Part shown: positions 1 through 58,587 of the stretch, one piece after another
How the letters are laid out: every line of letters starts with the position of its first letter
How positions within the stretch are numbered: position 1 is the stretch's first letter
NCBI GenBank assembly: GCA_025355465.1
Contig: JANXZO010000022.1
Coordinates: forward strand, 1 to 58,587
Direction: 5' to 3'
DNA length: 58,587 nt
Source: Bacteroidales bacterium
GTDB taxonomy: Bacteria > Bacteroidota > Bacteroidia > Bacteroidales > FEN-979
Program-made: the position numbers and the translations under genes
The notes under the pieces: generated by a model
The model's database searches: none
What the model saw: the letters and a program-made list of their open reading frames with translations, nothing else
Told to the model about the DNA's origin: nothing

Positions 1-101
1 TTTCATGGTTTTTGGTTTTTTTATTTTTTGTTTGGTTTATTTGCGTTTGGTTTGTCGTTGTTGATGAAGCAAAGATACGGCGACCGGCATGCCGTAAACA
101 A
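1..101 (-). promoter_or_regulatory. promoter and A/C-rich leader of a gene running off the left edge
   Basis: On the minus strand an ATG AAA start sits at bases 6 to 1, so a gene begins here and continues outside the window. Upstream of it lies a -7 element TATCTTTG (bases 77-70) with a TTG at 101-99, about 21 bases away, as expected for the Bacteroidota primary sigma factor. The roughly 57-base leader between them is almost only A and C on the transcribed strand, so it should be unstructured. The product cannot be told from two codons. Confidence 0.5.
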
Positions 102-171
102 CCACCAATTTGTAAGTGTGCAGATAAACCATGGTTTTGTAACCTTAAAATAAGTAAGTGGTTTCTAAATT

Positions 172-1269
172 TTATCCGGCCATTGAAACACCGATAATTT
201 TACCGATGCCAAAGGTCAGGGCCGCAGCGGCCAGACCGAATATGACCTGACGGAAACCCGAGTACCAGACATTTTTTCCGGTGAACAGCGTGATCGCGGC
301 GCCAATCAGAAACAGGCCGGTAGCTGATGCACCTACACTCACGGCCACGGCAGTCATTCCGCTTAGGAAGAAAAATGGGATCACAGGGATGACCGCTCCG
401 ATGGCAAATAATACGAATGAATACAAGGCAGCTTCCATTGCAGATCCTTTTAGCTCTTCGGCGTTGATCCCTAATTCCTCTTGGATGAGAAACTGGTGCG
501 CCAGCGTTTTGTCTTTAATGATTTCGGCAGCCATTTCATGGGCCTGGCCTTCGGGTATTCCTTTGGCCATATATATCAAGGCAATTTCCTGTTGTTCACC
601 TTCGGGGTTTGTTTCCAGCTCTTCCTGCTCAAGATCCATCTGGTTTTCATACAACTCCTTCGAACTCTTTACCGAGATCCATTCTCCCAGTGCCATCGAA
701 AGGGCTCCGGCCAGCAGACCGGCTAATCCGGCCAGCAGCACTCCGGTGTTACCGGAAGTGGCGCCCGCAATACCCATGATCAGACTGAAATTGGAAACCA
801 ATCCGTCGTTGCCGCCCAAAACAGCAGCCCTGATGGCATTGCCACCCACCGAACGGTGCCGGCTTTCAAATTTTGAGAGTTGTTTCCCGGAAATTTTCCC
901 TTCAGTGTCAAGGATGGATCGAAGAATTTTCACATGGTTTATCTCGTTGCCGGTAAGCTCCTGTTTGTTTTTTTTCTTGGCAGACAGAATATTGGTTGAA
1001 ATGCTTTTTTCGGTATCCATCAAAACACCCAGAATGTAATCGTAACCGAAAATCTTACCAATTGTATGCAGTGTTTTTGCCCGCCATGAAGGTTTGTTTA
1101 ATTCAGACGGATGGATTTGAAGCTTCTTGCAGAGCGATTCAGCATGCCCCCTTTCAATTTCGCTCATCCTCTTGAATACATCCGATACCAATGGATCCTG
1201 CTCGTTATCGGCAAGCACCTGATAAAGATAGCAGGTGTCAATCTCAGTCTGTATGTTTTTGTTTTTCAT
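172..1269 (-). CDS. Ferritin-like/VIT1-CCC1 fusion membrane protein (MbfA-like iron exporter)
   Basis: This 365-residue protein joins an N-terminal rubrerythrin/ferritin-like helical domain (about residues 1-130) to a C-terminal VIT1/CCC1 transporter domain (about 140-365). Likely di-iron ligands are E9, E39-x-x-H42 and E109-x-x-H112. The transporter half has the family's GGNDGLVS signature and several hydrophobic helices (near 160-190 and 280-360). Proteins of this layout (MbfA type) are known to bind ferrous iron and export it from the cytoplasm in iron or peroxide stress; that role here is inferred. It has no close partner gene. A one-mismatch -7 element (TATCTTTC, 1299-1292) lies just upstream of the ATG. 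Manganese transport is an alternative. Confidence 0.88.
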   Translation of the reverse strand: MKNKNIQTEIDTCYLYQVLADNEQDPLVSDVFKRMSEIERGHAESLCKKLQIHPSELNKPSWRAKTLHTIGKIFGYDYILGVLMDTEKSISTNILSAKKKNKQELTGNEINHVKILRSILDTEGKISGKQLSKFESRHRSVGGNAIRAAVLGGNDGLVSNFSLIMGIAGATSGNTGVLLAGLAGLLAGALSMALGEWISVKSSKELYENQMDLEQEELETNPEGEQQEIALIYMAKGIPEGQAHEMAAEIIKDKTLAHQFLIQEELGINAEELKGSAMEAALYSFVLFAIGAVIPVIPFFFLSGMTAVAVSVGASATGLFLIGAAITLFTGKNVWYSGFRQVIFGLAAAALTFGIGKIIGVSMAG

Positions 1270-1323
1270 CTCAAGGTCTGGTTAAGATGCGGAAAGATAA
1301 TAAAAGCTGAAGAAACAACGGTT

Positions 1324-1698
1324 TTACAACCTGGCTGAAATTCCGAGATTGACCATCCCCTGATATCCAAACCCGAATTCAACATACCCCGCTATATCTT
1401 TTCCAACCCTGATTCCCAAGGCATTTAGCTGGTAAGCAACGGAGAAATAATTGAAACTCTGGTCAAACCGGTTGCTGTAATTCGTGTGACAGAAGCTATG
1501 GGAAACCCCAGCAGCCAACCCTGAATAGAGCGAGAACAATTCCCTGTTTACATAATAGATGTCGGCTTTAGGCATCACTGTGCAAACAATCCAGGAATCA
1601 GTTTCCGTGGTGCCTTTTCTGTAGATGTAATGGGCGGAGGTTTCGATAGCCAGGAAGAGTATGAAAATGAAAAGTAAATATCCAGGCGCTTTTCTCAT
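1324..1698 (-). CDS. Small outer-membrane barrel-like protein, possibly a shortened remnant
   Basis: I do not recognise a family. The reading frame can start at 1722, but the ATG at 1698 places a hydrophobic signal-like segment right at the N-terminus, so I prefer it (124 residues). After that segment come only about four amphipathic beta strands, ending in an aromatic/glycine-rich C-terminal strand closing on leucine, like the last strand of an outer-membrane barrel. That is too few strands for a free barrel, which suggests an internally deleted or decaying gene. It lies just downstream of another barrel-like gene on the same strand and is probably co-transcribed with it. Confidence 0.5.
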   Translation of the reverse strand: MRKAPGYLLFIFILFLAIETSAHYIYRKGTTETDSWIVCTVMPKADIYYVNRELFSLYSGLAAGVSHSFCHTNYSNRFDQSFNYFSVAYQLNALGIRVGKDIAGYVEFGFGYQGMVNLGISARL

Positions 1699-1734
1699 GA
1701 ATGAGCAGTTTTTCGGATCCATTGTTTCCGGAAT

Positions 1735-2385
1735 TTATTTTTTCACCTTCTTGTTCAATGAGGTGAGCTTAAAAATAAAACCAAAATGGGTGCTTATGTT
1801 GTTCCAGACATAATCTGTCATCCATTGGTGATTACCCGACCGTGGTGTGTCTGTTTTATACCCCGTTTGAGAAATGACATAATCGAGGGTGTAGTACAAA
1901 CCAAACCTTTCGTTGGTATCAAAAAAAAGATTGTACCCCAGGCCAATCACATTGTTAATGTACATATCGGTTTCAGTCCACCGGCCTTGCTGAAAATTCG
2001 AATCGTAGGTTCCCGAAAATCGTAAATATTGAAAAGCATAATGAATGAACATGTTCTCTCTTCCCTCGACATTAAAAATGTAAAATTTATATCCGGCTAT
2101 ACCGCCTGGTCGGGGAGAGATATTGGCGCTATTGTTCGCCAGGGCCTGGGTTTGCAGGGGTAATAACAACCCGGCAGAAAACTCATGTTTACCCACCCTT
2201 ACGTAGGGAGCAACATAAAATGCGCCCATGTTCTCTGTCAGATAATTCTGATTGGCCGGGAAGTTGGTAAATCCGCCGGCAGAAATACCAAACTCCTTTA
2301 AAATGGGGTCAGATTGAGCAAGAAGGTTTTCTGCCTGGAAAAAACCAAGCTGGGCGATGAAAAGCATGACAATGAATATCCTCAT
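1735..2385 (-). CDS. Outer-membrane beta-barrel protein, unknown role
   Basis: This 216-residue protein has a cleavable signal peptide (about residues 1-23, ending in LLAQ) followed by alternating hydrophobic/polar segments rich in Y, F, G and N, typical of small outer-membrane barrels. No enzyme motif is visible and no family name can be given. A minus-strand -7 element TACCTTTG lies at 2461-2454, about 70 bases upstream of the ATG, back to back with the pfkA promoter. The shorter barrel-like gene follows it directly. Confidence 0.65.
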   Translation of the reverse strand: MRIFIVMLFIAQLGFFQAENLLAQSDPILKEFGISAGGFTNFPANQNYLTENMGAFYVAPYVRVGKHEFSAGLLLPLQTQALANNSANISPRPGGIAGYKFYIFNVEGRENMFIHYAFQYLRFSGTYDSNFQQGRWTETDMYINNVIGLGYNLFFDTNERFGLYYTLDYVISQTGYKTDTPRSGNHQWMTDYVWNNISTHFGFIFKLTSLNKKVKK

Positions 2386-2453
2386 GGTATAGACTTTTTT
2401 AAGAAAAATCGTTGTAGCATCAATTTCACTTTCAGGTCTGAATTTTCACTCCC

Positions 2454-2461
2454 CAAAGGTA
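2454..2461 (-). promoter_or_regulatory. -7 element TACCTTTG for the 1735-2385 gene
   Basis: This is an exact match to TAnnTTTG on the minus strand. It is only 11 bases from the oppositely oriented pfkA -7 element, so the two promoters diverge from overlapping DNA. No clear -33 TTTG is visible. Confidence 0.45.
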
Positions 2462-2472
2462 CAGAATTATTG

Positions 2473-2480
2473 TATTTTTG
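2473..2480 (+). promoter_or_regulatory. -7 element TATTTTTG for pfkA
   Basis: This is an exact TAnnTTTG match that would start transcription near 2487, giving a leader of about 58 bases before the pfkA ATG. The -33 region is poorly conserved. Confidence 0.5.
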
Positions 2481-2544
2481 TGATGAATATGCAAGAAGTC
2501 CGAAATTTCCCTTTTGCCCTTATTGTAAATCTTAAATCGTAACC

Positions 2545-3525
2545 ATGCCACAGATTTCTAAAATAGCTATCATGACCTCAGGCGGGGATTCGCCAGGGAT
2601 GAATGCCGCAATCCGTGCGGTAGTGCGTACCGGAATTTACAACGGACTTGATGTTTTTGGCATCTCACGTGGTTACGAAGGGATGATCGACGGCCAGATT
2701 GAGCCGATGCACAGCCATTCTGTTTCGAATATCATTCAGCGCGGGGGGACGATTCTTAAGACTGCCCGCAGCAAAAGGTTTCTGACCTATGAAGGACGGC
2801 TTCAGGCGTACCAGAACCTGATGGACCAAAAGATTGATGCACTGGTTGCCATCGGGGGCAACGGTACCTTTACCGGTGCATCCATTTTCGATAAGGAGTT
2901 TAATTTCCCCGTGATTGGTTTGCCGGGTACCATCGATAATGATCTGTACGGAACAGATGCCACGATTGGATACGACACTGCAGTGAATACCGTGGTGGAG
3001 GCTGCCGACAAGATCCGCGACACAGCCAACTCTCATGAGCGGCTGTTTTTTCTTGAAGTTATGGGACGTGATGCCGGATTTATAGCACTGCGCAGTGGCA
3101 TTGCCTGTGGCGCCGAGTTTATCCTGGTCCCCGAAACTACTACTTACATTGACAACTTTGCCCGTCTTCTTCGTCACGACTGGCGTCGAAATAAGACCTC
3201 AGGTATTGTTGTGGTGGCTGAAGGAGAAGAGGAGGGAGGCGCCTACGAGATTGCCCGTAAGGTGAAAGAGCGGATTCCTGAACTTGACACACGTGTAACC
3301 GTGCTCGGCCACGTTCAGCGGGGAGGCGCACCCAGTGCCTACGACCGTGTGCTGGCCAGCACCCTTGGCCATGTTGCCGTGCGCGGGTTGCTCGAAGGCG
3401 AACGCGGATCAATGGCAGGTATTGTCGACAAAAAAGTAGTATATACCCCGTTCGATAAAGCCATCAAACATCATAAGGATATCAATAAGGAGATGCTGGA
3501 GATGTCGCGTATTCTCGCTTTATAG
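2545..3525 (+). CDS. pfkA: 6-phosphofructokinase
   Basis: This glycolytic enzyme phosphorylates fructose 6-phosphate to the 1,6-bisphosphate. At 326 residues it has the usual length for a bacterial ATP-type PFK. Visible motifs are the N-terminal nucleotide loop with GGDSPGMNAA (residues 13-22), the catalytic TIDND (129-133), the substrate motif MGRDAG and the later GHVQRGG. One oddity is that the loop normally reading GGDGS reads GGNGT at 104-108, so the residue matching the E. coli Mg/ATP-site Asp103 is Asn106. Glycine is kept at the position that separates ATP- from PPi-dependent enzymes, which favours ATP. The priA gene follows 11 bases later and is probably co-transcribed. Confidence 0.95.
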   Translation: MPQISKIAIMTSGGDSPGMNAAIRAVVRTGIYNGLDVFGISRGYEGMIDGQIEPMHSHSVSNIIQRGGTILKTARSKRFLTYEGRLQAYQNLMDQKIDALVAIGGNGTFTGASIFDKEFNFPVIGLPGTIDNDLYGTDATIGYDTAVNTVVEAADKIRDTANSHERLFFLEVMGRDAGFIALRSGIACGAEFILVPETTTYIDNFARLLRHDWRRNKTSGIVVVAEGEEEGGAYEIARKVKERIPELDTRVTVLGHVQRGGAPSAYDRVLASTLGHVAVRGLLEGERGSMAGIVDKKVVYTPFDKAIKHHKDINKEMLEMSRILAL

Positions 3526-3536
3526 GAGATGCAGAG

Positions 3537-6035
3537 ATGGAGAGGATTACCCTGTTTGCTGATGTCCTGTTGCCGATCCCTGTCGGCGGAACCTTTACCT
3601 ACAGGGTTCCTTTTGACCTTAACGACACCATCAGCGAAGGCGTTCGCGTGGTGATTCAGTTTGGTTCAAGAAAGATTTACACTGCACTGGTTTTGCGGCT
3701 TCACCAACCCCCCCCGGCCAACCGTATTCCAAAATATATCTTGTCCGTCCTGGATGAAGCGCCTATCGTGGTTCCATTACAACGTGACTTTTGGGATTGG
3801 CTTTCCGGATATTACCTTTGTTATCCGGGAGAGGTGATGAATGCAGCGCTGCCTTCGGCATTGAAACTTGCCAGTGAATCGAAAATTGCATTAAACCCTT
3901 CATACCAGGAAGACTATTCCGTCCTGAATGAAAAGGAGAGCTTGCTGCTTGAGGTGCTTCATCACCGGAAAACGATTACACTTTCCGAAGTTTCCAAAAT
4001 CATCGAACAGCAAAAGATCATTCCGCTCGTAAAAACAATGATTGAGAAAGGAATTATCGTGCTTGAGGAAGAACTGCAGCAGCGCGTGAAACCGAAAACC
4101 GAGTCTGTCGTTTCGCTGGCCCCGCCATTTGATGAGGAGGAACAGCTGCGATACCTCTTCGACCGCCTGGAAAAAAAGGCAAAGAAACAACTTGAGATCC
4201 TGATGACCTACATTCAGCTTTCACAGCACGGATCGGAAACGCTGGCTGAGGTCAGAAAGGGGGAATTACTTAAGAAGTCGAAGGGCACCTCTGCACAACT
4301 TGACGAACTGATAAAGAAAGGGGTGTTCGTGGTTACAGTAAGACAGGTTAGCCGGTTTGGATCGGGTGGAGCCGTGTCATCATCGGAAAATATAGAACTC
4401 TCGCCGGCGCAATTCACTGCCTTCAATCAGATCCATGATGGCTTTTCGGCGAAAGATGTGGTGCTGTTGCACGGGGTTACCAGCAGCGGTAAAACGGAAT
4501 TGTACATAAAGTTGATACAGGAGGTGATTGACCAGGGGAAGCAGGTGCTGTACATGCTTCCGGAAATTGCACTCACAACCCAGATCATCTCCCGTTTGAG
4601 AAAATATTTTGGCGACAGGGTAGGTGTTTATCATTCACGCTTTAATGAGCAGGAGCGGGTCGAAGTCTGGAACAGCATCCTCTCGTCAAACAATGTTTCC
4701 GGCGGAATTCATGCCGGTCACGACATTATCCTTGGGGCCCGTTCGTCGGTTTTTCTGCCCTTCGCAAACCTGGGTCTTGTCATCGTCGACGAAGAACACG
4801 ACCCGTCCTTCAAACAAATGGATCCCGCACCGAGATACAACGGACGGGATGCAGCCATTTACCTGGCACACCTGCATGGTGCCAAGACCTTGTTGGGCTC
4901 AGCCACCCCGTCTATCGAAAGTTATTTCAACGCCCTGCAGGGGAAATATGCACTTGTAGAGATTTTTGAGCGATTCGGGAACATGGAGATGCCGGTGGTT
5001 CAGATCGTAAACATAAAGGAGGAGCTGCGACAAGGGAAGATGAAGAGTCATTTTACCTCGGTGCTGCTCAATCAACTTACTGATGCACTTGAGAAAAATG
5101 AGCAATCGATTCTTTTTCAGAACAGACGCGGGTTTTCACTCCGGCTGGAGTGCGACACCTGTCACTGGATGCCCTCCTGTATCAATTGCGATGTTACCCT
5201 GGTATACCATAAAAAGAGCAATCAGCTGAGGTGTCATTATTGCGGCTATTCTACCAGGATCCCCGATAAATGTCCCGATTGTCAGGGGATAAGTATTCGC
5301 ATGAAGGGATTCGGAACAGAGAAGGTGGAAGAGGAGCTGGTCATCCTTTTTCCCAAAGCGCGCATCGCGAGGATGGACCTTGATACAACGCGGAGTAAGA
5401 ATTCGCATTTGCAGATCATCAGCGACTTTGAAGAAGGCAGGATCGACATCCTGGTCGGAACACAGATGGTGACCAAGGGACTAGACTTTGATCACGTAAG
5501 CACAGTTTGTATTTTGAATGCGGACAACCTGCTCAGTTTTCCCGATTTCAGGGCCCCTGAAAGAAGTTTTCAGCTGATGGCACAGGTAAGCGGAAGGTCG
5601 GGCAGGAAAAATAAACAGGGCAGGGTGCTGATCCAGACTTACAACCCTGAACACACGATTCTCCGTGATGTGGTAAACAATGATTACGCGGCGATGTTCA
5701 AAAAACAGATCGCCGATCGCCGGAAATTTAAATACCCCCCGTTTTACCGGTTGGTCCTGCTCAGGGTAAAGCACAAAGATGCCGATCTCCTGAATAAGGC
5801 TGCCGAAAGCCTTGCAAGATCCCTCCGTTCAACGTTTGGCAACCGTGTGCTCGGACCTGAATTCCCGATGGTAGGGAGGATCATGAATTACTATCTTAAG
5901 CACATCATGGTGAAGATAGAACGGACTACTTCCGCCATAGAGATGAAAGGAAAGTTGCTGGAAGAGGTCGAAAAATTCAGGGGCAGGAAGGATTTTTCAG
6001 GGGTAAAGGTGCTTATTGATGTAGATCCGCAGTAG
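3537..6035 (+). CDS. priA: Primosomal protein N' (replication restart helicase PriA)
   Basis: PriA is a 3'-5' superfamily 2 helicase that reloads the replisome at stalled forks. This 832-residue protein has the N-terminal DNA-binding region, a Walker A loop GVTSSGKTE (about 313-321), a DEEH Walker B box (about 418-421), and the diagnostic zinc module inside the helicase with eight cysteines in four pairs between about 539 and 583. The C-terminal helicase motifs (GTQMVTKGLDF, QVSGRSGR) are intact. It lies 11 bases after pfkA. Its last 23 bases overlap the end of the convergent ftsB-like gene. Confidence 0.96.
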   Translation: MERITLFADVLLPIPVGGTFTYRVPFDLNDTISEGVRVVIQFGSRKIYTALVLRLHQPPPANRIPKYILSVLDEAPIVVPLQRDFWDWLSGYYLCYPGEVMNAALPSALKLASESKIALNPSYQEDYSVLNEKESLLLEVLHHRKTITLSEVSKIIEQQKIIPLVKTMIEKGIIVLEEELQQRVKPKTESVVSLAPPFDEEEQLRYLFDRLEKKAKKQLEILMTYIQLSQHGSETLAEVRKGELLKKSKGTSAQLDELIKKGVFVVTVRQVSRFGSGGAVSSSENIELSPAQFTAFNQIHDGFSAKDVVLLHGVTSSGKTELYIKLIQEVIDQGKQVLYMLPEIALTTQIISRLRKYFGDRVGVYHSRFNEQERVEVWNSILSSNNVSGGIHAGHDIILGARSSVFLPFANLGLVIVDEEHDPSFKQMDPAPRYNGRDAAIYLAHLHGAKTLLGSATPSIESYFNALQGKYALVEIFERFGNMEMPVVQIVNIKEELRQGKMKSHFTSVLLNQLTDALEKNEQSILFQNRRGFSLRLECDTCHWMPSCINCDVTLVYHKKSNQLRCHYCGYSTRIPDKCPDCQGISIRMKGFGTEKVEEELVILFPKARIARMDLDTTRSKNSHLQIISDFEEGRIDILVGTQMVTKGLDFDHVSTVCILNADNLLSFPDFRAPERSFQLMAQVSGRSGRKNKQGRVLIQTYNPEHTILRDVVNNDYAAMFKKQIADRRKFKYPPFYRLVLLRVKHKDADLLNKAAESLARSLRSTFGNRVLGPEFPMVGRIMNYYLKHIMVKIERTTSAIEMKGKLLEEVEKFRGRKDFSGVKVLIDVDPQ

Positions 6036-6345
6036 TGTCAATCACCAGGTAGACATCCTCTTTGTCTTTTTTCATCAGGTACCGTTCCCGGGCAAATTTT
6101 TCAAGTTGTGTACTGTCACTGAGCAATTGCCATGTAAGCGTCGAATCCTTTTTAATTTCATCCAGGTAAAACCGCTTCTCAAGGTTAAGAATGTCCAGTT
6201 TTTCCTGTAATTTATTTCTTTCGACCAGGCTGTTGCTGTCGAAAAATACCAGCCATACAATAAATGCTACTGTGGTGACAAAGTACTTATTGATAAAAAT
6301 GCGCAATATTTTTTTTAATACCTCCACAGGTTTGGTTAAAGACAA
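6013..6345 (-). CDS. FtsB/DivIC-type septum formation initiator
   Basis: This 110-residue bitopic protein has one membrane helix (about residues 22-36) followed by a leucine-zipper-like coiled coil (about 38-65) and a short extracytoplasmic tail containing a LEKFARERYLMKK segment. That is the usual plan of FtsB/DivIC, which joins the FtsL-FtsQ subcomplex of the divisome. It is the last gene of a minus-strand run sixA-ppk1-this gene, 23 bases after ppk1. It overlaps the 3' end of priA tail to tail. Confidence 0.82.
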   Translation of the reverse strand: MSLTKPVEVLKKILRIFINKYFVTTVAFIVWLVFFDSNSLVERNKLQEKLDILNLEKRFYLDEIKKDSTLTWQLLSDSTQLEKFARERYLMKKDKEDVYLVIDTTADLHQ

Positions 6346-6368
6346 ATTCGATGCGTTTGGTTTTTTTA

Positions 6369-8420
6369 TTAAATCTGATCTTTAAGAAATTCGTAGATTT
6401 TCGTTTGCGATCTTATCTCCGGGCCGCCGTTTGTGCGGTATTCATTCATTCGGCTGTGGCTGATAATACGGGCCTTTACGTTATCGGACAGCTGTATGTC
6501 GAGCATCCCGCGAAGCATCTTCTGAAGGTTTGGGTCCTCAACCGGAGATGCAACCTCAATGCGGTTGTCGAAATTTCGTACCATCCAATCAGCGGAGGTG
6601 ATATAATATTTATTGTCACCCCCGTTACAAAAAACGATAACTCTTGCATGTTCAAGAAACCGGTCGACAATGCTGATGGCTTCAATATTGTCGCTAATGC
6701 CCGGAAGGCCGGGGACCAGTGTACAGATACCACGGATGATAAGTTTGATCTTCACCCCGGCCTGGCTGGCTTTATATAACTTTTTTACCATGGTTTCATC
6801 AACCAGACTGTTGAGTTTGATGATGGCCCAGGCCTCCTGGCCGGCAGCAGCGTTTTTGATCTCATGGGTGAGCATGTTCAGAAAAAAGTTCCGCATGTTA
6901 AATGGCGAAACGATCAGTTTCTTGAACTTATACGGACGATAATTTTCCTCCACCAGATGAAAGGCATTCACAACATCAGCACAAATGTCCTGGTCGGCCG
7001 TGAGCAGACTCACATCTGCATAAACCTTGGCCGTATCTTCATTGAAATTACCGGTACCGATGAAAGAGAAATAGAAGTTCTTGTTGTTCTCTTTACGCCG
7101 TATCAGAATAAGTTTCGAGTGGACCTTAAAACCGGGTATACTGTGAATCACTTTTACCCCCTCCTCACGTAACTTTTCAGTCCAGAAAATATTTGCCTCC
7201 TCATCGAACCGGGCCTGTAACTCCATAAAAACAGTTACGTACTTTCCATTGCGGGCTGCGTTTATAAGTGCATTGATGACCCCGGAATTTCTTGCAGCAC
7301 GATAAATTGTCATCTTGATCGAGCGGACTTTAGGGTCGATGGAGGCTTCCCGAAGCAGGTCGATGATATATTGAAACGACTGGTAGGGATAATGGAGCAT
7401 GATGTCTTTCCGCCGGATGGAGGACAAAATGCTGCGATTGGGAGGCAGGTCGCGGTGGGTAAGCGGCACCAGTGGCTGGTATTCCAGTTCGGAGTGTCCG
7501 AGGTTGGGAAAACCCATAAAATCTTTGAAATTGTGGTATCGGCCTCCACCCCGGATTGGGTCGTCTTTGGTGATATTCAGTTGTTTGGTAATGATCTTCA
7601 GCAAATCCGCAGGAATAGATTTGTCGTAAACAAAACGGACCGGTATTCCGCGTTTTCGTTGTTTTATGCTTTCCGTCATTACCTCTAGAAAACTCTTCGA
7701 AACGTCGGTGTCAATGTCTATTTCCGCATCCCGGGTAATTTTTACAGTATAGGCTGAATAATTATCATAGCCGAAAATTGAGAAAATGTCCGAAAGGCAG
7801 TACCGGATAATGTCGTCAAGCAGGATGATAAAATGTTTGTCTCCTTCCGGGGGCAGGATCAGAAATCGTGAAACAGTTTTTGTCGGTACTTCAATAAGGG
7901 CATAGTCATCCTTCAGGACCTTGTCTTTACGACCCAGGGTTACCGCCAGGTAGATCGACTTATCGCGGAGCGATGAAATATCGCGCAGGCTGCTGATCAT
8001 CATCGGGAAGAGGCAGACCCGGACCTGTTCCTGAAAATATTTCTTCACAATCTGACCCTGTTCCTGCGTTAACTGCGTCTCATTGACGATATAGATCTCA
8101 TGGATTGCCAGATCCTTTACGATTGATTCGTACACCTGCATAAATTCACGCTCCTGCTTCTGCACAAGTTCCCCGATCTCTTTAAGCGTCCTTTTGGGAT
8201 TTACAGACATGTCGTATTCCATGCGTTCCATCTTCAGCAGACGGTTTAGGGTGGCCACTCGCACACGGAAAAATTCATCCCGGTTATTGGAAAAAATGCC
8301 CAGAAACTTAAGCCGCTCCAGCAATGGATTGCGTTTATCTGCAGCTTCCTGCAATACACGGCCGTTGAAATACAGCCAGTTTAGATCGCGGTTAAGTATG
8401 GGCTGTTTTTTCTTGGGCAT
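6369..8420 (-). CDS. ppk1: Polyphosphate kinase 1
   Basis: This enzyme makes inorganic polyphosphate reversibly from ATP. The 683-residue length is standard for PPK1. The N domain opens with LNRDLNWLYFNGRVLQEA, and the phospholipase-D-like C-terminal domains carry the autophosphorylated histidine in GFKVHSKLIL (about residue 434) and the late YYITSADWM/NRIEV block. It starts one base beyond the sixA stop codon, so translation is probably coupled. Pairing with sixA is a common bacterial arrangement. The pst phosphate transporter is in the same window but about 40 kb away. Confidence 0.96.
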   Translation of the reverse strand: MPKKKQPILNRDLNWLYFNGRVLQEAADKRNPLLERLKFLGIFSNNRDEFFRVRVATLNRLLKMERMEYDMSVNPKRTLKEIGELVQKQEREFMQVYESIVKDLAIHEIYIVNETQLTQEQGQIVKKYFQEQVRVCLFPMMISSLRDISSLRDKSIYLAVTLGRKDKVLKDDYALIEVPTKTVSRFLILPPEGDKHFIILLDDIIRYCLSDIFSIFGYDNYSAYTVKITRDAEIDIDTDVSKSFLEVMTESIKQRKRGIPVRFVYDKSIPADLLKIITKQLNITKDDPIRGGGRYHNFKDFMGFPNLGHSELEYQPLVPLTHRDLPPNRSILSSIRRKDIMLHYPYQSFQYIIDLLREASIDPKVRSIKMTIYRAARNSGVINALINAARNGKYVTVFMELQARFDEEANIFWTEKLREEGVKVIHSIPGFKVHSKLILIRRKENNKNFYFSFIGTGNFNEDTAKVYADVSLLTADQDICADVVNAFHLVEENYRPYKFKKLIVSPFNMRNFFLNMLTHEIKNAAAGQEAWAIIKLNSLVDETMVKKLYKASQAGVKIKLIIRGICTLVPGLPGISDNIEAISIVDRFLEHARVIVFCNGGDNKYYITSADWMVRNFDNRIEVASPVEDPNLQKMLRGMLDIQLSDNVKARIISHSRMNEYRTNGGPEIRSQTKIYEFLKDQI

Positions 8421-8421
8421 A

Positions 8422-8940
8422 TCAGTCAGCAGAAGGTTTTTCCTTGTATTTCAGCATCTTCGGAGTGATAAAAAATTCCTTAACCGGATCGCTTGAAGGA
8501 AGGTCTTCCCATTTGTCTGTCGGGAAGGTAAGGCAAACAACGCTGGAAGTTGGCATGTTTTCAATACCCGGATGAAGAAAGAGGTTGGCAAGGTGGGTGA
8601 TGGTAGGATTATGACCGAAAATTGCCGACGAACTAACCTCATTGGAAATACCATAAATAATATCGAGGATCCGGTCGTAATAGCCATCATAAATCTTCCT
8701 GTCGAGCTGGATCTTTTCCATCGGGTAATTAAATCCGACAGCCACCAATTTGGCGGTTTCATAGGCCCTTACTGCCGGACTTGAAATGATCAGGTCGAAG
8801 GTGGTTAACCGTTTTTCCAGAAATTTGATAATCAGCGCTGTTTTTTGGACTCCTTTGGGAATCAGCGGCCGGTCTGAATCAGATATGCCGGTTGATTCCC
8901 AGGATGATTTGGCGTGACGGAATAGGTATAGCGTCTTCAT
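8422..8940 (-). CDS. sixA: Phosphohistidine phosphatase SixA-type (histidine phosphatase superfamily)
   Basis: This 172-residue protein has the catalytic RHAKSSW motif at the N-terminus (R8, H9) and the second histidine in FGHNPT. SixA enzymes remove phosphate from phosphohistidine in phosphorelay or PTS proteins. Placement directly before ppk1, with a one-base gap, instead suggests a link to phosphate or polyphosphate turnover. The substrate cannot be read from the sequence. Confidence 0.88.
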   Translation of the reverse strand: MKTLYLFRHAKSSWESTGISDSDRPLIPKGVQKTALIIKFLEKRLTTFDLIISSPAVRAYETAKLVAVGFNYPMEKIQLDRKIYDGYYDRILDIIYGISNEVSSSAIFGHNPTITHLANLFLHPGIENMPTSSVVCLTFPTDKWEDLPSSDPVKEFFITPKMLKYKEKPSAD

Positions 8941-9004
8941 GATGGAGTAGTCTATTCGTGTACTTTTTCAATCCTTAATTCCATGGATTCGATCAATCCA
9001 CCGT

Positions 9005-10285
9005 TTAATAAGCAAACAGCGGAAATTCAGCCATCATTTCGTTCACTTTTTTTCTGACTTTCAGAATTTTATTCTCATTTTCGATATTGCTGATCACCTC
9101 ATCGATCAGGTTCACGATCTTTTCCATGTGTTTCTCCTTCATCCCGCGGGTGGTGATGGCGGGTGTTCCTACCCGGAGGCCGGAGGTCTGGAAAGGCGAA
9201 CGGCTGTCGAACGGAACCATGTTTTTGTTTACGGTGATGTCGGCCGTTACCAGTGTATTCTCAACCAGTTTTCCCGTAATATCGGGGAACTTGCTGCGGA
9301 GATCGATCAGCATCAGGTGGTTTTCGGTCCCGCCCGAAATAACGTTGTACCCTTTGTTCACAAAGGCTTTAGACATGGCTGATGCGTTTTTCTTTACCTG
9401 GATGATATATTCCATGTATTCTTCGGAAAGGCACTCGAAGAATGCCACTGCTTTGGCAGCAATAACGTGCTCCAGCGGTCCGCCCTGGATACCGGGAAAT
9501 ACGGCCGAGTCCAATAATTGAGACATCATCTTGATTTCACCCTTGGGTGTGGTCAACCCCCAGGGATTGGGGAAGTCTTTGCCCATGAGGATCATCCCTC
9601 CGCGAGGTCCGCGCAGGGTTTTGTGGGTGGTGGTGGTTACAACATGGCAATGAGGCAATGGGTCGTTGAGCAATCCGCGTGCGATCAACCCGGCAGGGTG
9701 TGCAATGTCAGCCAGGAGGATGGCACCGATCTTGTCGGCGATCTCGCGCATCCGCTTGTAATCCCAGTCGCGGGAGTAGGCCGAGGCGCCGGCAATGAGC
9801 AGTTTTGGCTTCACCTCCAAGGCTTTGGCCTCCATCTTATCGTAGTTGATCGTGCCGGTTTCCTGTTCAACCTGATAGCTTACCGCCTTGTACAGAATGC
9901 CCGAAGAATTCACAGGGGATCCGTGCGACAGGTGTCCGCCATGTGCCAGATCAAGTCCCATGAAGGTATCCCCTGGTTTCAGACAGGTCATCAGAACGGC
10001 CATGTTTGCCTGAGCACCGGAATGCGGCTGAACATTCGCCCATTCAGCGTTGAAAAGCATTTTAGCACGGTCAATGGCAAGCTGTTCGGACAGGTCTACA
10101 TTCACGCATCCTCCATAGTAGCGCTTGCCGGGGTAACCTTCAGCATATTTGTTGGTTAAGCACGATCCCATGGCTTTCAGCACCTGGCTGCTGACAAAGT
10201 TTTCGGAAGCGATGAGTTCCAGTCCGCTGGTTTGTCGGTGCAACTCATGCTTAATGATCTTGAAAATGGCAGAATCTTTTTTCAT
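9005..10285 (-). CDS. glyA: Serine hydroxymethyltransferase
   Basis: GlyA interconverts serine and glycine while charging tetrahydrofolate with a one-carbon unit, using pyridoxal phosphate. The 426-residue protein shows the family's ELIASENF near the N-terminus, [11 protein letters not shown], the DIAHPAGL stretch and the PLP lysine in [11 protein letters not shown] (K222). It is full length. A -7 element TACTTTTG lies at 10353-10346, upstream of the ATG. The sixA gene follows 64 bases downstream, and I see no convincing terminator in that gap. Confidence 0.97.
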
Positions 10286-10345
10286 AACAGCTTAAAATTT
10301 TGGAGGTTGTATATCGTTCTTTAGCGTAGAAATCATACGGAGGAA

Positions 10346-10353
10346 CAAAAGTA
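10346..10353 (-). promoter_or_regulatory. -7 element TACTTTTG for glyA
   Basis: This exact TAnnTTTG match on the minus strand would give a leader of about 55 bases before glyA. The -33 box is not clear. Confidence 0.45.
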
Positions 10354-10388
10354 AGATTATTTCGGATTATTTCTGGATATTTGCTAGC

Positions 10389-10423
10389 AAAAGTCAAAGG
10401 TCAAAAGTCGAAAGTCAAAGGTG
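10389..10423 (+). repeat. Heptanucleotide tandem repeat (five units)
   Basis: Five adjacent 7-base units read AAAAGTC, AAAGGTC, AAAAGTC, GAAAGTC and AAAGGTG. The final GTG is also the start codon of the next gene. Seven is not a multiple of three, so unit changes would alter spacing upstream but not the coding frame. Confidence 0.85.
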
Positions 10424-11584
10424 AAAATCAGTCTCGTATTGCTGCTTTGTCTGTTTCCAAATTTTCTTTGGGCCCAGTTTACTGCCGGGGTTGATGATAC
10501 CATTAATCCCGGGGTTCCGGTGACTCTTACGGCCAGTTACGGATTGATCGGTAACGAGGTGGCCACCACCGACGACGGAGTAGAAGGGCCCTTTCCGATC
10601 GGGTTTGATTTCTCCTTCTTCGGGAACATCTACACGCAATTTTATATTGGAGCGAACGGCTGGATCTCATTTTCCCCAAATCCCGACGCGAAGGGTCGCC
10701 GTGATGCATTTGCGGTGCCCAGCGCTGCCGACTACAACCCCAAAAATTGCATCCTCGGTCCCTGGCAGGACATGGATCCGGGTCAGATCAACAGTCCGTA
10801 CATTTTTTATCTCACTACCGGTAAAGCTCCGGTGCGAAGCTTGGTCGTTATGTGGTGTGAGTGTCCGCTTTATGCTACAGCGATGCGTGATTCACTGGTT
10901 ACTTTTCAGATCATTTTACGCGAAGGTTCCAATAATGTCGAAAACCATATCATGAAGAAACCTTCGGTAGACTGGCTCGGGAACAAGGCAACGCTCGGTT
11001 TGCAGAACATTACAGGTTATATCGGAATGGCGGTGCCAGGCCGCAATGCAACTTCCTGGCGAGCGGAGAAGGAGGCCTGGAGATATTCCCCAAGTTCGGC
11101 AGACAGCTTTCTCGTTGCCTCGATCCCTTACCATTTGCAGCCAGTCACGCCCGGAAGCAAAATCAGCTACCGCTGGTACCAGGGTTCGGAATTCATCTCA
11201 GACCAACAGAGTATTGTCGTAACGCCATCGCAAACAACAACCTACAGAGCGTTTTGCAGTGTTTGCAGCGGGGATACATTCTCTGCCCAGGTAACGGTTC
11301 ATGTGGTGCCGTACATTCCAAACGCTTTTACCCCTAACGGTGACGGGCTTAACGACCTGTTCACCATCACGGGTCTGCCGAAAGAGAACATCACGCAATT
11401 CAATTTCCAGATTTTTAACCGATGGGGCCAGCTGGTTTTTCTCACTCGAGACATAATGGAGGGCTGGGATGGAAGGAGCAAAGGGGAATACTGTCCGACG
11501 GATGTTTATTTCTGGGTGATTTATTGGGAAGACAACAAAAAAACCAAAGTTACCAATAAGGGAATGATAACCCTCGTACGTTAA
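10421..11584 (+). CDS. Secreted T9SS cargo protein with gliding-motility-type C-terminal (type B) sorting domain
   Basis: This 387-residue protein starts at a GTG and has a signal peptide ending FLWAQ (about residues 1-19). The middle (about 30-230) is a beta-rich domain built around a GFDFSFFGN/IGANGWISF stretch, like the N-terminal domain of many Bacteroidota surface proteins. Next comes an Ig/PKD-like segment (about 235-290). The end (about 295-387) is the gliding-motility-associated C-terminal domain, with PNAFTPNGDG, FNRWGQLVF and WDG. That domain is known to direct export through the type IX secretion system. The ligand or function is unknown. A heptad repeat provides its start codon and an octamer repeat lies just past its stop. 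Confidence 0.9.
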   Translation: MKISLVLLLCLFPNFLWAQFTAGVDDTINPGVPVTLTASYGLIGNEVATTDDGVEGPFPIGFDFSFFGNIYTQFYIGANGWISFSPNPDAKGRRDAFAVPSAADYNPKNCILGPWQDMDPGQINSPYIFYLTTGKAPVRSLVVMWCECPLYATAMRDSLVTFQIILREGSNNVENHIMKKPSVDWLGNKATLGLQNITGYIGMAVPGRNATSWRAEKEAWRYSPSSADSFLVASIPYHLQPVTPGSKISYRWYQGSEFISDQQSIVVTPSQTTTYRAFCSVCSGDTFSAQVTVHVVPYIPNAFTPNGDGLNDLFTITGLPKENITQFNFQIFNRWGQLVFLTRDIMEGWDGRSKGEYCPTDVYFWVIYWEDNKKTKVTNKGMITLVR

Positions 11585-11612
11585 TTTTTTTCTTGTTTTT
11601 CAGCCCATCTAC

Positions 11613-11668
11613 CCACATCACCACATCACCACATTACCACATTACCACATTATCACATTACCACATTA
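11613..11668 (+). repeat. Octanucleotide tandem repeat (seven units)
   Basis: Seven 8-base units of consensus CCACATTA (two read CCACATCA, one TCACATTA) fill the gap between two convergent genes. On the minus strand the repeat runs into the 3' end of the hybrid kinase and supplies its last codons and the TGA stop. Confidence 0.9.
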
Positions 11669-13584
11669 TCCAACAGATCGATCAGAACCTGTTTGTAAAA
11701 TGGCTTTTCGAGGTAATGGTTGGCTCCTTTGGAGATGATGTAATCCTTCTCATTCCGGAAAGCATAACCGGTTACCGCGATGATCGGGGTGAGCCTGTAA
11801 TCCTGCATTTCCCTGATCTTCCCGATCACATAAATTCCGTCAATTCCCGGCCCGAGATTAATATCCATCAGGATGGCTTTGTATTTTTTGGTTTTAACCA
11901 TCTCCAGCGATGATTCCCCGTCCCTTGCAACCTCAAGCCGGTAGTTCTTCAGCAGGTAATGTTTCACCAGGTCAATGTTGGCTTCATTGTCTTCAACAAG
12001 CAGAATCAGTGGAGGCTCCCTTAATGGATCATTAGTTTCTTCCGGAATGATCAGGTCGGGTTTATCAGTTGTATTGCTGGCTTGTTTTGTTGAGCCGGAG
12101 GGGAGGATTATTACGAATTCAGCCCCTTTCCCGGCTTCACTTTTCAGTGAGATTTTGCCATTGAGCGTGCGGATCGCCTTCCTGACGATGGCCAGGCCAA
12201 GTCCGCTGCCTTCATAAGGCCGGTTATATCCCTCCTCCGCCTGCCTGAATTCCTCGAAGATGATTTCCTGTTTTTCTGGCGCAATTCCAATACCGGTGTC
12301 GCGGATCCGGATATCCAGTTCCCCGTTGGCAGTATATTTACCTGTAATTGAAATGCTGCCTGTGCTTGTGAACTTTACCGCGTTCTCAATAATATTGAAC
12401 AGGGAACGGCGAAGGAGGTGCTCATCGGTCACCACCAGGAGCGAAGGTTCGATGGCTACTTCCAATGCAAGTCCCTTGCTATTTATCATCGCGTCGAGGC
12501 ATTCACAGATGCTCCCGATGATATCCCTAATGTCGACCGTAACAGGTTTAAGCGGAATTCCTGATTCAAGCTGGGCAAAAAGCATGATGGAATCGAGTGT
12601 TTGCTGAAGTCTTTTTCCCGACAGGAAAATATGTTCCGACATCGTTTTTGAATGTGGGTCAGAAAGTTCACCTGCAAGAATTTCAGAAAATCCGAGTATC
12701 CCATTCATGGGGGTACGGAATTCATGGCTCATATTCTGAAGTAAAGCAGATTTCATCCGGCTCGACTCCTCTGCTGCCATTTTTGCCTGGATCAACTCTT
12801 GTTCCGCTAACTTCTTTTCGGTAATGTCTGATAATATACCGCCCACCATCGACTCCCCGCCGCTATCTCCGGAAATGATGTAGCGTTGGTCCTTGACCCA
12901 CCTTTCCGATCCGTCCGAACGACGGATCCGATATTCATGGGTACTGATGCCGTGTGGGTTCAATTCCGTGATGAAATTTGTATAGCCGGACACATCTTCC
13001 GCGATAACGGACTCAATCCACCGTGATGGCTGTGCCCGGACATCATCCAGTTCAATATCATAAATTTTAGTGAAAGCTGCATTAATGATGTATGTTCTGG
13101 TCCCTTCAAGATTGGCAAGCCACACAACATCAAGCAGGTCCCGGATCAGTCGCTGAAACCGCTTTTCGGTTTGAGTAAGTACGGTTTCCACCCGTTTTTT
13201 ATCCCGTTTCATGGCCGTCTCCTCAAGTTCCCGCTTCACGGCAGGTCCGAGCCTGTGAAGATGGGTTTTCATCAGGTAGTCATTCGCCCCTCCTTTCATG
13301 ATGCTTACCGCAATGTCTTCTCCCACAGTTCCTGAAACAAGGATAAAAGGAATGTCAAGTCCTTTCGACTTAAACAGTTCCAGGGCATCTCCGCCACCGA
13401 ATCCCGGCATGGAGAAATCGGAAATTACGATGTCCCAACCGCCACGATCGAGCGCCTTATTCATTTCGTCGCGTGTTTTTACCTGAACATGATCAACTTC
13501 GAATCCCTCTTTCCTCAGTTGCCTGATGAGCAACAGTGCATCCGTGTCATTGTCTTCGGCCAGCAACAAATTGATTTTCGTCAT
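11653..13584 (-). CDS. Hybrid sensor kinase, REC-PAS-HisKA-HATPase-REC
   Basis: This 643-residue cytoplasmic protein has no membrane helix. Domains in order are a receiver (1-120, phospho-acceptor D56), a PAS/PAC domain (about 140-258), a dimerisation/phosphoacceptor domain with H287 in NMSHEFRTPMNG, an ATPase domain with N (IIENAVKF), G1 (DTGIG) and G2 (GSGLGL) boxes, and a second receiver (about 525-643, D574). The leading receiver suggests it takes phosphate or a signal from another kinase. The propeller kinase gene lies 45 bases upstream on the same strand and is the obvious candidate. No DNA-binding output is present. Its last residues and stop codon fall inside an octamer repeat. Confidence 0.93.
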   Translation of the reverse strand: MTKINLLLAEDNDTDALLLIRQLRKEGFEVDHVQVKTRDEMNKALDRGGWDIVISDFSMPGFGGGDALELFKSKGLDIPFILVSGTVGEDIAVSIMKGGANDYLMKTHLHRLGPAVKRELEETAMKRDKKRVETVLTQTEKRFQRLIRDLLDVVWLANLEGTRTYIINAAFTKIYDIELDDVRAQPSRWIESVIAEDVSGYTNFITELNPHGISTHEYRIRRSDGSERWVKDQRYIISGDSGGESMVGGILSDITEKKLAEQELIQAKMAAEESSRMKSALLQNMSHEFRTPMNGILGFSEILAGELSDPHSKTMSEHIFLSGKRLQQTLDSIMLFAQLESGIPLKPVTVDIRDIIGSICECLDAMINSKGLALEVAIEPSLLVVTDEHLLRRSLFNIIENAVKFTSTGSISITGKYTANGELDIRIRDTGIGIAPEKQEIIFEEFRQAEEGYNRPYEGSGLGLAIVRKAIRTLNGKISLKSEAGKGAEFVIILPSGSTKQASNTTDKPDLIIPEETNDPLREPPLILLVEDNEANIDLVKHYLLKNYRLEVARDGESSLEMVKTKKYKAILMDINLGPGIDGIYVIGKIREMQDYRLTPIIAVTGYAFRNEKDYIISKGANHYLEKPFYKQVLIDLLDNVVM

Positions 13585-13629
13585 ACTTCCAAATGGATTT
13601 TGGACCGGAAAATTATCTCTTATTTCTGG

Positions 13630-16600
13630 TTATTTTAGCGTAAAGAAAAATGTGGTTCCTTTACCGGGCTCGCTTTCCGCCCAGATTGAACCACCGTGTT
13701 TCTGAATGATCCTTTTTACTGTAGCAAGTCCGATGCCTGTTCCCTGGAACTGGTCATCGCTGTGCAGTCGCTGAAATGGAGTAAATAATTTGTCATAATG
13801 GTGCATGTCAAAACCCACCCCGTTATCATGGATAAAGATGGAATTTTTTCCATCTTTATCCACTTTTCCAAAAGTTATCATGGCGTTCATCTGATGGGAT
13901 GAATATTTCCAGGCATTGTCGAGGAGGTTTTGCAGGGCGATCTGTATCAGTCTTGCATCGCAATCAACCACAAAATCCTGTTGGATCGAAAAGGAAATTT
14001 TGCGTTCGGGGTTGGCAGTTTTGTGTTTCTCCAGTATTTTTTCTGCCATGCTGCTGAGGTTCACATCTGTTCTTTCGATCTCCTGGCGTGCAATACGTGA
14101 TAGTTTCAACAGTTCATCGATCAGTTGGCTCATGGTAGCCACCGATTCTGAGATTTTTGCCAGAAAATCCTGTGCTGTAACATCCAGCTTTTCACCGTAA
14201 TCTTCATTCAATGCGGCAATCAATCCTTCAATTCGCCTCACCGGTGCTTTCAGGTCATGGGAAACGGAATAGGAAAATGCTTCCAGTTCGGCATTGGTCG
14301 CCCCAAGCTGGGCAGTCCGGTCAATTACTTTTTCTTCCAGCTCTTCATTCAGCTTCCGGATCTCTTCAGTGCGGATAAACACAAGGTGTTCCAGCTCTTT
14401 TTCGCGCACCTGCCTGATCCGGTATTTCATGAAGAAGTAAAAAATTCCGATCACCAGCAAGATACATAGCAACAGGAACCAGGTAGTCTGATAAAAATAT
14501 GGTTTAAGGTGTATCTCTATGAGCTGCGTCTGGTCGCCCCATTGCCCTTGATGATTCATCACCTGCAGCTGAAATATGTAATCGCCGGGAGGCAATTTGT
14601 TGTAAAAGGCTGACCGCCTTGTTTTGGCTTCAATCCATGTCTGGTCATACCCTTCAAGTTTATAGCGGAAATTCAGGTCTTCCGGCAAGATAAAGCTTGG
14701 TGCCGTATATTTTATCTCCATTTCAATGGCCCCGGCTGGGATGACATAGCTGTTAGAAATTCCCAACGACTCATTGTTGATACTCAGATCCTGCAGGATG
14801 GCCAAAGGAGCATAAGAAGGCAATTCAATCGTTTGGGGATCAACCTCAACGATACCCAGCATGGTCGGAAACCAAATCTTATGGTCGCTGGTCTCGCAAC
14901 CTGCCGGGAATATAGCTCCGGTACAACTGCCCGCTTTTATTCCTTCCGCCTCGCCAAGTGAAATAATATTTAACGTTGTTAATTCCCCCTTTATGCAGGC
15001 TTCAATATCAGTTCGTTTCACGGCTATAATGCCGTTGCTGCTTCCCATCCATAGTTTTCCTCCCTGGTCTTCCACAATATGTGTGATGGCTTGCGGGTAG
15101 TTAAGGAATTGTCCGAGCTGATTGATTTTGCCTGTCTTTCCGTCGATGCGGTTAAGCCCGTCGTGTGCAGTGCCAACCCACATCGACCCCGATGCATCCC
15201 TGTAAAAACAGAGAATCATGTTGTCCGACAATCCATCCTTGCGGGTAATCGATTGTATCTTCCCATTGCGGATAATGTTAATGCCGCCCTCCTGCGTACC
15301 TGCCCACATGCTGCCTGAAGGACCTTCGTAGAAACACAGAACCTTGTCGTCTGTGAGGCCATCTGTTTTTCTGATCGTTCTGATGCTTCCGTCCTTTACG
15401 ACGATGATACCGGCATCCGTGCCGATCCACAGCGAATGGTCGCCCGATTCTATAACCGACCGGAATTGTGTATTTGGCAGCAACTGGCCGGCTTTGAACG
15501 GTTTGTTTGCCTTTCCGCCAGATCCTGCCAGAAATCCATAGGTGGCAGCCCAGATGATGTTGTCGGGACCTCCGCCTGCTATTGAAAACACAGGCTTGTC
15601 CTGGGTGTTAAACCGGGAACTCATATCGGTGAACTTCCCATTCCGGTAACAAACAATTTTACCCGATTCGCTGCTCACCCAGATGTCGCCGCTGTGGTCC
15701 TTGAAAATTGCCATTACCGAATTGTCCTTGAGCCCATCCGAGGTGGTGTAAGTTTTTACCAGATTGTTTCTGAGTCTGAAAATTGATGCACCCTGGGTTC
15801 CGATGATAACGTCGCCCTCGCGATCGGTGATCACGGAGGTGCAATTCGAACTATTCAGCAACGGGTCGGAGACGATACGTATGAAGGTTGAATTCGAAGG
15901 ATCATACACCAGCGGCCCGAGATCTCGCGACAGAACCCAAATCTTCCCTTCAGAATCCTGGTGAAATGCATTGATTGGGGACCCCTCTGACTGTTTCGGT
16001 TGATTGAATTGTTCAAATTTACCGGAGCTGAAGGTAATGATCTTTCCCTGGTTGGTGCCGATCCAGAGCTTTCCAGTCTTGTCATAGTGCAGGCTGCTGA
16101 CATCATTCCACACTAATCCGTCATTTTTTCCGTATGAATGTACCTTTCCATCCTTGATCAAATAGAGGCCTGACATAGCACCTGCCCAGATTTCATTCCC
16201 GTTACCGGCTGCAAGGCAACCGATGCCCTGGGAAAGCAATCCTTCGCCCGTGCCGTATCTTTTGAATTGTTTATTCCTGTAGCAGATGAGACCCGCCCCG
16301 TCGGTGGCTATCCATAAACCTCCGTCTTTGTCTTCGGTGATGGCTTTGATCGTACTGTTATGAAAATCCTTTTTACTGCCAATTATTTCAAACCGGCCAT
16401 TCCTGTATCTTGCCAGCAATCCATTGTACAATCCGCAATAAAGACTGCTGTCACGGGCAATATACAAGGCACTGCAGTCATCTTCCGTAAGCTCCGACGC
16501 CGTATGGCGGTTGAAAAGGGTGGTGGAGATCCCGTCAAAACGATAAATGCCCGATTCACTCCCCATCCATACATATCCCTCATAATCCTGAACCATGGTG

Positions 16601-16755
16601 TACACCATGGACGGGAGTCCGCTGTTCTCTTTCCATCGAACAACATTTAACTGATTTTCATCTGAAAGGATGATGTTATCCTGTGCAACCAGCTCAGGGC
16701 CGGTAAACAAAGAGGTCAAAATGAATAACAAAAGGGACGCAAAATGGAAGTGCAT
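13630..16755 (-). CDS. Two-propeller periplasmic sensor histidine kinase (Reg_prop/Y_Y_Y)
   Basis: This 1041-residue membrane kinase has a signal peptide, then about 620 residues of two-component-regulator propeller repeats (recurrent WIGT, WVGT and WAGT blades), a Y_Y_Y domain (about 660-750), one membrane helix (about 759-778), a coiled linker, a phosphoacceptor domain with H833 in SYSVSHDLKAP, and an ATPase domain. This is the sensor layout of Bacteroidota hybrid two-component systems, but the receiver and AraC output are absent. The frame can start at 16779, but that ATG overlaps a -7 element (16784-16777), so the start at 16755 is preferred. It is likely to bind a carbohydrate or breakdown product; the ligand is unknown. 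Confidence 0.93.
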   Translation of the reverse strand: MHFHFASLLLFILTSLFTGPELVAQDNIILSDENQLNVVRWKENSGLPSMVYTMVQDYEGYVWMGSESGIYRFDGISTTLFNRHTASELTEDDCSALYIARDSSLYCGLYNGLLARYRNGRFEIIGSKKDFHNSTIKAITEDKDGGLWIATDGAGLICYRNKQFKRYGTGEGLLSQGIGCLAAGNGNEIWAGAMSGLYLIKDGKVHSYGKNDGLVWNDVSSLHYDKTGKLWIGTNQGKIITFSSGKFEQFNQPKQSEGSPINAFHQDSEGKIWVLSRDLGPLVYDPSNSTFIRIVSDPLLNSSNCTSVITDREGDVIIGTQGASIFRLRNNLVKTYTTSDGLKDNSVMAIFKDHSGDIWVSSESGKIVCYRNGKFTDMSSRFNTQDKPVFSIAGGGPDNIIWAATYGFLAGSGGKANKPFKAGQLLPNTQFRSVIESGDHSLWIGTDAGIIVVKDGSIRTIRKTDGLTDDKVLCFYEGPSGSMWAGTQEGGINIIRNGKIQSITRKDGLSDNMILCFYRDASGSMWVGTAHDGLNRIDGKTGKINQLGQFLNYPQAITHIVEDQGGKLWMGSSNGIIAVKRTDIEACIKGELTTLNIISLGEAEGIKAGSCTGAIFPAGCETSDHKIWFPTMLGIVEVDPQTIELPSYAPLAILQDLSINNESLGISNSYVIPAGAIEMEIKYTAPSFILPEDLNFRYKLEGYDQTWIEAKTRRSAFYNKLPPGDYIFQLQVMNHQGQWGDQTQLIEIHLKPYFYQTTWFLLLCILLVIGIFYFFMKYRIRQVREKELEHLVFIRTEEIRKLNEELEEKVIDRTAQLGATNAELEAFSYSVSHDLKAPVRRIEGLIAALNEDYGEKLDVTAQDFLAKISESVATMSQLIDELLKLSRIARQEIERTDVNLSSMAEKILEKHKTANPERKISFSIQQDFVVDCDARLIQIALQNLLDNAWKYSSHQMNAMITFGKVDKDGKNSIFIHDNGVGFDMHHYDKLFTPFQRLHSDDQFQGTGIGLATVKRIIQKHGGSIWAESEPGKGTTFFFTLK

Positions 16756-16776
16756 AAATTCACCAATTTTTCCTAT

Positions 16777-16784
16777 CAAAAGTA
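16777..16784 (-). promoter_or_regulatory. -7 element TACTTTTG for the propeller kinase
   Basis: This exact TAnnTTTG match covers the upstream in-frame ATG at 16779, so transcription would begin downstream of that codon. It therefore supports the start at 16755 and a very short leader. Confidence 0.5.
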
Positions 16785-16877
16785 TAAAATATTTTTTTGG
16801 TACATAATTATTATTAATTTAGTTGCGCCTTCAATTGCATTCCATGATAATTCTAAATTAACCTTATTCCCTGAGTT

Positions 16878-17138
16878 ATGGCAAAACTGTTTGTGACCAT
16901 TGTTAACACTCCTGTTCCCGTGTTGTTTTTTGAAGCGCTGGATTTTCAAAAGGCAATGCCTGCTGACCTCATTTCAATAATTGAACATTTTGGCCCGAAA
17001 CCATCCAAAGGAAGGATCTGGAAAATTCACAAAACCTCGAGAGCCGTTGGCCAGATGCTGGACCATGCACTAAGTTTCGCCTCCAATGGCATTTTGGATG
17101 GTGACTCGGTGTCGCTTGTTGAATATCCTGAAATTTAA
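16878..17138 (+). CDS. Small orphan protein of 86 residues
   Basis: I do not recognise this protein. It has no signal peptide, membrane helix or cysteine motif. The alternation of short hydrophobic strands at both ends (FVTIVNTPVPVLFF near the N-terminus and DGDSVSLVEY near the C-terminus) around a helical middle is loosely like a small beta-grasp fold, but that is a guess. It lies between the divergent propeller kinase and the GH29 gene, with its own ATG and a codon usage that looks normal for the window. A weak GC stem followed by T residues lies about 40 bases after its stop. Confidence 0.6.
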   Translation: MAKLFVTIVNTPVPVLFFEALDFQKAMPADLISIIEHFGPKPSKGRIWKIHKTSRAVGQMLDHALSFASNGILDGDSVSLVEYPEI

Positions 17139-17179
17139 GCAGACCCCGCGAAATAGTTTACGCAACTTCTGATTTTCCT

Positions 17180-17210
17180 GCCGGCTGCTGCCATGCATGT
17201 CCGGCTTTTT
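17180..17210 (+). terminator. Weak candidate terminator after the 86-residue gene
   Basis: A GCCGG/CCGGC stem with a 16-base loop is followed by five T residues. The stem is short and the loop long, so this is only a possibility. It sits just before the GH29 gene. Confidence 0.25.
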
Positions 17211-17247
17211 GTTATTTTTACCACGTACATTTATTCATTTTCGCGCC

Positions 17248-19305
17248 ATGAGAATCTCTACGACCGTACTAGTTTTTTGTCTTGCACTCCTGTGGATAAA
17301 ACCCGCTTTTGCGCAGGATGAAACTCCGCCAGCTTCCCTTGATAACCGGATGGATTGGTGGAGAGATGCCCGCTTCGGAATGTTCATTCACTGGGGACTC
17401 TATGCTGTGCCGGCCGGCGAATGGAACGAAAAAACCAATTACGGCGAGTGGATACGAACTTCGGCAGAGATCCCGCTGGAGACCTATGACCAGTTTCGGC
17501 TGCGGTTCAACCCGGTAGATTTTAATGCCGATGCGTGGGTTAAAATGGCCCGTGATGCCGGCATGAAGTATATCGTGATCACTTCCAAACACCACGATGG
17601 CTTCTGCATGTTCGACACCAAACAGACCGAGTTCAACATCATGACGACCCCTTTCAAACGGGATCCCATGAAGGAGCTGGCTGCAGCGTGCAAAAAGTAC
17701 GGACTTAAATTTTGTTTTTATCACTCCATTATGGATTGGCACCATCCCGACTATCTTCCCCGTCGTGAGTGGGAAAAGGACCGCACTACTGAAGGTGCCG
17801 AATTCAACCGGTATGTGCAGTATATGAAGGCTCAGCTGAAAGAACTTCTCACCAATTACGGGGATATCGGGGTTTTGTGGTTTGATGGAGAGTGGGAAAA
17901 CACATGGAATGAAACCTATGGTAAGGAGATATATAACTATGTACGCAGTCTGCAACCCGATATCATCATCAATAACCGCGTGGGAGCAGGCCGTCTCGAC
18001 ATGGAAGGACTGACCAAAAAAGGTGCTTTCGGTGGCGATTTCGGGACGCCTGAACAGCAAATCCCGCCGACCGGACTTCCCTGTGTTGACTGGGAAACCT
18101 GCATGACCATGAATGATCACTGGGGTTATAACAAAGCCGATAAGAATTTTAAGACCTGCAGAGAGATACTCAGAATGCTGACTGACATCGCCTCGAAAGG
18201 CGGTAATTACCTGCTGAATGTAGGACCTACTGCAGAAGGTACAATTCCGGGTGAGAGTATTGGCAGGCTGGATTCAATCGGACGATGGATGAAAGTGAAC
18301 GGTGAAGCGATTTATGGAACCCAGGCCGCCCCTTTCAAAACCCTCGATTGGGGACGTTGTACACGGAAGGAAACCAGGACAGGAACCATACTTTATCTGC
18401 ATGTCTTTAACTGGCCTGTCGATGGGAAACTTAACATTTCAGGGTTACTCAACAACATTGAGAAAGCTTACCTTCTGGCTGATCCAAAGCATAAGAAACT
18501 CCAGGTAAATCGTGTGGATGACAAGGTCGAAATCGCTATACCCGTAGCCGCACCGGATGCCAACGTCAGCGTCATCGCAGTTGAAATCAAAGGTAAACTT
18601 GACCTGACTGAACCCCCGCTGATCCATTCCGAATACGATACTTTTGTTGACTCCCTGAAAGTAACCATGTCAACAGAACGTGAAAATGTTGAGATACGGA
18701 TGACTTTTGACAGTTCTGAACCCAATGCTTCCTCTCCGATATATACTACGGCGTTGAAAATTAAAGGATGGGTGGTTGTCAGCGCCCGGTGTTTCCGCGA
18801 TGGTAAGCCTGTAAGCGGCACCTCCCGGCGTGAATTTCGCCAGGCCATGCCGTATGTCGCTAAATCCGTTGAAAAGGAAAAAATGCAGCAGGGCATCCGG
18901 TATAAGTATTATGAGGGCGCCTGGGATAGTATCCCCAATTACAGCAAGATGAAACCGGTAAAGGAGGGTGTTGTCCTTGATTTCGTTTTCACTCCGAGGA
19001 ATCAGGAGGACAATTTCGTTTTTGTTTATTCCGGTTATCTCCAGATACCACAAAGCTGTGTTTATAAGTTTTCCACAGCTTCGGATGACGGAAGCAGACT
19101 TTATATTGACGATATGCCGGTTGTCAACAACGACGGACTGCACGGACTCCGGGAGCAGCAAGGTGTTATCGCCCTGGCAAAGGGCTTTCATAAAATCCGG
19201 GTTGCTTACCTGGAGCGGACCGGCAGTAACACGCTGACGGTATATATTCAGAGCGAGAAACTGGAAAAAAGGATCCTTCCGGCGGAATGGCTTTTCTGCT
19301 ATTAA
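17248..19305 (+). CDS. GH29 alpha-L-fucosidase with C-terminal PA14-like domain
   Basis: This secreted enzyme should remove terminal alpha-L-fucose from glycans by a retaining mechanism. The frame opens at 17197, but the ATG at 17248 starts a normal signal peptide ending AFAQ, giving 685 residues. The GH29 barrel (about 30-375) shows WWRDARFGMFIHWG, SKHHDGF and the nucleophile D213 in VLWFDGEW. A beta-sandwich follows (about 375-470), then a chitobiase/Fn3-like segment (about 485-545) and a PA14-like module (about 565-680) likely to bind carbohydrate. The GH38 gene begins eight bases later, so the two form an operon. No SusC/SusD pair is nearby. Exact linkage specificity is not visible. Confidence 0.92.
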   Translation: MRISTTVLVFCLALLWIKPAFAQDETPPASLDNRMDWWRDARFGMFIHWGLYAVPAGEWNEKTNYGEWIRTSAEIPLETYDQFRLRFNPVDFNADAWVKMARDAGMKYIVITSKHHDGFCMFDTKQTEFNIMTTPFKRDPMKELAAACKKYGLKFCFYHSIMDWHHPDYLPRREWEKDRTTEGAEFNRYVQYMKAQLKELLTNYGDIGVLWFDGEWENTWNETYGKEIYNYVRSLQPDIIINNRVGAGRLDMEGLTKKGAFGGDFGTPEQQIPPTGLPCVDWETCMTMNDHWGYNKADKNFKTCREILRMLTDIASKGGNYLLNVGPTAEGTIPGESIGRLDSIGRWMKVNGEAIYGTQAAPFKTLDWGRCTRKETRTGTILYLHVFNWPVDGKLNISGLLNNIEKAYLLADPKHKKLQVNRVDDKVEIAIPVAAPDANVSVIAVEIKGKLDLTEPPLIHSEYDTFVDSLKVTMSTERENVEIRMTFDSSEPNASSPIYTTALKIKGWVVVSARCFRDGKPVSGTSRREFRQAMPYVAKSVEKEKMQQGIRYKYYEGAWDSIPNYSKMKPVKEGVVLDFVFTPRNQEDNFVFVYSGYLQIPQSCVYKFSTASDDGSRLYIDDMPVVNNDGLHGLREQQGVIALAKGFHKIRVAYLERTGSNTLTVYIQSEKLEKRILPAEWLFCY

Positions 19306-19313
19306 TACCACCC

Positions 19314-22300
19314 ATGAAACGAAACCTTACACTGATCCTGCTGTTCGCTGCGTCGTTAGTGTCAGCGCAGAAAACGTCGCCATGGCCGGGAGAATATTTT
19401 AACGGTTATTCAGCATCTGTAAAGGGAGGTGGATTTGGTTATCATTCTCCGCAGCCCGATGTGGGAAGTGCACTGCTGGTTCGTTCCATCGACTCGGTGC
19501 AGTATATTGAATGGAAAACAGCGGTCATTCCATCCATCATCAAGACGCCATTTGTGAACCTTATCTGGCTTTACGGTATGGATGCAACAACCGATGGACA
19601 TTCTTTTAAATTGTACCTGAACGGCAATTATTGCATGACCTTTTCAAATCCGTCGATCGCTGCCATTCAACCCATTAACTTTTCCGGTACCGGCGGAGGC
19701 AGGCTTACCTTTCTTCCAACGATGATTGACAAATATGAGGATGCCATGGGATATGCCATCTTGTCTGTGCCGGTGTCAATGATCATCCCAGGGAAGAGTC
19801 AGGTGGTAAGGGTCATTGGAGAATCGGCGGAGAATCGAACCTGGTATATGACGTTTGAAGCCGGGGTGGAGGAAAAACTGACAGTAGATCAGGAAGAGGC
19901 GGTGATTCGTGGTAAAGAAAAGAACTTCTTCTCCGTATTGTTCAATTTTATTCACATCGGGGAGCCGGTTAAAGGGCAGATAAAGCAACAGGGTGGAAAG
20001 ATTACCCCGTTTTATCTGCAGCCCGGTTACAATCGTGTTCAGATCCTGGTTGCGGAGGATTCGGTTAAAGCAGTTCAATCTGCCCGTGTGACGATTGAAG
20101 GGAAAGAACCCTGCGTGGTTAATTTCGAAACAAAACCGGTAAGACACTGGAATATATACCTGGTTCAGCATACACACACCGACATTGGATATACCCGGCC
20201 GCAGACCGAAATCCTTCCCGAACATTTGCGGTATATTGACTATGCACTCGACTACTGCGATCAGACAGATTCTTTACCCGACGAGGCTCGTTTCCGGTGG
20301 ACCTGTGAGACATCCTGGGCGGTTCGTGAATATCTTAAAACACGTCCGGCTGTTCAGATTGAACGGCTGAAAAGGCGGGTGGGAGAAGGTCGAATCGAGT
20401 TGGCTGCACTTTTCCTGAACGCTTCTGATCTTTCTGATGAAACCACTATTGCCGCCACGCTTCAACCTGTTAAATTGTTTCGTGAATCAGGATTTCCGGT
20501 TTATTCAGCCATGCAAAGCGATATAAACGGAGTACCCTGGTGTTTGGTTGATTACCTTTCCGGGGCCGGAATTCCCTATCTGAATATGGGACAGAACACC
20601 CACCGGGCAGAGAAACCTTTTAATAAACCCACAACTTTCTGGTGGGAATCCCCTTCGGGTAACCGTATACTTGTTAACCGGCCCGAACACTACATGTGGG
20701 GAAACAACCTGGGAATCCTTTCCAACATTCAAACTTTCGGAAAAAATCTGTTCGCCCACCTTCGCGATATCAGTGAAAAGGGCTTTGCATACGATCATTA
20801 TGCGATTCAGTTTAGCGGCTATTTAACTGACAACTCTCCTCCTTCAACCACCGCTTGCAAAATTGTAGCTGAATGGAATAAAACTTACGTATGGCCAAAG
20901 CTCGAACTTGCTACACTTTCAAGCTATTTCAATTACATGAGGAACAATTACGCGAACGCGCTTCCGGTGGTTCGCGGGGCATGGCCAGACTGGTGGATGG
21001 ATGGCTTTGGATCGGCAGCAAGACAGACAGCCTATGCCAGAAAAGCGCATGCAGATTATATCGCCAACCAGGGTTTACGATCGATGGCCCTGATCATGGG
21101 AGTAAACCCGGGCAACAACATCAGTCAACTCAACGACCAGATTTCCGATGACCTGGCTTTTTATGATGAACACACCTTTGGCGCTGCCGAAAGTATTACT
21201 GATCCCCTGTGCGAAAATTCAGTCGTCCAGCTTGGGGAGAAGGAATCCTACGTGTGGGAAGCGGTAAAAAAGAATCATCTGCTGCGTGAGGAGGTGATGG
21301 GGCAAATACAACCCTTGCTTTCAAGGACGAGTGTTCCCGTCATCACGGTATTTAACACCCTGAACTGGACGCGCTCAGGAAGTGTCACCCTCTACATTGA
21401 TCACCAGGTGTTACCGAAGCATGTGAAATTCAGGATTCTCGACCCTTCCAACAGGGAGGTGGCTGCCCAACAGGTGATGACACGTGAAGATGGCACCTAT
21501 TGGACCCTTTTTGTGAGGGATGTGTCTCCTATGGGTTTCCTTACGTTACGGATTCTGGTTGATCAGCAGATCCGGAGTAATCCGAAGGAGAAACCGTTTG
21601 ACGGTACCCTTGAAAACGATGATTATAAGATGGTTGTCGATCCGGTATCGGGAACCATACACAGCATTTTTGACAAGGATCTGAGGAAGGAGCTTTTGGA
21701 CCCAAAACAACCATATGGAGCGGGAAGCCTTGTGTATGAAAGACTCGGAAAAAACCGGGGACAGCTGGAACAGCACCGGTTGGATGAATTTACCCGGGAA
21801 CCCTGGAAGGATCTTCATCTAAGCGGATTGACGGAGGGACAGGTTTGGAAGAGCATAACCCTTACAGGCCAGGTGCCGGGATGTGTCGATTCCGATGGAG
21901 CAAAGTGCGAAATCCGGCTGTATAACCAGGAAAAGAAGATTGAGTTTTATTATTCGATGAGGAAATTGGCAGTGACAGATCCCGAAGGGGTTTACGTTGC
22001 CTTTCCTTTTAGACTGGATGAAGGAAAGCTGGTTTATGAAGTGGCCGGAGGGACCGTGGTAGCCGGAAAGGAGCAGATTCCCGGTTCTGCTTCCGACTGG
22101 CAGGGGATTCAGAATTTTGTGGCCGTAAGGAATGACAGCGCTCAGATAGTTTTTGTTTCACCCGAGATTCCGCTTGTTCAGCTGGGCGAAATCAACCTGG
22201 GAAAATTTCGCAAACTCGACGGATCTGATCCCGGGAGCCAGTTTCCTGTTTCGAACAGCATCTACTCCTGGGTGCTCAACAACTACTGGACAACCAACTT

Positions 22301-22772
22301 CCTTGCCAGTCAGCAGGGTGAACTGAAATGGAGTTACCAGATCACTTCAACCGGCGACACAACAAACCTCTGCTCCACCCAGTTTGGATGGAACAACCGC
22401 ATACCTCTATTAACGAGGATATTTCCGGCCGGCCCCGAAGATTCTGTGCTTATCCCACGTTCTTTCACGGGATCGAATTTGTATCATCTGCTGATGGTTT
22501 CAGCAACTCCCGCCGCCGACAACAAATCGGTCGTCATGCAATTCAGGGAGGTGAATGGAAAGGCAGACTCAGTGGCGGTTGAGGCAGTGTTTGCATCTGC
22601 CATCACCCTTTCAATGGCAACCCGGGCAATATCCATTGCTGAGGTAAATGTTCTTGGCGAAACGATAGAACTTCTTTGGGAAAAATATCCCAAAGCACTG
22701 CGTGGGTATAAAGCCTCCTTTGTTCGTTTTAAGCCTTTTGAGACAAAGTTTGTGAAGGTTGTGCTGCCCTGA
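19314..22772 (+). CDS. GH38-type alpha-mannosidase family protein
   Basis: This secreted enzyme starts at the ATG at 19314 (1152 residues, signal peptide ending LVSAQ); an upstream in-frame ATG at 19287 lies inside the fucosidase gene. The N-terminal quarter (about 20-270) is a beta-rich ancillary region. The GH38 catalytic domain follows, with HTHTDIGYT near residue 286 (zinc ligands) and the likely nucleophile D403 in MQSDINGVPW. The long C-terminal beta domains (about 650-1150) are typical of the family. GH38 enzymes hydrolyse alpha-mannosides, and pairing with a fucosidase suggests breakdown of a fucose- and mannose-containing glycan. Its last 44 bases overlap the convergent decarboxylase gene. 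Confidence 0.85.
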   Translation: MKRNLTLILLFAASLVSAQKTSPWPGEYFNGYSASVKGGGFGYHSPQPDVGSALLVRSIDSVQYIEWKTAVIPSIIKTPFVNLIWLYGMDATTDGHSFKLYLNGNYCMTFSNPSIAAIQPINFSGTGGGRLTFLPTMIDKYEDAMGYAILSVPVSMIIPGKSQVVRVIGESAENRTWYMTFEAGVEEKLTVDQEEAVIRGKEKNFFSVLFNFIHIGEPVKGQIKQQGGKITPFYLQPGYNRVQILVAEDSVKAVQSARVTIEGKEPCVVNFETKPVRHWNIYLVQHTHTDIGYTRPQTEILPEHLRYIDYALDYCDQTDSLPDEARFRWTCETSWAVREYLKTRPAVQIERLKRRVGEGRIELAALFLNASDLSDETTIAATLQPVKLFRESGFPVYSAMQSDINGVPWCLVDYLSGAGIPYLNMGQNTHRAEKPFNKPTTFWWESPSGNRILVNRPEHYMWGNNLGILSNIQTFGKNLFAHLRDISEKGFAYDHYAIQFSGYLTDNSPPSTTACKIVAEWNKTYVWPKLELATLSSYFNYMRNNYANALPVVRGAWPDWWMDGFGSAARQTAYARKAHADYIANQGLRSMALIMGVNPGNNISQLNDQISDDLAFYDEHTFGAAESITDPLCENSVVQLGEKESYVWEAVKKNHLLREEVMGQIQPLLSRTSVPVITVFNTLNWTRSGSVTLYIDHQVLPKHVKFRILDPSNREVAAQQVMTREDGTYWTLFVRDVSPMGFLTLRILVDQQIRSNPKEKPFDGTLENDDYKMVVDPVSGTIHSIFDKDLRKELLDPKQPYGAGSLVYERLGKNRGQLEQHRLDEFTREPWKDLHLSGLTEGQVWKSITLTGQVPGCVDSDGAKCEIRLYNQEKKIEFYYSMRKLAVTDPEGVYVAFPFRLDEGKLVYEVAGGTVVAGKEQIPGSASDWQGIQNFVAVRNDSAQIVFVSPEIPLVQLGEINLGKFRKLDGSDPGSQFPVSNSIYSWVLNNYWTTNFLASQQGELKWSYQITSTGDTTNLCSTQFGWNNRIPLLTRIFPAGPEDSVLIPRSFTGSNLYHLLMVSATPAADNKSVVMQFREVNGKADSVAVEAVFASAITLSMATRAISIAEVNVLGETIELLWEKYPKALRGYKASFVRFKPFETKFVKVVLP

Positions 22773-24411
22773 ATGATTCTCCTAACCGTTCCAGCCCTTT
22801 GGAACAATCGCGGTCGGGGAGAAGGACTTCGATAAATACCAGTTTGTCTTTTTCGTGGATGGCAAGTTTCATGGCCGCTGTGAGTTCTTCCTCCGTGGTG
22901 ACCAGGAGTCCGGTCACAAAGGAACTTCTGTCAAAAACTCCGGGAAGTTTTGAATATTGCCACATCTGGATGTCGTTATAAGGGCCATCCTGGTGCAGGC
23001 GACGTTCGATGAGGTAACCGTCGTTGTTGATAAGGATGAAAATTGCAGGGCAATGTTGGCGGGCGAGTGTAGAAACCTCCTGGGCCGTCATCTGGAAAGC
23101 GCCATCTCCGGTGAGAACAACGGATCTTTTGTCTGGACGGGCAAGCGAAACCCCCAGTGCAGCCGGCGTACAGTAACCGATCGAGCAATAGTAATCCTGA
23201 ACGATGAAGTTTTCCGCCTCCTCAATATGAAATTCCGGGCTGGCACAGAAAGCATCTCCCGGTTCAGCCAGGAGGATCATTTCATCATTGAGATAAAAAT
23301 TCAGGCACTCATAAAGTCTTGCTGCCGTCAGCTTTGTGGAAATTTCCGGAACGAATGGCCGTTGTGGGGCAAAAGATTCGGCCGGATGAGAAGCCAGGTA
23401 GGAGCGTGGCTCGAGCTTCGGGGTAAGCTCACGGATGAAATCCCATAGCTGTATGTCCTGATAGAAATGACTGCCAATGCGAACCTTTCCGCCGCCTGCC
23501 GTGATCATCCTTCGGTTGTCGAGATTCATGGAGAAAAGTCCGGTGGCAAGGTCGGTCATCCATACGCCGAGCGAGACCAGACAGTCTGATTCCTCCACCT
23601 GCTGCCTCACAACCGGCCGGCTCCATCCTCCCTGGTACATGCCCACGAACTGCGGATGAAGCTCCGGCAGTACAGATTTACTGCTTAGCATCGTGGCAAA
23701 AGGAACCTCCGACGTTTCAACCAGCCTGAGCGACTCGCTTCCCAGGTTGTACCGCATCAGTTCAATGCCGGCAAGGATCAATGGGTGTTCCGCCTTGTTT
23801 ATCAGTTCGGCAGCTTCCGCCACACATTCGGCCAGGCTTTCAGGATTCGACGAAGGAGGAATGGCCTTTAAAATACCCTCGGGTTTGCGGCAACCTGCAT
23901 GCGTCATGTCAGCGGGAAGCTCAAGGTAGGCCGGTAATTTTAAGGATATGCAGTTTCTTAACACCCGGTCAATTTCATCGGGAGCCGTTGCAGGATCGGT
24001 GAGAATGGCAGCGTCAATGGTGATCTTTTTGAAAATATCCAGTTGAAGGTAGTAATTGGAAACGAGGTGATGAACCATGGCTCCGGCTTCCCTCCGGCGT
24101 GCAGGCGGAGCACCGTTGATAACAATCACAGGAACATGTTCTGCATAAGCCCCGGCCACTGCATTAAGAATGCTCAGCCCGCCAACTCCATAGGTGACCA
24201 CGGCACAACCTGCACCGTTCAACCGGGCATAACCATCGGCAGCATATCCTGCATTCAATTCATTGCAAGTGCCTACCCATTCGATGGGACTTTTGACCAA
24301 CTCATCAAGAAAATCCAGTGTATAATCCCCGGGCACACCAAATGCATGATTTATTCCGATCTCCTTCAAACGATGGAGAAGGTATTCCGACACTGTGTAG
24401 TTTCCGTTCAT
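22729..24411 (-). CDS. Thiamine-diphosphate 2-oxo acid decarboxylase (pyruvate/indolepyruvate decarboxylase type)
   Basis: This enzyme decarboxylates a 2-oxo acid to an aldehyde using thiamine diphosphate. The frame can start at 24489, but the ATG at 24411 matches the family N-terminus and lies downstream of a -7 element at 24463-24456, giving 560 residues. All signature catalytic residues of the decarboxylase branch are visible: D29 (PGDY), E51 (CNELNAGYAADGYAR), the H114-H115 pair, the GDGAFQ...NND cofactor motif and the glutamate of TAQEV. The HH pair separates it from acetolactate synthase. Substrate choice (pyruvate, indolepyruvate, phenylpyruvate or branched-chain oxo acids) cannot be read directly. 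It overlaps the GH38 gene tail to tail and diverges from carA. Confidence 0.9.
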   Translation of the reverse strand: MNGNYTVSEYLLHRLKEIGINHAFGVPGDYTLDFLDELVKSPIEWVGTCNELNAGYAADGYARLNGAGCAVVTYGVGGLSILNAVAGAYAEHVPVIVINGAPPARRREAGAMVHHLVSNYYLQLDIFKKITIDAAILTDPATAPDEIDRVLRNCISLKLPAYLELPADMTHAGCRKPEGILKAIPPSSNPESLAECVAEAAELINKAEHPLILAGIELMRYNLGSESLRLVETSEVPFATMLSSKSVLPELHPQFVGMYQGGWSRPVVRQQVEESDCLVSLGVWMTDLATGLFSMNLDNRRMITAGGGKVRIGSHFYQDIQLWDFIRELTPKLEPRSYLASHPAESFAPQRPFVPEISTKLTAARLYECLNFYLNDEMILLAEPGDAFCASPEFHIEEAENFIVQDYYCSIGYCTPAALGVSLARPDKRSVVLTGDGAFQMTAQEVSTLARQHCPAIFILINNDGYLIERRLHQDGPYNDIQMWQYSKLPGVFDRSSFVTGLLVTTEEELTAAMKLAIHEKDKLVFIEVLLPDRDCSKGLERLGESFRAAQPSQTLSQKA

Positions 24412-24455
24412 AAGTTGGTTTTTTTTAGAGTCATACAGCTGAATTCCGATCAGAA

Positions 24456-24463
24456 CAAATTTA
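24456..24463 (-). promoter_or_regulatory. -7 element TAAATTTG for the decarboxylase
   Basis: This exact minus-strand TAnnTTTG match lies between the two possible start codons (24489 and 24411), so it supports the downstream one with a leader of about 38 bases. Confidence 0.45.
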
Positions 24464-24511
24464 AAATTATTTTCATTGGGTTGAATCATGAATCAGGATG
24501 ATCATGGCAAA

Positions 24512-24545
24512 ATTGCAATAAGGGAGGGCATTTTTTGTATTTTTG
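24512..24545 (+). promoter_or_regulatory. Promoter of carAB (ATTG ... TATTTTTG)
   Basis: The -7 element TATTTTTG is at 24538-24545 and an ATTG is at 24512-24515, separated by 22 bases, within the range used by Bacteroidota sigma-ABfr promoters. The leader to the carA ATG would be about 33 bases, too short for an attenuator. Confidence 0.55.
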
Positions 24546-24584
24546 CATTCCAGTATAGTCTCCCAACCTGGAAATTTGAAATGA

Positions 24585-25670
24585 ATGGCGCAACTCATAC
24601 TGGATGATGGTACCCTTTTCCGGGGTAAACCATTCGGGGCGAACAGGCCTGTTGCCGGAGAGGTCGTTTTTAATACGGCCATGACCGGTTACCCCGAAAG
24701 CCTTACAGATCCCTCTTACAAAGGTCAGATTCTTGTGCTTACCTACCCGCTCATCGGGAACTATGGTGTGCCGGGAAGAATAATCAAGGAACAGCTGTCA
24801 GAATATTTCGAATCGGATCATGTTCATATTTCCGGCCTGGTGATCTCCAGCTACTCCGCTGAATACAGCCATTGGAATGCGTTGGAGAGTTTGTCGGACT
24901 GGCTTCGTGAAAACGATGTGCCCGGACTCTCTGGCGTCGATACCCGCGCCATCACCAAAATTCTGCGGGAACGTGGAACCATGCTCGGGAAACTTGTTCA
25001 GGAAAGCGAAGATGAGATCGGATTCTACGATCCCAACCAGGAAAACCTGGTAGCCAAGGTCAGCGTTAAAGAGACCATGATCTATCCGGGCGGAGAAAGT
25101 AAGATCCTTCTGGTAGACTGCGGCGTGAAAAACAACATTATCCGTTGCCTTCTCAGAAATGATGCGACCGTGATCAGGGTACCCTGGGATCATGATTTTA
25201 CAACAGATGATTACGATGGTATCATTGTTTCCAACGGACCGGGTGACCCCCAGCAATGCAAGGTGACGGCAAGCCACCTTCGCACTGCCCTTGAACAGGA
25301 GAAACCGATCTTCGGCATATGCCTGGGCAATCAGCTTTTGTCGATGGCTGGCGGCGCTTCTACCTATAAACTCAAATACGGTCATCGGGGGTATAATCAA
25401 CCCGTGCTGCAAGCCGGAACCAACCATGCCTACATCACCTCCCAGAACCATGGTTATGCGGTAGACAACGCAACCCTCGGCGATGCGTGGGAACCTTTTT
25501 TTCTGAACCTGAACGATGGAACCAACGAAGGTATCAGGCATAAAACAAAACCTTTTTTTTCTACGCAGTTCCACCCTGAAGCATCTGGTGGGCCTACTGA
25601 TACAAATTTTTTGTTCAACGATTTTATGGCACTTGTGAAAAAGCAGAAGGAGGGACTCCGTGGAACATAA
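24585..25670 (+). CDS. carA: Carbamoyl-phosphate synthase small (glutaminase) subunit
   Basis: CarA releases ammonia from glutamine and channels it to CarB for carbamoyl phosphate, feeding arginine and pyrimidine synthesis. The 361-residue protein has the N-terminal CarA domain (1-150) and a class I amidotransferase domain with the nucleophile cysteine in IFGICLGNQL (about residue 245) and the His/Glu of FHPEASGGP. Full length is normal. An out-of-frame ATG lies four bases upstream of the chosen start. The carB gene overlaps its last 11 bases, so they are translationally coupled. Confidence 0.97.
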   Translation: MAQLILDDGTLFRGKPFGANRPVAGEVVFNTAMTGYPESLTDPSYKGQILVLTYPLIGNYGVPGRIIKEQLSEYFESDHVHISGLVISSYSAEYSHWNALESLSDWLRENDVPGLSGVDTRAITKILRERGTMLGKLVQESEDEIGFYDPNQENLVAKVSVKETMIYPGGESKILLVDCGVKNNIIRCLLRNDATVIRVPWDHDFTTDDYDGIIVSNGPGDPQQCKVTASHLRTALEQEKPIFGICLGNQLLSMAGGASTYKLKYGHRGYNQPVLQAGTNHAYITSQNHGYAVDNATLGDAWEPFFLNLNDGTNEGIRHKTKPFFSTQFHPEASGGPTDTNFLFNDFMALVKKQKEGLRGT

Positions 25671-28600
25671 AATAACAAAGGCCCTCATCCTGGGATCGGG
25701 AGCCCTTAAGATCGGGGAAGCCGGCGAGTTCGATTATTCCGGTTCCCAGGCGCTCAAAGCCCTGAAGGAGGAGGGGATCTTCACCATCCTCATCAATCCG
25801 AACATCGCCACTATTCAAACTTCGGAGAACATCGCCGACAAAGTATATTTTCTCCCGGTCACACCCTATTTCGTCGAAAAGGTCATTGAAAAAGAGCAAC
25901 CCGATGCTATCCTGCTTGCCTTCGGCGGACAAACGGCCCTTAATTGCGGGGTGGCGCTTTTTAAAACCGGGGTGCTGGAAAAATATTCTGTGAAGGTTCT
26001 GGGAACTCCGGTTAAGACCATCATCGATACCGAAGACCGGGAGCTTTTTATAAGGAAACTTGATGAGATCGGTGTGCGTACACCCCGCAGTTTTGCGGTG
26101 ACTGAAGCAGAGGCAGCCAGAATTGCCGCACAAACGGTCGGGTATCCGGTAATTATCCGCGCTGCGTTTACCCTGGGCGGACAAGGAAGCGGTTTCTGCG
26201 CCGATGAAGCCGAACTTGACAACATGGTTGCAAAGGCATTTTCCTATTCCGGTCAGATCCTCGTGGAGGAGTCGCTGAAGGGTTGGAAAGAGATTGAGTA
26301 TGAGGTAGTACGCGATTGCTACGATAACTGCATCACGGTGTGTAACATGGAAAACTTTGATCCCCTGGGGATTCATACCGGCGAAAGCATCGTGGTCGCT
26401 CCATCACAAACACTCACCAATATTGAATATTACAAACTTCGCGAACTTTCCATCAAGGTGATCCGTCACCTGGGTATTGTGGGAGAGTGTAACATCCAGT
26501 ACGCCCTTAACCCCGATTCAGAGGACTACCGGGTGATTGAAGTGAACGCACGCCTTTCACGCTCCTCCGCCCTGGCCTCAAAAGCAACGGGTTATCCGCT
26601 GGCTTTCGTGGCAGCAAAACTCGGACTGGGTTATGGGCTCCATGAACTTAATAACGCAGTCACCAAAGTCACCACTGCCTGTTTTGAACCGGCACTCGAT
26701 TATATTGTGTGTAAGATCCCGCGTTGGGACCTCGGAAAATTTACCGGTGTCTCCAAGCAGATCGGCTCCAGCATGAAGAGCGTGGGTGAGATTATGGCCA
26801 TCGGTCGGAATTTTGAGGAGGTGATCCAGAAAGGCCTCCGGATGATCGGGCAGGGGATGCACGGGTTCATCGGAAATAAGGATTTGCAGGTAGATGATAT
26901 TGAAAAGGAACTTTCCAATCCGACGGATACTCGCATTTTTGTGATTGCCCAGGCCCTGGCTGAGGGTTATTCCGTGGATCGGATATGGGAACTTACACGC
27001 ATCGACAAATGGTTTCTCTATCGATTGAAGAACATTTTCGATACCGGTCAGTCACTGGCTGAGGCCGATGATGTCAGCGTTTTGCCTGACGAACAGATCC
27101 TCGATGCCAAGTGCTTCGGATTTTCGGATTTTCAGATTGCCCGGCTTATATATAAACATGAGAAGGGGGAGATTGAAAAGGACATGCTGAAGGTGCGCGA
27201 TTACAGGAAGTCGAGAGGAATCCTGCCACAGGTAAAACAGATTGATACCCTCGCGGCAGAATATCCCGCTCGGACAAATTACCTGTTCACTACCTACAAC
27301 GGAACGGAACATGATGTCCTCTTTCCGGATGATGGCCAGTCAGTAATCGTGCTCGGATCAGGCGCTTACCGGATAGGCAGTTCGGTGGAGTTCGACTGGT
27401 GCAGCGTAAACACACTCAATACCGTAAAGTCGTCAGGTTACAGGTCGGTAATGATCAACTACAACCCGGAAACAGTAAGCACCGACTATGACATCTGCGA
27501 CCGGCTCTATTTTGATGAACTTTCCTTTGAAAGGGTGATGGACATCATTGAACTGGAGAACCCGAAGGGCGTGGTTGTTTCAATGGGCGGGCAGATACCG
27601 AACAACCTGGCGATGCGATTGTTCAAGCAGAATGTTCCCATTCTAGGCACTTCACCTGTTTCCATCGACAATGCTGAGGACCGGCATAAATTCTCTTCAA
27701 TGCTTGATGAGTTGGAGATTGATCAGCCACGATGGCAGGAACTCACGAGCCTGGAAGAGATTTATGATTTTGCCGAAATTGTTGGGTTCCCGCTCCTTAT
27801 CCGTCCATCCTATGTGTTATCCGGAGCGGCAATGAACGTCGTCTCCAATAAAACGGAGATGGAATACTTTCTCACCCTTGCCGCCAATGTTTCAAAGGAA
27901 CACCCGGTGGTGGTTTCCGAATTTATTCAGGAGGCTAAGGAAATTGAAATTGATGCAGTTGCAAACAAAGGGGAAATTGTTGCCTATGCCATCTCAGAGC
28001 ACGTTGAATTTGCAGGTGTGCACTCCGGTGATGCGACCATCATCTTTCCACCGCAAAAGATCTATATCGAAACTGTTCGCCGGATCAAGCGCATCAGCCG
28101 TGAAATATCACGTTCACTCGGCATCTCGGGTCCTTTCAACATCCAGTTTCTGGCAAAAGACAACGATATCAAGGTGATCGAATGCAACCTCAGGGCTTCC
28201 CGCAGCTTTCCTTTCGTTTCCAAGGTGTTGAAGATCAATTTTATAGAAATGGCAACCCGGATTATGCTGGATCTTCCATACCAGAAACCTGATAAATCGT
28301 TCTTCGACATCGAATATATCGGGGTCAAAGCCCCGCAGTTCTCCTTTTCACGACTTCAAAAGGCCGACCCGGTGCTGGGTGTCGACATGGCTTCTACCGG
28401 TGAAGTTGGCTGTATCGCCGACAACTATTATGAAGCAATCCTGACTGCAATGCTCTCGGTCGGTTATCGGATTCCGGAGAAAAGTGTCATGATCTCATCC
28501 GGTCCAACAAAATCAAAAACCGTATTACTGGAAGGTTGCAGGCAACTGGTCGAGAAAAATTTTATCATTTATGCCACCCGGGGAACTGCAGCATTTCTGG

Positions 28601-28878
28601 CCGACAATGGTATTCATTCAACTGTCCTCCACTGGCCCGATGAGAATAAGTCTCCCAACGTGCTTGAATACCTGAAAGAGAAAAAGATCGGACTGGTTGT
28701 CAATATTCCGAAGAACCTTTCAAAAAATGAGCTCGACAACGATTACACCATACGGCGTGCATCCATCGATTTCAATATTCCGCTGATCACCAACGCCAAT
28801 CTGGCCAATGCCTTCATTATGGCCTTTTGCAAGATGGGGCAGAGTCAGATTGAAATCAAAAGCTGGGATGAATATTAA
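25660..28878 (+). CDS. carB: Carbamoyl-phosphate synthase large subunit
   Basis: CarB makes carbamoyl phosphate from bicarbonate, ammonia and two ATP. The 1072-residue protein has the duplicated ATP-grasp architecture: carboxyphosphate half (about 1-400, with LILGSGALKIGEAGEFDYSG), linker (about 400-550), carbamoyl-phosphate half (about 550-930, with VIVLGSGAYRIGSSVEFDW) and a C-terminal MGS-like allosteric domain (about 935-1072). Translation starts at GTG inside the end of carA. Its final four bases overlap the convergent sulfatase gene. Confidence 0.97.
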   Translation: MEHKITKALILGSGALKIGEAGEFDYSGSQALKALKEEGIFTILINPNIATIQTSENIADKVYFLPVTPYFVEKVIEKEQPDAILLAFGGQTALNCGVALFKTGVLEKYSVKVLGTPVKTIIDTEDRELFIRKLDEIGVRTPRSFAVTEAEAARIAAQTVGYPVIIRAAFTLGGQGSGFCADEAELDNMVAKAFSYSGQILVEESLKGWKEIEYEVVRDCYDNCITVCNMENFDPLGIHTGESIVVAPSQTLTNIEYYKLRELSIKVIRHLGIVGECNIQYALNPDSEDYRVIEVNARLSRSSALASKATGYPLAFVAAKLGLGYGLHELNNAVTKVTTACFEPALDYIVCKIPRWDLGKFTGVSKQIGSSMKSVGEIMAIGRNFEEVIQKGLRMIGQGMHGFIGNKDLQVDDIEKELSNPTDTRIFVIAQALAEGYSVDRIWELTRIDKWFLYRLKNIFDTGQSLAEADDVSVLPDEQILDAKCFGFSDFQIARLIYKHEKGEIEKDMLKVRDYRKSRGILPQVKQIDTLAAEYPARTNYLFTTYNGTEHDVLFPDDGQSVIVLGSGAYRIGSSVEFDWCSVNTLNTVKSSGYRSVMINYNPETVSTDYDICDRLYFDELSFERVMDIIELENPKGVVVSMGGQIPNNLAMRLFKQNVPILGTSPVSIDNAEDRHKFSSMLDELEIDQPRWQELTSLEEIYDFAEIVGFPLLIRPSYVLSGAAMNVVSNKTEMEYFLTLAANVSKEHPVVVSEFIQEAKEIEIDAVANKGEIVAYAISEHVEFAGVHSGDATIIFPPQKIYIETVRRIKRISREISRSLGISGPFNIQFLAKDNDIKVIECNLRASRSFPFVSKVLKINFIEMATRIMLDLPYQKPDKSFFDIEYIGVKAPQFSFSRLQKADPVLGVDMASTGEVGCIADNYYEAILTAMLSVGYRIPEKSVMISSGPTKSKTVLLEGCRQLVEKNFIIYATRGTAAFLADNGIHSTVLHWPDENKSPNVLEYLKEKKIGLVVNIPKNLSKNELDNDYTIRRASIDFNIPLITNANLANAFIMAFCKMGQSQIEIKSWDEY

Positions 28879-30398
28879 TTTTTTATCCGCTTCTTCCCCG
28901 GCACAGGGGTGAAGTTCCACTTGCTATTCTCCGATGGGGTGCGCTGCCAGAAAATTTCCTGCGCTTTTAAAATGATCTCCGGATGTTTTGCAGCAATGTT
29001 CCTTGTCTCGCCGGTATCTGTGCTCAGGTCGTAAAGTTCCAGCCTGCGACCAGGTTCTTTCACCAGATGTTTTCGGACCACTTTCCAGTTGTCGATACGA
29101 GCCGCCTGCCAGCCGCTGTTTCCGGTAAATTCCCAATATAGCCAGGGGTGTTTTTTCTGGCCTCTCGTTCCCGTGATTTCCGGAAGAATGGATATCCCGT
29201 CCATGTCAGGGGATGTTCTCTGTCCGGTCAACACTGCAAAGGTGGGCATCATGTCCCACGCGGCACAAACAAGATCGGAAACAGTTCCTGATTTTACCCT
29301 GCCCGGCCAACGAACGATCATCGGTACACGAAGCCCTCCTTCATAAAGCGTCGCCTTGCCGGCCTTGAAAGGTCCGTTGCTGTTAAATACGGCGGGATCA
29401 TAACCTCCGATACAAAAAGTAGCGCCGTTGTCGCTTGTCAGAAGGATCATCGTAGCAGAATCTATCCCTGCAGTTTGAACACACGCCATGATCTGGCCGA
29501 TATAATCATCCAAAGCCGCTACCATGGCTGCATAGGCTGCATTGGGATACTGTTGGGGAAGGTAACCGTTGTCGCCGGTATAGGGCTTGCCGGTAAGGAC
29601 GTTTCTGTAATAATCAAGATATTTGTCTGGTACCTGCAGCGCCAGATGAGGCAGCGTACAAGACAGATACAGAAAAAAAACCGAGTCTTTGTGGTCGGTA
29701 ATAAACCGTCTGGCCGCGTCTGTAATTAATGCCGGGGCATAATCCCTTCCGGTAAAACCCGCGTAAGAAGTTGCGGAAACCGGATTTCCCCTGAGTTTCT
29801 GATGAGCCGGAAAATCAGGGTTGCCGAGGGACTTCTTATCCCCATTTTCATAAAGGTAGGCGGGATAATGATTATGGGCCTGGCGCTGGCACAGGTATCC
29901 GTAAAAATAATCGAATCCCTCATTTTTCGGAACACCCTGCGAGTCCGGACCTCCAAGGCCCCATTTGCCGATGCATGCGGTCGTGTAACCAGCATTTTTA
30001 AAGAGTGTTCCAAGGGTGAAGGTATTTGCCTTCAAAGGCAACTGTCCAAGGTAGGCGTCCCAGTCCCCAACCTCTTCATTGTCGCGGATGTAGCAATGAC
30101 CCGTGTGCTTTCCTGTGAGCATAGCGCATCGCGAAGGTGCACATACCGGACTTCCTGCATAATATTGCCTGAACCGGATCCCACCGGCAGCAAGTTTGTC
30201 GATGTTCGGTGTCCTGATAATTTTTTGACCATAAACACCCATATCCCCATAACCCAGGTCGTCGGCCACAATGAGGATTACGTTAGGTTTGCGGGGAGAT
30301 TTGAATACGCTCCGGCTTGAAGGCTGGCTCCAACAGTGCTCCGAAATGAATAGGGAGATGAGGAAAAATGCAAGGATAAATCTACACTGGGAAGCCAT
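28875..30398 (-). CDS. Secreted S1-type sulfatase (arylsulfatase family)
   Basis: This 507-residue exported protein (signal peptide ending CWSQ) has the sulfatase fold with metal ligands in VADDLGYGDMG (residues 44-54) and the formylglycine-forming cysteine C86 in the CxPSR motif VCAPSRCAMLTGKHTG. Cys-type sulfatases need a maturation enzyme (radical SAM AtsB-type or FGE), and none is in the window. The nearby GH29 and GH38 enzymes make a sulfated fucose/mannose glycan a reasonable target, but they are on the other strand about 6 kb away. Its -7 element (30429-30422) is next to the one for the LEA-like gene. Confidence 0.92.
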   Translation of the reverse strand: MASQCRFILAFFLISLFISEHCWSQPSSRSVFKSPRKPNVILIVADDLGYGDMGVYGQKIIRTPNIDKLAAGGIRFRQYYAGSPVCAPSRCAMLTGKHTGHCYIRDNEEVGDWDAYLGQLPLKANTFTLGTLFKNAGYTTACIGKWGLGGPDSQGVPKNEGFDYFYGYLCQRQAHNHYPAYLYENGDKKSLGNPDFPAHQKLRGNPVSATSYAGFTGRDYAPALITDAARRFITDHKDSVFFLYLSCTLPHLALQVPDKYLDYYRNVLTGKPYTGDNGYLPQQYPNAAYAAMVAALDDYIGQIMACVQTAGIDSATMILLTSDNGATFCIGGYDPAVFNSNGPFKAGKATLYEGGLRVPMIVRWPGRVKSGTVSDLVCAAWDMMPTFAVLTGQRTSPDMDGISILPEITGTRGQKKHPWLYWEFTGNSGWQAARIDNWKVVRKHLVKEPGRRLELYDLSTDTGETRNIAAKHPEIILKAQEIFWQRTPSENSKWNFTPVPGKKRIKN

Positions 30399-30421
30399 GA
30401 TAAAGCTTTGCTATGGGTTTT

Positions 30422-30429
30422 CAAAAGTA
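30422..30429 (-). promoter_or_regulatory. -7 element TACTTTTG for the sulfatase
   Basis: This exact TAnnTTTG match on the minus strand lies about 24 bases upstream of the sulfatase ATG. It is eight bases from the divergent element of the next gene. Confidence 0.45.
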
Positions 30430-30437
30430 AAGTTTTC

Positions 30438-30445
30438 TATCTTTG
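30438..30445 (+). promoter_or_regulatory. -7 element TATCTTTG for the LEA-like gene
   Basis: This exact plus-strand TAnnTTTG match puts the transcript start near 30452, which favours the ATG at 30478 over the longer in-frame openings at 30271 and 30451. Confidence 0.45.
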
Positions 30446-30477
30446 CCGTGATGGGGATTTATACTTTATATGGAAAA

Positions 30478-31098
30478 ATGAATATTTCGCAGTCTGCACG
30501 CCTTCGCACTTTCGCACGTTCTTCTCTCATTGGTGTACTACTGTTTCTGATCAGTTGCAGCGTTACACGGCAGGCGCAGGAAGCAGCCAACCTTACAAAT
30601 TGCGAGTTCAGAATAGTATCCGTAGAAAATATTATGATGGGCGGGGTCTCCGTTCAAAATATCAAATCCATCAAAGACCTTAATTTCAGTGATCTCGCCA
30701 TGGTAATGGCAAGCTTATCAAGCCCATCATTGCCTCTCTCGATGCAGCTCAACCTGGAGGGAAAGAATCCGAATTCAAAACCAGCAGGACTTAACAGGCT
30801 CGAATGGATACTTTTCATCGACGATGTTCAGATGACTTCCGGCATACTCGACAAGCCTTTCCTTATCCCGGATAACATGGGAACGGCAATCATCCCGGTA
30901 GAAATCGGAATGGATATGAAGAAGGTACTTAGCGGAAAGTCTTCAGATGCCCTTCTTAATTTCGGATTAAACCTGGCAGGTATGGGAAACAAACCATCCA
31001 GGTTCAAAATCAAGATCAAGCCCACCATCGCCACCAATGGTGCCGCCATCGTCTTTCCCGGTTACATCACCGTAAAATCCGAATACTCGGGAAACTAA
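30478..31098 (+). CDS. Lipoprotein with LEA type 2-like domain
   Basis: This 206-residue protein has a lipoprotein signal (hydrophobic stretch ending LLFLISC, about residue 26), so it is probably membrane-anchored in the periplasm. The mature part looks like a single beta-sandwich of the LEA-2/water-stress type: residues 45-110 contain a variable strand region with NLEGKNPNSKPAGLNRLEW, followed by a FIDDVQMTSG strand pair and a strand ending in GYITVKSEY. Such small lipoproteins are frequent in Bacteroidota and their role is unknown. Longer frames start at 30271, but the sequence before 30478 lies in the sulfatase gene and promoter. Confidence 0.72.
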   Translation: MNISQSARLRTFARSSLIGVLLFLISCSVTRQAQEAANLTNCEFRIVSVENIMMGGVSVQNIKSIKDLNFSDLAMVMASLSSPSLPLSMQLNLEGKNPNSKPAGLNRLEWILFIDDVQMTSGILDKPFLIPDNMGTAIIPVEIGMDMKKVLSGKSSDALLNFGLNLAGMGNKPSRFKIKIKPTIATNGAAIVFPGYITVKSEYSGN

Positions 31099-31106
31099 CG
31101 TATTGG

Positions 31107-32240
31107 TTACGACCTCAGCAAAATAATATAACCGGCAACAGCCGAGAATATTGAGCCTGAGATGATCGCCAGTTTGGCAATATTCAGTGAATCAGCGTTG
31201 TGGAAGGAGAGGGAGGCGATAAATATGGACATGGTGAATCCGATCCCTGCCACAAATCCGATCCCTGCCATCATTTTCCAGCTTGATCTGGCTGGTAATT
31301 CTGCAACTTGAAATTTCACGCTGAGATAAGAGAACAGCAGGATCCCAATGGGTTTTCCAAAAACTAATCCGCAAACTATCCCCAGACTGATATCCGAAAA
31401 AGCCATTCCCATGCTGTGCATGTCGAGAGGAATGGCTGTATTTGCCAGTGCGAAAAGTGGAAGTATGACATAGTTTACGGGTTTATGGAGTTGGTGTTCC
31501 GTGTCGCCGCTTAATTTCTGGGGAATGAGCATGGCCAGTAAAACGCCGGCAATCGTAGGATGTATTCCCGATTTGAGGATGAAATACCACAGAACAACTC
31601 CAGTGAGTAAGTATAAGGAGATGTACTGAACATGCATCCGGTTCATGATTAAAAGACCGGCAAGGATCACCATGGCAATAAGCAGGTAGTTGATTTGCAA
31701 AGTACTTGTATAAAAAACCGCGATGATAAGGATGGCTCCGAGATCATCAATAATGGCCAGGGCAGTGAGAAATATTTTAAGCGATAACGGTACCCGGTTT
31801 CCGAGCAATGAAAGAATCGCCAGCGAGAATGCAATGTCAGTGGCAGTTGGAATGGCCCAGCCATGAACGTTTTCCGGCGATCTCATGTTGAACAGAATGT
31901 AAATGAGCGCAGGAGTGACAATTCCTCCGATTGCTGCAAGAACAGGAAGCAGGGCCTGTCGCCGGTTTGAAAGTTCACCGACGATCAGCTCCCGCTTGAT
32001 CTCCAGTCCGACCAGGAAAAAAAAGATGACCATCAACCCGTCATTTATCCAGTGCTCGATACTTTTGCTGAGGAAGGAAAAACCGATCTGTTGTTGCCAG
32101 AGATCAAGGTAAGTTAATCCGAATTCTGAGTTGCTGAGGGAGATGGAAAGGATCGTAGCACATATCAGCAGGATGCCCGAAAGTTTGCCGGTTTCAGATA
32201 ATTCCCTGAATGGATCGATGACATATTTCCTGATTGCCAT
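31107..32240 (-). CDS. nhaA: Na+/H+ antiporter NhaA
   Basis: NhaA is an inner-membrane electrogenic antiporter that extrudes sodium and takes up protons. The 377-residue protein has about 12 hydrophobic helices and the paired aspartates of the ion site in LAIIDDLGAI (about residue 167), as well as the conserved WINDGLMVIFFFLVGLE segment near residues 64-80. It follows the cyclophilin gene by 25 bases and is probably on its transcript. It ends eight bases from the convergent LEA-like gene. Confidence 0.96.
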   Translation of the reverse strand: MAIRKYVIDPFRELSETGKLSGILLICATILSISLSNSEFGLTYLDLWQQQIGFSFLSKSIEHWINDGLMVIFFFLVGLEIKRELIVGELSNRRQALLPVLAAIGGIVTPALIYILFNMRSPENVHGWAIPTATDIAFSLAILSLLGNRVPLSLKIFLTALAIIDDLGAILIIAVFYTSTLQINYLLIAMVILAGLLIMNRMHVQYISLYLLTGVVLWYFILKSGIHPTIAGVLLAMLIPQKLSGDTEHQLHKPVNYVILPLFALANTAIPLDMHSMGMAFSDISLGIVCGLVFGKPIGILLFSYLSVKFQVAELPARSSWKMMAGIGFVAGIGFTMSIFIASLSFHNADSLNIAKLAIISGSIFSAVAGYIILLRS

Positions 32241-32265
32241 AAATGCTTAATGATTCTCTATTCCT

Positions 32266-32931
32266 CTATTTTACTGCCTCTTCCAGCAACCTGGCTTCCT
32301 TTATATAGTCAAGGGCCGGAAAGTACTGCTTCAGGTAGGAGTTTCCTCTGACCATGATGGAATCCTGAAATTTGGCCGGATCAAAACCATAGCCTCCGTA
32401 AAGTTTGGCGATCACCTCATATCCGGAAATGATCTTTGCTAACGGGGTAAAACCGCGTAAACCATTGTAGTTGACAGTGTCGAGTTTTAGGTTGTCTTTC
32501 AGGTTGATGAACAACTGAACTGTACGGCTGTTAATTCCGTCGCGGGCATAGGAAAGGGTTCCTTCAAGGTTTTTCATCAGTACCGGTTCATCCGGAATGA
32601 TGTGCCGGTCCCAGAAAGTGTTGACCTCTTTGTTGTCGCAAATACCAAACTGAACCACATATCCCTTTTGTACGCGAAATAAGGCATTGTTGTCATAGAA
32701 CCTTGTCATCAGCAACTGATAAAGCCGGTCGGCACCCGTTGGCGACCATTCGCGATTCACTTCGATAATAAAATCACCTTGTGTCGTTATGAATTGAGCC
32801 TTGAAAATAGCAGGAGCCCGGGCCATAAGAGTTGACTGGTCGGGTATGAACTGGGAATATAATCTCGACGATAAAGGTTGAATCTGAAGGAGGAACAGTC
32901 CAATGGATACCAGCAGTGTTCGAGTGTTCAT
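32266..32931 (-). CDS. Secreted cyclophilin-type peptidyl-prolyl isomerase
   Basis: This 221-residue protein has a cyclophilin-like domain (about residues 45-190) with FITTQGDFIIEVNREWSP, a degenerate FHR motif (ALFRVQKGYVVQFG, keeping the arginine but not the histidine) and VQLFINLKDN matching the usual QFFI. The frame opens at 33054, but the ATG at 32931 begins a standard signal peptide ending RLYSQ and lies just after a -7 element (32977-32970), so I use it. It should assist folding in the periplasm. The nhaA gene is downstream in the same direction. Confidence 0.85.
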   Translation of the reverse strand: MNTRTLLVSIGLFLLQIQPLSSRLYSQFIPDQSTLMARAPAIFKAQFITTQGDFIIEVNREWSPTGADRLYQLLMTRFYDNNALFRVQKGYVVQFGICDNKEVNTFWDRHIIPDEPVLMKNLEGTLSYARDGINSRTVQLFINLKDNLKLDTVNYNGLRGFTPLAKIISGYEVIAKLYGGYGFDPAKFQDSIMVRGNSYLKQYFPALDYIKEARLLEEAVK

Positions 32932-32969
32932 GACGCGAAAGAAATTTTTCAGCAGTTGTATTTGAGCTG

Positions 32970-32977
32970 CAAATGTA
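32970..32977 (-). promoter_or_regulatory. -7 element TACATTTG for the cyclophilin-nhaA transcript
   Basis: This exact TAnnTTTG match, about 39 bases before the chosen ATG, lies inside the longer open frame and so supports the shorter protein. Confidence 0.5.
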
Positions 32978-33054
32978 TTAAAAAATGAATGCATCGCTTT
33001 TTGCCTGCTGGTTAGAAAATTAACCATCTTGATGCCGGGTATGAAATATTTCAT

Positions 33055-33228
33055 GTTAAAATATACAGCCAGAAATCTGTTTTTGGTTAAAAGTTATTTT
33101 ACTTTTATACCGCATTATTCACTGTCCCGATCACCTCCTGCCAAAAAATCCTAACGGCAACTTTTTCTCAGTTTTTTGTTTCCGGCTTTTTAGTATTATA
33201 ATATATATAATTATCAAAATAGCTGAAT
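33055..33228. other. AT-rich divergent intergenic region
   Basis: This 174-base gap separates the divergent cyclophilin and Fe-S protein genes. It ends in a strongly AT-rich stretch (33190-33220) next to the Fe-S gene. No exact TAnnTTTG element or clear terminator is visible on the plus strand; one near match (TACTTTTA) is present. Confidence 0.4.
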
Positions 33229-34179
33229 ATGACTGCGAACGAAAACGATCGTCAGTCACGCCGGAAATTTATTAAACTTGGCATAGGTGCCGGAGCTGGT
33301 GTGATTGTTGGGGGTGGACTTTTAACTGCCATTACCCGGGCCGGGGAGGCCGAAAGTGGAGAAAAAATCAAACTTCTGTCGCCCGACGGGCAACTGATGG
33401 AGGTTGATAAATCACACTGCCGATCGTGCCCTGCTACCGGGCTGGAGGCGCGGCAGGGTATTCCCAACAAGAAAATGGTGATGGTCGTTGATCTTGCGCG
33501 TTGCCGCAACGCCCGCAAGTGTCTGGATGGTTGCCAGAAAATGCACAATCTTCCGCCCCGGATCGAGTGGATAAAATTTTTTCTGCTGCGCGACAGTGAA
33601 GATACCTCTCCTTACTGGTTTCCCAAACCCTGTTTCCAGTGTAACAACCCGCCGTGTGTAAAGGTATGCCCTGTGGGTGCTACCTTCAAAAGAAGCGATG
33701 GGATTGTGCTCATCGACAACGACCGGTGCATCGGATGTAAATTTTGTATGGCAGCCTGCCCATATTCGTCCCGGGTTTTTAACTGGACAGATCCGAATGA
33801 ACTTCGTGAACCGAAAGGTACCACCTATTCGCCGGAAACAAGCCAGCCCGGTAAAGTCGGTACCGTCGGAAAATGTGATTTCTGTCCTGATATGGTTCGC
33901 ATCGGCAAACTTCCTTCCTGTGTCTCTTCCTGTCCTAACGGGGTTTTCTTTTATGGAGACAAAAATGAAGATGTGGTTACCAATGGAACCGATACCGTCA
34001 GATTCAGTGAGTTGATCCAGCAACGTTCGGCATACCGGTTTATGGAAGAACTGGGCACCGAACCAGGGGTCTATTACCTCCCTCCTGTTAACCGTCTGTT
34101 CGATTATAAAGTGGGATTTGAAGACCTTAGTGAAGAGGAGATCAAATTGTATAAACAAGAAGCGCACATAACTGAATAA
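33229..34179 (+). CDS. Tat-exported four-cluster Fe-S electron-transfer protein (NrfC/PsrB/DmsB family)
   Basis: This 316-residue protein carries a twin-arginine signal (R11-R12 in SRRKFIKLG), so it acts outside the cytoplasm. Four cysteine sets bind iron-sulfur clusters: C135/138/143/147, C167/170/173/177 and C216/219/231/235 are complete. The first set has only C92, C98 and C102, with Ala95 where the second cysteine normally sits. An extra C64-x-x-C67 pair precedes them. These proteins carry electrons between a membrane NrfD-type quinone subunit and a periplasmic partner. The NrfD-type gene follows ten bases later. No molybdopterin catalytic gene is nearby. Confidence 0.92.
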   Translation: MTANENDRQSRRKFIKLGIGAGAGVIVGGGLLTAITRAGEAESGEKIKLLSPDGQLMEVDKSHCRSCPATGLEARQGIPNKKMVMVVDLARCRNARKCLDGCQKMHNLPPRIEWIKFFLLRDSEDTSPYWFPKPCFQCNNPPCVKVCPVGATFKRSDGIVLIDNDRCIGCKFCMAACPYSSRVFNWTDPNELREPKGTTYSPETSQPGKVGTVGKCDFCPDMVRIGKLPSCVSSCPNGVFFYGDKNEDVVTNGTDTVRFSELIQQRSAYRFMEELGTEPGVYYLPPVNRLFDYKVGFEDLSEEEIKLYKQEAHITE

Positions 34180-34189
34180 AACCGACGCT

Positions 34190-36448
34190 ATGGATCAGAA
34201 TGAAAAAACACTACAGAATTTTGAAAACTTCAGACCCCAGATTGAATCGATCAGTAAGAAAGGAAAAATAACCATCGCCGTACTTTCGCTGATCATCCTT
34301 TTCGGATTGTATGCGCTCTATGTTCAAATGGTCAAAGGCCATATTGTTACCGGGATGCGCGATTATGTGATCTGGGGATTGTATATCGTCAATTTCATCT
34401 TTTTTATCGGAATAAGTTATGCCGGAGCGCTTATTTCAGGGATCCTTCATTTGCTCCGGGTGCAATGGCGGACTCCGATCATCAGAATGGCCGAAACCAT
34501 TACCGTGGTTTCAACACTCATCGGTCCGTGTTATATCCTGCTCTGTATGGGACGACTAGACCGGCTGCACCACCTTCTGTTGTTCGGACGGATCCAGTCG
34601 CCGATAGCCTGGGACGTCATTGCCATCACAACCTACCTTACCGGAAGTATCATTTTTCTCTACCTGGCCAGCATCAGGGATCTTGCCTTCCTTCGCGATC
34701 ACCCGCTCAGCGTGGGGAAATGGCGTAACCCTGTGTACAAGTTCCTGGCTGCGGGATATCATGACACGCCCAAACAAAAAGAACTTCTGAACCAGCTTAT
34801 CGACCTTTTATCGATCGTAATCATTCCCCTTGCAATCCTCGTTCACTCGGTGCTGGCATGGATTTTCGGAATGACACTCAGGCCTGGCTGGCACAGTACG
34901 ATCTTTGCCCCCTATTTTGTTGTTGCTGCAGTTTATTCAGGCACAGGGGTGCTTATTCTGGTCATGTGGGTGTTCCGAAAAATCTATCACCTGGAGTCTT
35001 ACATAACAAAAATCCATTTCACCTATCTTGGTATCCTGCTGATGATTCTGGGTGCACTGTATGGGTATTTCACCTTCAGCGAATACCTTACAAGCTGGTA
35101 TGGCAGCGTGAAATGGGATATGGCAGTTCTGTATCGACTGTTTGATCCTACCGATTATTGGTGGTGGTTCTTCTTTGCCGCCTTTATCGGGGTGCTGTTG
35201 CCTATTGCCATCATTGCCATCCCTAAGTTCAGAAATATCAATTCCATTGCATTTGCTTCCCTGATTGCGGTGTTTGCACTTTGGATCAAACGTTACCTGA
35301 TCATCATTCCAACCCTTGAGGCCCCGTTGCTTCCACTGCACGACCTGAGGCCGGAATATGCACACTATTCAGCAACCTGGGTGGAATGGGCGCTTACTGT
35401 GGGCGGTGTCGCAACATTCTTTCTGCTTTTTTATCTTTTTTCCAAATTCATCCCGATCATTCCCATTGTGAAGATCAAATCATCGGAGGAGATGGATTAT
35501 CTGAAACTGCGCAAGCTCACAACCCAACGTATGCTCAAACGAATCATGAAGCAGGTGAGAAAGGATAAAAAGGTCGTCGTCGTCGTCCTTATCCTGCTGT
35601 TTGTGTCTGCCGGGCATGTTGGCCTCACGCAGGAACAGCTAACCCCCAGGCTTAGACTTGATTTCGTCAACAAGTCCGGGATCAGATTACTCAACGCAAA
35701 AGTTACCGTGAAGATCGAAGGAAAGAACACCCCTGTGGCTGATTTAAAGGTGCATTATTTCCTGATAGGCGATAAAACGAAAAAGCCGCTGGGAATAGAT
35801 ACCACTAATGGAGATGGCCTTACCTCCTTTACCCTCCCTGCCGATCTTGGCGCGCCAAGGAGCAAGGAGGGTGCCTACACCTATATGGCTTGTGTGGACA
35901 GCACCAAAGAATATTCAGGAGCATCCGCCGAAGTCAATATCCGGGATGTCTTTATGCTCATTACCTTCCATCAAAAAGATACCATTAAGCAGATCATGGT
36001 CGAAGCCCGCGAAATAGGACCGAAAGGAGATACGTTGCCAGTGCAGGATCAGAAGATTAATTTTTATGTGCCCCGCACTTTTACTTCGCTGAAAATAGGG
36101 GAGGCAACCGTTGTAAACGGCAGGGCCACGCTTGACTTTCCTGTCACGTTGCCGGGTGATTCGATTGGAAACCTCCCGATCGTAGCAAAGTTTGAAGACA
36201 ATGAAGCCTATGGCACGGCAGAAACCAATGCGGTAATCAACTGGGGAAAACCATTGCCGCCCATGCAGATAATCCATCGGGGCCTGGGCGACGTGAATGC
36301 TCCGTTATGGATGGTATACACGCTGATCATCCTTCTTTCCCTCGTTTGGTTTCACTACATGTATGCCATTTTCACTGTCTTCAGGATCAGACGGCTCGGG
36401 AAAAAGTTTGAAGCCCTGGAAAAGACAGGGAGCGGTGCAATTCAATAG
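34190..36448 (+). CDS. NrfD/PsrC-type quinone-interacting membrane subunit fused to an anchored extracytoplasmic domain
   Basis: This 752-residue protein has two parts. Residues 1-425 form about ten membrane helices of the NrfD/PsrC family, which exchange electrons between menaquinol and a partner Fe-S protein. From residue 453 the sequence looks like a fresh signal peptide: a basic stretch, a hydrophobic run starting with five valines (462-466), and a GLTQEQ end. About 210 residues of beta-rich, Ig/transthyretin-like sequence follow, then a final membrane helix (about 704-725) and a short basic tail. Family members usually end after the NrfD part, so this is probably a gene fusion. It starts ten bases after the Fe-S gene. 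Confidence 0.88.
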   Translation: MDQNEKTLQNFENFRPQIESISKKGKITIAVLSLIILFGLYALYVQMVKGHIVTGMRDYVIWGLYIVNFIFFIGISYAGALISGILHLLRVQWRTPIIRMAETITVVSTLIGPCYILLCMGRLDRLHHLLLFGRIQSPIAWDVIAITTYLTGSIIFLYLASIRDLAFLRDHPLSVGKWRNPVYKFLAAGYHDTPKQKELLNQLIDLLSIVIIPLAILVHSVLAWIFGMTLRPGWHSTIFAPYFVVAAVYSGTGVLILVMWVFRKIYHLESYITKIHFTYLGILLMILGALYGYFTFSEYLTSWYGSVKWDMAVLYRLFDPTDYWWWFFFAAFIGVLLPIAIIAIPKFRNINSIAFASLIAVFALWIKRYLIIIPTLEAPLLPLHDLRPEYAHYSATWVEWALTVGGVATFFLLFYLFSKFIPIIPIVKIKSSEEMDYLKLRKLTTQRMLKRIMKQVRKDKKVVVVVLILLFVSAGHVGLTQEQLTPRLRLDFVNKSGIRLLNAKVTVKIEGKNTPVADLKVHYFLIGDKTKKPLGIDTTNGDGLTSFTLPADLGAPRSKEGAYTYMACVDSTKEYSGASAEVNIRDVFMLITFHQKDTIKQIMVEAREIGPKGDTLPVQDQKINFYVPRTFTSLKIGEATVVNGRATLDFPVTLPGDSIGNLPIVAKFEDNEAYGTAETNAVINWGKPLPPMQIIHRGLGDVNAPLWMVYTLIILLSLVWFHYMYAIFTVFRIRRLGKKFEALEKTGSGAIQ
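35573..35587 (+). repeat. In-frame GTC trinucleotide tract (five units) at the fusion junction
   Basis: Five GTC codons in a row encode valines 462-466 at the start of the hydrophobic segment joining the NrfD part to the secreted part. Gain or loss of units would change helix length without breaking the frame. Confidence 0.8.
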
Positions 36449-36493
36449 ATAATCAAATAATAAGTAAACATATGATATAGGAGATTCGTCATT

Positions 36494-38167
36494 ATGCAAA
36501 CAGAGAATATAAAACACCTGAGCTTTGACAGTATCCTTGAGCAACTACACTCCCTCGAAACACGCCTGGCAAGGCTGGAAGGAAAGTTATCTACTGAAAA
36601 TGCACGCCAGTTTAGTGAAAATGCCCAATCTGCCGAAGAAGAGGCCAATCTCGTTGAGGTAGATAAATCAGTTATTGAATCAAATGTTGTCGAATACGGA
36701 CTTGCCTGGGTGGGGAGTATTGTCCTTTTATTCGGGATAACCTTTCTGATGACTTTCACCCAAAACCATCTCAACGGGATCCTTTCAAGTTTGATCGGAT
36801 ATTTTGCAGCAGCCGCGGTATTTCTGATTGGCTGGTCACTGAGAAACTCTTTCCCACACTTGTCATTTATGCTCAATATCGGAGCCCACCTGCTACTATT
36901 CTACGTTACCTTGCGGTTGTATTTTTTCTCACCTGTACCTGTGATCCCCGTTAAATTTGTGGTAATTCTTCTTATGCTCATTGCCACCGGAGCCATGCTA
37001 TACGGTGCCTTACGACGTGGAAGTGAGTTCATGGGAGCCATCGGGGTAATTCTTGTTTTGGCAACGGCACTTATCAGCGATTCTACCCATTATACGCTGC
37101 CATTGCTGGTTGTTGCGTCAGCCACATCGATGTATCTCTTTATCAGAAATGCCTGGTGGCACCAACTCATCCTGTCGCTTATTCTGGTTTATGTATGCCA
37201 TGTTCTCTGGCTTTTTGGAGATCCGCTGATGGAGCACCCCTTCGGCGTTGTCCAGGCACCGCAATTTAATCTTTTCTACCTGTTTGCCTATGGAACGATC
37301 TTTTCCCTCATTCCGCTGATAAAGCAGAAGGGCGAATTCCCCGATGGTGTTTATACCGCTTCCATCATCCTGAACGGTATCAGTTTCTCCATGGTGGTAT
37401 TCCTTGTAGTACTCTCTTTCTATACCAAGGGGTATGTTTGGATATTCAGCCTGATTTCCGCAATCTGCCTTTTTTATTCCATCTTCCTCAAATTCCGGAC
37501 AAACCGTCTTTTTGATTCGGCCTTCTATGCCTGTTTCAGTTTTATGGCGCTAAGTATTGCTGTATACGGATATGCCAATCTCCCCGGGGCATACCTGTTG
37601 TTGTCTCTCCAGAGTCTGCTTGTAGTCTCCTGGGCACTGTGGTTCCGGTCAAAGATTATTGTGGTGATGAATACCATCCTTTTTGTTGGAATGCTGCTGG
37701 TTTATCTGAGTTTTTCTCAACAGGTCAATCAGGTTAATTTCGCCTTTGCCATTACCGCTTTTGTGACAGCCCGCGTTATTAACTGGAGAAGGGACAGGCT
37801 GACCCTGAAGACTGATATGATCCGGAATGTGTACCTGATTACGCTCTTTTTTACGGTATTGTTTGCACTTTACCATGCCGTTCCCAAGCAGTATATAACA
37901 CTTTCATGGACCATAGCGGCCCTGAGTTATTTTATTTTCAGTCTGGTGATGAAACTTGTTAAATACCGCTGGATGGCCATTGCAACCTTACTCGTTACGG
38001 CCATTTACCTTTTTGTCTTTGACTTTGCCAACATGGAGGTAGGTTACAGGGTGGTGGCTTTTCTCTTTCTCGCTTTTATTACCCTGGGGGCATCCCTCTA
38101 TTTTACAAAGCAGATGCGGAAGAAAAAACATGGGGCAGCAACAGATGATGCAGTTAATTCAGCATGA
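36494..38167 (+). CDS. DUF2339-type polytopic membrane protein
   Basis: This 557-residue protein has a short N-terminal coiled coil (about residues 8-35, SILEQLHSLETRLARLEGKL) followed by a dense series of some 14-16 hydrophobic helices and a basic C-terminal tail. That layout matches the DUF2339 family, whose function is unknown. It starts 45 bases after the NrfD-fusion gene and is followed by a strong terminator, so it closes the Fe-S/NrfD transcript. No metal, nucleotide or enzyme motif is visible. A helper or assembly role for the neighbouring electron-transfer proteins is only inferred from position. Confidence 0.7.
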   Translation: MQTENIKHLSFDSILEQLHSLETRLARLEGKLSTENARQFSENAQSAEEEANLVEVDKSVIESNVVEYGLAWVGSIVLLFGITFLMTFTQNHLNGILSSLIGYFAAAAVFLIGWSLRNSFPHLSFMLNIGAHLLLFYVTLRLYFFSPVPVIPVKFVVILLMLIATGAMLYGALRRGSEFMGAIGVILVLATALISDSTHYTLPLLVVASATSMYLFIRNAWWHQLILSLILVYVCHVLWLFGDPLMEHPFGVVQAPQFNLFYLFAYGTIFSLIPLIKQKGEFPDGVYTASIILNGISFSMVVFLVVLSFYTKGYVWIFSLISAICLFYSIFLKFRTNRLFDSAFYACFSFMALSIAVYGYANLPGAYLLLSLQSLLVVSWALWFRSKIIVVMNTILFVGMLLVYLSFSQQVNQVNFAFAITAFVTARVINWRRDRLTLKTDMIRNVYLITLFFTVLFALYHAVPKQYITLSWTIAALSYFIFSLVMKLVKYRWMAIATLLVTAIYLFVFDFANMEVGYRVVAFLFLAFITLGASLYFTKQMRKKKHGAATDDAVNSA

Positions 38168-38192
38168 TCCTTTTCATCTCGAAAATGTGCTG

Positions 38193-38226
38193 GAAAGCCC
38201 GGATTCCGGGCTTTCTGTTTTTTATG
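38193..38226 (+). terminator. Strong intrinsic terminator after the DUF2339 gene
   Basis: A perfect 10-bp stem (GAAAGCCCGG with CCGGGCTTTC) and a 3-base loop are followed by TG and six T residues. It separates the Fe-S/NrfD/DUF2339 transcript from the cytochrome gene. Confidence 0.9.
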
Positions 38227-38327
38227 TAAACTTTCATGCTGAGGTTTCTTGGTTGTTTAGATTTAATTTCTAATTTTAACTGTGAAAACAATAACAATTA
38301 TTTAGAATCAATCTAAACCCTGCATGT

Positions 38328-39818
38328 ATGAAAATGCCCAAAGCAATCTCTAACTGGATCAGTATTTTAGGAGCCCTTTTTGCCATCAATGCCTTGATTT
38401 TAATTGTTGTTCTTTTTGTTCATGGGCTGCTCACCGATCATCAGAACCCGTATAATGGCATGTTTACTTTTATCATTATGCCTGCGATCCTGGTTATTGG
38501 GTTGATTATGATCCCCACAGGAATGATGATAAAGCGGTTCAGGGTCAAGAAAGATGATCAGAAATGGCCGGTGCTCGACATGAACAACGCTCGTCAAAGG
38601 CAAAAACTGGTCCTTGTTTCCATTCTGACTTTCCTGTTCATGATTATTTCTGCAGTTGGAAGCTACCAGGCTTTTACATTTACTGAATCCGTTGAATTTT
38701 GCGGAAAGCTATGCCATCGCGTGATGGAGCCTGAGCACACTACGTACCTTCACTCACCCCATGCCAGGGTTGCCTGCGTTGAATGTCATGTTGGCGAAGG
38801 AGCCGACTGGTATGTGAAATCGAAACTTTCCGGTATGTACCAGGTTTATTCAGTGATTTTTCATAAATATCCGCAACCGATTTCAACGCCGATTAAAAAT
38901 TTGCGGCCTGCCCGGGAAACCTGCGAACGCTGTCACTGGCCTGAAAAATTTTACTCAAGGAAAATGCGTACACAGCGAAATTATCTTACCGATTCGCTCA
39001 ACACCGAATGGAACTATTCAATGCTCATGAAAATCGGACCCAACCTCGCTGCCGAAGGGCTGAAAGAGGGCATTCACTGGCACATCAACAAAGATATGCG
39101 CATAGAGTATGTCGCCTCCACCAACGACCGTGAAACAATTCCCTGGGTTAAATATACCAACCTCAAAACAGGAGAGGTAAAGATCTTTCAGGACGAAGAG
39201 AACAAACTTGATAAAAAGGCCCTCGATACACTCGAGCATCGTATCATGGATTGTATGGATTGTCATAACAGACCTTCCCACAATTATAAATCAGCCACCA
39301 CTTACGTCGACAATGCCCTTATAAACGGAGAAATTCCGAAGGATCTTCCGCTGATAAAAAAGGTGGCCATGAACGTCCTCAAAGGACCGTTTACCAATAC
39401 CGATTCCTCTCTTACCTACATTCGCGACAGTATCACTAATTTTTACAAGTTGGGATACCCGACCATCTATGCCTCGCGTAAAAAAGACATAGAACAGGCA
39501 ATTAAAGGGATTTTGAAGGAATTTTCACTGAATGTTTTCCCTTATATGAGGGTTACTTCGAGTACCTACCTCAATCACATCGGCCACCTGGAGTCTGATG
39601 GTTGTTTCCGCTGCCACTCCAATCGTCATAAAACCGACAAGGGTCAAGTCATCTCCAAAGACTGTAATCTTTGTCATACAATTATCGCCCAGGGGCCCAC
39701 AGGAAAAATCAAATATACCACAATTGATTCCGTGATGGAGTTTACCCACCCGATCGATGTGAAGGATAATTGGAAAACCTATTTCTGCACAGAATGTCAC
39801 CGTCAGCTTTACCCTTGA
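38328..39818 (+). CDS. Seven-heme NapC/NirT-type inner-membrane cytochrome c with three membrane helices (ImcH-like layout)
   Basis: This 496-residue protein has three N-terminal membrane helices (about residues 9-33, 46-68 and 93-115) and then a periplasmic cytochrome domain. Seven heme sites are visible: an atypical C-x3-C-H at 125-130, and six CxxCH sites ending at H154, H203, H313, H430, H450 and H491. The first part (residues 120-160) has the NapC/NirT menaquinol-site pattern. Such cytochromes oxidise menaquinol and pass electrons to periplasmic carriers. Three helices plus seven hemes recalls ImcH of Geobacter rather than the one-helix, four-heme NapC/NrfH. It has its own transcript between two terminators. 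No nitrite or nitrate reductase gene is adjacent. Confidence 0.88.
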   Translation: MKMPKAISNWISILGALFAINALILIVVLFVHGLLTDHQNPYNGMFTFIIMPAILVIGLIMIPTGMMIKRFRVKKDDQKWPVLDMNNARQRQKLVLVSILTFLFMIISAVGSYQAFTFTESVEFCGKLCHRVMEPEHTTYLHSPHARVACVECHVGEGADWYVKSKLSGMYQVYSVIFHKYPQPISTPIKNLRPARETCERCHWPEKFYSRKMRTQRNYLTDSLNTEWNYSMLMKIGPNLAAEGLKEGIHWHINKDMRIEYVASTNDRETIPWVKYTNLKTGEVKIFQDEENKLDKKALDTLEHRIMDCMDCHNRPSHNYKSATTYVDNALINGEIPKDLPLIKKVAMNVLKGPFTNTDSSLTYIRDSITNFYKLGYPTIYASRKKDIEQAIKGILKEFSLNVFPYMRVTSSTYLNHIGHLESDGCFRCHSNRHKTDKGQVISKDCNLCHTIIAQGPTGKIKYTTIDSVMEFTHPIDVKDNWKTYFCTECHRQLYP

Positions 39819-39824
39819 CGAAAT

Positions 39825-39870
39825 AACCCTGCCAGTCCAAAATCTGGCAGGGTTTTCCATCTTTCTTTTC
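39825..39870 (+). terminator. Intrinsic terminator after the heptaheme cytochrome gene
   Basis: A perfect 11-bp stem (AACCCTGCCAG with CTGGCAGGGTT) with an 8-base loop is followed by a pyrimidine-rich, T-rich tail. It isolates the cytochrome gene from guaB. Confidence 0.85.
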
Positions 39871-39940
39871 TTTCTTTTTCACCAGCAATAATAAATCTTA
39901 GCGGATTTAAGTTATAATGATTTTAAATTATATTTTTTAG

Positions 39941-39948
39941 TACATTTG
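39941..39948 (+). promoter_or_regulatory. -7 element TACATTTG for guaB
   Basis: This exact TAnnTTTG match lies only about 20 bases before the likely guaB start, so the transcript would have a leader of only about 7-14 bases. Confidence 0.5.
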
Positions 39949-39968
39949 CACACCTAATTTTGATGCAT

Positions 39969-41435
39969 ATGTTCCTTAATTCAGCGAAGTTCCACGGAGA
40001 AGGGTTAACGTATGACGATGTGCTGCTTGTACCTGCCTATTCAGAGGTTTTGCCGCGCGATGTTGACTGTGCAACGCTCTTCACCAGAAACATAAAACTC
40101 AACATTCCCATCGTTTCTGCCGCCATGGATACCGTTACGGAATCACGGATGGCCATAGCCATGGCCCAGGAGGGCGGAATCGGAGTGTTGCATAAGAATA
40201 TGCCCATTGAAGCCCAGGCACTTCAGGTGCGAAAGGTTAAAAGGGCCGAAAACGGCATGATTCTCGATCCGGTAACGCTCATGGAGAATGCCCTCGTCGG
40301 GGATGCCCTTGCCATGATGAAGGAGTTCAGCATCGGTGGAATTCCGGTGACAAACCAAAACAATGAACTGGTTGGCATCGTGACAAACCGGGACCTTCGT
40401 TTTGAACGGGATCATATGCGGCCGGTAACGGAGGTAATGACCCGAAAAGTTATCACTATCAGTGAGTTTACTGATTTTGAACAAGCCGAAGCAATCCTCC
40501 AGCAGCATAAAATCGAAAAACTTCCGGTCGTAGATAAGCACAACAAACTCATCGGACTTATCACCTACAAGGATATTATCAAGATCAAAGCCAGACCCAA
40601 TGCCTGTAAGGATAGCCTTGGACGCCTCAGGGTTGCAGCCGCTGTAGGCATCGCAGCCGATACCCTCGACCGCGTTGCCGCGCTGGTTAGAGAAAATGTT
40701 GATGCCATCGTAATTGATACGGCGCACGGTCATTCAAAAGGCGTAATGGACATGGCGCGGAGGGTGAAAGCAGGTTTCCCCAACGTGGATCTTATCATCG
40801 GCAATATTGGCACTGGCGATGCCGCACGCGACCTTGCCAAAATTGGTGTGGACGGCGTGAAGATAGGTATCGGACCGGGTTCTATCTGCACCACACGGAT
40901 CATTGCCGGGATTGGAATTCCACAACTTTCTGCCATTTATGATGTTACGAACGCACTTAAAGGAAGCGGGATCCCAGCTATTGCAGATGGCGGTATCAGG
41001 TACACCGGCGATATAGTAAAGGCATTGGCTGCCGGAGCGCATAATATCATGGCAGGATCACTTTTTGCCGGAGTTGACGAATCTCCGGGCGAGACAATTA
41101 TTTATGAAGGCCGTAAATTCAAGACCTACCGGGGCATGGGATCAATCGAAGCCATGCAACATGGTTCCAAAGACCGTTATTTCCAGGATGTTGAGGACGA
41201 CATCAAAAAGCTGGTTCCCGAAGGCATCGTCGGCAGGGTTCCCTACAAAGGTTCCTTGTCGGAAGTTATATATCAGATGGTTGGCGGATTACGTGCCGGA
41301 ATGGGCTACACCGGTTCAGCCACCATCGATGACTTGCAGAAGGCAAAATTTATAAAAATAACTTCTGCAGGTGTTGTGGAGAGCCATCCCCACGATGTCA
41401 CCATCATCAGCGAAGCACCTAATTACAGCCGCTAA
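39969..41435 (+). CDS. guaB: Inosine-5'-monophosphate dehydrogenase
   Basis: GuaB oxidises IMP to XMP, the committed step of guanine nucleotide synthesis. The protein shows [14 protein letters not shown] near the N-terminus, two CBS domains (about residues 95-215), the phosphate-binding [11 protein letters not shown] loop with the catalytic cysteine, and the GMGSIEAM flap. In-frame starts exist at 39960 (TTG), 39963 and 39969; the last gives 488 residues, the usual length. The parvulin genes follow without a visible terminator, an order often seen in Bacteroidota. Confidence 0.95.
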
Positions 41436-41478
41436 TCAGATCTATAAATATAGTAAGTACAATAAATTCTATCTCACA

Positions 41479-43470
41479 ATGAAAAGCTTGAATTTTAAAG
41501 TTTTGTTTTCATTATTGATGCTGATCCCCTTTGTTGTTGTCACTGCACAGGTTAACAATGATGAAGTCCTGATGACAATCGCCGGTAAAAAGATTCATGT
41601 CAAAGACTTCATGGCAATCTACCAGAAAAATAATGTGAAAGGTGAAACCATCGACAAAAAATCACTGGATGAATATCTCGATCTGTTCATTAATTTTAAA
41701 CTGAAGGTAAAGCAGGCTGAAGAGCTCGGACTGGATACCGTGTCGACTTTTGTGAATGAACTTGCCGGGTATCGCGACCAGCTGGCGCAACCATATCTGA
41801 CGGATGCTGCCACCATGGATCGCCTCGTTGCGGAAGCCTACGAACGGGGCAAGGCCGATATCAGGGCCAGCCATATCTACTTCAGGCTGAAAGCTGATGC
41901 CACACCTGCCGATACCCTGGCTGCCTATACCAAAGCATTGAAAGTAAGGGAACGGATCGCCAATGGTGAATCATTCGAAAAATTGGCAATTGAATTTTCA
42001 GAAGACCCCTCTGCAAAAGATCGCGATGCAAATCAGCAACATCCTTTTATCAAAGGGAACCGCGGTGATCTGGGGTACTTTACCGTCTTTGATATGGTAT
42101 ATCCATTTGAAACCGGAGCCTATAGCCTCGAGGAAACAAAGGTTTCCGCACCCATCAGGTCGGAATACGGTTACCATATCATTAAAGTCACAGTACGCCG
42201 GCCTGCCCTGGGAAAGGTAACTGTAGCACACATTTTTATGGCCATCCCTAAAAGTGCAACTGCCCAGGATTCATCCCGCATACAAAAACGGATCGACAGT
42301 GTTTATGCGAAATTATCGGCTGGCGCATCTTTTGAAGATCTCGTCAAAGTATACTCCGACGACAAAGGTTCCGCCGCCAAGGGTGGTGTTCTTCCTAAAT
42401 TCGGCGTGAACAGGATGGTGCCCGAATTTATTGATGCAATCTCAGGTTTGAAGAACCCGGGAGATTATTCAAAACCGATTCTTACCCCCTATGGATGGCA
42501 TATTGTAAAGCTTGAGAAGCGTGATGAACCCGTCACCCAGGAAGAATTGACAGCAGATCTGAAGAAACGTATAAAGAACGATTCGAGGTTCCAACTTGTG
42601 AAAAATGCTACCCTGAACCGTATCCGTGCTGAATATGGAGTCACTGAATTTCCTGAGGCGAAAGCAGATTTCTACACGGTGGTTACCGACAGTATTTTTG
42701 TTGGCAAATGGGATGTAAACCTTGCCAAGGACCTTACAAAACCGATTTTCAAAATTGGAAATATGACCTTTCGTCAAAAAGATTTTGCCGAATCGCTTGC
42801 AGCAAAACAGCGTAAACGCGACAAAGAAAATATTCAGGTCTATGTTGATAAAATGTATTCTGAATATCTCGACGAAAGTTTGTTGAAATGGGAGAACGCC
42901 CATCTTGAAATTAAATATCCGGAATTTAAGGCACTAATGACCGAATACCGTGATGGCATCCTGCTCTTCGACCTTACCGACCAGAAAGTTTGGTCCAAAG
43001 CGGTGAAAGACACCACCGGACTGAAAGAGTTCTATGCCAAAAACAAAGGAAGTTACATTTGGGATGCAAGAGTTGATGCCAGTGTTTATACCCTGAAAGA
43101 TCCTAAAGCCCTGCAGAAGGTGAAGAATTTTATCCAGTCTGGACTCGCAGACAAAGACATCCTTAAAGAGGTCAATGCAGATTCCGCAAAGATCCTGACG
43201 ATTGAGAGTTCCAAGTTTTCGCGGAAAGATAACAAGATTGTAGATTCTGTGGCCTGGACCCCCGGATTTTCGAAGGAATTGCACATCGATGGTGCCACCG
43301 TATTCGTGAATATCAGGAAGGTATTGAAACCTGAACCAAAAGCGTTGAATGAGGCCAAGGGGCTTATCACGGCCGATTACCAGAATGCATTGGAAAAAGA
43401 TTGGATTAAAACACTCCGCGCCAAATATCCGGTGGTTGTTAACAAGGAAGTGCTGGCTAAAATCAAATAA
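41479..43470 (+). CDS. Periplasmic parvulin-type peptidyl-prolyl isomerase (PpiC/SurA family), two parvulin domains
   Basis: This 663-residue exported protein starts at the ATG at 41479 (signal peptide ending VTAQ); the longer open frame runs into guaB. An N-terminal SurA-like chaperone segment (about 25-115) is followed by two parvulin domains (about 118-235 and 240-345) with GDLGYF and KGGVLPKFG, each ending in a YGYHII or YGWHIV strand. A further helical region of about 300 residues has no motif I recognise. It probably helps fold outer-membrane proteins. It is the first of three related genes in a row. Confidence 0.88.
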   Translation: MKSLNFKVLFSLLMLIPFVVVTAQVNNDEVLMTIAGKKIHVKDFMAIYQKNNVKGETIDKKSLDEYLDLFINFKLKVKQAEELGLDTVSTFVNELAGYRDQLAQPYLTDAATMDRLVAEAYERGKADIRASHIYFRLKADATPADTLAAYTKALKVRERIANGESFEKLAIEFSEDPSAKDRDANQQHPFIKGNRGDLGYFTVFDMVYPFETGAYSLEETKVSAPIRSEYGYHIIKVTVRRPALGKVTVAHIFMAIPKSATAQDSSRIQKRIDSVYAKLSAGASFEDLVKVYSDDKGSAAKGGVLPKFGVNRMVPEFIDAISGLKNPGDYSKPILTPYGWHIVKLEKRDEPVTQEELTADLKKRIKNDSRFQLVKNATLNRIRAEYGVTEFPEAKADFYTVVTDSIFVGKWDVNLAKDLTKPIFKIGNMTFRQKDFAESLAAKQRKRDKENIQVYVDKMYSEYLDESLLKWENAHLEIKYPEFKALMTEYRDGILLFDLTDQKVWSKAVKDTTGLKEFYAKNKGSYIWDARVDASVYTLKDPKALQKVKNFIQSGLADKDILKEVNADSAKILTIESSKFSRKDNKIVDSVAWTPGFSKELHIDGATVFVNIRKVLKPEPKALNEAKGLITADYQNALEKDWIKTLRAKYPVVVNKEVLAKIK

Positions 43471-43474
43471 GATT

Positions 43475-44314
43475 TTGAAGAATATAAGTATCTTATTGCT
43501 GATCGTTCTTACTTCCTGCAATACCTTTTTCAAAAAGAAAACAGAGCGGGTTCTGGCCAGAGTGCATGATGAATATCTATATGAGTCTGACCTTAAGGGA
43601 ATTATACCTGCTGGGACATTGCCGAAGGACAGTATTTCGATTGCCAGGGGTTTTATTGACAGCTGGGTACGGCAGCAACTCATCATCAGGCAGGCCGTAG
43701 ACAATTTAACCAGCGCCCAGGTCGATTTTACCAAACAACTCGAAAATTACAGAAATTCGCTCGTGATCTTTGAGTACGAGAACGCCCTTGTTCATCAAAA
43801 ACTTGATACAGTAATTTCCAGCGACGAAATTCAAAATTACTATGATGCCAACCAACAGAACTTCCTGTTGAAGGACAACATCGTTCAAATTCAGTATGTA
43901 AAACTTCCTTTGAAATCTCCCAATATCCCACAAATCAGGAAACTTCTGAACTCCGATAATGCAGATGATAAGAATAAATTATCGGAGCTTTGTGAAAAAA
44001 TGGCAGCAGATTATTTTCTTGACGATCAAAACTGGTTGCTTTTTAATGACTTGTTGAAACAGGTGCCGGTAAAGACCTACAATCAGGAGGAATTTCTTAA
44101 AAGTCACAGGGACCTTGAATACCAGGATTCTGCCTATATTTATCTGGTCAGGTTCAAGGATTTTAAAGTGAAGGAAAGTGTATCTCCGTTAAGCTTTGAA
44201 ATGCAGCGGATCAAAGATATTTTGCTGAACAAGCGAAAAATTGCGCTGATAACCCGGCTGCATGAGGACCTCTACACACGGGCAGTTAAAAATAACGATT
44301 TTGAAATTTATTAA
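43475..44314 (+). CDS. SurA-like lipoprotein without a recognisable parvulin active site
   Basis: This 279-residue protein probably starts at TTG 43475, four bases after the previous stop, because that places a lipoprotein signal (ILLLIVLTSC, Cys at about residue 15) at the N-terminus; the open frame itself extends upstream into the previous gene. Residues 30-120 resemble the SurA N-terminal chaperone domain. The region where a parvulin domain would sit (about 125-235) lacks the usual GG-LG-F motif, so it is likely a chaperone without isomerase activity. It lies between two active-looking parvulin genes. Confidence 0.75.
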   Translation: MKNISILLLIVLTSCNTFFKKKTERVLARVHDEYLYESDLKGIIPAGTLPKDSISIARGFIDSWVRQQLIIRQAVDNLTSAQVDFTKQLENYRNSLVIFEYENALVHQKLDTVISSDEIQNYYDANQQNFLLKDNIVQIQYVKLPLKSPNIPQIRKLLNSDNADDKNKLSELCEKMAADYFLDDQNWLLFNDLLKQVPVKTYNQEEFLKSHRDLEYQDSAYIYLVRFKDFKVKESVSPLSFEMQRIKDILLNKRKIALITRLHEDLYTRAVKNNDFEIY

Positions 44315-44341
44315 TGGAACCTGGTTCCGAAATTGCGATCC

Positions 44342-45700
44342 ATGAAACGCTGGAGAAAGTTAATCGTATTATTGCCCATTTTTGTTCTGCTTGCAGATCA
44401 GGTTTCCGCTCAAACTAAGCAGGATTCTATAATTGACGGCATCGTAGCCATCGTCGGAGGGAATGTTGTACTGATTTCCGATATTGAAAACCAGTATCTT
44501 CAGTTGCGCAGCCAGGGAAGTATTCAGGGTACTGCTCCCAAGATGAAATGTTCCATCCTTGAAAACATGCTATTCCAAAAATTACTCCTGCACCAGGCTC
44601 AGGTTGACAGTATCCAGGTGACGGATTTGCAGGTTGAAGGTGAAATGGACCGCAGGATGCGCTATTTTATTTCGCAGGCAGGTTCCCCGGAAAGGCTTGA
44701 AGAGCATTTTGGTAAGACGTTACTCGAGATCAAGAACGAGCTGAGGGACGTGATCAAGGAACAGATGCTGGTTGAACAGACACAACAGAAAATCACCAAA
44801 GATGTTACCATCACTCCTGCTGAAGTAAAAGCCTTCTTCAGGAAATTACCCAAAGACAGTATTCCCCTTATCAATTCTGAACTTGAAGTGGGGATGATCG
44901 TGAAACTGCCGGCAATTGGAGATGCTGAAAAAACGATAGTTAAAGATAAACTGAAGAGTTTTAAGGACAGGATTGCCAAGGGCGATGAATTCAGCACCCT
45001 GGCAGTCCTCTATTCGGAAGATCCCGGTTCAGCCAAACAGGGAGGTGAACTTGGTATGTTCAAACGCGGAGAGATGCGACCTGAATTCGAAGCTGCAGCA
45101 TTCAAACTGAAACAAGGGGAGGTTTCTGATATCGTGGAAACCGAAGATGGGTTCCATCTCATACAGATGATTGAACGTCGCGGAGAGTATATCAATGTCC
45201 GTCACATTCTGCTGCAACCTAAAGTCACTGTTGCCAATCTGAACAAGGCTAAGATTTTTCTTGACAGCGTGGCCACGCTTATTTCCAAAAAGAGTATGCC
45301 ATTTGAGCAGGCGGTAATCAGATTTTCCGACGACCCGAGCAAAAACAGTGGAGGGATGATGATAAATCAGGCCTCAGGCACTACAAAATTTGAATCCGGA
45401 CAACTTGATGCTAAGGTGTTTTTTGTGGTTGATAAGCTTAAAAAGGGTGAGGTTTCCGCCCCTGTGCTTGTTAACGAAAGGGGTAAGCAGGATTACCGCA
45501 TCTATTTTCTGAAAGAACGCACCAATCCGCACAAGGCAAATCTGCAGGAAGATTATGCAAAAATACAGCAATGGGCCCTGGAGAGAAAAAAGATGGACAT
45601 AGTAGATAGCTGGATCAATACGAAGATAGCCGGTACCTATATCGCGATATTGAACGAATATCGGAATTGTGAATTTCAGCGCAAGTGGCTGAAGAAATAA
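44342..45700 (+). CDS. surA: SurA-type periplasmic chaperone/peptidyl-prolyl isomerase
   Basis: This 452-residue protein starts at the ATG at 44342, giving a signal peptide ending QVSAQ. It has a SurA N-domain (about 30-165), a first parvulin domain (about 170-280, with GGELGMFKRGEM and DGFHLIQM), a second, more divergent parvulin domain (about 285-400, with GGMMINQASG) and a C-terminal helix. SurA delivers unfolded outer-membrane proteins to the BAM machinery. The MoxR gene starts at its stop codon. Confidence 0.88.
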   Translation: MKRWRKLIVLLPIFVLLADQVSAQTKQDSIIDGIVAIVGGNVVLISDIENQYLQLRSQGSIQGTAPKMKCSILENMLFQKLLLHQAQVDSIQVTDLQVEGEMDRRMRYFISQAGSPERLEEHFGKTLLEIKNELRDVIKEQMLVEQTQQKITKDVTITPAEVKAFFRKLPKDSIPLINSELEVGMIVKLPAIGDAEKTIVKDKLKSFKDRIAKGDEFSTLAVLYSEDPGSAKQGGELGMFKRGEMRPEFEAAAFKLKQGEVSDIVETEDGFHLIQMIERRGEYINVRHILLQPKVTVANLNKAKIFLDSVATLISKKSMPFEQAVIRFSDDPSKNSGGMMINQASGTTKFESGQLDAKVFFVVDKLKKGEVSAPVLVNERGKQDYRIYFLKERTNPHKANLQEDYAKIQQWALERKKMDIVDSWINTKIAGTYIAILNEYRNCEFQRKWLKK

Positions 45701-46683
45701 TGTGTGAGACTATGCAGTATACGAATGACGTTGAAGCAGTTGATGCGCTTGTGAAAAAATACCTGCTGCTAAAATCAGAGATCGCAAAAGTAATTGTGGG
45801 CCAGGATGAGGTTGTGAAAAACCTTCTAATATCCATTTTTTGCAAGGGTCACTGTTTGCTCGTTGGGGTTCCCGGACTTGCCAAAACATTGATGGTTAAT
45901 ACGCTGTCGAAAGCGCTTGGGTTAAGTTATAACCGGATCCAATTTACTCCCGACCTGATGCCTTCTGATATTATCGGCACTGAGATTCTTGATGAAAACC
46001 GTAAATTCCGCTTTATCAAAGGTCCTGTATTCGCAAATATTATCCTTGCAGATGAGATCAACCGCACACCGCCAAAAACGCAATCTGCTCTTTTGGAGGC
46101 TATGCAGGAAAAGGCTGTCACCGTTGCCGGAACCAACTATCGGATATCGGAACCTTTCTTCGTACTGGCCACCCAGAACCCGATTGAGCAGGAGGGCACA
46201 TACCCCCTGCCAGAGGCGCAACTCGACCGCTTCATGTTCAATATCTGGCTCGACTACCCATCCTTCGAGGAAGAGATTCAGATCGTAAAAGCAACCACTA
46301 CCGATAAGGTGGCAAATCCTGAAGTTGTAGTGACAGCAGAAGAGATCCTCTTCTTCCAGAACCTTATCCGCAAAATCCCGGTACCTGACAATGTTTTTAA
46401 TTACGCGGTTAACCTGGTGACATCGACCCGCCCGCACACCGGTAAAACAGGTTCCTGGGCACGGGAGTATCTTACCTGGGGCGCTGGTCCGCGTGCATCG
46501 CAATATCTTATCCTAGGTGCCAAATGCCATGCTGTGCTGAATGGCAAATATGCTCCCGACATTGAGGATGTGAAGGCGGTAGCTACTTCAGTTTTGCGCC
46601 ATCGGATCGTTCGTAATTATAAAGCGGAGGCTGAAGGTATCAAGGTCGAAGATATCATTACCCATTTTCTTAATTTAGCCTAA
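45700..46683 (+). CDS. MoxR-family AAA+ ATPase
   Basis: This 327-residue protein has the MoxR-type Walker A loop GVPGLAKT (near residue 60), a Walker B ADEINR (near 113), and the NPIEQEGTYPLPEAQLDRF segment diagnostic for the family. MoxR ATPases act as chaperones that insert cofactors or activate VWA-domain partners. No VWA or DUF58 gene follows here, which is unusual because these usually sit next to moxR. The ATG at 45700 overlaps the surA stop in TAATG; a GTG at 45685 is the alternative. Confidence 0.9.
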   Translation: MCETMQYTNDVEAVDALVKKYLLLKSEIAKVIVGQDEVVKNLLISIFCKGHCLLVGVPGLAKTLMVNTLSKALGLSYNRIQFTPDLMPSDIIGTEILDENRKFRFIKGPVFANIILADEINRTPPKTQSALLEAMQEKAVTVAGTNYRISEPFFVLATQNPIEQEGTYPLPEAQLDRFMFNIWLDYPSFEEEIQIVKATTTDKVANPEVVVTAEEILFFQNLIRKIPVPDNVFNYAVNLVTSTRPHTGKTGSWAREYLTWGAGPRASQYLILGAKCHAVLNGKYAPDIEDVKAVATSVLRHRIVRNYKAEAEGIKVEDIITHFLNLA

Positions 46684-46695
46684 AAATTACCATTT

Positions 46696-47682
46696 ATGAA
46701 GAAAGTACTTTGCCTGCTTTCATCCGCTTCCTTTTGCCTCGCGATCTGTGTTTTCCTCTTCTCCTCATGCAACCGTACAGGAAATACCAATTCAAAAGAC
46801 GGAGCTGACACGCTCAAAGGCAAGATATCAATTTCAGGGGCTTTTGCCCTCTATCCAATGGTTGTTCGCTGGGCCGAAGAATTTCAGAAGCTGCACCCAC
46901 GCGTAACAATTAACGTTTCTGCCGGAGGTGCCGGCAAAGGTATGGCTGATGCACTGTCGCACATGGTTGACCTGGGAATGTATTCCAAAGAACTTAGTCC
47001 GGAGGAACGTGCAAAAGGAGCATGGTGGGTGGCAGTAGCGAAGGATGCCGTATTGCCAACTATCAATTCAATGAACCCGGTGATGTCTGAATTGAAGTCC
47101 AGGGGATTGACCCGTCAGAAATTTTTTGATATATTTATATCACAGAAGATTAAAACCTGGGGCGAAGCCGTTGGGAATAATTCAAAAGCGGAGGTCCAGG
47201 CCTTTACCCGCTCCGATGCGTGTGGTGCTGCCGATATGTGGGCCAAATATTTGAAAAACAAGAAACAGGAAGATATCCAGGGGCTTGGAGTAAACGGGGA
47301 TCCAGGGGTTGCTGATGCGGTGCGTAAGAACCCGGACGGAATTGGGTATAACAATCTGGGCTATGTCTATGAAAACCAATCTCGTAAATTATATCCTGGT
47401 ATTTCCATCATCCCGATAGACCTTAATGAAAATGGCAGGATCGATCCGGATGAAGATTTTTACAGTACGCTGGATGGAGTGATGAAAGCTATTAATGATG
47501 GAAAATATCCCTCACCTCCTGCGCGCGAACTTTACTTTGTTGCAGGCGGGAAACCCGGCAGCAAACTTGTGATCACTTTCCTGCAATGGGTACTTGGGGA
47601 TGGACAGAAATTCGTGACTGAGGCGGGTTATGTGATTGTCCCGGCAGGAAAAATTGCGTCTGAACTGCAAAAACTACAATAA
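46696..47682 (+). CDS. pstS: Phosphate ABC transporter substrate-binding lipoprotein
   Basis: This 328-residue protein has a lipoprotein signal (FLFSSC, Cys at about residue 25) and the PBP-like fold of PstS. SGAFALYPMVVRWAEEF and the phosphate-loop stretch SAGGAGKGM are visible, together with FTRSDACGAADMW, which matches the second phosphate-contact segment. It should capture phosphate in the periplasm and hand it to PstC/PstA. It begins 12 bases after the moxR-type gene. Its stop overlaps the pstC start (TAATG). Confidence 0.92.
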   Translation: MKKVLCLLSSASFCLAICVFLFSSCNRTGNTNSKDGADTLKGKISISGAFALYPMVVRWAEEFQKLHPRVTINVSAGGAGKGMADALSHMVDLGMYSKELSPEERAKGAWWVAVAKDAVLPTINSMNPVMSELKSRGLTRQKFFDIFISQKIKTWGEAVGNNSKAEVQAFTRSDACGAADMWAKYLKNKKQEDIQGLGVNGDPGVADAVRKNPDGIGYNNLGYVYENQSRKLYPGISIIPIDLNENGRIDPDEDFYSTLDGVMKAINDGKYPSPPARELYFVAGGKPGSKLVITFLQWVLGDGQKFVTEAGYVIVPAGKIASELQKLQ

Positions 47683-48572
47683 TGTACCTGCTCAACCGGC
47701 AACAGCGGCATGTGGTTAACTACTCATGGATGATTGTCAGCCTGCTGCTTGTAGCATTCCTTCCATTCTTCCTGTTCCTCGGGCTGTACCTGAAATCCTT
47801 TCTGCTTCTTCATGATTATTCCCTGGTCGATCTGATATTTTCGCGAGAATGGCGTCCTTCTAATGGGAAATTCGGTTTTTATCCTTTCATTGTTGGTTCC
47901 GTCTGGGTAACACTCGTTGCCATGATCATTACAGCACCGATCTGCTTACTTACAGCAATCTACGTGACCCAGTACACGAAAAAATATTTCCTTCGTATTA
48001 TGCACCCGGCCATCGATATTCTGGCCGGGATCCCCTCTGTGGTTTATGGGCTGTGGGGAATATTGGTTGTCGTTCCCTTTATTTCCAGATATCTCGGTCC
48101 GTGGCTCGAAATCAAAACAATGGGTTATAGCATACTGGCTGCATCCCTGGTGCTTTCGATCATGATTATCCCCTTTGTTCTGAATATTCTGATCGAGATT
48201 TTCAAGTCAATACCCACGGAACTCAAGGAGGCTGCACTCTCGCTGGGAGCCACACAATGGCAGACTGTGAAAAGTGTGTTGCTGCGCAAGGCCATGCCCG
48301 GGATTATCGCTGCCTTTGGATTCGGTCTTGCACGGGCTTTTGGTGAGACCATGGCAGTACTTATGGTGGTGGGCAATGTGGTAAGACTGCCTAAAAGTCT
48401 GTTTGATCCGGGATATACATTACCTGCTTTGATTGCCAATAACTACGGTGAGATGATGTCGATTCCAAGGTACGATTCGGCCTTGATGTTTGCAGCACTT
48501 TTGTTGCTTATCGTGTCGCTGTTTTTTAACCTTGTGATGCATTTTTTCATCGTGAAGTACAATAAATATTAA
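47682..48572 (+). CDS. pstC: Phosphate ABC transporter permease PstC
   Basis: This 296-residue permease has about six membrane helices and the EAA loop ELKEAALSLGATQWQTV that docks on the ATPase. LARAFGETMAVLMVVGN is the typical PstC/PstA motif. It is translationally coupled to pstS and followed by pstA after three bases. Confidence 0.93.
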   Translation: MYLLNRQQRHVVNYSWMIVSLLLVAFLPFFLFLGLYLKSFLLLHDYSLVDLIFSREWRPSNGKFGFYPFIVGSVWVTLVAMIITAPICLLTAIYVTQYTKKYFLRIMHPAIDILAGIPSVVYGLWGILVVVPFISRYLGPWLEIKTMGYSILAASLVLSIMIIPFVLNILIEIFKSIPTELKEAALSLGATQWQTVKSVLLRKAMPGIIAAFGFGLARAFGETMAVLMVVGNVVRLPKSLFDPGYTLPALIANNYGEMMSIPRYDSALMFAALLLLIVSLFFNLVMHFFIVKYNKY

Positions 48573-48575
48573 ACG

Positions 48576-49433
48576 ATGACCCTGGCCCAGAAAATAGAAG
48601 AACGGTTTTTTAAGGTCTTGATGATCCTTGCTACCTATTTTATTCTTTTTATTCTTGCCATCATCATTTACAGCATTTTTGAAAAAGGAGTAAAGTCCAT
48701 TTCCTGGGAGATGCTTACTCAGATACCTAAAGGAGGTTATTATTATGGAAAGGACGGAGGTATCCTGAACGCTATTTTAGGTTCGCTCTCCCTGGCAACC
48801 GGCGCAACAGTGCTCGCTTTCCTCATTGGCCTTCCAGTGGCGCTGTACATCAATGTTTTTCTGATCAGGAATAAAAAACTGGTGAATGTAATTCGATTTC
48901 TTCTTGATCTGGTGTGGGGAATTCCTTCCATTGTATATGGCGCCTTCGGTTTTATGCTGATGATTTTTTTTGGGATCCAAACTTCCTTGCTTGCCGGCAT
49001 CCTCACCGTTACACTTTTTATTCTCCCGATCATGATACGGTCGATGGATGAAATTCTCCGCACAGTTCCCATCGGACTCATGGAAGCTGCTTATTCCCTG
49101 GGTTCCAATAAATCGGAGACCGCATTTAAGATCTTTACCAGGCAATCAATCTCAGGTATCATTACCGCAGTTTTGCTCTCATTTGGACGTGCCATCGGCG
49201 ATGCAGCCTCCGTCCTCTTTACGGCCGGTTATACCGATAACCTTCCCAATTCACTGATGGAACCGGTTGCAACCTTGCCGCTTTCAATCTTCTTTCAACT
49301 CTCTTCACCGGTTCCCGAAGTTCAAAACCGTGCCTATGCCTCTGCTTTGGTGCTAACGCTGATCATTCTTATTGTCAGCCTCTTCTCCAGAGGGATTGGG
49401 AAACGATACCATAAGACAAAAATTAATTTCTAA
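48576..49433 (+). CDS. pstA: Phosphate ABC transporter permease PstA
   Basis: This 285-residue permease has six membrane helices, the PstA-type GLPVALYINVF and VWGIPSIVYGAFGF segments, an EAA loop (LMEAAYSLGSNKSETAFKI) and the GRAIGDAASVLF motif. It pairs with PstC to form the phosphate channel. The pstB gene follows 11 bases later. Confidence 0.93.
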   Translation: MTLAQKIEERFFKVLMILATYFILFILAIIIYSIFEKGVKSISWEMLTQIPKGGYYYGKDGGILNAILGSLSLATGATVLAFLIGLPVALYINVFLIRNKKLVNVIRFLLDLVWGIPSIVYGAFGFMLMIFFGIQTSLLAGILTVTLFILPIMIRSMDEILRTVPIGLMEAAYSLGSNKSETAFKIFTRQSISGIITAVLLSFGRAIGDAASVLFTAGYTDNLPNSLMEPVATLPLSIFFQLSSPVPEVQNRAYASALVLTLIILIVSLFSRGIGKRYHKTKINF

Positions 49434-49444
49434 GAGAAACTGGG

Positions 49445-50206
49445 ATGTCTGACAACGCTAAAATCAGTATTCGCGACCTCAATGTTTATGCAGGTAAGAG
49501 CCAGATCCTGAAGGATGTGAACATAGAAATTCCGAAAAATAAGATTACCGTAATCCTCGGACCGTCGGGTTGCGGAAAAACAACCCTGCTGAAATGTCTC
49601 AACCGGCTTACCGACCTCTATCCGGAGCTTAGGGTTACCGGGGAAATTATGATCGATGACAATAATATCCTACAGGCCAGGGAGGATATTTACAAACTGC
49701 GGCAGCAGATGGGGTTGCTCTCGCAAAGGCCTTATCCTTTGCCCATGACGATCTATAATAATATTGCCTATGCCCTCAAACTTCGCGGGATCAAAAAACG
49801 GAGAGAGATACAAAAACTTGCCCTGCACTACCTTCAGCAGGCCAGCCTTTGGGACGAAGTGAGAACACGGTTACGCGAACCCGCTTCAAGGTTGTCGATC
49901 GGACAGCAGCAGCGATTATGCCTGGCTCGTGGCCTTGCGGTGAATCCCGAAATCATCCTGGCCGACGAGCCCACTTCTGCACTTGATCCGATATCAAGCC
50001 AGTTTATTGAGGAGACCTTTCTTAAACTCAAGAACGAATATACTATCGTTCTGGTTACCCATGTACTTCGTCAGGCGAAACGCATTGCCGACAATGTGGT
50101 ATTTATGTATCTCGGGGAGGTGATCGAGCAGGGAAGTGTTGAAGAGGTATTCGGAAATCCCAGAATGGAGAAGACAAAACAATACCTCGGCGGAACTTTT
50201 AACTAA
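49445..50206 (+). CDS. pstB: Phosphate ABC transporter ATP-binding protein
   Basis: This 253-residue ATPase has Walker A GPSGCGKTT (residues 39-47), a Q-loop region LLSQRPYPLPM typical of PstB, Walker B IILADEPTSALD and the H-loop VTH. The ABC signature reads LSIGQQQ rather than the more common LSGGQQQ, a small departure. It powers PstCA. There is no phoU after it, unlike in many pst operons; a GPP34 gene follows instead after 61 bases. Confidence 0.94.
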   Translation: MSDNAKISIRDLNVYAGKSQILKDVNIEIPKNKITVILGPSGCGKTTLLKCLNRLTDLYPELRVTGEIMIDDNNILQAREDIYKLRQQMGLLSQRPYPLPMTIYNNIAYALKLRGIKKRREIQKLALHYLQQASLWDEVRTRLREPASRLSIGQQQRLCLARGLAVNPEIILADEPTSALDPISSQFIEETFLKLKNEYTIVLVTHVLRQAKRIADNVVFMYLGEVIEQGSVEEVFGNPRMEKTKQYLGGTFN

Positions 50207-50267
50207 GTGAATAATTAGTAATTTTTTTACTTACCTTTATTGTCCGGAAATTAACGGCATTCCCTGG

Positions 50268-50954
50268 ATGGATAAAACAGAAAAAAATACGGAACTTTCA
50301 TTCTTAGAGAAAATAGTCCTGCTTGCCCTGGATGACAAAGGGTGGTTCGGAACGGCTGAACACAAAATTAAATTCGGTCTGGTCGGGGCAATCCTTTTTG
50401 AGCTCGTTCAGCTCAAACGAATTGAGATCAGGGACGGTGATCTGTATGTGATCGATTCAAAACCTACTGACATAGTAGTACTTGACCGGGTTCTTAACTT
50501 GATCGGGTCTTCAAAAAAAGTAAGGGGGCTCCGTAACTGGATCCAGCGAATTGTTTATAAGAAGTTGATGCTCCGCAAGCAGATCCTGAAACAACTTTTA
50601 CAGAAGAAAATTATCCGGAAGGAAGAATATACCCTGATGTTTGTTTTCTATCAGACAAAATTTCCGTTGGTAAATGTTGAGTTGAAGCGTACACTTCGGG
50701 AGGAGATCTACAACAGGATTGTAGGCGATTCTATTTTTCTTGACAACGACCTCATGCTTCTTGTAGTGATGAATAACTGCAAAATGGTCAGGAAAAATTT
50801 TGGAGGATTCATTCAATATCTCAAGTTGCGTGGAAAAATCAACGAGGTCACACAGTTTCATGATCCGCAGACAGAACCCGAACGAACCATTAAACAACTC
50901 CAGACTGCCATTTCACGGGCGATTGTTGCTTCAAATGTTTCTGTTCATGTCTGA
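50268..50954 (+). CDS. GPP34 (GOLPH3/Vps74-like) family protein
   Basis: This 228-residue soluble protein matches the GPP34 layout: an N-terminal ELSFLEKIVLLALDDKGWFG, a GLVGAILFELVQLKRIEI helix pair, the central LRNWIQRIVYKK segment and a C-terminal helical half. In eukaryotes GPP34 proteins bind phosphatidylinositol 4-phosphate on Golgi membranes; the bacterial role is unknown. It lies 61 bases behind pstB, so it may share the phosphate-transport transcript. Its end overlaps the convergent radical SAM gene by 24 bases. Confidence 0.85.
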   Translation: MDKTEKNTELSFLEKIVLLALDDKGWFGTAEHKIKFGLVGAILFELVQLKRIEIRDGDLYVIDSKPTDIVVLDRVLNLIGSSKKVRGLRNWIQRIVYKKLMLRKQILKQLLQKKIIRKEEYTLMFVFYQTKFPLVNVELKRTLREEIYNRIVGDSIFLDNDLMLLVVMNNCKMVRKNFGGFIQYLKLRGKINEVTQFHDPQTEPERTIKQLQTAISRAIVASNVSVHV

Positions 50955-51911
50955 CAGAAGGTCACTTTTCCCATTGAAATAAACACCTTGCCAACTGTTC
51001 CTATTCTCAAATTCCGCTTCAATCAATCGTAACACAGCATCATATCTGATTAGTTTCCAGTTGCTGTGGTCGAGTTGAACCGGAGGTACTTCGCCAGAAA
51101 ACCGTTCAATCACGATATCCGGATTTAATCGTTCAGAAAACCTGACGATAAAATTAACGTAACCCTCTAATGTGAAATGATGGAAATCCTCCGGTTTTTC
51201 CTTATACTCCTTTTGGATCGCAGTTCCTTTTACAACCTGTAGTTGATGAAATTTGACTGAATCGATGGGGAGCCCGGAAATAATTTCCGCGGTGGACATC
51301 ATCATCTCCTCGGATTCGCCCGGCAGACCAAAGATGAAATGGGCACCGGTACGGATACCCATTTCATGTGTTTTCCGGATCATCGAAGCGGATTCAGAAA
51401 ATCCATGTCCGCGGTTGATGCGTTGAAGCGTAATTTCATGCGGCGATTCAATTCCGTACTCAACCTGGATATATTTTTTTTTGGAAAGTCCGGCGAGGTA
51501 TTCGAGTTTCTGATCATCCATGCAATCGGGTCTTGTTCCGATGACGAGCCCTTTTACATGAGGAAAGCGCAGGGCCTCTTCATATAACTCCATTAACTTG
51601 CCGAGGTGCGAGTAACTATTGCTGTATGGCTGAAAATAGACCAGGAATTCAGTCGCTCTCCGGTATCTGACGGCATGAAATTCTATGCCTTTGGCAATCT
51701 GAATATGCAGCGGCTCCATCAGGTCGCAGTAGGAGGGGTTGAATGCATCGTTGTTGCAGTACGTGCAGCCACCCACTCCTTTTGTCCCGTCCCGGTTAGG
51801 ACAGGTAAAACCGGCATCTACAACCACCTTTTGTATTCGGCCGCCGAATGTCCTCCTGATATATTCTGTATAGGAGTTAAACCTTCGTTTATGTCCCCAT
51901 GGAAATAACAT
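50931..51911 (-). CDS. Radical SAM protein, TIGR01212/YhcC family
   Basis: This 326-residue protein binds a [4Fe-4S] cluster with a wide-spaced motif, C37-x11-C49-x2-C52, characteristic of the TIGR01212/YhcC group rather than the usual CxxxCxxC. GTRPDCMDD, YIQVEYGIES and IFGLPGES further support the radical SAM barrel. The substrate is unknown; relatives are discussed as tRNA- or protein-modifying. It ends inside the convergent GPP34 gene. The POT transporter stop lies ten bases upstream, so the two genes form one minus-strand operon. Confidence 0.9.
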   Translation of the reverse strand: MLFPWGHKRRFNSYTEYIRRTFGGRIQKVVVDAGFTCPNRDGTKGVGGCTYCNNDAFNPSYCDLMEPLHIQIAKGIEFHAVRYRRATEFLVYFQPYSNSYSHLGKLMELYEEALRFPHVKGLVIGTRPDCMDDQKLEYLAGLSKKKYIQVEYGIESPHEITLQRINRGHGFSESASMIRKTHEMGIRTGAHFIFGLPGESEEMMMSTAEIISGLPIDSVKFHQLQVVKGTAIQKEYKEKPEDFHHFTLEGYVNFIVRFSERLNPDIVIERFSGEVPPVQLDHSNWKLIRYDAVLRLIEAEFENRNSWQGVYFNGKSDLLSDMNRNI

Positions 51912-51920
51912 GAAGCCTGC

Positions 51921-53744
51921 CTACTTCGTGGCTGCTTCAAGCCGTTTCATGATGGAGAAAATAAACACTGCTGATAGTACACAGCAAACAATAAAGATCG
52001 CCCATAACTGCCAGAGATCGAGAACTCCCCAGAATTTACTTCCGATGAACAGAAATTTGTTTCCTACGGCCGTTGCCAATAACCATCCTCCTTGCATAAG
52101 GCCCTGAAAGCGTGGAGGAGCTACTTTGGAAACAAACGAAAGCCCCATCGGGCTAAGAAAAAGTTCCGCAATGGTAAGGATGAGGTAGCTGCTTATCAAC
52201 CAATAAGGCGCAACGCGGGAAGTGTCTGGAACCGGGTTATATTTAGTAACGCCGGCGGCATCAGCATATTGGAGTTCATGGGGTGAAACAAGACCCAGGG
52301 AGGCGATCAGGATCACCATAAATCCGATGGCTGCAATGATCATCCCGATACCGATTTTTTTCGGGGCAGAGGGTTCCATGTTCTTCTTGTTCAGCCAGGC
52401 GAAAATGCCCATGACAGGGAATGTCAGCGATACAATGAACAGGGGGTTAAACGACTGAAACACCTCAGGGGCGATCGGGTTGTTGGCGTTGCTTTTGGTG
52501 ATGAAATAATAGGTGAATCCACCCAGAACGAGAAACATGGCAGCTCCGAAAATCCGCTGTGTAGTGTTCTTCCTGAAGATCAAAACAAGGCCGGCAATGG
52601 CGCCGATGAAAGCAAGAATTGATTCAAGGTTGAAGAAAATATTGGTGAACGGCCCGACCTCCTTAACTGTGTAGTCGCGGGCAAAAAAGGTCAATGTCAA
52701 ACCGTTTTGGTGGAATGACATCCAGAAGAAGATAACTACGATAAACACCAGGATCAGCGAAGTAACCCTGGGCCTCTCCTCCTTGGTGGATACCTGCAGC
52801 ATGATGGCAATGAAGCCGATGAATAATCCTACGGCAGCACCGAGAGCAGCAGCGTCTTTCACGGTATTTCGGAGCAGGAAGTAGAAAATTACAGAAGTGG
52901 TGATCATCAGTCCGCCACCCAACAGAAAGCTGACAATATTGGTATTGGCCTTTTGCTTATTCGCATCCGAGTTCTTGATCTTGTCAACACTGGGCAAAAG
53001 CTTATTGAAAATGATATACACAAGCAGGGAGAGTACCATGGCGCCGGCTGCAATACCAAAGGCATAGTTATATCCCCGGGCGAATGCGTCAATGTATTGT
53101 TGGGCAAAGATTCCCAGATCTGCAACATGTCCGCCGCTTGCCTTATCTGCCAGTTCCTGAAATTTTGTTGTGTCATTCAGGGATCCTTTTTGAAAGGCAT
53201 GGCATAAGGCAGGCAGACTGCCGTCGTGCAGAAAACCTTGAGTTTTCAGGTACCAGTTGCGAATTCCGGTTGCAACAAAGGGTGCAAAAAAAGCACCGAT
53301 ATTGATACCCATGTAAAAAATCATGAAGGCTGAATCGCGAACCTTTGAGTATTTGGGATCGTCGTAAAGCTGACCAACCACCGCCTGGAGGTTGCCTTTG
53401 AATAAACCATTCCCGAAGGCTATAGTAAATAAGCCAATCAGGGTAATCACCAATGGATTTCCCGGGAGTGCCATGATCAGGTATCCTGTGAACATCACAA
53501 TGATGCCGGCGAGGATAACAGTTTTATATTTCCTTGAAACATCGGCCAGAATACCGCCAACGAGTGCAAGGGCATAGATGCCAAAATAAAACCAACTGTA
53601 ATAACCTCCTGCTTCTTCTTCCGATAAACCATACCTGGCTTGAAGGAACAAGACAAGGATAGCCATCATCGTGTAAAAACCAAAGCGTTCTCCCATATTG
53701 GAGAAAAACGCCACAAAGAGCCCTTTAGGATGTCCTTTTAACAT
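51921..53744 (-). CDS. POT/PTR-family proton-dependent oligopeptide transporter
   Basis: This 607-residue inner-membrane protein takes up di- and tripeptides with protons. It opens with the family's FFSNMGERFGFYTM (the ExxER-type motif in helix 1) and contains GGILADVSRKYKTV and FMIFYMGINIGAFFAPF in the N-terminal half. It is longer than the usual 450-500 residues because it has extra helices in the middle, as is common in Bacteroidota members. A -7 element lies at 53804-53797. The radical SAM gene follows ten bases downstream. Confidence 0.93.
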   Translation of the reverse strand: MLKGHPKGLFVAFFSNMGERFGFYTMMAILVLFLQARYGLSEEEAGGYYSWFYFGIYALALVGGILADVSRKYKTVILAGIIVMFTGYLIMALPGNPLVITLIGLFTIAFGNGLFKGNLQAVVGQLYDDPKYSKVRDSAFMIFYMGINIGAFFAPFVATGIRNWYLKTQGFLHDGSLPALCHAFQKGSLNDTTKFQELADKASGGHVADLGIFAQQYIDAFARGYNYAFGIAAGAMVLSLLVYIIFNKLLPSVDKIKNSDANKQKANTNIVSFLLGGGLMITTSVIFYFLLRNTVKDAAALGAAVGLFIGFIAIMLQVSTKEERPRVTSLILVFIVVIFFWMSFHQNGLTLTFFARDYTVKEVGPFTNIFFNLESILAFIGAIAGLVLIFRKNTTQRIFGAAMFLVLGGFTYYFITKSNANNPIAPEVFQSFNPLFIVSLTFPVMGIFAWLNKKNMEPSAPKKIGIGMIIAAIGFMVILIASLGLVSPHELQYADAAGVTKYNPVPDTSRVAPYWLISSYLILTIAELFLSPMGLSFVSKVAPPRFQGLMQGGWLLATAVGNKFLFIGSKFWGVLDLWQLWAIFIVCCVLSAVFIFSIMKRLEAATK

Positions 53745-53796
53745 AATTGAAAAAGTTTTTGGTGATTAATGATTGAACTGACAGGATGCAGTAATG

Positions 53797-53804
53797 CAAA
53801 AATA
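53797..53804 (-). promoter_or_regulatory. -7 element TATTTTTG for the POT transporter
   Basis: This exact minus-strand TAnnTTTG match gives a leader of about 45 bases before the transporter ATG. The remainder of the 163-base divergent gap towards the sigma-factor gene shows no exact plus-strand element. Confidence 0.45.
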
Positions 53805-53907
53805 ATCAAATTTGTACACCGGTAACAGGGAAGCCATCAGAAGCAGGATTTAACATTTTATTTCTCTGGGTGTAATAAATAGTTTTTGCTATCGTCTTCC
53901 TGACCAA

Positions 53908-54423
53908 ATGGATCTCGCCACGTTTAAAATAAAGGTCTACCCGCTAAAAGATAAGCTCTTTCGCTTTGCCAGGCGAATGCTTGACAGTACGGAAGAAGCT
54001 GAGGATGTCACCCAGGAGGTTTTTATCAGATTGTGGACGCGACGCGACAAACTGGATGAGTACCGAAGTGTTGAGGCGCTCGCCATGGTTACAACAAAGA
54101 ATATATGCCTTGATAAAATAAAAGCCAGAAAGTACCCTGTTGAGAATTTCGAAGACCATCGCAGGTTTCTGGAAAACCTGCCAATGGAGAACCGGGAGGA
54201 TCATTCGGATATGATCAGCCTTATTCACCAGGCAATTAAAAGGTTGCCGGAACAGCAGCAGATGATTATTCACCTCAGGGATGTGGAAGGTTATGATTAT
54301 TCGGAGATAGCAGCGGTAATGGAAATGAATGAAAATGCGATCAGGGTGGCTCTTTCAAGAGCAAGAAAAAGGATCAGAGAACTGATTATCAATACCAGAG
54401 TATATGACAACCAACGAAATTGA
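53908..54423 (+). CDS. ECF-type RNA polymerase sigma factor
   Basis: This 171-residue protein has sigma region 2 (about 10-75, with DSTEEAEDVTQEVFIRLW) and region 4 (about 115-165, with GYDYSEIAAVMEMNENAIRVALSRARKRIRE). No extra domains are present. It should direct polymerase to a dedicated promoter when released from an anti-sigma factor. The next gene overlaps it by 20 bases and is the likely anti-sigma factor. I could not spot an ECF-type promoter with confidence upstream of it. Confidence 0.93.
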   Translation: MDLATFKIKVYPLKDKLFRFARRMLDSTEEAEDVTQEVFIRLWTRRDKLDEYRSVEALAMVTTKNICLDKIKARKYPVENFEDHRRFLENLPMENREDHSDMISLIHQAIKRLPEQQQMIIHLRDVEGYDYSEIAAVMEMNENAIRVALSRARKRIRELIINTRVYDNQRN

Positions 54424-54979
54424 AATATTATTAGCGCGATATTTTGAAGGGGAAACTACCCTGCAGGAGGAGAACACGCTGAGGGAGTTCATGCTTGGTG
54501 CTGACGTGCCGGAAAACCTGTTGGTACATCAGCCTTTGTTCAGGTACTTCGAACAATCAGGGCAAGAAACAACGAATGAAAAGGACTTCATGCATAAATT
54601 TGAAGCAATGATTGTTCCTGCTGTTGCAGATACGAAAACAGTTCAACTCCATCCACGACCCAATCAGATCGTTTTTATTTCCTCGATTGCTGCCGGTGTG
54701 CTGCTTGTGGTGGGCCTTTTTTTCACCTTTATGAATGACTATTCAAGAAAAAATAAATCGGTTCCAAATACCCCTGATACTGAAATTGCCTACCAGCAAA
54801 CGCAGGAGGCGCTGTTATTTGTTTCAGGCAACCTAAACAACGGCATCAGGCAGGTTCAGAAACTGGAATCCCTTGACATCGCCATGTCAAGCATCCAAAA
54901 GATCAATATGTTCTACGAGTATCAACCCATAATTATTAACCCGGACGGAATTAAAATTCAGTCCAAAAAATCAAAATAG
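54404..54979 (+). CDS. Membrane-anchored anti-sigma-like protein
   Basis: This 191-residue protein has an N-terminal helical segment (IEILLARYFEGETTLQEENTL) of the kind found at the N-terminus of Bacteroidota anti-sigma factors, one membrane helix (about 86-107) and an extracytoplasmic tail of about 80 residues. It lacks a zinc-binding HxxxCxxC motif. Overlap with the sigma gene makes an anti-sigma role likely, but this is inferred. The DUF4252 gene starts two bases after its stop. Confidence 0.72.
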   Translation: MTTNEIEILLARYFEGETTLQEENTLREFMLGADVPENLLVHQPLFRYFEQSGQETTNEKDFMHKFEAMIVPAVADTKTVQLHPRPNQIVFISSIAAGVLLVVGLFFTFMNDYSRKNKSVPNTPDTEIAYQQTQEALLFVSGNLNNGIRQVQKLESLDIAMSSIQKINMFYEYQPIIINPDGIKIQSKKSK

Positions 54980-54981
54980 CC

Positions 54982-55536
54982 ATGAAAAAGATTTTAATTC
55001 TGTTCGCGTTGGTGACATTCCTGATTATCCCATCCAGGATGAAGGGTCAGAGCCAGATTGACAAGGTGTTTGAAAAATATGCAGGACAGGAGGGATTCAC
55101 CACAGTAAATATCTCGAAGGAGATGTTCCAGATGTTCCAGCAAATGGGGGCCAATGCTAAAGATTCCAGTGCAATTGAAATCAAGAAAATGATAGACCAG
55201 CTTACCGGTTTAAAGGTATTGACCTACAACTTCGATTCAACTAAGGTTTCCAGGGCCGTTGCGGTTTATAATGAATTTGCCGGAGCCTATCCTTCAGCCT
55301 CTTTCAAAGAACTCATGACCATAAATGAAGGACGTGAATTTGTGAAATTCATGACGAAACAGGATGCTTCGGGAAAGATCACGGAAATGGTCATGTTAAT
55401 GAAAAATAAGACCGAGGTTGCCGTTCTCAGTCTTACCGGAACAATCGACCTTTCGATGGTTTCCAAACTTTCCAAAGGTTTGAATATTCATGGAATGGAG
55501 AACCTGAAAAGAATAAAGGATCACGGCAATAAGTGA
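54982..55536 (+). CDS. Secreted DUF4252 family protein
   Basis: This 184-residue exported protein (signal peptide, cleaved about MKGQ) fits the DUF4252 family: an EKYAGQEGFTTVNISKEMF start, two alpha/beta halves and a C-terminal VLSLTGTIDLSMVSKLSK strand-helix. The family is of unknown function and is typically found next to ECF sigma/anti-sigma genes in Bacteroidota, as here. It may be an accessory sensor or target of the sigma system. Its stop lies two bases from that of the convergent barrel gene. Confidence 0.8.
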   Translation: MKKILILFALVTFLIIPSRMKGQSQIDKVFEKYAGQEGFTTVNISKEMFQMFQQMGANAKDSSAIEIKKMIDQLTGLKVLTYNFDSTKVSRAVAVYNEFAGAYPSASFKELMTINEGREFVKFMTKQDASGKITEMVMLMKNKTEVAVLSLTGTIDLSMVSKLSKGLNIHGMENLKRIKDHGNK

Positions 55537-55538
55537 TC

Positions 55539-57656
55539 TTAAAGCCTGAACATCACCTGTGCGGTTATTTCAGTAACCGTATTTCCGCTTCTCATGTCAA
55601 GACCGTTACCCATTTCATTACGGTCAGAATAGTAGGTTACCCCGCCGCGAGCCCAAATTTCGCAGAACGGGGTAACTTTACATCTGATCACCAAGCAACC
55701 TCTAATACCCTTACCGGAGTAGGCAGGCATCGAATACCCGAATAAAACTTCAGGCTCATAAATGTAAATGCGCTGATCATATCCGGGGATGTCGAAGAGG
55801 GCATACCTGAATGTACCTGTCAGTGGGACACGTGAAAATTTAACCTGCAAGTCCTGGCAAACCAGGTAACCAAAATAAACGGGATTGGTTTCTGACGATG
55901 TTTCCCTGGCTTCCATCCTGGTTTTGAGCGTAACAAATGAACTCGGATTCCAATTCAGGGTGATGCGGTAACTGCGCAGATTAAATTCTGCAAGACAATG
56001 AAGATAAGGATTTTCAGACAGACCATTGATCATTCCAAACTTTTGATAAAACCGAAAATTAACATTTACATTCCGGGAGGCCTGCCATCCGGTCATTATT
56101 CCTGCCTCATAACCCCGGGCAGGTCTGTCGACACGGTATTTTAACCATGGAAAGGAATAAAAATCACAAAAAAGTGAAAGTTGAATATTTCGGAGCAAAG
56201 CAAAATTCCCAGCGATATAAATACCTTGTTCATTACAATTATTGCTGTTTTGCCCAAATGCATTACCCAGGAGATTCTGGTAATGCGGGTCGTAATTCCG
56301 GTAGATAAGTGTTAACCCTACGCCGGGATCCGGCGTGAAAGACGCCATCGAAATCAGTGCCATCCCTCCGCTGGCACTTCGGCTGACTTCACCGGAAAGG
56401 AATAATGTTTTATACCGGATAAGCCAGTCTGCACCGATTACATAATTGAATGTACCTTGCAACGAATACCTGTTATATATTTTCTGTTCCTGGCTAAACC
56501 TGGCCGACCATTGTGAATATACCCCGGTAAACCCGATTTTCATCCCGAAGTTGATCCCTTTTGAGAAGGGGATATTTACATTCCCCCCGGCAATCAATTC
56601 TGATATTGCATTACGATTTGCCAGTTCTTCGGCTGTGCGGTGATAGCCGGTTGAAATTAAACTGCTAAACTCAAATTTCTGAACTCCCAGAGTATCTGCT
56701 GAGGCAATTTTTGCATCCCGGTAATGCCAGGATGCAAACCCGGCTATTTCCAGACGGCCGGTTTTGATGGTTAAGGCTGCCCCTCTGAGATAATCTCCTT
56801 CGCTTACCGACAAACTCGGTCTGATTCCTCCGGATGGCCGAAGAAATGAGGTTGTTTGGTAGCCTGATACGGAAAATCCGGGCATTGAGGCCGTGGAAAG
56901 TCCTGACCCAAAGGTTAACCCTTGTCCAAAGGAGGCTTTGAAATTTCCAATCGTAAGGTTTTTCAGTATTCCAAGCGATCCGATGGATAAAAACCCTGCA
57001 TAATAGTCCATGCCCCAGGACTGGGCTCCCCTGAAAAACTGCTCCCCCGGATCCTTCTCTCCTGAAAATCCGATCCGGATTTTATCAAACCAATTATAGT
57101 TGTACCGGAAATAGTATCGATGCGGTGTGCCTTTATACCCGGCATTCGGCTTAAGTGACAAAATTGAATCGGAGGTATTATAGCCTTGCGATATCGGAAG
57201 AACCTGTTCAAATCGAAGCAACAGGTCATGATGGCCAAGGTTGATTAAGTTTCGTGGGGAAGGAGGAGGGAGGGCAGAAACCGGTAAAAGAATAAAATAG
57301 GGCATTATTTTTTTAATCAGAATTGAATCAAAACCCGGGATTATCTGCATCTCGAAGGGAGATAATATCTCTCCGTAGGTTTGCCGGTACTCCTCCAGGT
57401 TGCCGCACATCTTTGCAGTGAGGAACGGAATCATCTGAAGTTCCGCTTTGGTCGCATTGTTCAAATCGATGGGATGGGCGGACAGGTCGATCATCTCCTC
57501 CAGCGCATCGGAAACAGCCGTTTCTGAAGTAGCACGTTCTGACAGACGTTCAAGGTCATCTTCAGATGCCCCTTCCGGAAGCGTCTGGCCCATCAATCCC
57601 CGGGGAAGGGCGATAATCCACAGGGAGAAGCAAATTGTTATTAATAGCCTCACCAT
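55539..57656 (-). CDS. Exported helix-hairpin-helix protein with C-terminal outer-membrane barrel
   Basis: This 705-residue protein has a signal peptide (ending LMGQ), then a ComEA-like helix-hairpin-helix region (about residues 55-125) with PIDLNNATKAELQMIP and a second hairpin around EMQIIPGFDSIL. The remaining 550 residues are strand-rich with many aromatic residues and end in a barrel-type terminal strand closing on MFRL. HhH motifs of this type bind DNA without sequence preference, so a role in DNA binding or uptake at the outer membrane is possible but unproven. The FadL/PorV-like gene lies six bases upstream on the same strand. Confidence 0.78.
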   Translation of the reverse strand: MVRLLITICFSLWIIALPRGLMGQTLPEGASEDDLERLSERATSETAVSDALEEMIDLSAHPIDLNNATKAELQMIPFLTAKMCGNLEEYRQTYGEILSPFEMQIIPGFDSILIKKIMPYFILLPVSALPPPSPRNLINLGHHDLLLRFEQVLPISQGYNTSDSILSLKPNAGYKGTPHRYYFRYNYNWFDKIRIGFSGEKDPGEQFFRGAQSWGMDYYAGFLSIGSLGILKNLTIGNFKASFGQGLTFGSGLSTASMPGFSVSGYQTTSFLRPSGGIRPSLSVSEGDYLRGAALTIKTGRLEIAGFASWHYRDAKIASADTLGVQKFEFSSLISTGYHRTAEELANRNAISELIAGGNVNIPFSKGINFGMKIGFTGVYSQWSARFSQEQKIYNRYSLQGTFNYVIGADWLIRYKTLFLSGEVSRSASGGMALISMASFTPDPGVGLTLIYRNYDPHYQNLLGNAFGQNSNNCNEQGIYIAGNFALLRNIQLSLFCDFYSFPWLKYRVDRPARGYEAGIMTGWQASRNVNVNFRFYQKFGMINGLSENPYLHCLAEFNLRSYRITLNWNPSSFVTLKTRMEARETSSETNPVYFGYLVCQDLQVKFSRVPLTGTFRYALFDIPGYDQRIYIYEPEVLFGYSMPAYSGKGIRGCLVIRCKVTPFCEIWARGGVTYYSDRNEMGNGLDMRSGNTVTEITAQVMFRL

Positions 57657-57662
57657 AAAGCG

Positions 57663-58484
57663 TTATTTTTTGCCCGACCACATCAACGAACCACCAGGAC
57701 TGAATCCGAGTATCTGGTGATATTCCGATGCTATATCAAGGGAAATGCCACCAATCATTATTCCGAAGCCAAAACTGAACACCATCGGGTTGGTTGCAAT
57801 TCCAATCCTGATGAAAGAGGGCTTCACAAAATGATATTCTGCACCAAAACGAAATACAGGTGGATGCTGAAGATCCTTTTCAGCTTCAAGACATACCAGA
57901 AACGTGTCGGAGAATTCATAAACTAGACCTAAGCGAATAAGTGTAGGCAGGCTTTCCTGCGGAGATTTAATCACCTTGACTGGTACCGGATTAACAAGGT
58001 GCAAGCCAATGCAGATATGTTTATCTGCGCGGTAGTTCACCCCTGCTTCGAACGAAAACAGGCTTTTGCTGCCATATATTTCCGACAGACCGATACGCTG
58101 GTAATCGAGCATAACGCCGGCAGAAAAATGGTTCCCGAACTTCCTGGCAAAGGTTAGCCCGACTTTAATCTCGTTATATGTTTTTGAGCCAAACCTGAAT
58201 AATGACAGTCCGAAGGTTCCGGCTTTAACTGGGATTACCACCCCGAACGATGCCTGACTTAGCTCTTTAAGGAGAAATTTGTCGGAGAATGATATCCCCA
58301 CAGAAAATTTTTTCAACCAGGCTGTACCGGCAGGGTTGTTCTGTACCGACCAAAGATCGGACATCGCGATAGAACATCCACCCATTCCTGCAGCCCGTCC
58401 CCCGGCTATCCTTAACTCACCTGCACAAAATGATTTTATTCCGGCAGAGATCAGGATCAAAAAAAGCAATCTTTTCTTGTTCAT
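57663..58484 (-). CDS. FadL/PorV-like outer-membrane barrel protein
   Basis: This 273-residue protein has a signal peptide ending SFCAG and an N-terminal GGRAAGMGGCSIAMSD...QNNPAG stretch, the hallmark of the FadL/PorV/PorQ-like group, followed by regular beta strands. It may form a small-molecule channel or, like PorV, a docking protein for type IX cargo; the sequence does not decide. It is co-transcribed with the helix-hairpin-helix barrel gene downstream, whose ATG lies six bases after its stop. The 103 bases upstream, to the window edge, show no exact promoter element. Confidence 0.75.
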   Translation of the reverse strand: MNKKRLLFLILISAGIKSFCAGELRIAGGRAAGMGGCSIAMSDLWSVQNNPAGTAWLKKFSVGISFSDKFLLKELSQASFGVVIPVKAGTFGLSLFRFGSKTYNEIKVGLTFARKFGNHFSAGVMLDYQRIGLSEIYGSKSLFSFEAGVNYRADKHICIGLHLVNPVPVKVIKSPQESLPTLIRLGLVYEFSDTFLVCLEAEKDLQHPPVFRFGAEYHFVKPSFIRIGIATNPMVFSFGFGIMIGGISLDIASEYHQILGFSPGGSLMWSGKK

Positions 58485-58587
58485 TGGTCCATCTCTTTCT
58501 GCTTTATCAGGAAAAGAGGCAAAAGGTAAACCGTCGTTCGTAGGTTTTTATAAACATTATGTGGCAATGCGTCCAACCGTGAGCTTT

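Follow-up and report, generated by a model that had tools for sequence, protein, structure and literature searches.

The window, a 58,587-nucleotide contig of a Bacteroidales bacterium, carries on its forward strand a gene in which an NrfD-type membrane subunit runs in frame into a second, exported domain, here called the tail. An Fe-S protein gene precedes it and two further genes follow. The features are, on the + strand throughout:

33229 to 34179, +: DsrO/NrfC-like Fe-S protein, exported (Tat type) and carrying several 4Fe-4S motifs; the partner subunit of NrfD (Pfam Fer4_11, 4.1e-18)
34190 to 36448, +: fused gene for the NrfD subunit and an anchored Ig-domain subunit, 752 amino acids, a single open frame
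34190 to 35473, +: NrfD core, residues 1-428, ten-helix type (Pfam NrfD, ten long model helices, ActC match)
35474 to 35569, +: NrfD C-terminal extension, residues 429-460, net positive, containing Met453 (alignment with the separate NrfD of locus L067)
35570 to 35629, +: putative internal signal peptide comprising the hydrophobic core and the cleavage region, residues 461-480 (aligned with the signal peptides at the start of separate tails)
35627 to 35632, +: predicted signal peptidase I site between T480 and Q481 (column conservation in 25 fused proteins)
35642 to 35947, +: first Ig-like domain (AlphaFold2 strands 486-585)
35948 to 36241, +: second Ig-like domain (AlphaFold2 strands 587-683; weak Big_1, Big_3_5 and bMG3 matches in other, whole tails)
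36305 to 36394, +: membrane helix near the C-terminus, residues 706-735, with a basic end behind it (AlphaFold2 helix 706-745; strongly conserved in the tail alignment)
36494 to 38167, +: DUF2339-like membrane protein, operon neighbour (Pfam DUF2339 7.4e-06, 25.5 bits, below the cut-off of 33.6)
38328 to 39818, +: NapC/NrfH-like cytochrome c with six CxxCH, operon neighbour (Pfam Cytochrom_NNT 2e-07)

Domain searches, which the original prediction had suggested, returned the NrfD family for the first half and no family above cut-off for the second. In the profile search Pfam NrfD (PF03916) covered residues 53-375 (E 8.7e-31). With 108.1 bits against a gathering cut-off of 25.8 and profile positions 2-308 of 313 aligned, the protein belongs to this family. 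Its best sequence match was ActC of alternative complex III (PDB 6f0k_C, E 3.1e-55), and the fold of ActC was matched with a TM-score of 0.82 by target length. For the whole chain AlphaFold2 (alignment of 71 rows, mean pLDDT 86.8) predicts an NrfD half of ten long helices, then a helix at 431-457 and a poorly modelled short one at 463-472; after the junction come two beta domains, at 486-683, and a helix near the C-terminus (706-745). Modelled alone, the tail again gave two beta domains and a helix, at a pLDDT of 93.5.

The tail searched alone against Pfam and NCBIfam had no match above cut-off; the best of the Pfam bacterial Ig-like domains reached 14 bits against a cut-off of 35.5 and remained below the gathering threshold. 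Among 72 whole tails, 30 matched Big_1 at E values up to 0.01. A profile search of the PDB gave four matches up to E = 1, the best being intimin (1.4e-05). The top 50 of 1626 fold matches in the PDB were, by name, Ig-like or similar beta-domain proteins (best E 5.6e-06; TM-scores by query length were low, at most 0.37). The predicted fold of the tail is thus Ig-like. A CxxCH heme site is absent from the tail of the window.

Another explanation for such a long frame is an artefact, i.e. a missed stop or a frameshift that merged two genes in the window assembly alone. Evidence in its favour was not found; in several relatives, though, one stop is all that separates the two genes in a shared frame, and a single base error would be enough. 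The distribution of the fused frame was surveyed in 100 genomes including that of the window, 43 from its family and 57 from other families. An NrfD at least 74% identical and located in a long frame was present in 26 of the 43 family genomes, which span five of the eight sampled genera; 25 of these frames were 675-770 amino acids long and one (G025) was cut by a contig end. All 57 genomes of other families lacked NrfD at this identity threshold. The 24 fused homologues from other genomes are 60-68% identical to the window protein; 23 are nearly full length and one is cut at a contig end. This rejects a sequencing or assembly error. Furthermore, the junction codons vary as coding sequence in five close fused pairs: the differences were mostly at third codon positions in the NrfD part, the junction and the tail, which indicates that the whole frame is under selection as a protein. 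The probability of an artefact is practically nil.

The reading of this frame as an in-frame fusion of NrfD with a secreted, membrane-anchored Ig-domain protein was thus borne out: the frame 34190-36448 has no stop near 35540, where a stop or frameshift would have refuted the original prediction, the fused frame is present in 24 other genomes, and elsewhere the second half is a separate, adjacent gene. The fusion is real and common to more than half of the sampled family genomes. It is a lineage trait, neither an error nor restricted to the window. In a phylum-wide draw of 394 genomes, NrfD was matched at 1e-80 in 12, the window's own genome among them, and only the latter had a fused frame, which marks the fusion as a rare trait of its lineage.

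Several further long frames were considered as fusions and rejected. Second copies in G036, G017, G028 and G034 have open-frame lengths of 750-777, with stops between the genes. When they were read directly, with G009 added, NrfD and tail were in the same frame with exactly one stop between them in G036, G017, G028 and G009; in the fifth copy (G034) the stop was followed by further sequence before the tail start. In the copy on contig C63 of the window's own genome, reported with a length of 764, stops separate the two genes as well. The end of the G079:C22 frame (660 amino acids) is, by reading, not this tail.

Next we asked how the two halves are organised in relatives at large. The best 80 of at least 556 matches, from named relatives, were used; this set was ranked with the fused query and consequently favours loci with a tail. 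Frames were classified among NrfD matches of at least 60 bits on the strand of the match. Among the loci of these best 80 of at least 556 matches were 93 NrfD frames; the tail was a separate downstream gene in 70 and fused in 17. The script had called 73 frames separate; three second copies (L113, L116, L117) matched only the small cytochrome and were removed. The remaining frames comprised these three with a small cytochrome only and three at or near a contig end. L006 is cut at a contig end. The expectation that the halves would be found as adjoining separate genes thus held for 70 of the 93 NrfD frames. In a set of 20 wider loci, the tail stood with NrfD and the Fe-S protein, separate or fused, in 18, and relatives of the Fe-S protein lay directly 5' of NrfD in 18; the exceptions, L048 and L050, are loci in which NrfD was not seen. 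With few exceptions, the order in the Bacteroidota loci inspected was Fe-S protein, NrfD, anchored Ig protein. Judged from these gene neighbourhoods, the tail is the usual third gene of a Bacteroidota module consisting of Fe-S protein, NrfD and tail, and a family of anchored Ig proteins that has no name would gain a place as its third member. The heme-type tails at L048 (9324-10217) and L050 (4748-5653) stand without an NrfD within the stretch covered; hence the tail family is not always tied to NrfD. The window's own genome has a second such module with separate genes on contig C63 (L034, G000:C63:33000-51716, positions 3407-14123). By reading, it is adjoined on its 3' side by frames resembling cytochrome oxidase genes. 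The first domain of its tail is a monoheme cytochrome c.

Where do the two proteins join? The original prediction had the second protein begin at Met453. This did not hold. The window stretch through MKQVRKD aligned with the C-terminal end of the NrfD from L067, where NrfD is a separate gene, and none of 2000 shuffles aligned as well. Met453 is therefore part of the C-terminal extension of NrfD. According to this alignment the join lies near residue 460, and the tail's own start appears to have been lost there. Met453 bears on another explanation of the frame, an internal translation start, by which one frame would yield the fusion and, in addition, the tail alone. The window does have an ATG at codon 453, followed by a basic stretch and a hydrophobic run. 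However, 23 of 25 fused proteins have I in column 453 and the window alone has M, and the codon falls within the part whose homologue closes a separate NrfD. As a general mechanism, a start at Met453 is rejected by these two observations, and an internal start in this region is very improbable.

The history of the fusion was traced on an NrfD tree of 92 sequences (18 fused, 73 separate and one without a tail; two contig-cut frames shorter than 400 amino acids were excluded). The label 'fused' required two changes, one for 17 rows around the window and one for L119. A single clade of all 18 fused rows was rejected (p-AU 0.002, in a quick tree in which L119 is long-branched). On this tree the fusion arose twice. 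The placement of the separate L067 beside as opposed to inside the window's clade had a support of 2. The second fusion, L119:5923-8187, is an independent joining of NrfD and tail in a Cyclobacteriaceae bin. By gene order and alignment, the fusion is a merger of the second and third genes of the module, which were already adjoining; in the window's lineage the NrfD frame continues into the tail, whose signal peptide comes immediately after the C-terminal extension of NrfD. For 67 separate pairs with a full tail (the second copies of L113, L116 and L117 and the short tails of L065, L067 and L128 were excluded) the reading frames were compared: both genes were in the same frame in 28, and in 17 exactly one stop lay between them. 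Hence a single base change could start a fusion, and such precursors could arise easily. L136, L137, L138 and L141 are examples in which NrfD and tail share a frame with exactly one stop codon between them. The fusion itself counts as genetic evidence that the tail works with NrfD.

The separate tails have ordinary N-terminal signal peptides, many ending in A/Q (a slash denotes the cut); the cleavage positions assigned to them were picked by a rule favouring Q. What became of this signal peptide in the fused chain? It survives within the fusion: residues 454-481 of the window protein, and the aligned positions of the 25 fused proteins, show the sequence features of Q-rule substrates, which are a basic region and a hydrophobic core, then Gln at +1 behind small residues at -3 and -1. 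The -3 position was small or aliphatic and the -1 position A, S or T in all 25; +1 was Q in 19, E in three and G in three, and +2 was D or E in 24. The window site, GLT/QE, is the sole one of 25 with Thr at -1. Column entropies were 0.87-1.04 at 480-482 and 2.08-2.76 at 473-479 with a tail mean of 1.17; as the conservation is about that of an average tail column, the site stands out only against its immediate flank. Moreover, the relatives in this alignment come from five genera, and the counts among the 25 proteins are not independent. L119, which was fused independently, has ALA/QKK at the corresponding place. Across the phylum, about 71% of the proteins cut by signal peptidase I carry Gln at +1 (PMC5837995, PMC10653852).

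These data bear on the question whether the chain is cut. The original prediction had proposed a tether: in this reading the internal stretch would be an eleventh membrane helix, and an uncut chain of twelve helices would keep the Ig domains beside the quinone subunit. In fact, the internal stretch is as hydrophobic as the protein's own C-terminal membrane helix. The best 19-residue hydrophobicity means were 2.12 for the internal segment, 2.11 for the C-terminal helix, 1.91 for separate signal peptides and 1.63-2.76 for the NrfD helices. Hydrophobicity does not separate a cut from an uncut chain. Neither is the bare motif specific. A scan for Q-rule plus core in 26 fused proteins found the internal site in 20, and found patterns at residue 46 in 13, at residue 271 in 11 and at residue 51 in two, within NrfD, where cutting is not expected. 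The case for cutting therefore rests not on the pattern but on the segment being homologous to the signal peptides with which separate tails begin. Against the tether speak the -1, +1 and +2 positions, which are more conserved than -8 to -2, and the same site in the independent fusion L119. As weak evidence, the AlphaFold2 model has a helix of just ten residues here and a confidence below 50 at residues 469-481. A permanent tether is thus possible and, with a signal peptidase I site kept in 25 fused proteins and in L119, which suggests a cut chain, not the best reading; we consider it rather unlikely. The likeliest reading is a precursor, favoured by the conserved site columns, the similar site in L119 and the frequency of Gln at +1 in the phylum. 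With some reservation we favour the prediction that the fused chain is processed to NrfD plus an anchored Ig-domain subunit. The more specific proposal, a respiratory polyprotein in which signal peptidase I cuts an internal Q-rule site behind ten helices, reached twice independently, has a slightly weaker claim and is about evenly balanced.

Such a precursor might be processed as follows. NrfD would insert with its C-terminus on the cytoplasmic side. According to a review of NrfD proteins, both ends of ActC and ActF face the cytoplasm, and models of other ten-helix relatives contain equivalent additional helices (PMC8076601). As the NrfD half finds its best match in ActC and the linker behind it is basic (residues 429-461 have a mean net charge of +5.9 in the 25 fused proteins), we infer that the C-terminal extension, residues 429-460, is cytoplasmic. 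The internal signal peptide would then re-enter the translocon, the Ig domains would be exported to the periplasm, and the C-terminal helix would anchor them. Signal peptidase I would cleave before Gln481, so that NrfD and an anchored Ig subunit would be produced as two proteins at a constant 1:1 ratio, and the Gln exposed at the new N-terminus would undergo cyclisation. In the assembled complex, electrons would pass between menaquinol and a periplasmic cytochrome c via the Fe-S protein, and the Ig subunit may be where the cytochrome docks at the membrane. A chain that is indeed cut would constitute a natural test of whether signal peptidase I accepts an internal signal peptide behind many membrane helices; the preservation of an internal signal peptidase site in a fusion is the unusual and testable part.

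Q-rule substrates share with the window site the small -1 residue and Gln at +1. The leaders described for them are N-terminal, whereas the signal peptide of the window is internal, behind ten membrane helices, and pyroglutamate at inner-membrane proteins is described as still to be tested. The NrfD review (PMC8076601) uses neither 'fusion' nor 'fused', which does not show that an NrfD-tail fusion is unpublished.

The closest parallel may be FbcH of Bradyrhizobium, the cytochrome b-c1 precursor, in which a quinol-oxidising membrane subunit and the next, exported and C-terminally anchored subunit are reportedly made as one chain and cut. The protein families are unrelated, however; cutting in the window is a prediction, and the second part lacks a CxxCH heme site.

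Among known complexes, alternative complex III is similar in that ActC (PDB 6f0k, 6btm) is a ten-helix NrfD-like quinol subunit, the best match in sequence and fold, and has an Fe-S protein and cytochromes c as partners. It differs in several respects: ActA, ActB, ActD, ActE and ActF were not recognised in the window flanks (by reading, with five proteins profile-searched), the Fe-S protein of the window is a separate small Tat-type protein, and the matched ActC chains (445-486 amino acids) are too short for such a tail. The pairs DsrO-DsrP (of DsrMKJOP) and QrcC-QrcD also combine a small Fe-S protein with an NrfD-like subunit, and weak family matches were found. Yet the membrane subunit of the window scored 82.9 of 350 bits for DsrP and 48.8 of 570 for QrcD, far below the equivalog cut-offs. 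The Fe-S protein (33229 to 34179) scored 169.5 bits against NCBIfam DsrO and did not reach the cut-off of 200. With both DsrP and DsrO below their NCBIfam cut-offs, the two proteins are not assigned to DsrMKJOP. By reading, DsrMKJ genes are absent from the window locus.

Which partner might the tail serve? A monoheme cytochrome gene lies 3' of the fusion in L054, L057, L063 and L119, and this free cytochrome is homologous to the N-terminal domain of the heme-bearing tail in the window's own genome (38%, 1.4e-18). The cytochrome thus forms part of the tail in some cases and is encoded next to it in others, an arrangement that points to a docking partner. Gene order fits the notion that the tail docks the Fe-S protein or a cytochrome. 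In the window locus a monoheme cytochrome gene is missing (36448-36494); the nearest copy of the small cytochrome in its own genome is a 61% relative, G000:C63:51095-51499.

Relatives of the DUF2339-like protein are located downstream of the fusion in L054, L057 and L063, and such a membrane protein adjoins the module in several relatives. The NapC/NrfH-like cytochrome has a 74% relative immediately 3' of the Fe-S protein, NrfD and tail genes in L041, and a NapC-like cytochrome was seen near the module in the separate-gene relatives L041, L043, L068, L079, L087 and L120. A NapC-like cytochrome with six CxxCH was not found within the flanks of the fused loci L054, L057 and L063. Further downstream in the window, at 41371-45700, lie three adjoining frames which, by reading, resemble parvulin-type or SurA-like periplasmic folding factors.
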